From Tetragonia tetragonoides (taxonomy: Eukaryota; Streptophyta; Magnoliopsida; Caryophyllales; Aizoaceae), in NCBI GenBank assembly GCA_038025085.1, contig CM076141.1:11100001-11164000 (forward strand): a stretch of 64,000 nt of DNA, in the 5' to 3' direction. Under the pieces are notes generated by a model that worked only from the letters and a program-made list of their open reading frames with translations, had not been told where the DNA came from and searched no databases. Every line of letters begins with the position of its first letter. The first letter of the stretch is position 1. The position numbers and the translations under genes are program-made. Of this stretch, positions 1 to 64,000 are shown piece by piece.

Positions 1-1246
1 ATTATCATTAGCAGCTCGGAATGCATGGAAAGTTTTTCAGTTAGATGTAAAATCAGCATTTCTTTATGGAGAATTAGAAGAAGAAGTGTACGTTGATCAA
101 CCCCCTGGATTCATCAGAAAAGGAGATGAAGATAAAGTTTATAAGCTTCAGAAAGCCTTATATGGATTAAAGCAAGTTCCTAGAACCTGGTATGGTCGCA
201 TAGACTCTTACTTTGCAGAGCTTGGGTTCAAGAAATGTCCATATGAGCATACTCTTTACATAAAGAAGAGAGAGGAAGGAGGAATCATGATAGTGTGTCT
301 TTATGTAGATGATGTGATTTATACAGGAAATAACCCAAAGATGCTTGAGGAGTTTAAAATAACCAAAAATGAAGAAAGAATTTGACATGACTGACATTGG
401 AATGATGAATTATTATTTTGGTATTGAAGTTCTGATGATGGAATTTTCATATCACAAAAGAAATATGTCAAGGAAGTGTTGAAGAGATTCAAGATGGATA
501 AAAGTAAGCTAATAAGCTCACCAATTGAAGTTGGGGTGAAGCTGACTAGGAATGATGGAAGTGAGAAAACAGATAGCACTTATTATAAGAAGATTGTAGG
601 AAGTCTGATGTATTTGACTACAACGAGACCTGATATTATGTTTGCCGTTAGTATGATAAGTAGATATATGGATAATCCAACAACGAGGCATTTGCAAGCA
701 GCAAAGAGAATATTGCGTTACTTGAATGACACTTCAGAGTTAGGAATATTGTATGGAAGACAAAAATCCTCACTTGTTGGATTCACAGATAGTGACTATG
801 CAGGAGATATGGATGATCGGAAAAGTACATCAGGATATGTATTTTTCTTGGGCAATGGTGTAATATCATGGTCATCTAAGAAACAACCTATTGTGACACT
901 TTCATCAACAGAAGCAGAATATGTAGCAGCAACAGCTTGTGCATGTCAAGCTATTTGGCTTAGAAATCTACTTGAGGAAATGAATTTCCCACAAGGCTCT
1001 TCAACTAAGATCTATTGTGACAACAAGTCGACAATCGCACTTTCGAAGAACCCAGTTCAACATGGGCGGAGTAAGCATATTAATGTTAAATACCATTTTC
1101 TTCGAGATTTGGTAAAAAAGAAGATAATAGAGATTGACTACTGCAATACTACGAAATAAGTCGCCGACATTTTCACTAAGCCTATAGAGAAAGAACTATT
1201 CTTAGAGTTTAGAGATTGTCTGGGTTTATATAATTTTGAAGCGTAG
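1..1246 (+). pseudogene. Ty1/copia pol 3' part: reverse transcriptase and RNase H, broken
   Basis: The element enters from the left edge. Frame 2 opens with RT core sequence (AFLYGELEEEVYVDQPPGF), then LYGLKQVPRTWY and the catalytic box CLYVDDVIYTG near 300-330. Copia RNase H follows, with DSDYAGDMDDRKSTSGYV near 790-845 and STEAEYVAA near 905-935. The frame is broken: coding sense moves to frame 3 at about 369 and back to frame 2 at about 432, consistent with two compensating 1-nt indels. A TAA at 1157-1159 sits where copia pol usually has a Gln before the conserved VADIFTKP, which is still readable up to the true stop at 1244-1246. The element is therefore dead. Gag, protease and integrase would lie left of the window. 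Confidence 0.93.
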
Positions 1247-1250
1247 GTTT

Positions 1251-1530
1251 AAGGGAGTGTGTTAAAAATAAACCTGCTTAAAATTACTCATGTAATTAGA
1301 GGTTGGAAAACTTAAGATTAAAATAAAATATAGATTTTGTGGTTCAGTGGTTATATGCCATTGATAAAATTAGAGGTTAGTTAAGAATATCTTTTATATA
1401 TAGAGGTAACTTTGGATTGTGCAAAAAGATATAGAAAAATGTTATAATAGAATAAGACTGCACAACAGTAATATTTTAATAATAATATTTGTTAAACACA
1501 ATCTCTTTATATTTTCTATCAGTATCAACA
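1251..1530 (+). mobile_element. Polypurine tract and 3' LTR of the copia element
   Basis: A purine run AAGGGAG (1251-1257) directly follows the pol stop and serves as the polypurine tract. The LTR then runs from TGTTAAAA at about 1260 to ATCAACA ending at 1530, so the ends are short inverted repeats of the TGTT..AACA type usual for copia. A TATA-like TTTTATATATAG lies near 1390-1401. The 5' LTR and left target-site duplication are outside the window, so the outer boundary is inferred from end structure only. Confidence 0.75.
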
Positions 1531-1816
1531 TTTTTCTAAGTAATTGAGTTGAGATGGAAATATGGTAATACGCAGAGCTTTTATAATTGATTAATTAAGT
1601 AATGCTTCCTCATGTTGAGCAACGAAATGGCCTTGGGCATCCAACTATCTTTCGTCGCTTAACTTTGGCGATAAAACAAGTTTATTCGCCCCTACTTGCG
1701 GGCCGTATTGAAAACGGTGTTTATATGATGGTCACCACCTTTTTCGTAAGGATTGTAATAATCTGATGATCACAGTCATATTAAGGAGGGCGGCGAGTAA
1801 TATTTTGTTGTCTATA
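1531..1816. other. No recognisable gene
   Basis: Flank between the copia LTR and the next TIR element. It includes a less AT-rich patch (about 1600-1800) without a convincing ORF or RNA signature. Confidence 0.4.
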
Positions 1817-2062
1817 GGTATATTTGTTAGAGCTGAACTTACCAGAACTGAACTGAACTGAATTCAACATCACTAAACTGGATACTACTGAATTGAACTG
1901 GACACAACTGAATTGAACACAATTTGATATGTGAGACAAAAAATATGTTTCTGAACTCAGCACCACTAAACTGAACTCGACATCATTTAACTGAATTTGA
2001 AATCACTGAATTGACACATGGACTGAACTGAACTGACCGAATAAGCTCTATCAAACGCACCT
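1817..2062. mobile_element. Small TIR element (MITE) rich in ACTGAA repeats
   Basis: The left end GGTATATTTGTTAGAGCTGA matches the reverse complement of the right end, GGTGCGTTTGATAGAGCTTA, with a few mismatches. TA lies on both sides and could be the target duplication. The interior is built of imperfect AACTGAACTGAA-type units, much like the ends of the element at 4972-6137, so both may belong to one family. There is no coding capacity. Confidence 0.6.
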
Positions 2063-2206
2063 ATGTTATGTTTGCTCATTGCACTTGTTTTTGGTGCGGA
2101 AGAGAGGCTTCATTGTACTTGAGGCATCTAATTTAATTTATTGACATTAATAATTTTCTATTTTTATAGACACGTAAATGAAAAAAGTGTTAGACACATA
2201 CACTTA

Positions 2207-2501
2207 GGGCTCGTTTACTTGGTTGCAATCAAATTTAATGCATTGCAATTATTTTATAAAGTAAATGTAGGATGAAAAGTAAAGGAGTGGAAGGAGAGGG
2301 ATAGGAAAAGTGGGGTTGATTGTATTATCCATTGTAATCACAATTGCTTAATTTTTCCCATGTAATGATTATTATTTTGGATGGTGTAATCAATCTTACT
2401 TTTTTCATCTCCTTCCTCCCTTTTTTCCTTTTGCACTTCCCATTTACCCTATAAAATAATTGCATTGCATTGCATTTATTGATTGCAAACAAGTAAACAC
2501 C
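2207..2501. mobile_element. MITE with about 60-bp terminal inverted repeats
   Basis: The left arm (CTCGTTTACTTGGTTGCAAT) and the reverse complement of the right arm (GTGTTTACTTGTTTGCAATC) stay similar through ATGCAATTATTTTATA-type sequence for roughly 60 bp. The element is about 295 bp with no ORF. TTA lies immediately left, which fits a PIF/Harbinger-like target, but a matching right copy is not clear. Confidence 0.72.
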
Positions 2502-2975
2502 ATTTTAAAATGTTATCATTATTTTGTCCGCTACATATTTGATTCCCTTCACAAAATTTTAAAAAAAAAATAAAAATAAAAATAAAAAATAAAAATAAAA
2601 AAGCTTTGATGCACACACACGAGTGAGATAGAGTATTAGCATATGTTTGGCAATTTCAGCTATCTTTATTAAATCAAAGTTATTACAGGTTTCATCTACT
2701 ATTTTGACTCTGTTATTAAATTTCCATGTAAGCTTTCAGCTTCACTCAGCTAACAAAAAAAGTTGTTTTTTACTATTTCATAGCAACTTTAATTTGGCTA
2801 TTTTCTACGAACTTCTTACCTTTTTTTGACATTTCCGCTAGCAAAACAATTAATTGTGCATGCCACGCAATTATTATGAATAGTCGCATCGATTAAGATG
2901 ATCGAGTATGTGGTTCCTATATCATACACATGATTTACTTTACTTCCAGTATTCCATACTATCTTCCCACTGCCA
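2502..2975. other. AT-rich upstream flank of the broken knottin gene
   Basis: Contains an A-rich low-complexity run (about 2560-2600) and no recognisable ORF. The last part is the presumptive promoter of the knottin-like gene. Confidence 0.4.
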
Positions 2976-2984
2976 CATAAAAAG
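2976..2984 (+). promoter_or_regulatory. TATA-like box of the broken knottin gene
   Basis: CATAAAAAGGGAACTTGCC lies about 32-40 nt before the ATG. The intact paralogue has CTATAAAAGGGGACTTGCGG about 80 nt before its ATG, so the core promoter is recognisably shared. Confidence 0.5.
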
Positions 2985-3015
2985 GGAACTTGCCTTCTCC
3001 TCTTATCATCCACAA

Positions 3016-3382
3016 ATGAAAATGGAGAGGAATTCAAAGTTGATGAAGTTGGTAACAATAATGGTATTCTTGGTTGCCTTTGTGATGGTGACCACCAAAC
3101 CACAACCCGCCATTGCTACCCGGTAAGTCATTCCGCTTTCAAACATATTGATGCTTGGTGTTAAAGGTGGAAGGCGAAACCGATCTCGATACTCTCAATG
3201 GTCCTTGGTGTGCATTTCAAGGAGAAAAATGTGGTTTTGCTAAGCAAACATGTTGTGAAGGATATTGTACCGGGACATTTTCGGGTACGTGCACATGTGT
3301 TTCCAAAGGCGTTACTTGTGGTGTATCTCACGGATGTTGCAACGGCATCATATGCGACGGGACCTTTTCTGGTACATGCTAA
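3016..3382 (+). pseudogene. Double-knottin secreted peptide, broken by a stop and a frameshift
   Basis: An ATG at 3016 opens a signal peptide (hydrophobic run VTIMVFLVAFVMV, then KPQPAIA) nearly identical in layout to the intact gene at 58796. The frame meets TAA at 3124-3126, where the paralogue continues with Gln-Ala. The homologous propeptide (SNILMLGV) can be read just past the stop, but the mature region lies in a different frame, ending at TAA 3380-3382. That region keeps all 12 cysteines as two modules: C-x6-C-x6-CC-x3-C-x7-C, one residue, then C-x6-C-x5-CC-x4-C-x7-C. A GTAAGT at the break resembles a donor site, but no downstream AG restores frame and the intron would be far too short. 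I infer a recent pseudogene of a defence-type cysteine-rich peptide. Confidence 0.8.
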
Positions 3383-3953
3383 TAAAAAGGTTAATTATGA
3401 TTAAAAAATTATAGATTGTGCTATGTATTGATCGACAACTTATCCCTACCTATTAACGTTGTTTCGATGTTGCGTGATGAATATACTATTACTATTGTAT
3501 GCATCGCTTCGTCCTAAATAAATGAAGTTGTTATTATTCTTAGGGAAATTAGTTGTCAATAATTCGAAGTTTGGGTTGTCCGTCGAAAATAATTTCAAAT
3601 TTGCCTTTAATTTAGAATAATCCGAAGTTTTAACTCGTCCACCCAAAACACTTTAAATAAAGACGGCGTTAAACATCGTTAACGGCGATTCACAATTCTT
3701 ATTTTGCAAGCATTAATAAGCGGAAGAGCGGGTCTAATTAGCTTCAAAGAAGCTACCCCATAAATTTTGCATCAAAAGCTTAAAACCCAGAATAAAAAAA
3801 TTTAAATAAAAATAAATAAAATAAATAAAATAAATAAATAAAAAACCCTTACCATCCCCCTCCATAACTTGAGCTAAATTTCACCATTGGAGAGGAAGTG
3901 TCGCCATCATTGAAGAACTGCACTAGTAAAAGACGAAGCTTGCTTGAAGGCAG
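3383..3953. other. 3' flank of the broken knottin gene, no gene seen
   Basis: AT-rich. Contains an AAATAAAT-type low-complexity stretch near 3795-3843 and a sequence near 3470-3530 resembling a degraded Stowaway-type MITE end. No ORF is supported. Confidence 0.35.
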
Positions 3954-4143
3954 TTAGGGCATGTTTTTTAGACTGGAAACTGGATACTGGAAATTGGAAC
4001 AAACTGGAGAAAATTGGAAAAAACTGAAACTTTTAACTGCAAACTGGAACTTACTGGAAAAAACTGGAACTTACTGGAACTTTTGCATTTATGAATTTTT
4101 TTTATCATTTGGGATATTGTTTTACGATAATGATAATAATAAT

Positions 4144-4178
<35 letters not shown>
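4144..4178. repeat. (AAC)n microsatellite
   Basis: About eleven perfect AAC units inside the Harbinger-like element, flanked by AAT units. Confidence 0.95.
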
Positions 4179-4179
<1 letters not shown>

Positions 4180-4336
4180 AATAATAATCAAAATAATAAT
4201 AATAATAAATAATCAAAATAAATAATACTAATACTACTAATAATAATCATAAAAAAATAATTATAATAATAATATTAATAGAATGAAATTAAACTATTAT
4301 TATTACTATTATTTATTTTTAATTATTTATTTTTAA

Positions 4337-4340
<4 letters not shown>

Positions 4341-4407
<67 letters not shown>

Positions 4408-4426
4408 CATTATTATTATTATTCTC
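4341..4426. repeat. (ATT)n microsatellite
   Basis: Nearly uninterrupted TTA/ATT units with one C interruption, inside the Harbinger-like element. A Stowaway-like end (GGGACGGATGGAGTA) follows at about 4446. Confidence 0.95.
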
Positions 4427-4971
4427 AAATGGGTACATCAATTTGGGACGGATGGAGTAGATAATAAAAAATGAAAATTTTTCAAAAGTGATTTAAAAAT
4501 ATACGCAATTTATATTTATTATTATTATTTTGATAAAGAATACTTAATTACTATATTTATTATGTCAAAATATTAAATTGGGAATAACTGAAACAAGCTG
4601 GAGAAAATTGGAAGAAACTGGAACAAACTGGAGAAAATTGGAATAAACTGGAGAAAACTAGAACAAACTAGAATTTTTAACTGAAAACTGGAAAAAACTG
4701 GAGAAAACTGGAAAAAACTGAAATCCAGTCTAGAAAAACATGCCCTTAGGCCATCCAAAAATCGAACCTTTTTATAGTAGATGAGGTTCCTGAAATCACC
4801 AATCTTTCTCACCAATTTATAGTCTTTTCTTTTCTCATAACAGTAACTATAAATCGAACCTACACCATGATTATGTTTCGGATTTCCAAACGGTCTTCAA
4901 TAGAAAAAGTTATTTATGGGACCCATGATTATTTGTTATTATCAATTTCTCACTGCTCAGTGCTCACTCAA

Positions 4972-6137
4972 GCTCCGTTTGATTCAACTGAATTTCAACT
5001 GAACTAAATTTAATTGAATTATTAGGAAAATTTCCACTTTGATACCCTGAGGTATTGCATAATCATTGTTTAGTGACCTCAATTTTTTATATTCTCACTT
5101 TGATGATCTGTGGTATTAGAAATAGTTTCATTTAGATGATTTATATTAACTCTGTTAAAAAATTCTGTTTGTTTAACCCTTTTACCCTTTATTCTCTCTC
5201 CTCCCTCCCACCCTTTCACCCACCCACCAGCCACCCTCACCACCATAGCCAGCCAACCTCCTGTCTCTTCCCTCCCTCTCTTTCCTCCCCCACTTACCAA
5301 CCCACCACCGGTCCACCATCACCCATGAAACCCGCACCACCATCATTTACCAAACCCACTCCAAATACATACGGAATCCCCAATGAAATTGTGAAAGTTA
5401 CGAGTAGAAACAAGCAGTAACTTGCAATAATAAGTGAGATGGCAATTGAAAAGAGAACAAAAACACCCAATACCCAACCTGCTCTCATGAAAGTATAAGG
5501 GAGAACCAATTTGTGGTCAACCCGAAATTTCAGTTTAGATTAAGAATTTGAGATAATTAAGCAGGAATATTGCTGGATAGGAAGGGTGAGAAGGCAAAGT
5601 CTTGAGAAGGCAGACATTTTGAAGAGAATGAGTGATTGATTTGCAAGTGTGTTAGTGAGTATTTGGGGTGGGTTTTGTGATTGGAGGTGGTGTGGGTTTG
5701 GTGGGTGGTGGTGATGGGTTGGTAGGTGGGGGAGAAGAGAGGTGGAGAGAAGAGAGAGGTGGTTGGCGATGGTAGTGATGGTGGCTGGTGGGTGAGTGTA
5801 ACGTGGAAGGGCAAAGGGAAGGAGAGAGAATAAAAGGGGTAAAGGACAAACTCACGGAAAATTTTAGCGGAGTTAACGAAAAACACCAAAGTGAAACTAT
5901 TTTTAATACCTCAGGTCACCAAAGTGAAAATAGTAAAAATTGAAGTCACTAAATAATGATTATGCAATATCTCATGGCACTAAAGTGAAAATTTTCCTAT
6001 TTATTATAATTATTATAATTATGATAATTATTATAATAATAATAATAATCTGAACTGAACTAACACTGAATTGGACTGCACTGAACTGAATTCAACTGAA
6101 CTTAATTTAAGTGAAATTAAGTGGAATCAAACAGAGC
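4972..6137. mobile_element. Outer TIR element, host of a nested long-TIR element
   Basis: The left end GCTCCGTTTGATTCAACTGA and the reverse complement of the right end, GCTCTGTTTGATTCCACTTA, are matching TIRs. The subterminal regions consist of CTGAACTGAA-like units. Almost all of the interior is a second element (5025-5997). No clear target duplication was found for the outer element. Confidence 0.68.
5025..5997. mobile_element. Nested foldback/MULE-like element with very long inverted repeats
   Basis: Both ends start GGAAAATTT.CACTTTG and stay complementary through the CCTGAGGTATT..GCATAATCATT region and then through the C-rich/G-rich arms (CACCCACCCACC left, GGTGGGTGGTGG-type right). Each arm is roughly 350 bp. 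The 9-bp flanks GAATTATTA and TATTTATTA agree at seven of nine positions, compatible with a decayed MULE-type target duplication. The ORFs in the arms are simple Pro/Ser/Thr-rich translations of low-complexity DNA and are not annotated as genes. Confidence 0.7.
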
Positions 6138-7275
6138 CTCGGTCACTCCCTCACTTATCTAAACCGGTTTTCCGGTTTTTGGTTTGCACGGGCCCGCATG
6201 GCACCACACGGTGTGGGATAAAGAATTACCCATCAATCGACTGAGACGCTCCAGAGAATAGCCACAAATTGCACTCAAGCCACCCACAATGTTAGGAAGG
6301 GAGGTACCCTGACTCCCTGAGTAAGATCTAATTACAGCATTTGCAGTTGGGTCATTGATACATTCACAGATGCAAGTAACAAAACATATATACCGAGATA
6401 AAGAAACTACAATATTAGTTACTTTGAAGATTGCTACAAAGCTTTTAGTTGAAACCCTCACACTGATCTTCCCTATAACTGGCTATAAGCACCAAAGAAT
6501 GAAGAGTTGGGTAACTGTACACAACGAATTAATGCTGAAGAAGTTTTTTTTACCATGTATCTGTTGTTCACGATGCTATTTGCCTTCTCTTGTATCGAGC
6601 TAGAACTTCTTACGATGTTATGCATTCTGATTCGGAGACTGGTACTTCGACGAATCGTGCTTCAGACCATACTGCAACACGATATGAAATTGCATCTTAG
6701 ACAATGCCCGGATAGTTCAAATACATGGATATCATTATTGCAATAACAGATCATATAAAGGAAAGTTGAAGGAATTGAGGGCCAACAGATAGGGTTTCAC
6801 AAACTGGAAGCAGTAACATCTATACCACGCGCAGTTGAGATGTTCAGTTGAAAGGAAACAAAACACCATAGAGAAGCAAAATAAATACAAAGCAGGGAAA
6901 AGGTTCCAGAGTTCAGAAAGCCATGTAAGACATCTTATAGAAAATTTAAAGTTCTATGCTACAGGACAAAATGCCAGATTTCTGGAACATCGTTTTAATT
7001 AAAACTTATGCTAGGGAGAGAGGTACCCAGAGATATGATCTAATTACAGCGACGTGACTCATCTTCTAGAAAATGTAAAGTTCTATGCTACAATTGAGGA
7101 CAAACTGGCAGATTCTGGAACATCAGTTTAGTTAAATTTATGCTAGGGAGAGAGGTACCCTGAGATATGATCTAATTACAGCAAGGTGACTTAAGGAACA
7201 AAATGACAGAGTATTTAGAGGAGAGATATTCATTAAACTGGATAAAACATTAAGATCAATCTCTGTAACATGTAC
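6138..7275 (-). other. Region downstream of the last recognised tetraspanin exon
   Basis: Probably holds the final tetraspanin intron, a short last exon and the 3' UTR, none of which I can place with confidence. A motif with GGTACC followed by GATCTAATTACAG occurs three times (about 6302, 7022 and 7152). Confidence 0.4.
6931..7185. repeat. Direct tandem duplication, unit about 125 bp
   Basis: The stretch from CATCTTATAGAAAATTTAAA through GGTACC..GATCTAATTACAGC (6931-7052) is repeated with small changes from 7060 to 7182, just beyond the last recognised tetraspanin exon. Confidence 0.75.
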
Positions 7276-10200
7276 CTTCTGTCTTATCTGAGTCGTCCAG
7301 ATGTCAGAGAGAGTTCCCCTGCCTTCACCCTTCATCAACCCAGATGATTGATTTGACTGTGAGTTGAGCAATGGTTCCCTAATTCTATCCCCAGAAGCAG
7401 CATAGCTATTCTCAATATCATAATCTTCTCTTTGAGTGGAAACCATGGCTCGCAGAACCAATGATAGCAGAAGGGACAATGCCTAAACAACATAATGAAT
7501 TACAAAAGAAGTCAAAGAACTGAAACCTTTAACGTGATCATCTTGCAGTCGCTTCCTTGCTCTCTTTCACTTTCACATTAAAAATTTCCGTATTTCTAGA
7601 CTAGCCAAATCTTATATTCAAATATGTTGTGAAATTGATCAAAGTGACAGGGCATGTTACCGTTGCAAATTCAGCATGTTACCGTTGCAAATTCATCCCA
7701 TTATGACCAAATATCCTCTTGATAGAAAATTCTCTGAAGGTACACAGAACTTTTTCTAAATACTGCGCATTCGGTGGCTGAAAGAGCCTAGTCTTCTACC
7801 ACTTTTTTCTGCCATGGCAAGATGTACTGCTGCTAATATTAAATGTTGAAAGCTATAATTGCTGCAATATTTGTTGCTACAGATGTTTAACATTTTTTTT
7901 AACAGCAACAAGACTCTGTTTACGCTTTTGACTGTATCCCATAAATCAGAAGGTTGGTGAGTGTAAGGATAACCTAATTCTCTCATACCCCCAGCGAACT
8001 ACAAAATATACTGATTCGCAGTTTTCCGGCGTACTTACCGTACTAGGACTCTTGAAGTGGCGAACTAGTAGTAGGCTAAAAGGAGTGGCCAGAAACCACA
8101 GACTGAACTTATTTACATCCATGGTATCAGCCAAGGAACATCTTTTAGTTTTTTTTTTTTTTCTTCCAATTTGTACTATTTTTTCCCTGTTTATTTAACA
8201 GGAAAAGTCTCCAAAAACAACAACAACATCAACCCAGATAAGATCCAGCAGAGAGAGGGACCTGGGGAGGTCTAGACGTACGCAGCCTAACCCCTAACTA
8301 CTCGACTGTTTCTGAAACAAGCGAAATGGTCATATGTCATACTCCAATGAACAGAGTCCCCCATGAGGAGCGAACTGCGAACTCATACTACGTTCGCAAA
8401 CTGGGCGTACTGCGAAGTAGGTAACATAAATAAGTATCAAACCAGTACCTCGAGGTTTGAGGAATTTTCAAACCGTACCCTGAACTTTCTAACCACCAGT
8501 TTCTGGAAGGGTTGGGGGGAGAGAATGAGAGATGATATATCTGAAAACTGTCAAACATAGTGGACTTGCTAGCTGAAAGTACCCCTAAGCCAAATATTCT
8601 GTCATAAGGAAACTCTACGTAATATTGTTGCTGCATTTGATTCCTTGTTGGGAGGGAAGCATTTGTGTCCCTCTGCTTGCCTCTTCTTTCATGAAAAGAA
8701 TACATGATAGATGCAAGCTAATAAAGCATAGACGTAAATTGTCTTAAATTATGAGACGATGCACTGGCTATTGTGACATCCCAACCCCACTCAACCCCCA
8801 CCCACTAAACTGAATCCGTACTCAGCTGGATCTTATTCTTAACATGACACCAGTACTGAGTCCTCTCTTAGCTTTACCTCATAGCTGTTCTTTGAACAAC
8901 TTGACTTGCACTATGTTATTTTACATACATACCTTATTTCAATATTTCAGAGATTAAACTAGCATGTAATTGCCTTGCACACTGTTATTTTGTAGTACTT
9001 CTACATGTCATACTTTAAATTCAAATTGCCGGGAACCCTCTTATTAAAGTAGGTATTTGTAAGAAATCCTCTTCTTTTTTCTTTTTTTTTTTACTCCTTA
9101 AAGAGAAAGCCCATTTTGAGGGATGTCTGCCCTCGCCATGCACCCTCTCAGCCCTTTTCAAGAAAAGATATGAGTGACAAAATACCTTCATGTGTGAGGC
9201 AGGCACATGAGGCATTAAACGGGCATTTAAAACCCTACTATTCCTTCAGATGTCATGAAAGATTATTGGCCTCTTCAAACATTCAAGGAGTACATGGAGA
9301 AGCAGAGTATAGAATCAAAAGTACCTGGGTGATGAGCAGAGTAATGCCCACCCACTTGCATATATCAGCATTCTCTTCAACAAAAGATCTAAGCATTTCA
9401 ATGTCGCCAGTTGGATCAATTGGAATATCCTGTAGGTTATAGAAAAACAAACGATATAAAAAAACAGACATCCCATATATGCATCATTGTAGTGCCACTG
9501 TTTATTTGGTTGAACTAACCTTTTCCCAGTGTTGATCAATTGAAATAAATGACACTAAAGCCGCTTCCAGTAGAATCAGTACAAGACTGAGAAGTATGTA
9601 CTGACGGTTTCATAAGTTAAAGGAAAAGATTGTATTTGCTTGACAAAAACTTCATTTGAAATGTATGTTTGGAAAAAAAAAAAAAAAAATCATCTTTAAA
9701 GCCGCTTCCAGTAGAATCAGTCGAAGAGTGAGAAGTATGTACTTCTGGTTTCATAAGTAAAAAGGAAAAGATTGTAATTGCTTGACAAAAACCTAATTGA
9801 AATGTTTACACTTGAAAAAAAAATCACCTCTAACTATCAAACCTAATGTCCAAAACTGTATCATATGGTAAAATCTTAGACAACTGTGGGTATGTCAACC
9901 TCAAGACGTCTTCGAGAGTGTCAAACATAGTTAAAGAAAGAGAGTTGGCTCTGAAGTGCTATACACAGCAGAGTGTATCATTTGCCACCAGTAGGAATGC
10001 GATTGTCTATGCTTGTAAAAGGAATAAAGGATACAAAACAGAGGCAACAGCCGTTAATTGCTTCAGCTGCAATATGACCAATGCATGACATAGAGCACAG
10101 TATAACACCAACAGCCATTAAAAAGTACATGAACCTGCCAGAAAACAGAGCCAATTTCCAATTGAAATGTTTTTTTTTTACCCAAATATATGAAACACCA

Positions 10201-13200
10201 CAAAAAAAAAAAAAAAAAAAAAAACTAAAATTAAGGTCCAAATTCAATCAACACAAGTATCACGAAATTGACTATAATTACAAATTTAAAGTTCAAGTCA
10301 ATCAGTAAGTGGCATTAAACACTGCTTTGAAAAATAGACAGCAATAACAGGTGATCATTAATAGGAACATTTGCTTTCAACTATCTTTTACATAGCACTT
10401 CTTGTGAACAACTACATTTGAATTTCTTTGTTAAATAACTAACTACAATGACTATTTGCCTTGTAAAACAATACCTTTCACTGGAATTCGGTGAAATTTA
10501 GATTAAAATGACCGAAACACCCCTACTCACTCTTTTTTTCCTTCCTTTCCATCTTTCTCCCTCCTTCCAAAGCTCCTTCACTATTAGCAATTCTCACCAT
10601 TTGTTTTCGAACCTTCAGAAAGCACAAAAAGGGCGAGCAGAAGAAGTAAGCAAGGCATATCACGTCACTTTAGCTCAAAATTTTGCAAGATTCCGGCAAA
10701 AGGTAGTGTCTCACCAGGAACATAGTCAAACAAAGTAATTGTGTGAAAAAGAAAAAACACGATAGAATAAAAGGTTGTTCTTCCAGAAAACTTTGACATA
10801 AAAGGTACTTGGTTGTTAGCAAATTATCCTTCTATACAACATATACTCAACTGAAGAATACCCTGACTTCGGAAAATGATAAGAACGACAACCATGTCTT
10901 ATCCCATGAGTTTGGCTTTTTAACATAGACTTTTGTCCGTCAAATAACAAAAAGAACCCTAGTGGGATCTCCAACTAATTCTTACACAAGTATCTCACTC
11001 GATTCAGGAATTCACCACAGGGAGAAGCAATTTTACTGAGCTAGAGTAGGAAGCACAAGCACATAAAGTAGTGAGGGAAAAGGTACGAGCATACAAACAG
11101 TAAAACTCTCAAACAAATGTTACTTTGGGAGATAATTTGATGATTTTCAGCAAAGCACACATGCCAACTATTGTGAGAATCAAAGAGAGCTTAAACTATG
11201 TCCAAGAAGTGTTCCTTAATAAAATTTTCTCTAATCTTAAAAAATTGAAGTTACTGGTCTAGGGGTAAATGAAGATATGTTTGTATCTATATATGTGGGG
11301 CTGATAACGATGTCAAGGAGCAGATCCTTAATGGTTTCAAGTTGACGTTTTCCAATGAGGTACTTGGGGGTCCCTATTTCCCCAAAAAATTGGAATGCAA
11401 TTGATTGCCCGAGTTTTATAGACATATTACCAGTTGAATTCATAGTGGGCCTCCATATATCTTTCATACATACGAAAGTTGCAACAAGTGAACTTCATAC
11501 TATTCTACTTACAGGTTTATTAGTGAGGGGTTTTTATTCTCCCCCAAAGCATCATTCATGTCACAGCTGTGCAGCAGATTCCTATGGGGTAAGAAAACTG
11601 AAACTCAGTACTACTCTCCTTTGGCACGGAAATATGTTTGTGTCCCTATAAACTGTAAAGGACTGGGACTTGAAAATAGTGTAAGTGTGTAATATAGATG
11701 CTCTATGTAAACACATATCGATTACCTCTTCTAAAAGAGAGCTTTATGGGTAAAAGTTAATGCAATTTATCTCAAGGGGGAATCTTTGTGGAAATACACG
11801 CATCCTGCTGATTTGAGCTGGTATTGAAGGAAATAGCATCAAAGTGAAGATTGCCTCTTATGTTACGCAGCAAAATATACGGTCATGCAACATTTCTGGT
11901 GTATCACCATTGAATAGCAGTTACAGGAAACTACTTGGGCTACAATATCTTTGTAGGGCTGTTTTCTTTATTTGGGGGAAAATCATGTTCCTCGACATAG
12001 CATTATACTATGGGTGGCAAGTAAAGGAAGACTCTTAACTAAGGAAAGATTCTTACAGTATGGCATGTCCATTCATGATCCCTCCTGTCCCTTGTGTGCA
12101 GAAATAGAAACCCAGAACCACCTTTTTGTTTCATTGCAGTAAGGTTCAGAGACTTGTGCAGCTGGTTTTTAATTGGCTCGAGTTTCCAACAGGCCTACAA
12201 ATCTGGAGAGTGCTTTTAAATGAGGGTGGAAAGATGAAAAGGGTATGTGTCGCTACTGCAGTAGCTGCATTTGTTAATCACAGCTGGAGAATAACAAACA
12301 TGAAGATCTTCCAGAATTCTATTATTCTGAAGACATGAACAGAAAAGTGAAACTAGCTTTTATTCTTGCTTTTTAGAAGAAATGGATAGACTTTGGTTAT
12401 TTTGAGAGTTTGCTGTAATTAGTTTTTTGGGGTGGGCCGTGTGCTACTTTTAAGCACACTTTGTAGAAGGTGGTTTTGGAATGCTCATTGCCTTCTACGT
12501 TGTATTCAGCTTATTGTTTTTGGTAATATCATCAAACGAACACACAAACACAAAAGGACAAGGGGTAATATAATTGAATGCTCCTTCTGTCAAAGAATAA
12601 TAGTCATTCTTACTATGTTGGGATGTCCATAGAAAGTATTCACTTTCCTAACATAATTATGAGTGATGGTTGTACATCCAACATTATCCCACTCATCCTT
12701 TACTTGCACAACTAGCAGTAGTAATGAAAGGTGGATTATATGAAAGTGTGTTTTGCCCAAAATGCAATATATCCTTGATTTTGCAGGGTTTCCACCATGT
12801 TTTTTTAAACCTAAATAGCAGAGTAGAGTGATACCTACCGAAAGAAAGTGCAAAAGACCAATATAATCATTTTTAAGGGGACCGTATTAATTTCTCCAAG
12901 TAGTATGAAACCCGTCTACTTGCCTAAACCAAAATGTCATAACCTTGCAACCACTCACCAAGTCTCTACTGCAGTGAGATGTGTACAAGATTACCAAATT
13001 TCAAAGCTAGTTTCCACCAGATAATAACTACTAAGCTTGTTGCTTGTCCACCGTCAATCTTCAAGTGTATTAGTCAATCCCTTATAGAGGCAGAAGACAT
13101 ATTTAAGGCTAATTCCATGGAAAGTAGCACTCCCAGTCCCATATGGAAGCTTGATAGCTGACTCAAAATGGGTTCTTTGGTACAACATTAGCTGCATCGG

Positions 13201-15454
13201 GTCTAAAGTTTACAGCAAATCTACTAGGGAGAGGAAAAATTCCTCTATCTACCTATTACCGGAAATCAGCTAAAACTCTAAGCTGCTGTTTACTTGTGCT
13301 GGTAACAAATTCTGGACGCCTCCTAACCCTCATTATACATGGAAGTGCTATCAAGAGACTTCATAAAGCAGCCAGCAGAGACTGGACTAGCTGGCATTAT
13401 ATCTGCGGAACAACTGGCATATTGCAATTGCACTATACTTCTTTTCTTTTGGGTTTACGGTCCTTGAAGACTTCAAGTGAAATCAGATTGACAAGGATGC
13501 TATCTTTATAATTTCTTATACAGTAATATCACCTCCCATTTAGCATGCTACTCGACTTAGCGATTACTAACCAGATCTGTCCAGACTATTAAATTCAGAA
13601 TGCAACCATTGGACATGTGTACACCGTACACAAAACAAGATATGTAGCAGACACTTTAAGTTCTCCTGGAAGTTCAGAACTCCTATAATTTCTATGGACG
13701 CTTATATGTGATGCTTCACTCAAAAATCTCAATACGGAGTAAAATATGTTAATAAAGCTAGTACATTTTGGCAAGCTAATGCCAAATTAGAATCCTTCAA
13801 TTTTGGAAGTAATAACACCGGACTCCAGAACTTCTACATTTCAGTGATCCAATCATATCATCTATATAACATCAAATGTGAACCCCCTCAGCAGTCAACA
13901 TAGAGGATTTTTTGTTCCGAACTACCTTGTTTGGGGTGGGTTTTGTGACTTACTACCTTAAAACTTTTTTTTTGTGGGGAACTACCTTAGAAAGCTAAAA
14001 ACCTTGTTGACCACTACCCTTGACCATATTTTCGGGTATAATTTTCTGAAAACCCGAAAATGCCCTCACGTGAGGCGCGCGTGAGCATTTAAATGACCCC
14101 CCCTTTTTATTCAGTTTTAAGCCCACAGCACGTCCTCCATTGAAGGATTGAAGGATCTCCATTGAAGGCCTCTCCTCAAGTTCTCTCTCATTCTTCTCTT
14201 TGGTGCAAAATTGGCTGAAGCTTTTGATGGGAGATTTCGCTCAAGGAGTGGCTTAAATTGGTTGTTCAAAACGCTTGTTAATTTCATTCATGGCACCCAA
14301 AAATAGGTTTGGCAAATAACGCTTTTGATGGGAGATTTTGCTCAAGGAGTGGCTTAAATTGGTTGTTCAAAACGCTTGTTAATTTCATTCATGGCACCCA
14401 AAAATAGGTTTGGCAAATAACCCACAAATTCATCCCAAAAATCACCCATTTCCTCTCAATCATGAGAACCCCTTCTCAATTTCACAATCTCTAATTCTGC
14501 CCATCTCAAATTTGTGAGAGTGGAAGATTGCTGATGGGTGGCTTCAAATTGGCCATTGTGGGGCAATATTTGTCTTGTATTAGACATTTTGCTGAAGTAA
14601 ATGAGGTTTGAAGAGGTAAACCTAGTTGTTGTTGATTCATCCATGGCGCCAAAGAAGAGGTCTGTTGGAGATCAACCCTCGAGCTCGAGGTCGAAACGAG
14701 CTCAACGCAACCACGTGAGGGCATTTTCGGGTTTTCAGAAAATTATACCCGAAAATATGGTCAAGGGTAGTGGTCAACAAGGTTTTTGGCTTTCTAAGGT
14801 AGTTCCCCACAAAAAAAAAGTTTTAAGGTAGTAAGTCACAAAACCCACCCCAAACAAGGTAGTTCGGAACAAAAAATCCCAACATAAAACCCTAAATAAC
14901 TCAAGCATAAGTATATAGATAATAAAATAAAGAATGCACTTCAAGACATACACTTCAAACTGTGACTACCTTATTTAACTAAGCATTATCAACATCAAAG
15001 TATATCAATCATAAGCCTTTCATCACCCAAAATACAAGCAGAACTAAAATGCAATCATACACTAAAATGAGACAGAATTAAAACAAATTTTCATATTACT
15101 GAAATTGAGCTATTACCATGGAGCTGGAAGCTGAACCGAGTATAATTGAACAGCGAAATCAGAATCCAAACCAGATGCTAATTTTACGGCCAGATTATGA
15201 GGAATATCCATTTGAATTTGATCAGAAACAACATCAAGAGATTCGGCATTGGAGTGATGAGAGAGAAAATAATTCGGAGATATAGCTGGAATTGGAGATG
15301 GTGGTAGAGGCGATGGAATAAATGGGGACCGATTTTGCCATTGATTTAGCAAGTAAGCTGAGTAAATAACGGTCGAAATTCCGAAAAATAATTGGAAAAA
15401 ATTAAGGAATTTGAGATTGATTGCTAAGAATCTATGGCAACAGTTGATTCTCAT
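7276..15454 (-). CDS. Tetraspanin of the TET18/TOM2A type, five exons recognised
   Basis: Four-span membrane protein expected to organise membrane microdomains. Exons on the minus strand: 15454-15117 (ATG, MRINCCHRFLAINLKFLNFF, first membrane span, Pro-rich outer loop, ending in PAPW); 10134-10035 (second span and EAINGCCLCF); 9600-9520 (third span, ending DQHWEK); 9429-9325 (DIPIDPTGDIEMLRSFVEEN then ICKWVGI, start of the fourth span); 7482-7276 (LLLSLVLRAMVST, then an acidic tail with EPLLNSQ). Lengths 338, 100, 81, 105 and 207 nt join without a frame break. All splice sites are GT..AG (for example CCATG|GTAATA, TGGCAG|G, AAAAG|GTTAG). About 277 residues are accounted for, near the usual length of this subgroup. 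The last exon is not placed; if the 7275 donor is unused, the frame stops at 7138. Intron 1 is nearly 5 kb and full of transposon DNA. The gene looks intact. Confidence 0.87.
8214..8315 (+). mobile_element. SINE remnant in tetraspanin intron 4
   Basis: AACAACATCAACCCAGATAA followed by CCTGGGGAGGTCTAGACGTA, CGCAGCCTAACCCC and CTGTTTCTGA resembles the 3' body of the plant Au/TS-type SINEs (GGGGAGGG..GTACGCAG..CTTACCCC) as I know them. No A/B box head remains. Confidence 0.55.
9698..9806 (-). repeat. Partial duplicate of tetraspanin exon 3 inside intron 2
   Basis: The block AAAGCCGCTTCCAGTAGAAT through AGAAGTATGTAC, a changed acceptor, and the flanking GGAAAAGATTGTA..TTGCTTGACAAAAAC repeats sequence at 9557-9667, which contains most of real exon 3. 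The copy covers only the upstream half of the exon. The normal exon remains intact, so this is an intronic relic or a possible cryptic exon. Confidence 0.8.
11353..12530 (+). pseudogene. LINE (non-LTR retrotransposon) fossil: end of RT region and zf-RVT domain
   Basis: Lies antisense in tetraspanin intron 1. MRYLGVPISPKNWNAIDCPS near 11355 is the classic sequence just after the RT core of plant LINE ORF2. Further on are ILWVASKGRLLTKERF near 12005-12050 and CPLCAEIETQNHLF near 12090-12130, the CxxC..H zinc-ribbon zf-RVT domain. Many stops and frameshifts interrupt it. The 5' part of the LINE (endonuclease, RT catalytic core) is missing, as expected from 5' truncation. The 3' limit is approximate. 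Confidence 0.75.
13905..14879. mobile_element. Non-autonomous MULE with about 170-bp TIRs in tetraspanin intron 1
   Basis: The left arm starts GGATTTTTTGTTCCGAACTA and runs to CACGTG at 14066-14071; the right arm is its near-perfect inverse from CACGTG at 14712. CAACATAGA (13896-13904) and CAACATAAA (14880-14888) form a 9-bp target duplication with one mismatch, diagnostic for Mutator-like elements. The interior has no transposase. It contains a 101-bp tandem duplication and a short ORF with a basic MAPKKRSV..SSSRSKRAQR segment that I cannot assign and that reads into the TIR. Confidence 0.88.
14220..14421. repeat. 101-bp tandem duplication inside the MULE
   Basis: GCTTTTGATGGGAGATTT.GC through GGTTTGGCAAATAAC occurs twice back to back (14220-14320 and 14321-14421), apparently differing at a single base. 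Confidence 0.93.
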
Positions 15455-15540
15455 TGTTCTGAATTAAGGGATTTTGTGGCTTGAGTTTGGGGGAAATTAA
15501 TTGGGAGTTGAAACCCTAACCCTAAAGTTGTAGGAGGGGA

Positions 15541-15935
15541 AGAAACCCTCCTATATACCCTTATAAAAGAGAGGATGGGAATTTACACTATTCATTTGAA
15601 TAGTGCATAATGAATAGTAGCCTACTCCTTTTTTTATTTTCCTTTTCTTTTTGGTTTTTCTTTTTTTGCTTTTTTTTCCACGTTTTATTTTCCCTTTCAC
15701 GTTCTCTCTCATGTTTGTAATTTCCTTGTTGCCTGCTCAATCTTCACTAAAAAACTGGATCTTCGTTCCTTTCCCACGCATACATGGATATACCCATGCT
15801 TATGTCAGTCTAACTCTCTCAGTCTCTCTCTCTCTCTCTCTTTCACTCTCCCATCCGACAGTGAGGTTCGTGCTCTAAACAAAAATTACCTCCACAAAGA
15901 TGAAGTCGTCCCTCCATTGAAGCCATCAAAGAGAT
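15541..15935 (+). repeat. TATA-containing block, copy 1
   Basis: CCTCCTA..CCCTTATAAAAGAGAGGATGG, then an inverted repeat around CACTATTCAT/ATGAATAG, a T/C-rich stretch, AAAACTGGATCTTCGT near 15755-15770, and ATGAAGTCGTCCCTCC near 15900. The same elements recur in the same order at 17512-17800. The TATAAAAG faces away from the tetraspanin gene. Confidence 0.65.
15815..15842. repeat. (TC)n microsatellite
   Basis: CTCTCTC run within block copy 1, on the plus strand. Confidence 0.85.
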
Positions 15936-17511
15936 TGGTAAGAATTATCTGAATTCTCCATTCAAGTTTGAGAATTGTGGGTTTTTGATATCAAATTTCT
16001 GCAAATTGATGTATCTTGTTTCTCTGTTTCTCAAGAATTGTGATTGGGGTTGCTGATATGACTATGAGTGAAATCAAACTGATTCGAGTCAATTCTTGGT
16101 GCTTTTACCACATTTCAGGTAAATAACTGTAAATTAGGTCGGTCGATGCCTTTTTTTGGGGGGGGGGCTTTTGTTGTTGCTCTTCCTTCACCATGTCTAA
16201 TATAGGTAAGAATTAGATTAAGAGATTTATTCGTTTGTTTGCTCCTTTTTAATTATACTTGATTTTTTTTTGTATGTGTGTGACTGTGAAGTTCTTTCCT
16301 GCACTCCCTGCTTCTTGATTACTTTAAGTTTTCAATTTGAATGCTCAATTTATAGGTGAAACAAGATCTTAATTGCCACTACGGGAAGCTGACATAACAA
16401 TGACAGGCTGATTGTGAGAATATGAAAGGTTGGTTCCTTGTGAAAATTGAAAGGACTTGACAAGTTGGGAGCTGTACAGAATTTCCAACTAAACGATACT
16501 AAGGTATTTTTCAATTTTTAATTAGGTTTATAATTTGCAACTACAACATACAAAGGTTTTATTGTACGTATGCATGCTTTAGCTATCATTTACAGTATTG
16601 AATATGTTACGCAGCTTTAATCTCTGTTTTGCATGTGAACATAGGTAGTTTGGCTTCATATGATATTTAGAGTCTGAAATCATTTTGCTGAAGTTTTATG
16701 TATTGAATCCAACGACTGCAGTGTATGTATTAATAGAGTACTTTGTTAGAAATTACATTAAGCTAGGCAAAAGTTGGCTTTCTATTACAAAACCGAAGAT
16801 TTAAAACTTAATGCCTAATATAATGATAAAATGATAATACTGGAGGATTAAGCTCGGATCTATAGCTTAGCAGAACAATAATTAGTATTGAAGAGCATGG
16901 TATTTTTTTTTTCTTTTTTGGTGAGATGAAGAGTATGGTATTGATCATTAGGAATTACTATGGTTGATTACAAGAACATCTTATGCATTACTATTAATCT
17001 ATATTGTTTTCACTCAAGCTATCTGAATTTAATTTTTTGTTGTACAGTTAAACTTTGTTGGTTAGCTGGTTCCAGAACGAAAATCCCGAGGCAACAATAA
17101 GGGTATGTATATTTGTGCTCCTTCTTCATGTTTATCTGAATTTTTATTTAGGTCTTCTTTTTATATTTTAAATATGAGCTTTTATTATTAGCCATGTAAA
17201 AGAAGTCTTCAAAGCTATATAGAAAAAAGAAAAAGAAACCTGTAATCAGTGGGGAGGTGCTATTGTACATGCATGGTGTTAGGCAGTAAGCAACACAGAT
17301 ATGAAAGGATCCCTGACAATGGCAACCAAATACTTGACCTAGAAAGGTTAGAAGGTTTTGATAATAACCCACGTTCATATGTAAGCTTACTAGAGCACAA
17401 ATGCATAATTAAGTGCATGTGAACATTTTTATCTGATCGTGAACTTGAATTGATGTGAGGTTCTAATTCTACAGCTGAAATCACCAACCAAAAAGCCATT
17501 ATTCTTAATGC

Positions 17512-17800
17512 ATATCCTCCTACCCTTATAAAAGAGAGGATGGTAATTAGCACTATTCATAACCAGAAGCCAATGAATAGTGCTTCTTACCTCCTTTGTT
17601 TTTTTTTGTTTTTTTTTTCCTTTGCTCGTTTCCTCCTTTTCTTTCCTTTTTTTCCCCCCTCGTCGTATTTACTTTTCCAGTGTTGAGTCTTCCCCAAAAA
17701 CTGGATCTTCGTACCTTTCTCATGCCTTCACCCATACCCATGTCACATCTCTTACTTCTCTTCTCACCCATGAAGGCGTCCTTCCCACCACTATCTCATC
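17512..17800 (+). repeat. TATA-containing block, copy 2
   Basis: Repeats the order of copy 1: CCTCCTACCCTTATAAAAGA, then a perfect 12-bp inverted repeat GCACTATTCATT/AATGAATAGTGC (allowing the A/T centre), a T-rich stretch, AAAACTGGATCTTCGT near 17697, and ATGAAGGCGTCCTTCC near 17770. Copies are about 2 kb apart in direct orientation. Confidence 0.65.
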
Positions 17801-18117
17801 ACTTCACGCCGCCTGAATTACGCATTGTCAATTTGCAAAGTTTAAGGTGATGAATTAGGATTTTCTATTACATCTCTGCTTTCTTAATTGTTCGTTTGAA
17901 ATGCATCTTTAACTTTAATGAGATGAATTATGCATTGTCAATTTGCAAAGTTTCGCTCAATTCCGATCCCCATCAATTATGTAATAAGAAACTTCCAATT
18001 TTTTTGAGAAGATTGATGATTTTTTTCTTTGTTTTTGTTTTGTGATGTGTTAATCAACAGAACATGCGTCCTCCGACTCCATCATCACGCTCTCCCTTCA
18101 AGGAACAATCAACGTGT

Positions 18118-18178
18118 GTCTCTCTCTCTCTCTCTCTCACTCTCTCACTCTCTCACTCTCCCACACTCTCTCTCTCTC
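18118..18178. repeat. (TC)n microsatellite
   Basis: Interrupted TCTCTCTC/TCACTC tract. Confidence 0.9.
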
Positions 18179-21100
18179 GAATCTGAAATTTGAAATCATC
18201 TTATCAACCGTTAAGTTACCTCTTGGATTTCAGATTATTTTCATTTGATTTTTTTTCTTCTTCTGTTTTTTCCCAGGAATCCATCTAATATTGGCAAGGG
18301 TGAGTGTTCTCTCTCCTCTACCCTTGGTTCCATTTCTGGTTTTGGTTTATCAGTCATGAGTATTGAGTATAAAATCTTCACATTATACAGTTTATATTCC
18401 TTTTGAATATGCACATTCAGATACCCTGTTCATATTTATAACATGTAGCTCTTCCTGTGATTATACAGTTTAATTATCATCGGAATGTAGTTGGATGGTA
18501 TTACTGTTTCATTATGTAGAGGACTTAGTAGCCTAGCACATAAATTAAAATCTATGAGCTTGGGGTCTTTTTGTTGTGTTTTCTCTGTCAGTGTTAGGAG
18601 TAGCTTTCAGTGCTATCATTTAGCTCCTCACTAAGCGTCCTTATTAAAGATAGGTTCGTCAAACTTTGTTTACGAGATAATTATAAAGTTGTGAGAATTT
18701 GATTGTTTGCTCTTTAGCATGGTGGCATAAGTTTTCTTGGGTTTTCTTCATTACTATTTATATTAATTATTTCTATGAAGATTCGTGGGGGGTCCTTTAA
18801 TGTTGATGACAGTTATTACTCGAACTTCATCCCGCATGCCTTCCTCTTCACAATGGATCACTTGGGTATGATTACCTGATGGCATTGCAAATCCTAAAGA
18901 ATCTTCATAGTTATAGATTCCTTTTTCAAGAAAGTTGATCTTATCCATCTTTGAAGATAAATTTTATAGGAGTTTAATCTGGCTATTCCCTATTAGGTGG
19001 ATTCTACAAGGCTTTGCTTATTTCCTCTGTTTTCCTTTAGTTTTTATATATTTGTTTCAGAGAGGTTTTCTTTTGGTTGGGGAGGGGGGTTAATATGTAC
19101 TTTGTGGTTGATTTCGTTTATCACAATTTAGTAAGATAATACAGTTCTTTCATTCATATTCTTCAGGGCTATTTTTATTATTTCCTATTATGTTGAAGGT
19201 CTTACTTTTACTTAATGCACAAATTGGATTTAGTGGTTCTCATTCCTATCTCTTTGTTTCAGTTTGTGCCTGTAGTTACTAACTTATCGCTCAGTTTAGT
19301 AGCTGGAGTATGACAACCCGTCAAGCCCATATATCAATATCCTAGCTCATCCAGAACACAAATGAGGTAATGTACTATATGCTTTTGTATATAAGTAGTC
19401 TTTTTTGAAATGTCATACATAATAGGCTTTATTCTCAGGCTTACAAATTCAATGCAAAAGACCCAAGTAAAATTCTATGAAGCATTCCACTATGATGGGG
19501 TGTCAGATGATGGGAAGGAAAACTGCTAATGTAGGTTTGCCTCATGGGTTGTTGCACTCCCATGTAGGATTTTTGAGAGGGTTGTTGAGGCAGTGAGGAG
19601 TAGCCGAGTAGGGATGAAACCTTGGGCCATCAGTAGGTAGTTGTATTGGGGTTCATGTGAAATAATAAGCTTATCTTGTTGTCTGACATTGGAAAGCCTG
19701 ATTATGTTTAGGGAATGCATATATATTGGTGAGAAGAGTTAAGTATCCTGGTTTGTGGTTGAATGTTATGGTGAGAAGAGTTACAAATAATAACCATATA
19801 TTTGGGAATTGTAGGCTCTCTGTTTAGGGGCCCGAAAATGCAAATAACGACCTCCGTTTTGGTGAGGGAGGCAGTATATTTTAGATATGGAGTCCGTTTT
19901 GATGGCAGCCTATTAGAAATAGTTTGGTTGAATATCAGTTTTTTCTACCATGTTGTCCTTATGTTTCAGTGGGTCTTTAAACATTGTAATAACAGGGTTT
20001 AATGCAGTCTAATAATAATCAGGCGAAGAAAAAGAAGGAAAGACGTGTGAGGAGGAAATTAAACAAAAGGATATTGTACTTTAGCTGGCCTTGTGCTTAT
20101 CTCATTTAATCTAACTGTGGGGTAATCTACCATATTGCTAATGACATGTAAATGTCTTTTTGCTGGCGATGGAGTATGAAGAATCAACACTGATCGCTTT
20201 GCCGCTTTGCATGATCGTAAAAAATATTGAACAGAAATGGTCAAATGTCCTGTATGTCTGTATGAGATCATCTATCATTGTCGTATTTCTCGAATGCGTA
20301 ACCATCACAAGCTTATCAGAGATTAGTCCAATCTTTGTACATCAATCACTAGCATCTTTATAATTCTGTCCTCCAATACATCACCAGCCTCATAGGCTCA
20401 TATGTATTTTTGATTTCATTTCATCTAAACTCAAGACTAGAGATTCATAGTCACTACTTACGAGTCGTGAAAACCTCAACATATGATTTGAAAGGTCAAG
20501 GTGTCTTTGCTGCAGTTGAGTCAGAAACTCAGAATTTATTACTAACTTCTTATAGTTATGTTCCTTTGCCAATTTCAGTCCTCAAATGGCTGCAGGGTGG
20601 GGAGAGAGTGCTGGGCATCTACAGGAATATTTGGACAAGCTCAAGTATGGGTGGATGGATAACATATGGTTAGGAAACTAATTAAATATTGTATACATCA
20701 TTAGTTGAGGTGAATATGGTGGGGATTAATCTTGTTTCTTTGTTCTGTAGGGTTTTGCTTGTCTCCAAAGTGCAATGGCTCTGAAAGTATTGAATGGCTG
20801 ATGGAATGGTAGTTAACTGCCTTATGTTTATAGATTGCTTCTTCCTTTAATAGCCTGCAACAGCCATACTACAAGGATAGGTAGGATCGCAGGGAAGATA
20901 AACCCGGTTATTTAAGTTGTTTGTTAAATAACCAATTGAATTGTATGTCTGCAAGCTATTAGTTCCTATAAGCAAGTTGTAAAATGCAGTGGGTGAGTTT
21001 CCTTCTCTTAGAACAATTGGTAGACTTTGTAGGATTTTTTCCTTTCTTTTTTTTGGGGTGGGGGGAGGGGGGGATGTGAATAGAGCAATGTACGAGATAA

Positions 21101-22756
21101 GTACACTTGGGTACCGGTGTGGGCTTGAATCTTTGTGCCTCAAGTTACTCAGTTTCAATCAAAAATAATAAAGCATTGCATTGTCATATAATGCCTAATG
21201 CATATGATATAAATTGTTTGGGCGTGGATTTAATTACCTTGTTTTGACTAGAAGTATGAAAACCAAATATTTTAAGATGTAATTTCTAAACAGATGCTAG
21301 AGACTAAGAATAATTGCAATGAGAAGGCTCAAAATATATTGCAAATAATGAAACCCAAATGAGAGGCTAAGTTTAAAGCTTTGCATGTACACTATAGTTT
21401 GGCAGTTCTATCATCAACCTAGCGTCAATCAACAGAGGGATTGTACACTGTGTCTCTGCCTGGGAATGTCATGGATATTGTGGACGGGCGGTCTTGGTTT
21501 CAATTGTCCAATACTTTCTGTATGAGATCAGAGATAGGTGCATCATAAAAAGGTCTTCATCTTTGTTCATCCTTCCCGGATATTAAACACATGGCTACTC
21601 AAATTAGGGAGGACCTTCTTCTACCAAATGCTATGCCAGCGGGAATAGCCCTGCCATCTTTATTGTTTGTGTATATTTCCAGTTTCATACAGTAGTATTG
21701 TTTATTGTTTTGCCTGTTGAGTAAAAGTAAAAAATGACTATTGTGTGAATGGAAAATTTTTGTTTCTCTCAATGGCGGTATTATTGACCTGTGCAGTATG
21801 AGAAGTAGCTCTACGTGCACTAATAGGATATTCAATCAGGAGCATACACTGTTTTTTATTTTATTTTTAAAAAAAAAATGGGGGAGGGGGTGGCTTTTGG
21901 AGAGATGTCAAACAGGGTGTACTTTTAAATGGGGAAGTTTAATTTCGATTTTGTCATTTACCTTACTCTTAACATCTTAAATTTACTCTTAATATGTTTT
22001 TAGTATTTATAGTTATGTATTTTGGAGTAGATTTAATCACATATTTGGCTTTTGAACGCCCCACTGTGATGTGAATGACATAGTTATTTATTATATGGAT
22101 TTATTTAACTGTGAACGTTTGTCATTTGTGGCTAGATTATGTAGTGCTATTAAATATTGCATATTGTTTGGAAGGTTGTTGTACCGAGAGATAAGATAAC
22201 TTTATTGCTTGTTGCAGCTGATAGCTCGCTACCATTGGTAACTTCCAAGTTAAAGAGTATGAAGATGGCGGGAGTTACTTGTGCAGGGGTGCTGATGAGC
22301 ATGGTAGTCACTCCTCACTCGCTCCTTGGCTGAGATTTGTCCAAGCAAATTTAGGTTGGCGATCTTTTGATGTGGCGTGACATAAACAGAGGACCTTTGA
22401 GTCTTAAATAAAGGTTGTGCAAACCTACTCTAGCTGCCACTATAATATTTGGAGGGAGAGAAATTTGTGTGCTTTTGGCTATGTTGATATAAGTGACATG
22501 TATCGTCCATGTACAGGTTATGGTGTAGATGACATATTATCGTTGGGTAACTATTGATAGGTTACACCATTGTTTAAGGTTGATACGAAATGGAGTTGAA
22601 AGGGAACATGTTGATTCGTGTGTTTTCTACGCAAATTTTCTCAATTTTAACTTCAGGTCAATGAGTAAGAATTACTTTATTCTTTGAAAATTTTTGATTG
22701 CATGTTGTAGTACTTTGTTACGAAACTACCCATTAAAGTTCTGCAAACAATGATGT

Positions 22757-23659
22757 TCATAGGCGATCGGAGCACTCGGCAGAAGCTATGGCCGTTAAAA
22801 AGTGACTGAAGCCACAACGCGCCATAATAGCGTCCACCGAAGGAGTCACATACCTACGGGCCTTCTCGATGACCGAGAGGCTATCGTAACCCCACATGGC
22901 CGTGTCGACATCCTAAAACAGCACAAAAAAAAAAAGAGTGCAAAGAAAATTAGCTAGGTGATCCTAGTAACAACTACCAGTCTCCAGTTTAGCCCTAAAT
23001 TTTTACAAATCGTAAAATTTAGCATTTTAGCTAAGCCAACATGACGAGAGTAAATTTTAAAGAGAGTAAATTTCACACAAATGTATTTTCCACAAATTTA
23101 CTCGAAAAATCGTTTACCTCCACAGCAAAAGTAAACTTCATTCAAGTTTATTTTCACAGAAATATATAATTGCAACGAGAGTAAATTTCATACAAATTTA
23201 TTTTCCACAAATTAAATATGAATTTCACACAAATTCATTCTTCACATGCATATAAATACAAGAATCCTGCGGGAATTCGCAAATTAACCAGAAAAATAAT
23301 TTCACGCAAATTGGTTTTCCACATTTAACTACACTACAGTTCTCAACCTAGAAATTCTATGTTCGCCTACACACGATTTTATAAGTGTAAAAGAGCGAGA
23401 ACAAGAAATGATGACATACCCGACATTTGGTACCAACGATAACCAAATGATCCTTCCTCTTGAAAACAAGATCGTTGGGCTCCCAACGATCGGTAGGATG
23501 GAAATCACTGCGAGTGAAATCATCCTGGACTAACCGGCTCTCACCCACCCGGTGATGGGGTATACCGGAAGCAAAAACCCGAGTGAAAACATTCGGGGCC
23601 TCATGAACAACAACCTCTTGCCCCTTCCTTTTCCTACCTCCTCTAAGCTTAGGAGCCAT
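22757..23659 (-). pseudogene. Antisense PMD-like gene of a Ty3/gypsy element, 5' part only
   Basis: ATG at 23659 opens MAPKLRGGRKRKGQEVVVHE, a basic start followed by a charged segment. Exon 1 runs to 23420 (TGTCGG|GTATGT). Exon 2 starts at 22912 after TTTTAG (DVDTAMWGYDSLSVIEKARR..IMARCGFSHFL) and stops at 22757-22759. The two exons join in phase and the second resembles the start of plant-mobile-domain proteins, where short W/L-rich helices lead into the fold. The rest of the domain is absent, so the gene is cut off at about 22757, where the transposon sequence also seems to end. Its position antisense and upstream of a 3' LTR (24946) matches the extra antisense ORFs known from Tat-lineage elements. 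Confidence 0.55.
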
Positions 23660-23917
23660 GGATAAAGAGCAAAAAAATGGAGCTTTTGAAATTTGAGTGA
23701 AACTCACAAAACTCACAAATTCACACAATTTTGAGTTTTGACACTAAAAAACACAAGAACAACTAGCAAAATCAAGTTCTACTAAGAATTTGAGCAAAAA
23801 AACCTCAAGATTTGGAGTTAGGGGCTTTGATTGAGGTTGAAAAGCTTGAGCAAAAATGGAGGAGAGAGAAAGAGAGAGCTCGAAATGGGAAGATGACCCA
23901 TTTCGGCCACCCCATTC

Positions 23918-24095
23918 TCCTTTTATGGCGGAAACGCACAAATGACCTAGTGGCTGGTCAAACCGCCACGTGGAGGGTCAGACCGCCCAGCTGGCGGTCA
24001 TACCGCAAGCCAAGCGGCATAGCCGCTTCAGCCAGCGGCTAGACCGCTCCACGTAGCGGTTTGACCGCTTGACGTGGCGGTTTGACCGCCTGGCC
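23918..24095 (-). promoter_or_regulatory. Antisense-gene promoter: GC-rich palindrome array plus TATA-like box
   Basis: From 23957 to 24095 the sequence is a run of GCGGT..ACCGC palindromic units (for example GCGGTTTGACCGC, twice). Downstream on the minus strand lies CATAAAAGG (23927-23919), about 260 nt before the antisense ATG. The element's own LTR (25325-25510) has the same order: GCGG palindromes, then TATATAAA. Confidence 0.5.
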
Positions 24096-24329
24096 CACTT
24101 TCTCACCCCTGACGTATCTTTGGGCCATTGGTTCAAAATCAGTGGGCCCCACACGAGGTCCATAGCTGTTATTTGCGCGCCAAAGTCCGTTATGAAAAAC
24201 AGGACTACTTTAAACCCACGGGTTTGCACATTTATACTTGGCCAAATGGCATGGGCTCAAACCCGACCTAAGGTCTGAGCAACATTTTACTACCCTTTAC
24301 TACTTATTATTTCTAACGAAATATTTTTA

Positions 24330-24800
24330 TTGTGTAACCTACAGCATAGGGTTCCCCTTCGACTGAAAATCGAAGGACGTTTATTGTTTGACCTACAGCT
24401 TAGGGTCACCTTTCGACCAAAAATCGAAAGATTTCTTATCTCTTATATTATTTCTAACGAAATATTTTTTTTATGGTGTAACCTACAGCATAGGGTTCCC
24501 CTTCGACTGAAAATCGAAGGACGTTTATTGTTTGACCTATAGCATAGGGTCACCCTTCGACTGAAAATCGGAGGATTTTTTATTTCTTATCTTATCTCTA
24601 ATAAAACATTTTATTGTGTAACCTACAGCATAAGGTCCCCTTCGACTGAAAATCGGAGGACATTTATTGGGTAACCTACAGCATAAGGTCCCCTTCGACT
24701 GAAAATCGAAGGACGTTTAATGTGTAACCTACAGCATAGGGTCCCCTTCGACTTGAAAATTGGAGGACGTTTATTGTCTGACCTACAGCATAGGGTCAAA
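24330..24800 (+). repeat. Eight-copy hairpin tandem array upstream of the 3' LTR
   Basis: The unit is roughly TAACCTACAGCATAGGGTT, CCCCTTCGACTGAAAATCGA, AGGACGTTTATTG. ACCTACAGC-like starts occur near 24337, 24391, 24480, 24533, 24620, 24673, 24727 and 24780, giving spacing of about 53 bp with two longer steps near 88 bp. Most units contain CCTTCGA, a 7-nt loop and TCGAAGG, a perfect 7-bp stem. This is the 3' non-coding region of the gypsy element. Confidence 0.88.
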
Positions 24801-24934
24801 CTCTCGGTCGAATAAACCGGGGAATTAATGATTGTTTATCTTTAACTGATTGTCACCTCACTCAGTTTTCATGTTTTATTGCAGGTATTGGCATAGGAAT
24901 ACTTTGACCTTCGCTCTATTCGAGCTCGGCCAAA

Positions 24935-26490
24935 GTAGGGGCTTCTGTAGACACCAAAAATTGTGTCTATAATAAGTCCCCGTAAACACCCGATGATGAA
25001 AGGATTGGATTTTGCTCGAACTTGGGTTGCGAGAATAATTGCTCTGATGATTAGCCCAGTTCATTTGAATTAGCCAGTGGAAGCCTTTTGTACAGGTGAT
25101 CCAAACCAGTTGGACTCAATTCAATTGGAGTCCAAAACTGAGAGATAGGCCTCTTTGAACCTAAGGGCCCGAAAGGGAACCCAAACCCATGAGTCAACCA
25201 TTGGTCAGACAAGGGAGCTCAGTCAATCCCGCGTGGACCCCCTCAGAAGAGCCTCCCCTGCACAAAAATCATGCCAGATGCCTATGCAGGCACACCGCAC
25301 CAGGTCCAAGCAGCCACGCTTGGGTTCAAGCGGTGGCCGCTAGGACAAGCGACTGTGCCGCTAGGCCAAGCGGCTTGACCGCTTGGCCTGCCGGTTTGGC
25401 CGCTCAGCCTAGCGGTTTGGCCGCCTGGACCCTTTCTCGCGGACAGCAAAATTCGAGGCCCATTCGATTTCCGTGCCAAACCCTGGCAGCTCCCCCTCTT
25501 CTATATAAACAAAGCTTAGGGTTCAGTTAAAGGGGTTGGGAATTTTAGAGTGACGTTGGAGATTCTCTCTATGAGGTTGGACATTCTCTCTCATATTATA
25601 AACCCTAAATTCTGATTCTACTCCTTTTGGATTAGCCCTAGCACCAAAAAAATAAACCTTCATACTTCATCAAGAGCATGAATTCAAGCAATACAACCCA
25701 ATAAGTTCATTGTGAGCATCCAGGTAATCCAACCTGAGGGTTTTCAATAAATTTTATATTGCTTGTTATTACTAACGAATTTAGTTTATGTGATATGTAC
25801 ATGCATGGCGCGTTTTGGGCAATAGGGCTTGTATTAAGCCTAATGAATGGATGAATGAATGCATATTTATTATTTATTGCTTTATATTGAATTATGCTTT
25901 GTTTGTGAATTGGTGGATGAATTACCTTGTTTGTCTTCTAACTCGCAGGTTTTTAGCATATTTATCGTTTTCTAGCAATAAAAAGCATGTAACTTGATAG
26001 ATTTTTAAAAGTGGTCACATTAATAATGCTTGTTCAAACCCATTAGTTAAAACTAGGAATTTGGACAAACTGAACCCTGTTTGGAACCGTAGCATTAATA
26101 ATTATATTGAATCGATTAGTAAAGGCGGTTGTTGTTAACGGGCGAGTTGGGTGCCTAACACCTTCCTAGCTCGTACCTACGCCCCCGAACTCATTAATAA
26201 AGTCAATTTCCCCAATAGGAATTCGGGTGCACAAGAGTTGAGTTGACGACTTTCTAGACTATCGACTTGATCTCCAAGGTTTCCAAATTACCTCAAAATT
26301 TGGTGGCGACTTCCGACAATCTTAATCATGTCCTTGGTACAAAAATCTCTATGTGCATATACACTAAAAGATTCACAAAATTCGATCACCCAACGCGCTC
26401 TCCTAGGCTGTTCGGAAAACCCGACCCCCCGAAAGAAGGGTCGAAGGTGAGGCATGCGGAAAAGAGGGGAGAAAAATACGGCAGCCTACA
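24935..26490 (+). mobile_element. Polypurine tract and 3' LTR of a Tat-like Ty3/gypsy element
   Basis: A purine-rich GTAGGGGCTTC (24935-24945) precedes TGTAGACACC (24946); the LTR ends ..GGCAGCCTACA at 26490, so the termini are inverted TGTAG/CTACA. It is about 1,545 bp. Inside are a GC-rich palindromic stretch (25325-25435, GCCGCTAGG / AGCGGCTTGACCGCTTGG) and TATATAAA at 25502-25509. GGGCGAGTTGGGTGCCTAAC near 26138 recurs in the inverted LTR at 36627-37889. The 5' LTR and coding region are missing or lie elsewhere. The right end abuts an Athila-like gag, which it interrupts. Confidence 0.75.
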
Positions 26491-26944
26491 GTGGGTAGAA
26501 GTGACTCAAGAACGCCTCTAAGAGCTCATTCCAAGTGGTGATTGAGCCGGGAGGAAGAGTATTCAACCATTGTCTTACCCTCCCCGTGAGTGAGAACGGG
26601 AACAACCTTAACTTGATCGCATCTTGTGAAACCCCATTGATTGTACTGGTGTCACAATATTCCGTGAACATTTGGAGATGCAAGTAAGGTGGTTCGTCCT
26701 GCTCAAATTTATTTCTCGCAATGATCCCTATTAGAGAGGGCTTGATTTCGAAATTGTTCGCTTCCACGGCGGGCCCAGTGATGCCTCCGGGAATCCCTTG
26801 AGCATTGGGTATCGCGAACTCTCTCAAGGGTCGTGCCATCTCTTGTTGAAGGATGGTATTCCTTATTGCGCTTCCCTTTCCCTTAGGAATAGAAACCTCG
26901 AAAGCTAGAGCGTCGATGAACTTGTTCTTTTGCTTCCTAGGCAT
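26491..26944 (-). pseudogene. Athila-like Ty3/gypsy gag, truncated
   Basis: ATG at 26944 (MPRKQKNKFIDALAFE) leads into a gag domain: PPYLHLQMFTEYCDTSTING, then AIKLRLFPFSLTGRVRQWL and LPPGSITTWNELLEAFLSHF. That is the Retrotrans_gag core (RLFPFSL..WL..LPPGSITTW) in its Athila form. Coding ends at 26491, where the neighbouring gypsy LTR begins; the stop seen just beyond belongs to that LTR. All of pol and the 3' LTR are absent from the window. Confidence 0.85.
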
Positions 26945-27084
26945 GCACAATGAGAACGCCCTACAATAATAATCACAAAGACTAACAAGGTGATAACACG
27001 AGTTGATAAGAAAAAAAATATATAAAAGAAATAGAAAATGGTCTAATCTAGCCAAATCAAAAGATTTCTAATATCTATCGCCGA

Positions 27085-27103
27085 GTCCCTGGCAACGGCG
27101 CCA
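27085..27103 (-). other. Primer-binding site of the Athila-like element
   Basis: On the minus strand TGGCGCCGTTGCCAGGGAC follows the LTR end by a few bases. This matches the TGGCGCCGTTGCCGGGGA-type PBS of Athila elements apart from one or two bases. Confidence 0.8.
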
Positions 27104-27109
27104 AAACCT

Positions 27110-28521
27110 TGACACAACCGCAAATGCACGGTGTATGTCAAAGTAATAATCAAGTTTGTACCACGGAGACTCTTTGATAGAGTACTAAATATCCCTAGAT
27201 TATCGACTATCTAGACCGATTAATGGAGTTGATTGGATTGACTAACCTAAACAAACTAACTAATTAAAACTTAATAAAGGTGTGAAACAATAATGGAGGC
27301 AATTCTAGGATAGGAGTCACCACTAATCATGCACATTGATCATTAATTAACCCCGAACAACCCCCAAGCTTAATAACAAACCACTTGACAATTAGCAAAG
27401 GTATCACAAACACCTTCTTTCGAAGGGGAGTTATTTTTACCCAAACACAAACCAAGAAACCTATTTCTAAAATCCTAATTAGGCATGTGTTATATTAAAC
27501 TAAGCTAATTAAATGGTCACAAAAGAAGTAATCCACTTTCGTGGTATTAACTCTCGAGCATCAATAATCAAGCAACCACTATCATCAAACACATTTCCAT
27601 GCTTAACAATAGGTACAAATAAGATAAAATGTGGATCAAGCAATTTATCAAACACTTTGTGGGCACATGCTTAACATTGATAGAAATTTGGAATTAAACT
27701 TGGGGAAGGGGCAAACCAACAATCAAGAGCATGGATTAGGGCTACCTAATCCTAGAACTAATTAAACTACTCACTAATCATGAGATAAGCAAAATAAACT
27801 TCATAATAACAATATCCATTAACATTTAACAACAAAGATTAGAACTTGCAAAGTATTTATAGAAAGAGAGAGGAGAGAGAAAGGTCAAGAAGAACTCACA
27901 AAGATCTTCAATAGTTTCCTCAACCCAAAGTTTAATTACCCTAATAATCTTAAGCAAGGAAGTTCTTAAACCTAAAAATGGAGGCTAGTCCTCTTTAGAG
28001 AGCTAATACTAGGTTAGAGACGAGATAGAATGAGATACTACTCTTCTAGTGGGCTATTTATAGTCCCTAATACTTTAAAGTGAGTACTTGGTCAAACTGG
28101 GTTTTACTCCGCCAGAGTACCCGACCAAGTAAGGCTGCTGGAATTTTACAAGGTATCCTTTACGCTGTCCAATTGATGGGTTACTCTGCCAGAGTACTTG
28201 ACCAAGTAAAGCTTCAAATCATTGCCTTTATCCAATCTTCAAATGAGCTTTCCACATGATCATGGGTGCATCTAGGTGGTTGTGCCTACCCTCTTGAAGC
28301 CCTTTTCCAATGCTTTTCGAATTCATTCCCAACCTTGATTGCATACTCTTATTTCTCATCATTTATGTGCCTAAAATATTATCAAACACACGAAACACCC
28401 AAAAGGCGTATAGAGGAACAAGAGTTGCAAAACTAAGCAAGAAACCCATGAAACAATTGTGAAAATGGGTAAAATGGAGCATGAATTGATCACAAATAAT
28501 TGTCAAAAATGCATATTATCA
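27110..28521 (-). mobile_element. 5' LTR of the Athila-like element
   Basis: On the minus strand it starts TGATAATATGCATTTTTGAC at 28521 and ends ..GCGGTTGTGTCA at 27110, directly before the PBS, giving about 1.41 kb. An imperfect direct repeat around ACTC.GCCAGAGTAC..GACCAAGTAA occurs near 28105-28205. The right flank is the 5' leader of the Tat-like element, so this Athila element probably inserted into it. Confidence 0.8.
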
Positions 28522-29406
28522 CCTATCATGCAAATCGACGCTTCCTCAGCCATGACTCATCAATCCTTGTTGATGAAAAGAATTACAATTGATGTGTCGA
28601 CCATCGGCCGGACGGAAATTGTAATTTGTCGTGGTAACCTCACAGGAGCCAAAAGCCTCTAACCCACATTCGTGCATTCGCTTGCTTATTGTGCATGTGT
28701 CGTTGTAATGCCCATCTGATCACATGTTTGCCTGTAAACTGCGTTGTCATTATGCTTGCATGAATGCATGAATATCGTGATTATGTGCCAACATGTACTT
28801 ACGTGCTATGAGTCTTTTCTTTTATTTTTAGCTAGTTCCTAATGTCCGAAGATGGTGCGAGAATTCCAACTCAATGAACACTCATCATTTTCCCGATGAT
28901 ATATTCTAAAAAGTCATTGAACAATCTTCTAGGATCTTTTTAGTAAAAAAATAAGAGCCAGTCTTTCAGTTTCTCTTCTCCCTTTTTTCCATTTCTTTTT
29001 TTTCTTTTGATGTAATTCAGATTCGGTCAAAAAAAAAAATCAAAAACAAACAAAAAAAAATCGGCAAAACAAAATAAAAAAGAAAACCGCCGAACAAAAA
29101 AAAAATCAAAAATAAATAAATAAATAAAAAGACCGAAATTCTTTTATTTGATTTTTATCCCATTTTCCATTTTCTTTGAGTCTAGAAAAAAAAAAAAAAA
29201 AAAAAAAAGGATAGTCCATCTTTTTCTATTTTTCTTATTTTCGTTCATTGACTTTGTTTTCCTTGGATATTAGGAAAATATTCGGGCATTTAGGCTTAAG
29301 GACTTTTTTTTAGGACAATGTGTTTTTCTATGTGTGGGTCAACTTTTTCTTAGTTGAGAGTCTCGTGGTCTTTTTGATTCTAAAAGGTCTTCTACTCGTT
29401 CAGATC
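28522..29406 (+). other. Presumed 5' leader of the Tat-like element
   Basis: No ORF of note. Contains A-rich and T-rich runs (about 29030-29210) before the gag ATG. The 5' LTR of the Tat-like element is not seen and may have been lost or displaced by the Athila-like insertion. Confidence 0.45.
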
Positions 29407-31297
29407 ATGTCAGGGCCCCTCAAGCGTTCCACAGCCGAAGATACACAGAACGAATCTCTCCTCATGCCAGAGTCGGAAATGGGCCAGAATGCTAAGAAGA
29501 TCAAAACTCATTTTGTGACAACTGCATCCAGTCCACGAAACTTCAAGAGAGTCAATACTTGATACTCAAGACAAATCCCGTGATTTGGATGTACAACTGA
29601 ACCGATCACTCCGAGAGGCCAAAATCCAAGTAGGCCTTGATCCCGATGAAACCCCGCGCCTCGTTGAGTACAGAAGCGCAGGCAAACCAACCCAGGCCAT
29701 TGTTGAAGCACAAGATGATATTGAGCACCTAACTCAATACATAGTTGTCTATCATTCAGAGATCCAAAGGTTACAGAAGACAGTCGCTGGGTTAGAACAA
29801 AGAATTAAGGCTCTAGAAGTTGACAAAGTTCTTCTCAATCAAGAGCAACCTCGCTGGCCTCAGGAACACATTTTTCAACAAATGAGGGTATATGGCTACA
29901 TGCAACCAATAGGGCCCACTTATGAACTCATCCCGGAAAATGAAAACCCAGGTGTTTGCTGTGAGTGTTGTCGAGCCTGCGAACATCACACCAATGACTG
30001 CAAGAACTTAAGAGATAAAATCCAAACTTTCATTGATGAATGAACCATGTGGCCCGCACATCATTGGTTATCCAAGAAAAGATCAAGCAGGCCAACCCGT
30101 GAATTCACGCCACTGGCAATACCTATTCATGATGTTATGACAGCCTTACTTCGTCGTGGAGATCTCCGGTTCCTAGAAGGGGTCTTACCAGAAGAGGAGG
30201 ATCATTACCTTTATTGTAGGTACCACAGATGCTTTGGCCACCTTACTGAACAATGTTATCGCTTGAAGTGCGACATCCAATTCATCATTGATTCCGGAAT
30301 TATTTCTCCTCCGAAGTCCCATATATTCAAGATCACCATACGTAAGTATGAATCACAATCCGAAGTCAACGTGCTGGAAATAGATCAGGCACCGTTCATA
30401 CCACACTCGAACCCTCATGTTAATGGTTTTCTCAAGAAGCAAGGGTACATACCCGATATGGGTTTAGGAAGAAATGGACAAGGGCCCACCACCTTCAAGT
30501 TAGAAGCCAAAAATAACTCCTTTGGACTTGGTTACCAACCTACCGACAAAGAAATCCATGATCAAACCCTGAAACAAAGAAAACAATTTAAGGAAAAACA
30601 GGTTATCCCACCCTATAGCCACACTCTAAATGGCCAGTTCATCACAGAAGGAGACTACTACCCATATTACGGCTTCCCTGAGCCATACTATGACGAAGAA
30701 GCTAAGGTCACACACCCGGGTTTTGAAATCTTCCGAGACTGCAATCAATTGGACGAGGAGGCACACCACCCCTTAGAACCGGCGAGTCAAGATTGGACCA
30801 AAGCACCAGGGAACCAGCTGCTAGGTCTTCTATTCGGCCAAGAAACTAGAATGGCTGAAACTCCCGAGATGGATGAGGAGGTAATGGCTCTCAATGATCG
30901 CAACTTCAATCTTGCGGACCTAATATATACTACTGAAGATGTCACAATGGGATGGCGCAAAGAAGTGAGCTGGACTGGCTCGAATGGACGAAAGGTCACG
31001 ATATCTACCGGGGAAGGACCAATGATGGAAGAATCTGATTCCGAGTCTCAGTTAGAGTCAGTGTCTAGCTTAGGTCCTAAATATGAGTCAGGATCGGGGA
31101 GTGTCCCCTTTACTTCTTCTAAGTCTAGTGTCAATGTGAAGGGAAAGTCAGATCCCTTTCTTGTTGTTTTCAATTCTAATATCAATAAAATGAAAAAATC
31201 CTTCTGCTTATTTGTTACCTTGTTTATGCTATTGATAAATCCAATGAACACAAAGTTGCACAAATCATTAACTAATCAATTTAAGCAATGTAAGTAA
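29407..31297 (+). pseudogene. Tat-like gag with two Cys/His motifs and G-patch-like segment, protease absent
   Basis: ATG at 29407 (MSGPLKRSTAEDTQNESLLM) runs to 29562; coding then continues in frame 2 from about 29556, a 1-nt frameshift. A coiled-coil-like stretch (HSEIQRLQKTVAGLEQRIKA) is followed by CCECCRACEHHTNDCKNLRD and, after an in-frame TGA at 30041-30043, a 416-codon open frame with YCRYHRCFGHLTEQCYRLKC. Both resemble the CxxH..GHxTExC gag motifs of Tat/Ogre elements. GYIPDMGLGRNGQGP and FGLGYQPT are the G-patch-like and GLGY segments normally found between protease and RT. Only about 50 residues separate the second Cys/His motif from the G-patch, so the protease is missing. The acidic, Ser-rich tail ends at 31297 without RT. 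Confidence 0.72.
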
Positions 31298-31386
31298 ACA
31301 TCATAAAGCAAGAATGCAGATTTTCACTTTTACAGGAATTTGAGTGACTGAACTCTCTCAACAATGCCGCTCCACAAAGAAGAAGC

Positions 31387-33241
31387 GAGCCAGCCTATTG
31401 CAACAACCTCGACACAGAAATGACTTTGGAGGATCCTTGATACCAAGACGTCTTCAACTACATCACCAAACGAATATACCCTCAAGATGCACAACTAAGA
31501 GCTAAACGGGTCATCCGTCTCTTAGCGGCTCAATACACAGAATACAAGGGGGTTCTGTACAAAAAGTCCTACAACGAGGTCAACCTCAGATGCGTGATAT
31601 CCGAAGAAGCCGCAGAGATTATGGACGAGGTACACAATGGTGTGTACGAGCCACACATGAATGGCCGAATGCTCTCTACAAAGGTCCTACGGTTGGGATA
31701 CTACTAGACTACTATGGAAAGGGATTGCTACGACTATGTCAAGAAGTGCAAGAAGTGTCAGATGTATGCCAACCTGCAGCATATGCCGCCCTCAATGCTC
31801 CACAACTTCACATCCCCTTGGCCATTTTCCGCATGGGAAATAGATATCATTGGTAAGATCACCCCAAAGGGCTCGGGAGGACATGAATACATCCTAGTAG
31901 CCATAGACTATTTTACCAAATGGGTCGAAGCCCAATCCTATGTCGTCCTTACCTCCAAACAAGTGTCCAAATTCATAAGGAACAACATCATTTGCCGATA
32001 CGACGTTCCGCATGAAATCATCAGTGACCATGGATCCCACTTCAAAGCCGAGACAGCCACCCTCCTCAAAAGCTACAAAATCCAGCACCACAAATCATCC
32101 CCTTACCGTCCCCAAACCAATGGCGCAGTGGAAGCCTCCAACAAAAACCTCAAGACTATCATTGAAAAGATGATAGAAAACTACAAAGATTGGCCCATCA
32201 AACTCCCATTTACCCTTTGGGGATATAGGACATCCATAAGATCCTCTACGGGAGCAATACCTTATTCCCTAGTCTATGGAGTGGAAGCATTTCTACCCAT
32301 AGAAGTCCAACTACCCTCCATGCGCATAGCCTTAGAAGGAGAAATTCTTGAAACCCAATGGTTACAAGCCCGCTACGAAGAGCTCATGTTTACGGATGAA
32401 AGACGCCTACGGGCCCTAGACCATTCCCACATGTACCAACAACGCATGGCAAGAGCATTCAACAAAAAGGTTTGACCTCGAAATTTAAAGGAAGGGGATT
32501 TAGTTTGGAAAGAATTACGTGCCCCAGTTACCGACCCTAGAGGCAAATTTCAACCCAACTGGTCCGGCCCATTCATCATCAAAGACATTATACCTAGAGC
32601 TGGCAATTTGTCGGGTTGGGTCGGGTCGGGTTCGTGTTCGGATTATATATAAACGGGTTGAAAAATGCTTGACCCAACCCTAACCCGTTTATTAAACGGG
32701 TTGAAAACTCCAACCCTAACCCTACCCATTTAATAAATGGGTTGACCAGGTCGACCTGTTTAACCCATTTAATTAATTAATCTTTGGAAAAAAGGGTTAA
32801 ATTTTAAATATAGAAGGAAAAAATAATATTTAAGTTATCAAATAATTATGTATTTGTGAAATAAACTATTGGGTTAAGAGAATATGATATATTCTTATCA
32901 TTATCAAATATTTATGTCACAAAATGTGTTGATATTCAATTTTCTTTTTTGTCAAAAGTGAGTAAATGGGTTAGGTGGGTCATTCTCGGGTTGAGTCTTT
33001 CAACCCTAACCTTACCCATTTATTAAACGGGTTAGTCGTGTCGGACCCATTTAATTAAACGGGATGAAAATCTCGACCCAAACCCGCTTATTTCGGGTTA
33101 GGTTCGTGTAGGGTTCTCGTGTCGGGTCAGCTTTTGCCAGCTCTAATTATATCAGGAGGTGTAGTCAGGCTCATGGATATTGATGGCATCGAGTTCAGTC
33201 AGCTCACCAATATGGATCAACTGAAGAAGTGGTACTTCTAA
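31387..33241 (+). pseudogene. Tat-like integrase, nonsense mutations and a MITE insertion
   Basis: Frame 1 shows the pre-integrase segment (LRAKRVIRLLAAQYTEYKGV), an HHCC zinc region (VHNGVYEPHMNG..CKKCQM) and the rve core: D in AWEIDIIGKI, D in EIISDHGSHF and E in TNGAVEASNKNL, so all three catalytic acids remain. Stops sit at 31438 (TGA), 31705 (TAG) and 32473 (TGA). By family comparison they replace Trp, Trp and probably Arg, all explainable by C-to-T or G-to-A changes. The C-terminal part (LKEGDLVWKEL..NWSGPFII) is interrupted at 32595 by a hAT-type MITE; the frame resumes after it and ends at TAA 33239-33241. RT and RNase H are absent upstream. GAACTACGCTGGCCTGATTC near 33298, just after the stop, is typical non-coding sequence of this lineage. 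Confidence 0.88.
32595..33145. mobile_element. hAT-type MITE inserted in the integrase
   Basis: The left end TAGAGCTGGCAATTTGTCGG and the inverted right end TAGAGCTGGCAAAAGCTGAC share a TIR of about 12 bp. The flanks ATTATACC (32587-32594) and ATTATATC (33146-33153) form an 8-bp target duplication with one mismatch, as for hAT elements. The interior carries GGGTTGGGTCGGGTCGGGTT-like units in both orientations and no ORF. Confidence 0.9.
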
Positions 33242-33558
33242 AAACAAAAAATCCGATAATTAAAAAAAAAAAAAAAAAAGACGCACACAATTTGAGCGAA
33301 CTACGCTGGCCTGATTCCACACTGGATACGTAGGTAACCCTTTTTCAAACTCAGCCAAAATCAATCCAAATTTCCTTTCAAACTCATGCAAAAGGGATAA
33401 TCTTTATTCAAACTGAACGAATAAGCTTACATTGCAAGAGTTAAACTTCCTAAGGTTAAAAAAAAATAATAATAATAACGCAACTATAAGGGTTTAAGTT
33501 AAACAAATTCTTATTATTATTTTTTTCAAAACTAGACTTGCTTTCCTAGAAAACTACT

Positions 33559-34906
33559 TTAATCCTTCTTCCCTTTAGAAGTTTTCGTTGAAGAGTTCTT
33601 TTTTGAAAGACCTTGGCTTGAGGACGACCTATGATCACTCCCTTGAGCTGGGGGCTTGCCTCTTTTCATTACATGATAGCCTCCCATTTGAGGCCCTTCC
33701 TTTCTTTTCTTGCTTCCTGTTTTTGAGTCATACTTAGGCTTTAGCTGGTCCCACTCCTCATGACAAAGGGCTCGTCTCGCTTCTCTGTCACCGCAGGAAA
33801 GCCAGTTCAGATAGGTCTCAGAAACTTGAGTAAGGGCAATCACCCGAGGTACAGTCCAGCGGTCCCAGCTACGCCAGTACTTTCCCTAATCCGTAGCAAA
33901 CTCAGTGGTCAAAGTTACGATAGTTGGTCTCGTAGTTTCCTGACGAGGAATAACCTGCTTCAACCCATATTGCCTCATGACCCTAGAGGGGAAGAAGAAA
34001 GTAGTCCTGTACAAGCCCAGTATGGTAGTATGAGGAACCAAATTGTCACAAGCCACTAAGGAGGTCAAGTTCCACCAAGACACATGCCAGCGGATAACAG
34101 GTTCCGCATGGAAAACGGCATCCCATTCAGCAAGGGACTTTTCAGAATATAGCCTTTTCCTAACCAAGAAGCTAGCAGCGGTATAGGTTTTCTTTGACCA
34201 AGCCCGAGGAACACAAGCTATCATATTATCTGGTGATTCCGTTAGCCTCAGATGCTCACATAACCAAATTTGAAGCAGTAGGGGGCTGCCAGAAAAAGCT
34301 TCGTGAGGAGAGATTTTCAGCCTGTCGAGCCTAATAATAGTTTCCCCTACAACCGGATGGAAAGGAGAATGCCCTTCAACCATTTGATTAACCACTCGCA
34401 ACAATGAGGCTCTGCCCAAGTTAGGAGATTCTTCATTAGCAAACAATAGGCCGTTTAACAGGCAAAGTACAAAAGCCTGACGGCGACAACGCTTGAATAT
34501 TGCGTTCTTGTCAGAAGAAATAGCAAATTTTTCGCAGAGTTGAACCAAGTCCACATCGACACCAAGAACTATGCTTTTGGCTTCTACAGATGACAAACCC
34601 AAGAATTTCTTGTACTGATCCCTAAAACCATCTCTCACATAAGGCATAGCTAGGGGAAGAACATCAGGCATATTAGTGATCACAGCAAATTCTTCAACTA
34701 AAGGACATAATTCAGAGTTACCAAAACGGAAAACATGCAGGTCAGAGTCCCAATAATTCAGAGCAGGATCGAAGAAGGGGCCACAATATTTTTGTTGGTC
34801 TTAAGGTCAGCAAGGTAGAGACATGGAACGGAGCTAGTTCAAGTTTATCTTCTACGGTCAGATTTTTCCACCAGGCATCAAACAGGTTTTCAAAGGATTT
34901 CACCAT
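33559..34906 (-). pseudogene. Antisense PMD-like ORF (aORF) of the Tat-like element
   Basis: ATG at 34906 (MVKSFENLFDAWWKNLTVED) starts a frame of about 448 codons. A 1-nt frameshift near 34800 precedes DPALNYWDSDLHVFRFG and LCPLVEEFAVITNMPD, which fits the WDP..RCFRFG..PTLEEY signature of plant-mobile-domain/aminotransferase-like proteins. Later segments include FKRCRRQAFVLCLLNGLLF, then LLLQIWLCEHL. A TAG at 33886-33888 interrupts the same frame, which continues to 33559 with a Lys/Ser-rich, probably nuclear-type tail (GSKKRKEGPQ..KTSKGKKD). It lies opposite in strand to integrase and downstream of it, as in Tat-lineage elements with antisense ORFs. Its role in those elements is not established as far as I know. 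Confidence 0.75.
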
Positions 34907-34976
34907 GATAGAAAATTTGGGAAATTTGGGAGAGATAAGGTCTTAAAAGTGATACAACATCAAGTATCCCGTAAAT

Positions 34977-35102
34977 CCTATTTATAGGCAAAAACGCGGG
35001 CCAAAGAAGACAGAAATCCACAAAAAGCCCAAACCAGAGCCGTCAGCGGCCCCGGTCAGTGCCGCTAGCGGCCCAAGCCTGCAGCCCAGCGCCGCTAGCG
35101 GC
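34977..35102 (-). promoter_or_regulatory. Promoter of the antisense ORF: TATA box and GCCGCTAGCGGC palindromes
   Basis: On the minus strand CCTATAAATAGG (34988-34977) lies about 70 nt before the antisense ATG. Upstream are two perfect 12-bp palindromes GCCGCTAGCGGC (35061-35072, 35091-35102) and a degenerate third. The minus-strand LTR at 36627-37889 has CCTATAAATAC (37428-37418) with the same palindrome at 37513-37524 upstream of it. Confidence 0.6.
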
Positions 35103-35488
35103 CCTGACCCTAGCCCGGTCCGAATTTTCCTCTCGCTCCAGCTCGCCCCATTGATCTGGTCTGCCCGATTTAAGCCCAATTTTGATACCGCGTTGAATTA
35201 CAAAGCCCGAGACTCTCTTAGTTTTATCTTTTTCAATTTTTTCTTTTTTATTATTTTTCTTTTTTTTAGGGGGTATAATATGTGTAATTTTTGTTTTTTC
35301 TTGCAATTTTTACCCTTTTTTCTTTATTTTATTCCCCAAATTATGGCTTTTCCTACTGCATAACGCATTGCATACTTAGAGATCAGACGGGCATAATCGA
35401 GTCATCATATCATATCATATATATCATAAAAATGCATAAAAATAGGAGTTCGAAATCTCAAGATCAATGTCTACAAGGATATCCAACA
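35103..35488. other. Spacer between the two antisense genes
   Basis: T-rich run near 35220-35340 and an ATCAT repeat near 35404-35424. No gene seen. Confidence 0.35.
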
Positions 35489-36626
35489 TCACTCAGCCAG
35501 AGTCGTCATCACCGTTGCTGTCAGCCTCATCATCAACGGACAGCCCCTGACCGTAGTTCCCAGTCGAATAGTAAAGAGAAGAGCGATAAATGGGCCTGCT
35601 GTTTTCGGGCCTCGTGTCCTGCCCATCATATGCTGGTGCACGCATAGGGGTACCTGCCGGAAACACCGCGGCAAAGGAACTCTCTGTGGCCTGACTGGCG
35701 AAATCCATAGCCATATCCTGATGCGAAGGCCCAGTATGAGGAACATCCCATCCAGGGGCATTCGCCTAACCTCCAACCGTGGGGGTAACAATGGGCCTGC
35801 TATCAAGAGAAGGCTGGAAACCCAAAGGGGAGAATATCTCCGGAATGTACGGCACAGAAGGTCCGAGCGCCTCATCAACAGGAGGCCTGGTCACAACTAC
35901 AGGAGGTGAACGAGCAACAGACGGCCTGCTCGCCGAAGAGGCCCTCGCGGCAGAGGAATGTCGAGGCCCCACCGAAGACGAAGACTGGGACATCTGCAGA
36001 CAATCAAAGTTGAGATGTTAAGTTAAGCACTTCACTTAGCTAAACAAAGGATAAAAGTCTACTTATCCTCAACGGTCCGAGACCGAGAACTCTTCCCCTT
36101 GCCCATTACTCGACCATAACCTTTCTTCAGCAGGTGGATGAGCTTGAAGATCTGAGAGGTCTACTCCCGGTTCAACTACAAAAAGAGAGCCACAAGATAG
36201 AGTCAGCACTCAAAAGCAAACACAAACACAAGAAGGGATAAAAAGGAGCTCACCCCCGTACAACCATCAGGCAAGGGCAAGCCCTCCACAGCCTCTCCGT
36301 CAGCCGTATGAAGTGGGAACTCCTCTACTATGCGTCCCCCACTCTCTCCAATGTACCTCACCCCATTGGTCGGCAAGGTCACGCTTGGGGGCTGACCCCG
36401 AGGAACTCTAGAATGAGACCTCCTAGGACCCTGAGGAGCTAGACGATCCGCTTGCAAGACACAAGAAGTCAGTATATCACACAAACAGCTAAAAAGATGC
36501 AGATAAGTTTCTTACCTCAGAAGTAAGGTCCGGCATCAAGCGGTCCAAGCACTAGGCCAGGTACACGGCCGTGCGGTCCAAGCCAACAACCTCTGGCATA
36601 AGAAACTCCGTGGCCTCCATACCACG
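35489..36626 (-). pseudogene. Second antisense spliced gene fragment, probable C-terminal part of a PMD-like gene
   Basis: Four exon-like blocks on the minus strand: 36626-36516 (MEATEFLMPEVVGLDRTAVY, one in-frame TAG, ending GAG|GTAAG); about 36450-36255 (SVTLPTNGVRYIGESGGRIV, ending before GTGAGC); about 36175-36065 (SQIFKLIHLLKKGYGRV, with a TAG, ending before GTAGAC); and 35996-35489 after TCTGCAG (MSQSSSSVGPRHSSAARASS, Pro/Ser-rich tail with a stop near 35768). The KLIHLLK-type block before a low-complexity tail is what I expect late in PMD-type transposon proteins. Upstream exons are cut off by the LTR starting at 36627. Exon phases were not all checked. Confidence 0.45.
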
Positions 36627-37889
36627 TGTAAGGACCCGGGATTTTCGTCCAATCCTTTTTACATAAATGTATTGGTTTCCACGGAGTGCGTCCTTATAGA
36701 AAATTTGTAAGTTGGGGGTTTAGATAAGTTCAAGGTACCATCGAGTTCGAAAGGTTTTGTAAAGACTTGAATTAAATAAAAACCATGAAAGAGGTCACAA
36801 ATCTGCTATCGGCATTTTATCGAAGGGACAAATCGAACGGACAACCCAATAGCGCGAAAAGTGAACTGATCATGGTTTTAGAAAGACTCCCGCTCATAGA
36901 GAACATATGAGTACCCAAAAATAATAGGTTCGGCGGCGAAGGTACAAGGTGGGAAGGTGTTAGGCACCCAACTCGCCCGTTTATGACGGCCTCTATTAAC
37001 TCAAGTTTGCGTAATAATTAAGACATAACTCCCATGCAAGACCGGATTACAACCTAGACTTAGACTATTAATTGGTTCACCATAAGCACCACAACATTTA
37101 TTTAACCCTTGTTTAGACATGCATTTGATTGACAAGTTGAGCAACACAACGATTATACAGACAATATTTAGGAAGCAATAAAAACGTTATTCTAGCATGA
37201 TATCTACATTATGACTACTAGAAAATAAACAGTTAAGCAATTAATTTAATTTGAGCCCTCAGGAATTTGTACCTGAACTGTAGGCTATATTTGACAAAAA
37301 TAGTAAAGGACAAGATCTCAAATTTTAGAAGAAAGAGGGAGAAGCTCAGAGCCAATACTACTGAGAATAGAGGGTGTCAATTGTAGACTGTGTGTTTTGA
37401 ACTTAGGGTGGAGGGTCGTATTTATAGGCGCAGGAAGTAGGGTTGGATGGATGAAAAGGAGCCGAAAATTGGATTTGGTCCGAAAAAAGTGTCGGCCAGA
37501 AGCAAGGTCAGCGCCGCTAGCGGCCCTAGGAATATGATCAGGGCCGTTGACGGCTGTCAGCAGCCAGCTGAATGTCGTCATAATGACGACATCCAGTCCT
37601 TTTTTATTTTCCGGAGGAATTTAAATATTCCTAAAAATGTGAAAAGAGTGTTTTAACCTTGAACGGTAAAAGACCGTTTTACCCCTAAATTGCAACTTGG
37701 CGACCGGGAGTCGGAAAGAGGCGTGAGACGGGGCTTTTGAATGAAATGGAATGAAGGAGTGTTTGGAGGAAAAACCTGAGACCTTATCTTAACTACTAAA
37801 GCAAAAAATAGCAGTTCAAGTTTATAAATTACTCCTTTCATCATCGGGCTTTTGCGGAGAAATCTGAAGACGCTTTTTTGGCGTCTACA
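36627..37889 (-). mobile_element. Inverted LTR of a Tat-like element
   Basis: On the minus strand it begins TGTAGACGCCAAAAAAGCGT at 37889 and ends GGGTCCTTACA at 36627. It shares CCCGATGATGAAAGGA and GGCGAGTTGGGTGCCTAACA with the plus-strand LTR at 24946-26490, so it is a related but diverged LTR. It contains CCTATAAATAC (37428-37418) preceded by GCCGCTAGCGGC (37513-37524). The flanks (CCACG left, AATGC right) do not match as a target duplication, so I cannot call it a solo LTR, and no PBS or PPT was found beside it. Confidence 0.65.
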
Positions 37890-37908
37890 AATGCTAGGTG
37901 AGAACTCA

Positions 37909-40751
<2,843 letters not shown>

Positions 40752-40753
40752 CC

Positions 40754-42442
40754 ACACCAGGCTATGGGAAATATCTGATCATTAGGATCTCTTCCAATAG
40801 CTGCAAGGAGCATGCCACCAAGAAAAGTCTTGATGAAGCACCCATCTAGGCATATCACTTTTCTGCATCCATTTTTGAACCCTAAACTTAATCCATCAAA
40901 ACTGACAAATAACCTTTGGAAAACAGGTAGATCATTGTTTTTTGGGTCAGTGTATAGATGGAAAGTAGAATGGGGATTTGCTTCTCTTAAAGCTTCCAGA
41001 AAACTGCCAATTTTCCTGTAATGCTCCTTCATGCTACCATGTAGTTTCTTATGTGCCTCACTCTTGATCTTATATGCCAAACTTCTTTTGATCAGAACCC
41101 TAAAAGTTTTCTTCACAGCAACTTCAATTTCCTTTGCAGGACAGTGGGTTCTGGCTTTAAATACTTCAAGAAACTCAGTTGCAATGCTTTAGATGTCAAC
41201 TGTCTATTTTTGTTCATATCTCTACAACAAGTATGAAGATCATTCACAGTCTTTGTTACAAAATAGTCTCTCTTTGATTCCCAACTCCCATACACCTTAA
41301 AAGGACAACCATCAACACATACCACACCAAGCCTTTCACCCCTCTCCTTGTCACTCACCTTGTAGGTCAAGTTCTTACCTTGAGCAACTGCATATTTGGT
41401 CACTGCAAATCTGAAACTGTCCCTTGTTGGAAACCTCATGCCAGCCATCCATTTGAGCTTGCTAAAGTTAGTCTGCTCATTCACAGTTGGTGGCTTGTTC
41501 TTCCTTTGCTTCCCTAATGAATATTCTTCTCCACTCTCTACAGGGCTTTCAATATCACCATCACTATCTTCATATTCAGAAATATAACCAGATTCTTTTG
41601 GTAGGTCATCTAACTTTGGTACTTGGTGCTCTTGTGCTCTACTTGGAGATTTCAGCTTCTTAGGAATTGTTCTGCTGGAGCTTGGCTTCTTGGTCAAATC
41701 ATCTGAAGATTCCCTCACAGAACCTTTAGATCTGAGCTTTTTAAGTTTTTGTAAAAGATCATTCAGTTCCACTTTTTTTTGTGGTTCCACTCCTTCACTT
41801 CATCCTTTGTTGAGTGGTATTCATCATCAGTAGTATCAATATCGGAAGCAGACTACACCTCAAACAGTGGTTGTTCAGGCTCTTCATTTACATTAGATTC
41901 ACTTTCCTCCATAATAGTCTTCCCTTTCTCATGTTTCCTGGATCCAAGTTTTTTTTTTCTTTTCCCACCTTCATGGTCTGAGTCTTCATCCTCTAAAGAT
42001 TCATATTCTGAGATCTTAGAACTACTGTTTGAGGTGGGGATACAGGGACTGGTATTGGGGTTGTGAGCTCTATGGAGGTTTGTTTAGTAGATTTTGGTAG
42101 GATAGACATGTTTATGAGTTGTTGAATGGGGCTACTCTCATTCACTGCAAACAATTCCACTATACCATGCACTTCACCAAGATCACGAATTTCATTTATC
42201 TTTGTATCCGCCCAAATTTTGTGTAACCCATCATCCATTGACTTATCAGGTTCTAAGTAATACAATTGCACAACATTAGATTGTATCTCAATCTTCTTAG
42301 GTAAACCATCTTTCAACCACCAAACGTCTATAGTATCAGTATCAATGTTTGTGGTAACTTTGGTTAATCCACCCACGTAAACAATTTTAGGTGTAGTCTT
42401 CAAAATCTCATCATAATGATACTTCAATTGAATATCACCCAT
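40754..42442 (-). pseudogene. MULE (MuDR-type) transposase, N-terminal two thirds, broken
   Basis: ATG at 42442 (MGDIQLKYHYDEILKTTPKI) opens the N-terminal region with VGGLTKVTTNIDTDTIDVWW. An acidic linker with frameshifts and stops follows (about 41800-42010). The MuDR DNA-binding region comes next: MRFPTRDSFRFAVTKYAVAQ, CPFKVYGSWESKRDYFVTK, DLHTCCRDMNKNRQLTSKAL. After another frameshift near 41190 the transposase core starts: VFQRLFVSFDGLSLGFKNGC, KVICLDGCFIKTFLGGMLL with the first catalytic Asp in LDGCF, then AIGRDPNDQIFPIAW. Coding stops at about 40754, where retroelement DNA begins; the rest of the core and the SWIM zinc finger are gone. Confidence 0.88.
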
Positions 42443-44180
42443 TGCTGAAATGGAAAGGCATGCAAAATAAACATACAATATAATACGATACAAGCAAAAC
42501 AATAAATTATTGCTGCCATTTTTTATAAGTATGTAAAAAAAAACTCTAAAAACTTACAATACCACACAATACAATACAAACAAAACAATGAACAATTGCT
42601 ACCATGTTTTGAAAATCTGTAAATAAACCCTAAAAATATACAATACAGTACAAACTAAACAATAAACAATTGCTAACATTTTTTTGAAAATCTGGAAATA
42701 AATCCTAATTATGCCATTAAAGTAAGGAATTCCTTAAAGTAATTGAATGGAGGCAAGGAAAAGTGGAGACTGTGATTTAATGCTAATCAAAGCCCATGAA
42801 TAATCTATGCTACGAACCAAGTGCAGTTAATGCACCATCTACACATATGTGACTCCATATACAAATTGATGAAGAGCCTGGTTGACATGTCCAGATTTGA
42901 AGCCATGATCATATGTCCTACCTAGCCAACTCATCTCTTAATAACCTCTTAATAACCAGTGGCAATTTTTCTAGTACTTAATTTTATTTGTTGATCTGTG
43001 TCAATGTGAGCTTGCAATATTGCGAGCAAGTATTTCATCATTAAACCCTAAACTAATTGTATAAAGGTAAAACAAAAACTAAACTATAAACCCTAATTAA
43101 TTAAGCATAAGATTAGTTGAAATTATGCACTACACTAATTAATTAAGCCTAAAACAACCACTTTCTTCAATTCAAACATCACAAAACATCATTCACAGTT
43201 AAATTGCCCAACTTTTACCCCACATATTAATATCAATAAGGTTTGAAGTCATCACTTGCCTTTTACAGCGTCTTCTTTTAGCAAAAGTGATGGTGATCAA
43301 GTTTCTCAATTGCCCTTCACTTGTCTGATGACTTCAACTTTAACCCAAGAGCAAGTGATGTTCAGCATAAAGGAAAGAGAAACTTAGAGAAAGAGAACGT
43401 AAAAGACAAAAGTAAAACAATGTTTAAGAATTGAATTGGTTTTGTTCTAGGTAAAGGAGAGAGAAGTTTAAACGAAGTAGAAAGAAAAAAGAACAAGAAG
43501 TCTAACAATCAGTATGTGCTAAACGGCTAAAGTCGTTCTTGAAAAAAAAATATATACTAACGTCGTTAAACGGCGTTTATCATCTGTTTAGTGTTGTGAC
43601 AAAAGTAACCACCTGGAATTATTGTTGTATAGATTGCAATTGGGATTATTATTGTGGGACGGCTGAAACTTGGGATTATTGGCGTCAAATTTTGCTTGAA
43701 AATATTAGAATCTTAATCAAGGAAAGCGAAGGTATTGCCGTGATTAACGTTGTTACATGAGAAGACCCCACCACGCACATACATCATACATGCATGCATA
43801 GATATACCAATTAGAAGATCACTATTGATCAAAGCAGTTCATTTTTTATTTTGGTAAAAAAAAAATGGCAATTTAAACTTGTCCACAAAAGGCTAAACAC
43901 AGATCTTATGTTTATTTGATGTTAAGTACTAACGAACTTTTCGATGACAAGTGTTAATGAGGTCCTATCGTCTTAGTTTAGTGGTTAATTGAGGTTATGT
44001 TACGTAATCTGATTGATCTTTTTGCCTCTCATTGATAATTCAAAAATAAATAAAGAATGATGCTAGCTGCCGTCTCACCCCCACAAGTTGACATGTGTAA
44101 AATACATTTAAAAACTGTCATTTTTAATAACAAATTCACTTTCGGTCTTTCTCTTTTTCTCTCTCTTTTTGGGATTCACA
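42443..44180. other. Upstream flank of the MULE transposase, no gene seen
   Basis: AT-rich. I looked for the terminal inverted repeat of the MULE and could not identify it. A CAGTATGTGCTAAACGGCTA-type stretch near 43510-43580 is locally GC-richer but without an ORF. Confidence 0.35.
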
Positions 44181-44395
44181 CTTCCCATCTTAGTATTTTC
44201 TTTCGAGATTTTAGGGTTCATCCTTCCCATCTTAGGGTTTTCTTTTTTGTTTTGGGGGGTTTTGGGGTTCACCCTTCCAATCTTAGGGTTTTATTTTTGG
44301 GTTTTGGAGAGTTTTGGGGTTCACCCTTCCCATCTTAAAGTTTTATTTTTGGATTTTTGAGTTCACCCTTCCCATCTTAGGGTTTTATTTTCTAC
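44181..44395. repeat. Imperfect minisatellite with TTAGGGTTTT motifs
   Basis: About five units of GGGTTCACCCTTCCCATCTT-AGGGTTTT-ATTTTTGGGTTT, each about 40-55 bp. The recurrent CTTAGGGTTTT core contains a plant-telomere-like TTAGGGTTT string by coincidence or origin. Confidence 0.8.
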
Positions 44396-44657
44396 AATTT
44401 CGATCCGATGGTGAAGCCGGCGGAATTAATGGTGGTGTCATCGAAAAAAATAATTGATTAAATTTTACTTAAATAAACGTGGCTAAGGAGGAGATCAGAG
44501 AGAGTGAGTTTATTACACATGTCACCTTGTGAGGGTGAGGCCGCAATTCGTAGCCTCATGGTGAGGCTGCAATTTGCAGCCTCATAGTGAGGCTGTAGCT
44601 AGCAGCCCTCATAAATAAATCAGCCATGACATATTCAGCTAGAATATTCAATCCTAT
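44396..44657. other. Short gene-free stretch with three small palindromes
   Basis: From about 44530 to 44606, three units of the form GTGAGGCYGCAATTYGYAGCCTCAT lie head to tail. Each is itself a palindrome (GAGGCTGCAA/TTGCAGCCTC). Confidence 0.6.
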
Positions 44658-44658
44658 A

Positions 44659-48515
<3,857 letters not shown>

Positions 48516-48581
48516 GGCCCCTACGTGGTGTCCCACGTGTCGTGGCCAAACGAAATAGACTCACTTTTATATATATATATA

Positions 48582-50450
<1,869 letters not shown>

Positions 50451-50544
50451 CTGTATTTGTGGATAATTGGATATTATGTGGTGCAAGGGGGTTTTATAGA
50501 ATTAGAAAGAAAGGTGGATTTCTAATTCAATTTATCATCATAAT

Positions 50545-50548
<4 letters not shown>

Positions 50549-50625
<77 letters not shown>
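50549..50625. repeat. (AT)n tract
   Basis: Pure TA repeat ending in TATAAAGGAGGC, the presumed start of the plus-strand Helitron. Confidence 0.97.
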
Positions 50626-50628
<3 letters not shown>

Positions 50629-52006
50629 GAGGCATATTTTAGGCGTAATGAGGTGTGCCACGTAGGCGAGAATTTTAGGAGCGCTCCATCTAAGCGAAGA
50701 TAAAGAAAAAAAAATTGGTGTAAAACGTTTAGGACTCTTTAGCATCCCTATGGTTTAGGATTCTTGAGTTGTGATAGACCTCTAGAGTTTTATAAGAGTT
50801 ATACTAGATCTCTGTCAAATATTTGATATCAAATATATCTTTTTCTACACGTCTTAAAAAATAATAATTTTTATACCATCATATTCGCATCGAAAAATTC
50901 TTTAGAACGAGATGCATATCTGATATGTATAAGAAACATGTAAGAGTGCATGTATATGTTGGTTCCTGTAAATAAGTAAAAATAATAATATTAATAATAA
51001 AATTAATGAATATTAATATACAGATATTTCAAGCAACCCGTGCAATGCTGGCAATTTCAGAGAGTTTTTTTTGCATGCCACATCAGCGATTCAATTAAAA
51101 TTTTAATTATTTTGTGATTTAATAAAATAAAAAATAGTTGAAAAACTAAAAGATAATCATCAAAAGTTTGGCCCGTACTTCACCATCATTAGTGTGAAGA
51201 ATTTGCATCAATGTTGAACACTTGCGAAAATAATAAGTCAGTTACCCAATTGATCATTTCTCTTTCGTTGCAACGAAAAAAAAAGACGGATGTTCCTCCA
51301 CATATAAATGTTCCCCCACTAAAAACTAACGTTTATGATAGAACTTATGTAAGAAATTAGTTACTAATATACCAGAAGATTGGAACAAATGGAACTCTAG
51401 AATGAATAGAATATGTTATGTGTATATATAGCTAAAATAAAAGATGAAGCAAGTACATTATTGACCTGCATGTGCACTCAACATCTCAAACTGTAATATG
51501 AGAAAGGTTATTTTTCGGGAGCAATAAGGCGTGCCACCTAAGCGATAATTTTAAGAGCGCGCCACCTAAGCGAGAATAATGACAAAAAATAATCGGTTTA
51601 AAATATTTAGGAGTCTTAGCATCCTTATTGGTGTAAAATTAGATATCGATAAACCACTAGAGTTTTATGAGGGTTATTAAAGATTTTCGTCATATATTCA
51701 AAATCATATATAACATTTTGTATAATTTTATTATGTTTTATTGGTAAAAGATAATTGTCAGTAGTTGGATTGTAATATGAGTCTTATTTATTTGGATTGT
51801 ATAATCACAACAACAACAACAACAAAAAAAAAACAAAAAAAAAACAAGAAGATTGAATCACGTTTGGAAGTTGGATTGTAATATAAGTCTTATTTGGATT
51901 GCATAATTACAAAGATAATATTAAAAGAAACCTAATTATTGACATTTTCAATATTAGTGGTAGTCTTTTTTAAGTAACCCGTGCATCGCACGGGCTTTAA
52001 AACTAG
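50626..52006 (+). mobile_element. Plus-strand Helitron, copy A
   Basis: Begins near AAAGGAGGCATATTTTAGGC after the AT tract and ends with a perfect 7-bp hairpin CCCGTGC-ATC-GCACGGG, CTTTAAAA and CTAG (52003-52006), followed by T. Two internal blocks share GTGCCAC.TAGGCGA and GCGCCACCTAAGCGA (about 50652 and 51530), so it may be composite. The exact 5' TC is obscured by the AT tract. No Rep/helicase. Confidence 0.72.
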
Positions 52007-52008
52007 TA

Positions 52009-52968
52009 TCTATATATTAGAGACATTTTCTAACAGCATTGGAGGCGTCTACCTAAGCAAGCCATTGTAATAAAATTTTAATATGAATATAAAATAGAAA
52101 TATATGTTTTGGTATAGAATATATATACTAAAGTTGTACTTTCCTAAATCGTCAAAGAGTACACTATTAATTAGAGGTTTTGGTATAGAATATATACTAA
52201 AGTTATACTTTCCTAAATCATTATAGAGTAGACTAATAGACTAATCTACAATGATTCTAGGTCCAATCTTTGATAGAAAACTTTACCATTATCACGTATA
52301 ATTTTATAACTGTACGTAATATACTGATCCCCCATGTTATTTTAGGGCTCCAATTTATGTTCCCTTCAACTTTATAATTGTTAATGTACTCCCTTCGGAC
52401 CATAAATAAATTTACATTGGACTTTTTGCGTTCTTGAAGGCAATACTTTGACCGCATATAACTTTGAAAAAACAAGCAAGCATTAAAATATGTTTTGCTA
52501 TTCTAAGGTTTACGTATAAAAAAAATTATTTTTTGAAAAGTAGTTATGTATACATTAGACATTTAAACTGATTTTACCATAAAAGAAGGATCATATCTTT
52601 GGAAGGTTAGTTGTACACTTATATCAACATAAGAGCATTGACGTACCAAAATCAAGCATAGAAAGACTTTGAAACTATTAACTCTTGGATCATGTAACAT
52701 ATGGGATGAGTTAATTAATAGTTAATTGAAATTGATGATAAGAGTTTAAATTAGGTAAGATGCCCTATAAAGTCATAGTAATCTTTTTATACGGCATTCA
52801 TGATATTAAATGGATTATATAAATATTTATCCATATATTACTAATATTTTTTCATAAGTGACAATTACACTCGGATTTTTCGATGAGATTAATAATCATG
52901 TTATATTAATTTTATTATACAATCACAGTCCATGCAACGCACGGACATACTCACATGCATCCACCTAG
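52009..52968 (+). mobile_element. Second plus-strand Helitron, copy A
   Basis: Starts TCTATATATTAGAGACATTT directly after the previous element plus one A. It ends CACCTAG before T, with a GTCCATGC..GCACGGAC hairpin about 20 nt upstream. The A|TC..CTAG|T boundaries follow the Helitron insertion rule. Non-autonomous. Confidence 0.72.
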
Positions 52969-53436
52969 TATGTATATATATATATACCATGACTTTACTC
53001 TTATTTTTTGGGTTCACAACCAAGGTATATTCCACCATCGACTATCATGATTATTTTCCCGCGTAGGTTTATAGGCACCTCAAACAGTGGGACAACTGAT
53101 CGAGAAATTTAGAATTGTTCCGTACCCAATAATGTAAAATTCAAACCGATTTCGATTTTGATTAAGGATAGATAAATCCCTAGCTAACACTCAATACACC
53201 TCCTTGGTTTACCAGGACCAGGATCGACTTTACTAACTAAACTCTATATCCCCTCACAACATTATAGGGGCCGGGCATATTTAAATTTGCATGAAAGAAG
53301 ATAAGGAGACTATGTATATTCTAATTGTGCATCCCCTCACAACGTTATAGGGACACATATCAAAATGGAGTGATCGATTAATGAAATATTGTCCTAGCGT
53401 AGTATAATAATGTTTGATTCCTCCATGCCTGGCCTT
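52969..53436. other. End of copy A, no gene seen
   Basis: Contains a short duplicated phrase CCCCTCACAAC.TTATAGGG (near 53251 and 53332). No ORF of note. Confidence 0.4.
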
Positions 53437-53484
53437 GGCCCCTGCGTGGCGTCCCACGTGTCGTGGCCACACAAAATAGACTCA

Positions 53485-55517
<2,033 letters not shown>

Positions 55518-55531
55518 TTATATTTATATAT

Positions 55532-56898
55532 ATAAAGGAGGCATATTTTAGGCGTAATGAGGTGTGCCACGTAGGCGAGAATTTTAGGAGCGCGCCACCT
55601 AAGCGAAGATAAAGACAAAAAAATTGGTGTAAAACGTTTAGGACTCTTTAGCATCCCTATGGTTTAGGATTCTTGAGTTGTGATAGACCTCTAGAGTTTT
55701 ATAAGAGTTATACTAGATCTCTGTCAAATATTTGATATCAAATATAACTTTTTCTACACGTCTTAAAAAATAATAATTTTTATACCATCATATTCGCATC
55801 GAAAAATTCTTTAGAACGAGATGCATATCTAATATGTATAAGAAACATGTAAGACCGCATGTATATGTTGGTTCCTGTAAATAAGTAAAAATAATAATAT
55901 TAATAATAAAATTAATGAATATTAATATACAGATATTTCAAGCAACCCGTGCAATGCTGGCAATTTCAGAGAGTTTTTTTTTGCATGCCACATCAGCGAT
56001 TCAATTAAAATTTTAATTATTTTGTGATTTAATAAAATAAAAAATAGTTGAAAAACTAAAAGATAATCATCAAAAGTTTGGCCGGTACTTCACCATCGTT
56101 AGTGTGAAGAATTTGCATCAATGTTGAACACTTGCGAAAATAATAAGTCAGTTACCCAATTAATCATTTCTCTTTCTTTGCAACGAAAAAAAAAGACGGA
56201 TGTTCCTCCACATATAAATGTTCCCCCACTAAAAACTAACGTTTATGATAGAACTTATGTAAGAAATTAGTTACTAATATACCAGATGGTTGGAACAAAT
56301 GGAACTCTAGAATGAATAGAATATGTTATGTGTATATATAGCTAAAATAAAAGATGAAGCAAGTACATTATTGACCTGCATGTGCACTCAACATCTCAAA
56401 CTATAATATGAGAAAGGTAATTTTCCGGGAGCAATAAGGCGTGCCACCTAAGCGATAATTTTAAGAGCGCGCCACCTAAGCGAGAATAATGACAAAAAAT
56501 AATCGGTTTAAAATATTTAGGAGTCTTAGCATCCTTATTGGTGTAAAATTAGATATCGATAAACCACTAGAGTTTTATGAGGGTTATAAAAGATTTTCGT
56601 CATATATTCAAAATCATATATAACATTTTGTATACTTTTATTATGTTTTATTGGTAAAAGATAATTGTTAGTAGTTGGATTGTAATATGAGTCTTATTTA
56701 TTTGGATTGTTTAATCACAAAAAAAAAAAAAAAGAACAAGAAGATTGAATCGCATTTGGAAGTTGGATTGTAATATAAGTCTTCTTTGGATTGCATAATT
56801 ACAAAGATAATATTAAAAGAAACCTAATTATTGACATTTTCAATATTAGTGGTAGTCTTTTTTAAGTAACCCGTGCATTGCACGGGCTTTAAAACTAG
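55532..56898 (+). mobile_element. Plus-strand Helitron, copy B
   Basis: Starts near TATAAAGGAGGCATATTTTA and ends with hairpin CCCGTGC-ATT-GCACGGG, CTTTAAAA, CTAG (56895-56898) and T. Same layout as 50626-52006. Confidence 0.72.
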
Positions 56899-56900
56899 TA

Positions 56901-57733
56901 TCTATATATTAGAGGCATTTTCTGACAGCATTGGAGGCGTCTACCTAAGCAAGCCATTGTAATAAAATTTTAATATAAATATAAAATAGAAATATATGTT
57001 TTGGTATAGAATATATATACTAAAGTTGTGCTTTCCTAAATCGTCAAAGAGTACACTATTAATTAGAGGTTTTGGTATAGAATATATACTAAAGTTATAC
57101 TTTCCTAAATCATTATAGAGTAGACTAATAGACTATTCTACAATGATTCTAGGTCCAATCTTTAATAGAAAACTTTACCATTATCACGTATATTTTTATA
57201 ACTGTACGTAATATACTGATCCCCCATGTTATTTTAGGGCTCCAAACAATCAAGCATTAAAATATGTTTTGCTATTCTAAGGTTTACGTATAAAAAAAAT
57301 TATTTTTTGAAAAGTAGTTATGTATACATTAGACATTTAAACTTATTTTACCATAAAAGAAGGATCATATCTTTGGAAGGTTAGTTGTACACTTATATCA
57401 ACATAAGAGCATTGACGTACCAAGATCAAGCATAGAAAGACTTTGAAACTATCACCTCTTGGATTATGTAACATATGGGATGAGTTAATTAATAGTTAAT
57501 TGAAATTGATTTAAATTAGGGAAGATGCCCTATAAAGTCATAGTAATCTTTTTATACGGCATTCATGATATTAAATGGATTATATAAATATTTATCCATA
57601 TATTACTAATATTTTTTCATAAGTGACAATTACACTCGGATTTTTCGATGAGATTAATAATCATGTTATATTAATTTTATTATATAATCACAGTCCGTGC
57701 AATGCACGAACATACTCACAGGCATCCACCTAG
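56901..57733 (+). mobile_element. Second plus-strand Helitron, copy B (about 125 bp shorter)
   Basis: TCTATATATTAGAGGCATTT to CACCTAG at 57733. Lacks the stretch found in copy A after GGGCTCCAA, where copy A reads ACTCCCTTCGGACCATAAAT, a Stowaway-like phrase. Confidence 0.72.
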
Positions 57734-58200
57734 TATGTATATATATATACCATGACTTTACTCTGATTTTTTGGGTTCACAACCAAGGTATATTCCACCA
57801 TCGACTATCATGATTATTTTCCCGCGTTGGTTTGTAGGCACCTCAAACAGTGGGACAACTGGTCGAGAAATTTAGAACTGTTCCGTACCCAATAATTTAA
57901 AATTCAAACCGGTTTCGATTTTGATTAAGAATAGATAAATCCCTAGCTAACACTCAATACACCTCCTTGATTTACCAGGACCAGGATCGACTTTACTAAC
58001 TAAACTCTATATCCCCTCACAACATTATAGGGGCCGGACATATTTAAATTTGCATGAAAGAGGATAAGGAGACTATGTATATTCTAATTGTGCATCCCCT
58101 CACAACGTTATAGGGACATATATCAAAATGGAGTGATCGATTAATGAAATATTGTCCTAGCGTAGTATAATAATGTTTGATTCCTCCATGCCTGACCTTT

Positions 58201-58709
58201 GCATTTTTGTTGTGTGAAATTTTAATAGTCACACTTACCGACGTACAATAAAATACCACGCAAAAAAAAAAAATTACAAAATACCTACCAAATAATATTC
58301 TTTGAAATCGTCGTTATGTTTCAATTTTTGATCTGCCACAGCTCACAGTCACACCCCTCAATCACGGCTCACCCTGCTTTGATTTCACAAGTTCCTCACA
58401 AACACAAAGCAGAGATGGAGATAATCATGTCTACGGTCTACCCTCTCGATTTTTGAAGTTATTTAATTTACGAAACAAAATAAAATATTTTGAGCAAGGT
58501 AGCAAAGGACACTATTGTACTCCTTTATAAAAAAAAAAAACTAGTAAGAGTAATTAATTTAGGCCAGTAGTACGTACGTAAGACAAAAAAAAATTGTTCA
58601 ATAAAAGAGTATGTTAATAGGTAGGTGTACCAAATCATTTAAAAATCAAAAGATGAGGGTGTGGGTGGTATAGAAATATGCAAATTTCAATGTGCGATAA
58701 TTTGCATGC
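58201..58709 (+). other. Unique upstream region of the intact knottin gene
   Basis: No ORF. Contains the presumptive promoter; ACGTACGTA occurs near 58571. Confidence 0.4.
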
Positions 58710-58717
58710 TATAAAAG
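58710..58717 (+). promoter_or_regulatory. TATA box of the intact knottin gene
   Basis: TATAAAAG lies 79 nt before the ATG, leaving room for a leader of about 50 nt. The sequence just after it (GGGACTTGCGGCTCC) resembles that of the broken paralogue. Confidence 0.75.
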
Positions 58718-58795
58718 GGGACTTGCGGCTCCTCTAATTTTTCACAAAAACACACACAGATAAATACTACACATAAAAGCAACTAAGCAAGTAAG

Positions 58796-59173
58796 ATGGA
58801 GATGAAGCAGGTGATCATGGTGCTATTCTTGGTTGCTTTGATGATGGTGGCGGCAAAACCGCAACCCGCCTTTGCTGCCCGTCAAGCAGTCATTCCGCCT
58901 TCAAACATATTGATGCTTGGTGTTGGTGGTGGAAGTAGTGAAAGTGATGATGGGGTTGTTGAAGTAAAACAATTTCCATTTCCTCCTGTTTGTGCAAACT
59001 TAGGAGAATATTGCAATAAATGGGTTGGACCAGGGTGTTGTTACCCAAATTACTGTAGTGGCATGACTGGTACTTGCATATGCCAAGGTCTTGGCGAGTC
59101 TTGCGGTATCGTTGCAACATGTTGCGGAACCCTTCGCTGCAGCAACCCTGTAGGTGGTCCTTGCGTTTACTAG
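58796..59173 (+). CDS. Secreted double-knottin (antimicrobial-type) cysteine-rich peptide precursor
   Basis: 125 codons without intron. The ATG lies in a good plant context (AAGATGG). Residues 1-27 are a signal peptide (IMVLFLVALMMVAA core, KPQPAFA before the likely cleavage). Residues about 28-66 form a propeptide with an acidic patch. The rest holds 12 cysteines as two six-Cys modules one residue apart: C-x6-C-x7-CC-x4-C-x6-C, x, C-x6-C-x5-CC-x4-C-x7-C. The CC pair and spacing match inhibitor-cystine-knot peptides such as the Mirabilis/Phytolacca antimicrobial family, which normally carry one module after the signal peptide. Expected to be secreted to the apoplast; antifungal or antibacterial action is inferred. 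A paralogue at 3016, same strand, is broken. Confidence 0.88.
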   Translation: MEMKQVIMVLFLVALMMVAAKPQPAFAARQAVIPPSNILMLGVGGGSSESDDGVVEVKQFPFPPVCANLGEYCNKWVGPGCCYPNYCSGMTGTCICQGLGESCGIVATCCGTLRCSNPVGGPCVY

Positions 59174-60437
59174 ATGCATCATTTTTAGTTCTAAATAAAA
59201 CTATAACCAAGTTGTCGGTGTCGTAATTGTAACTTTTTTTCACCGTTATTTATTTTGGGTATAATGTCAGTTAGTGGTTTCAAGATTACTCCTAAGTGGT
59301 TTGGTAATGTAAGTTATGGGGGGTTCGATTTCCCAGCAATATCCCAGCAACCTCATTTCTTATAATTTCCGGCTTCTAGGAACTATGTATACTTATTATT
59401 CCTTGATGGTGTTACGTTGACGTGGTATTGTACTCTTAAAATTGTATTTATATTTTGTTGTGTATGTACTGTGGCTTAATTTATTAAAAACGTACAATGT
59501 CATGTTCATGTGTATCTTTCTGGCCACCTCTTCTTCTAATTTTCCTCTATTTTACATCATCTCTTTAACTCTAGCTAATAACTAGTTTGGATTCCGCGCT
59601 GATAATTGTATGATGACCAACTCTTCAAAAAATAATACTCCTAATAATTAGTTAATACTAATAGTAACGTACCAATAATGATGCGTAGCACAATTCAAAT
59701 CCAAATTATTTTTTCTCAAAAAAAACCAAAAAAACAAATCGACATTATTGATTAACAAGTCAACTCTTGCCATCTTTGTCAAAAGATGGAAGAAGTTGAC
59801 GAATTAACTTACTTTAAATATAAAAAAAAACGGGTATACTTTGAGACGGATCGGAGTAGTAGAGGTATAATAATGTATAGGACAAGATCATTATTAATGG
59901 GAAGATGATTATCACTGTGTGGTTGCTAAATGCTACGAGTATTTTGCAAACGTGCGTTGAGACTTGTTATTACGTAATTTTAATTGATGTACCCTTTTTA
60001 TCCAAAAAATAAAAAAAAAAATTAAAAAAAATTAAAAAATAATAAAAAAAATAACACTGACCTTTGTGCCTCATCCGGCCAAATAAATAAATAAAAAATA
60101 AATATAAGTTCCCTCAAAGGAAAAAATTAGTAAAAAGCCTCTGGGTGCTGTGTGCCTGTGCACCGTGTGGTATTAGGACAACACTCCAACAGTGACTGCA
60201 GATGAAGCTAAGGGTTTCTTTGCATGGACTTATGGCCACACCAATGACGAGAAAAACTCCATACTAGTGCCGTGAGTGTGAAACAGAACATCCTGGATTT
60301 TGGTAACTGCTATATCTCAGCTTAAACTACATATATACAATCCCTTCGATTATTTTGATTAATCTCTAAAATGGTCGAATTATACTAATTTATTCATTTT
60401 TCAAATGCAGCGAATTTCATGCCCGCATTGCTGAACA
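59174..60437 (+). other. Intergenic region and 5' UTR of the next gene
   Basis: 59174-60150 shows no gene; A-rich runs occur near 60005-60050. A 5' UTR intron before the next ATG is plausible, with donor G|GTAACTGC near 60302 and acceptor AAATGCAG at about 60410. Confidence 0.45.
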
Positions 60438-62132
60438 ATGGCCAAAGTTCCCTCTTTGGTGACCTTATCCATTTGTGCCCTAACAAATTACATTATTTAT
60501 GGTATCTTTGATTTGCCCTTTTGCCCAATTTTGATTGATTCTGGGTTTTGTGATTTGTTTATAAGTTACAAAGTTTTCGATTATTAAGGTTCAAAAATGT
60601 TTGATTCTTTGCTGATGAAAATATTGATTTTGTTGCAGGTGATTATGATGATGAGACTTTGCAGGGTATATATGAGTTACCCACTGAGCTGTTTGATTGC
60701 TTATTGAAACAGTTGCCTGCTTTAGCACTCCACAAATTGCAATTGCAAATGTTAGTATTGTTTCTATCACTTATTTTAGGATTAATTTGTTCATTCTTCT
60801 ACAAATTTGTTCAACTTGTTATTTGTTGCTTGCGTTTTTTTTTTCCTTCTTCTTTTGGGGGGGAGGGGGTGGTTAGTGAGTGGGTGGTGGTAGTTGGGAA
60901 TACATAAGCTGCGACAGATGTTCATATGCATCAACAACAACATTGCCCTAGTGCCTCCAAATAGGGTTCCGCCTTGGTGGCTTAAGGCGGGGCGGGGGGG
61001 GGGGGGGTTTCAGGTGTTCTGTGTACGCAACCTTACCCATGTCAAAATAGAGAGGATGTTTATGTTTGACCCTTGATCCAATGCTTAGTGACCATCGGCA
61101 ACTTCACAGCAAATAAGAAGTGCAGAAAGTTTAATGACCCATTTGATTTAGTCCAGTTCTATCCCAAAGCCGAAGAGTAGCACTCTTTTTGGCCCCATTA
61201 AAAATGGACAGAGATATTCATATGCATCAAATAGTATTAATCCATACATCAATAGCTCTCTCCACATTGAAGTTCAACCTTCTTCAGATTAGGTTTTGTT
61301 GTGCTTGAACCAACCCTGAGCTATATGCTGAGATCAACTCCCTTTAGGGGAGCTACATCTGTTTATTAAGTAAACATCATCTACTTTGATCACTGGTTCA
61401 CGAGCCCTACTAGTTTTCAAGATCATCTTTTGTTTGCTCATTTATTTGTGTTTGTCACCAACTCATTTCTTTGCTCTAAAGATTCATTTCTCCCCTGCAT
61501 GAACTAGCTATCCTCTCAGTACAGAGGAGAGAATCTGCTTATGGAGCATTGCCTTTGTGTATGTGTGCCTGAAGGAGTATGGGGAGTATGGCACTAGCAG
61601 TCTAGCACCAAGATTTCTAAGTGTTTTGTTGTTTTATATAACAATTCTTGCAGGCCTGTCAAAGCCGAGAGTGATTTTGACCTTGAGTATGATTGCCTAG
61701 GGAAGGGAAGAAAACGTGTGATGTAAGAGTTTCATTGAAAAATGTACTACTCTACTTTTGGAAAATAGTGGACTGATATCAGTCTTCTTTCTTAGAAATG
61801 GAAAGTTCAATATGGCATGGAAGACATTATTTTACTTACGTTGGCCTGAGCTTATCGAGCGTCTTCCCATGTACCCATTGCCGGCGAAAAGCGTTTCAGA
61901 ATGTGACTCAATATGTGACTGGCAACAGAAATACTGGGAAGTGCATGTACAGAAGTATGACATTCAAATGAAATCAAAACAATTTCTTGTTTCACCTTGC
62001 TTCACAAGCTAGTTAACTCATGAGTTGCTTTCAAAGGCTTCTCACATGAATTTGTTAGTTGCTTTGATGCAGCTGCAGAGAGAGCTATGCTCCCGTCTTT
62101 TGATGGACGTGTTGGGGAAATTGAAATTCCTG
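60438..62132 (+). CDS. Probable RNI/LRR-like (F-box-like) protein, N-terminal exons
   Basis: Five exons join in phase: 60438-60501 (MAKVPSLVTLSICALTNYII), 60639-60750 (DYDDETLQGIYELPTELFDC, then LPALALHKLQ, an F-box-like ELPxEL..L..LP pattern), 61654-61722 (acidic, ending GKGRKRV), 61796-61954 (FNMAWKTLFYLRWPELIERL..WQQKYWEVHVQ) and 62059-62132 (AAERAMLPSFDGRVGEIEIP). All introns are GT..AG: AT|GGTATC is read as G|GTATC, with acceptors GTTGCAG, CTTGCAG, TTCTTAG and TTTGTTAG. The block TAWKxLFxxRWP..W..xYWExHLQ..A.LPSFDGxIGEI is what I recall from plant RNI-superfamily proteins of unknown role. Only about 160 codons are seen. Later exons were not found in the window, so the gene either continues beyond 64000 or is disrupted by the LINE there. 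Confidence 0.7.
60930..61075 (+). mobile_element. SINE remnant in intron 2 of the RNI-like gene
   Basis: CATCAACAACAACATTGCCC, then GGGTTCCGCC, a G homopolymer, TGTGTACGCAACCTTACCC and TAGAGAGGATGTTTATG follow the order of Au/TS-type plant SINEs (GTACGCAGACCTTACCCC..AGAGAGG..GTTTC). Confidence 0.55.
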
Positions 62133-62198
62133 GTAAGTTTATGCTTTTCAATGTCATTGGGAACCGAACATTTCTCTTTTAGATTGGGATTTGCTTCG

Positions 62199-62716
62199 AT
62201 ATTGAGCAATCCATGTTGAGTATGTGGACCGTTGGATTTCAAAACTAAGCCATAGGTTGAGGATGCTTCCTTAATTTTATTGGAGATACAAACCTTGAGG
62301 GGGTAGCTCAGCTGGTAAGACCTCTAAGAAGTGTTCCAGAGCTCCCAGGTTCGAGTCCCCACAGGGCCACTGGAGGTTTTCCTGGCTGTTAACTTCAGCG
62401 GCCATGGGATTATTCAAGCTAAGCTTGGACACCGATGTTGTCTAAAAAAAAGTACAAAAAAAAAAAATGATCGGAGATACAGGGTAAACTTCTTCTTTGG
62501 TCCGAAGCACTAATCACAATCCTGTTCAAGTGGATTTTGTATTTCTGATTCATTGTTTCTCTATTGAGTACATCATGTTGAGTATGTAGATCATTGATTT
62601 CAAACCTAGCATATCCCGTGGATGGTTCCGTAACTGTATTAGAATACAGGTCCAACTTCTTCTTTGGTCTGAAGCATCAATTGCAGTCCTGTTAAAGTGG
62701 ATTTTGCACTTCTGTT
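62199..62716. repeat. Diverged tandem repeat split by a SINE
   Basis: CATGTTGAGTATGTRGA..CATTGATTTCAAA..GAGATACA-like sequence occurs at about 62211-62290 and 62573-62650. AACTTCTTCTTTGGTC.GAAGCA..CCTGTT.AAGTGGATTTTG occurs at about 62487-62540 and 62654-62710. Order and spacing show two units, the first interrupted by the SINE. Confidence 0.7.
62291..62471 (+). mobile_element. tRNA-derived SINE with target-site duplication
   Basis: The head has a Pol III A box (TAGCTCAGCTGG, 62304-62315) and a perfect B box (GGTTCGAGTCC, 62348-62358). A tRNA-unrelated body (GGAGGTTTTCCTGGCTGTTA) and an A-rich tail (about 62442-62467) follow. GGAGATACA flanks it on both sides (62282-62290 and 62472-62480), a perfect 9-bp target duplication. 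Confidence 0.9.
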
Positions 62717-63741
62717 TTCTTGTTTCTCTATTTGTTCGCTGACGTTGCTCATCTGCTCCTCCTTGCATTTCTCTACCTAGAGCATCTTCAAATCTTGTTA
62801 AAATGCTCTACTTCGGCTGACTGCTGCTTGGAAAAGGCCCTTTGAAGCGTGGTTGCCACAAAACCATCATATCCGAAAGTTTCCACATGTTTCTACAATA
62901 ATTAATAACCCTTCACTAAACAAACAATTTCTTCAATTTGGAAAGGAGTAACTAGCTGTGTAAAGAAGCTGCAGAAAGTGTCTAAGCTAGTCTATGTATC
63001 CTGGATCAAGGACAAGACTGTCCCTGGGTCCAACTAGTACTGTTCTAGTTTGTTTCTTTTGTTCTAAAGACAACATCAAGCACATAAGAAACAAATAGTT
63101 TTGTCTTATGTAAGGATTTATTTTATTTTATTTTATATATTAAGCAGATATCTCATATTTGTCCAGTTTTTGATCTCATATCTCATATCTCATATGTATG
63201 TTTAAACTGTTATTTGATGGTTACAAAAACAAGTCCCATACCACCTGTTAATGATTATGTAATAAAGCTGCGTTGTGTAGCCACCTGTTCAAGTTTGCTT
63301 ACACAAAAATTCGCTTGAAATAAATGTCTGCACACTGCACTTTGTGATCTCAGTGCATAAAGAACCAACAATCAATGTGACATTTGACATGAATTTAGTA
63401 GTTTACGTATACTCCCATACATCATGCTTATATGTTTTTAGAGGTAAGCTTGACCTTATCTGGCCCAACCCCTCATGGGCCAGGGTGGTAGGGTAAGTCG
63501 GGCAGTTGAATGGCCCCTGGAGGCCTGGACCCCCTTCCCCTTAAGAACCAGCATACCACTTTTTGCGGTAAAGCTACCTTTTTTTTGGTGGTGGAAAACC
63601 ACTTTTTAAGATACTTCTTATTAGTTACTACCTCTAAGCTAAAAAGTGACCTACTTTACCTCATTGGATGGCCATTTGGCTTTAGATTTACCATTGGGGG
63701 TAGTTGTCGCCACCATTTCACCCTTGATTAGTTGAGGGTCA
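62481..63741. other. No recognisable coding sequence
   Basis: Probably intron of the RNI-like gene or its flank. I searched for a continuation exon after GEIEIPG and did not find one. Confidence 0.35.
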
Positions 63742-63999
63742 ATGAGGCCCTTTCTTAGCTTAGACGTATTAAATAATGATTTATGTGTGATGTGTCGGCA
63801 GGACGGAGAGAGTTGTTTGCATTTGTTTGTGATGTGTAATTTTGCGAGGGCCTTGTGGGATAGGTTGGTGTGTGGGGAGGCTTTTGTGTGCCCTGCTACT
63901 GTGGGGCAATTCCTACAGATGCGTTTTTCGGCTATGCGGAGGGGGAAGGAGGGTAGGATGTTGTGGCGGTGTGCCTGTTTAGCTATTCTTTGGTGCACT
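63742..63999 (+). pseudogene. LINE ORF2 C-terminal zf-RVT region, runs off the window
   Basis: An open frame from 63742 to the window edge reads DVLNNDLCVMCRQDGES, then CLHLFVMCNFARALWDRL, matching the zf-RVT pattern CxxC..ES..HLFxxC..A..xW of plant LINE reverse transcriptases. LWRCACLAILW follows, as expected just before the LINE end. No stop in these 86 codons, but RT sequence is not seen upstream, so the copy is 5'-truncated or spliced into other DNA. Confidence 0.72.
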
Positions 64000-64000
64000 T

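Follow-up and report, generated by a model that had tools for sequence, protein, structure and literature searches.

Paired dyad arrays in LTRs and ahead of antisense genes at two Tat-like element remnants: a putative shared binding array

The 64-kb stretch of DNA analysed here (the window) contains two remnants of Tat-like retroelements, each associated with a gene on the antisense strand, and raises the question of what the sequence preceding such a gene has in common with the nearby LTR. A preliminary description of the locus placed a palindrome array followed by a TATA-like box ahead of both antisense genes, and this arrangement was found at both (arrays A1 and A2; Table 1). The two LTRs, L1 and L2, were said to repeat the layout. 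The order of array and box was indeed the same in both, but the distances were unequal, the nearest half-site lying ~36 bp from the box at A1, 78 bp at L1, 51 bp at A2 and 85 bp at L2, as calculated from the coordinates.

Table 1. Features of the two element remnants and their surroundings (coordinates within the window)
Feature	Position	Strand	Description
Antisense gene 1 (MAPKLRGG...)	22757-23659	-	Exon 1 from ATG at 23659, predicted to end at a GTATGT donor at 23419; exon 2 begins at 22912
TATA-like box, antisense gene 1	23919-23928	-	CCATAAAAGG, including CATAAAA at 23921-23927
A1 array	23954-24089		10 dyads; units of 20-21 bp containing CCGC and GCGG half-sites; upstream of antisense gene 1
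Tandem repeats	24305-24797		53/54- and 144-bp units, between antisense gene 1 and L1
L1 LTR	24946-26490	+	TGTAGACACC...GCCTACA; purine tract AAAGTAGGGG just before; interpreted as the 3' LTR of element A
L1 array	25330-25424		In U3; 21-bp units, 5 dyads
TATA box, L1	25502-25509	+	TATATAAA
Element C, Athila-like	26491-28531	-	LTR, PBS TGGCGCCGTTGCC, gag start; Retrotrans_gag E 2.6e-6
Element B, Tat/Ogre-like remnant	28532-36626	+	ORFs at 29519-31297; integrase from 31708, interrupted by a MITE
Antisense gene 2	33559-34906	-	PMD-like; reading frame broken near 34800, stop in frame at 33886-33888, last stop 33559-33561
TATA-like box, antisense gene 2 (A2)	34979-34988	-	CCTATAAATA
A2 array	35039-35102		GCCGTCAGCGGC, GCCGCTAGCGGC, GCCGCTAGCGGC (plus strand)
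Possible 3' exons of another gene	35480-36626	-	Truncated by L2; located 5' of antisense gene 2; by eye
L2, isolated LTR	36627-37889	-	Strand opposite to element B integrase
TATA-like box, L2	37419-37428	-	CCTATAAATA
L2 array	37513-37554		GCCGCTAGCGGC at 37513-37524 and GCCGTTGACGGC at 37543-37554 (plus strand)

When the window was scanned for GCGG/CCGC dyads with a spacer of 0 to 9, a pattern picked after the arrays had been seen, 18 of 19 dyads fell in the four arrays, A1 and A2 being upstream of the antisense genes and the other two in LTR U3; the sole exception was at 58850. The motif GCCGCTAGCGGC with up to two mismatches occurred four times in the window (0.20 expected), and GCGGYTTGACCGC with up to three mismatches occurred 28 times (5.5 expected; maximum of 11 in 100 shuffles). 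All four arrays are self-complementary. Rfam returned 0 matches at the gathering score, and the observed/expected ratio of CpG, 0.81 to 1.06 in the arrays versus 0.40 to 1.05 across the remaining segments of A, B, L1 and L2, indicated no special retention of CpG.

The arrays were then compared with one another across 316 or 317 windows per array. A1 and L1, which are read as belonging to one element (element A), were reciprocal best matches with a score of 66, the next non-partners scoring 25 and 24, and their alignment contained 78 matches in 105 columns. With the half-sites masked and the flank excluded, A1 and L1 still scored 22 versus 12.0 +/- 2.0 for shuffled sequence, and with the flank included 1 of 2000 shuffles was equal or better. 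One of four flank comparisons matched (CTGGCCCACTTTCTC and CTGGACC-CTTTCTC), with 7 and 2 of 20,000 random 20-mers equal or better; this flank was picked after the alignment had been seen. The spacers are also common to both arrays. At the sequence level, A1 and L1 are thus related copies whose likeness extends past the palindromes.

A2 and L2 were likewise reciprocal best matches, with a score of 38 and next non-partners at 24 and 26. Beyond the dyads nothing in common was detected between them, 65 and 230 of 1000 shuffles being equal or better. With the half-sites masked, the A2-L2 scores (18 and 16) were exceeded by those of the cross-pair comparison A1-L2 (21 and 20; 14 and 43 of 1000). 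The best non-partner of A2 was L1, with a score of 24 (window mean 14.2, sd 2.9), a weak cross-pair likeness of half-sites. Relatedness beyond the short palindromes, set beforehand as the point on which the proposed kinship of LTR and antisense-gene upstream region turned, was therefore found in pair 1 (2 of 2000 shuffles equal or better, flank excluded) and not in pair 2, where the dyads alone are shared. The two pairs differ in array type and dyad spacing and gave no significant alignment with each other. Since the arrays differ, one common host factor for both pairs is not favoured.

The boxes gave a different picture. That of antisense gene 1 (CCATAAAAGG) is unlike that of L1 (CTATATAAAC), and the A1 array runs in the same DNA direction as that of L1, and hence has the opposite orientation with respect to the antisense TATA-like box. 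What pair 1 has in common is therefore the array and not the promoter, and the proposal that the antisense gene had been armed with a copy of the LTR promoter was not supported. For pair 2, identical strings in A2 and L2 had been reported. Both GCCGCTAGCGGC and CCTATAAATA are present at each; GCCGCTAGCGGC is commoner in the window than expected, as given above, but CCTATAAATA exceeded expectation by little: with up to one mismatch it occurred 18 times (11.0 expected; 4 of 100 shuffles reached as many), and a third exact copy lies at 49309, outside both elements. The sharing of CCTATAAATA by A2 and L2 is accordingly weak evidence of relatedness.

Elements A and B are both broken remnants, separated by element C. 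Element A, truncated at ~22757, shows two Tat-type features, a purine tract just ahead of its LTR and an antisense gene located 5' of that 3' LTR, and we take it and L1 to be Tat; the Athila label of element C is likewise our assumption, made from its PBS. Element A appears to have been inserted into element C. L1 was also considered as the 5' LTR of element B, and this was dropped because the gag of element C follows L1 at once. In element B, the plus-strand integrase matched rve (E 4e-12), its Tat clade being assigned without a tree, and the upstream ORFs gave a G-patch match just under the cut-off and looked gag/nucleocapsid-like by eye. Among the element B ORFs scanned, covering part of the element, no match to reverse transcriptase or archaeal RNase H was found. 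The LTRs had been described as the elements' own. This fits L1, but L2 lies on the strand opposite to the integrase of B; its 10-base flanks showed no target duplication, and no PPT or PBS was seen beside it by eye. The motif GGGCGAGTTGGGTGCCTAACACCTTCC, at 26140-26166 in L1, occurs elsewhere only in L2. Searches for Tat DNA relatives gave none in viral_contigs and, by LTR motif, none in genome_contigs. A single locus with a 28%-identical integrase (L001) came from a bacterial MAG record and was left out of the comparisons.

Both antisense genes had been called PMD-like, a label that probably suits the second. Antisense gene 2, located past the integrase of element B and encoded on the minus strand, matched PF10536 (PMD) with an E value of 2.5e-8 and 34.0 bits, 0.9 bits short of the cut-off of 34.9, and matched DUF7745 with 19.1 bits (cut-off 26). 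Three protein homologues were found among 848 candidates, and a relative, P0001, with 42% identity across 95% of the open stretch, cleared the PF10536 cut-off with 41.2 bits. The predicted structure of the PMD stretch had a mean pLDDT of 38.3, too low for a structure search. Antisense gene 1, which is truncated at ~22757 and has splice sites placed by eye, matched 0 Pfam families at E values up to 10 as a 130-aa piece that may end before the PF10536 domain, and the searches returned no protein homologue. We had initially presumed it to encode a MAIN-like PMD protein, and this assignment was dropped for want of a Pfam match or homologue. For the possible exons at 35480-36626, two pieces were without a Pfam match, one of them in a frame other than the presumed coding frame.

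Within each pair, then, a dyad array particular to that pair precedes a TATA-like box in two places, the U3 of an LTR and the region ahead of the antisense gene, and we propose that its job is that of a putative shared binding array, a reading to which we give a probability of about 0.45. A dimeric protein would bind the dyads, whose 20-21-bp period in element A would correspond to two turns of the helix; once bound, the protein would act on the two promoters jointly, and gag-pol and the antisense gene would be produced, or protected from silencing, simultaneously. The protein may be element-encoded. This reading is favoured by the placement of nearly all dyads in four promoter-proximal arrays, by the reciprocal best pairs, by the relatedness of pair 1 outside the half-sites, by the 20-21-bp period and by the precedent of Grande gene23. 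It is weakened by the broken state of both elements, the reliance of pair 2 on dyads alone and on an LTR of doubtful membership in element B, the differing box distances, the lack of a domain in gene 1, the A1-L2 masked score above that of A2-L2, the A2-L1 likeness and the CpG result. A more specific and rather improbable version is that the antisense product itself recognises the private dyads of its own element in the two promoters, which it would activate or release from silencing; this would be a VANC-like self-targeting in which protein and dyads change together between families.

The strongest competitor, itself somewhat unlikely, makes the array a relic of reverse transcription: slippage or a switch of template would have duplicated it between U3 and the stretch that precedes the 3' LTR, and the array would regulate nothing at the antisense gene. 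The copies of pair 1 share one orientation on the DNA, which is how direct repeats within a single RNA would appear, the A1 array is inverted relative to a box that was not copied, and tandem repeats, seen here too, are common in such element regions according to the available text of PMC11963269. Such copying gives no account of why arrays lie just upstream of both antisense TATA-like boxes, and it leaves pair 2, with dyads alone in common, unexplained. That each promoter independently gathered GCC-rich half-sites recognised by a host transcription factor is less probable again, because the spacers and one flank common to A1 and L1 exclude it for that pair, and the two pairs differ in spacing and do not align significantly. 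In its favour, repeats in U3 can act as enhancers in plant LTRs, the GCCGC/GCGGC half-sites resemble known plant sites of the GCC-box or LOB-domain type, and the weak A2-L1 likeness (24) crosses the pairs. The self-complementarity of the arrays would also suit a role as RNA, in which transcript hairpins feed small-RNA silencing or packaging, and the sense RNA would be expected to carry the arrays. The antisense transcript, however, would be expected to begin downstream of its array and hence to lack it, and the position just upstream of the TATA-like boxes would be unexplained; we regard this as very improbable. The shared binding array remains our preferred reading, and these data hint that two promoters of one element may be switched by one common factor.

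Several components of this arrangement are already on record for such elements in the available text of the sources, namely antisense genes, PMD and self-driven antisense promoters. In Retand elements, pol and the 3' LTR are separated by a long stretch that contains antisense genes and tandem repeats (PMC11963269), PMD occurs in 57% of Ogre elements (PMC6317226), and PMD-A clades were described as Gypsy-encoded (PMC5418596). Ogre/Retand-type Ty3/gypsy elements (Tat clade), as there described, resemble the present locus in antisense genes and tandem repeats, and probably in PMD; no published account of an array common to LTR and antisense promoter was found in the search results or in the available text of these sources. 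In maize, gene23 of Grande is antisense and is transcribed from its own upstream promoter, as told in PMC7264820, a likeness that we draw by description only. The role of Tat-type antisense genes is left open in the available text of PMC7264820 and PMC11963269. With an array that both promoters have in common and that varies from element to element, the question can be put directly: which protein binds it, and is that protein element-encoded? In the VANDAL transposons of Arabidopsis, VANC is associated with family-private short tandem motifs in non-coding parts of the transposon (PMC5735166, PMC10398659, as far as their available text goes). Those motifs differ from one family to the next. The possible likeness lies in motif arrays in non-coding regions; those seen here are each confined to one of two pairs within the window. 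The VANC system differs in that a DNA transposon carries motifs read by a proven element-encoded protein, whereas here the motifs are palindromic, lie in an LTR element and are known from sequence. If the protein that binds the dyads were element-encoded, LTR retrotransposons would possess a sequence-specific anti-silencing mechanism of their own.

Judged by its proteins, the window appears to be plant DNA carrying nested LTR retrotransposons (see the table). Element A, which we take to be of the Tat type, is the right-hand portion of one LTR element within the 64 kb. The gag of element C (Retrotrans_gag, E value of 2.6e-6), a minus-strand element presumably Athila-like by its PBS, lies directly after the LTR termed L1. 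L1 was therefore interpreted as the 3' LTR of element A, and the dyad array upstream of antisense gene 1 (A1) and L1 are read as belonging to one element. In element B, the two ORFs gave a G-patch match slightly below the cut-off (21.8 versus 22 bits), and an integrase was identified (rve, E value of 4e-12). Beyond the integrase is antisense gene 2, whose PF10536 match (E value of 2.5e-8) reached 34.0 bits against a cut-off of 34.9; its protein relative P0001 (42% identity) is itself above the PMD cut-off. To the right of this gene are apparent exons of a further minus-strand gene. The isolated LTR, L2, is oriented opposite to the element B integrase and has in common with L1 the first 58 bases, a conserved block near the opposite end, and little else.

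Features of the window
Feature	Position	Strand	Dyads	Remarks
Antisense gene 1 (element A)	ATG 23659; exon 2 from 22912	antisense		predicted GTATGT donor 23419; truncated ~22757
Array A1			10	upstream of antisense gene 1
Tandem repeats (element A)	24305-24797			53/54 bp and 144 bp, between antisense gene 1 and LTR; small dyad-like stretch TTCGACTGAAAATCGAA in the 53/54-bp repeats
L1 (element A)	24946-26490		5 (U3)	preceded by purine tract
Element B	28532-36626			two ORFs, integrase, then PMD-like gene on minus strand
MITE-like insertion	32595-33145			inside element B integrase gene; 12-bp inverted ends TAGAGCTGGCAA; 8-bp target duplication ATTATACC/ATTATATC (7/8 matching); presumably hAT-like
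Array A2			2	upstream of antisense gene 2
L2	36627-37889	minus	1 (U3)	isolated LTR
ORF	40730-41188			adjoins Mutator-type remnant; no family match
Mutator-type transposase remnant	41113-41799	minus		DBD_Tnp_Mut, E 1.8e-5, 24.7 bits (cut-off 25)
Tandem duplication, ~5 kb	48582-58202			48582-53439 recurs at 53632-58202 in three pieces, 96-99% identity
Similar stretches	3042-3173; 58801-58935		1 (58850)	80% identity; by eye, starts of small cysteine-rich secreted-looking plant proteins; the sole dyad outside the arrays falls in the second

Dyads of GCGG/CCGC half-sites with a spacer of 0 to 9, a pattern picked after the arrays had been seen, number 19 in the 64 kb. The repeated units are 20 and 21 bp in A1 and 21 bp in L1. 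Read along transcription, the array upstream of antisense gene 2 (A2) comprises two copies of GCCGCTAGCGGC and one of GCCGCTGACGGC, L2 comprises GCCGTCAACGGC and GCCGCTAGCGGC, and the 19-mer AGGGCCGCTAGCGGCGCTG is common to both. The half-site closest to the TATA-like box lies upstream of it by ~36 bp in A1, 78 bp in L1, 51 bp in A2, and 85 bp in L2.

Each array was compared with all 400-base windows that did not overlap the query (316 or 317 in number), and the best match was in every case the partner: A1 and L1 found each other at 66 (next 25 and 24, respectively), and A2 and L2 at 38 (next 24 and 26). The runner-up for A2 was a window of L1, and A2 windows were among the next best for L1, a weak half-site likeness across the pairs. 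When the promoter regions were aligned locally, the A1-L1 score of 66 was obtained with the arrays co-directional on the DNA (maximum of 29 in 200 shuffles); the other orientation gave 52 (maximum of 30 in 200 shuffles), as expected since the units are symmetric. A2-L2 scored 38 and 35 in the two orientations (shuffle maxima of 32 and 34). For A1-A2, A1-L2, and L1-A2, neither orientation stood out from the shuffles (22 to 145 of 200 scored as well), and L1-L2 matched in one orientation, at 47, in the first 58 LTR bases and outside the array.

The preliminary description named a lack of relatedness beyond the palindromes as refuting it; with half-sites masked, pair 1 does show such relatedness. 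The A1 and L1 arrays alone scored 22 against 12.0 +/- 2.0 (2 of 2,000 shuffles as good; 13 in the other orientation, 658 of 2,000), 27 with the right flank added (1 of 2,000), and 27 with flanks when co-directional, against 14.3 +/- 2.1 (0 of 1,000; other orientation 14, 613 of 1,000). One of the four flank comparisons matched, CTGGCCCACTTTCTC with CTGGACC-CTTTCTC, equalled by 7 and 2 of 20,000 random 20-mers of the window; the remaining three scored 6 to 8. For pair 2 the masked scores were 18 and 16 (65 and 230 of 1,000 as good). The cross-pair comparison A1-L2 reached 21 and 20 (14 and 43 of 1,000), above the true pair A2-L2; this counts against our reading and is taken as chance among 12 comparisons, but it shows that pair 2 offers little beyond the dyads. 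Of the strings described as identical in pair 2, the dyads are so, but CCTATAAATA is not rare in the window, where 18 sites match it at one mismatch or fewer (11.0 expected).

Element A carries two related copies of the array, one in U3 and one ahead of the antisense gene. The preliminary description suggested that the antisense gene carries a copy of the LTR promoter. However, since the A1 and L1 copies are co-directional on the DNA and the genes opposite, the orientation of the array with respect to its box is reversed at the antisense gene; the boxes also differ, and antisense gene 1 therefore shares the array with the LTR, not a promoter copy. The orientation of near-palindromic sites may matter little. 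L2 is tied to element B by the array itself, and so pair 2 gives no independent proof that the array is shared with an element's own LTR. As the material is two broken elements in one window, without relatives, we regard the shared-array system as a good lead, short of demonstrated.

The 20- to 21-bp period of pair 1 corresponds to two helix turns, so that neighbouring dyads would face the same side of the double helix, where a dimeric protein might bind them side by side; in this way both promoters of an element could be set jointly. In the portions of the literature searched, antisense genes are on record between pol and the 3' LTR (PMC11963269), 57% of Ogre elements are reported with PMD (PMC6317226), and Grande has a self-driven antisense promoter (PMC7264820); no account of an LTR and an antisense promoter with the same dyad array was found in those portions. 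Host PMD proteins function in silencing, and an anti-silencing use for captured PMD was proposed, as speculation, for MULEs (PMC5418596). It is conceivable that an antisense PMD protein reads its own element's dyads. The arrays here differ from pair to pair, which resembles the VANC system, where a protein encoded by the element recognizes tandem motifs private to each family (PMC5735166, PMC10398659).
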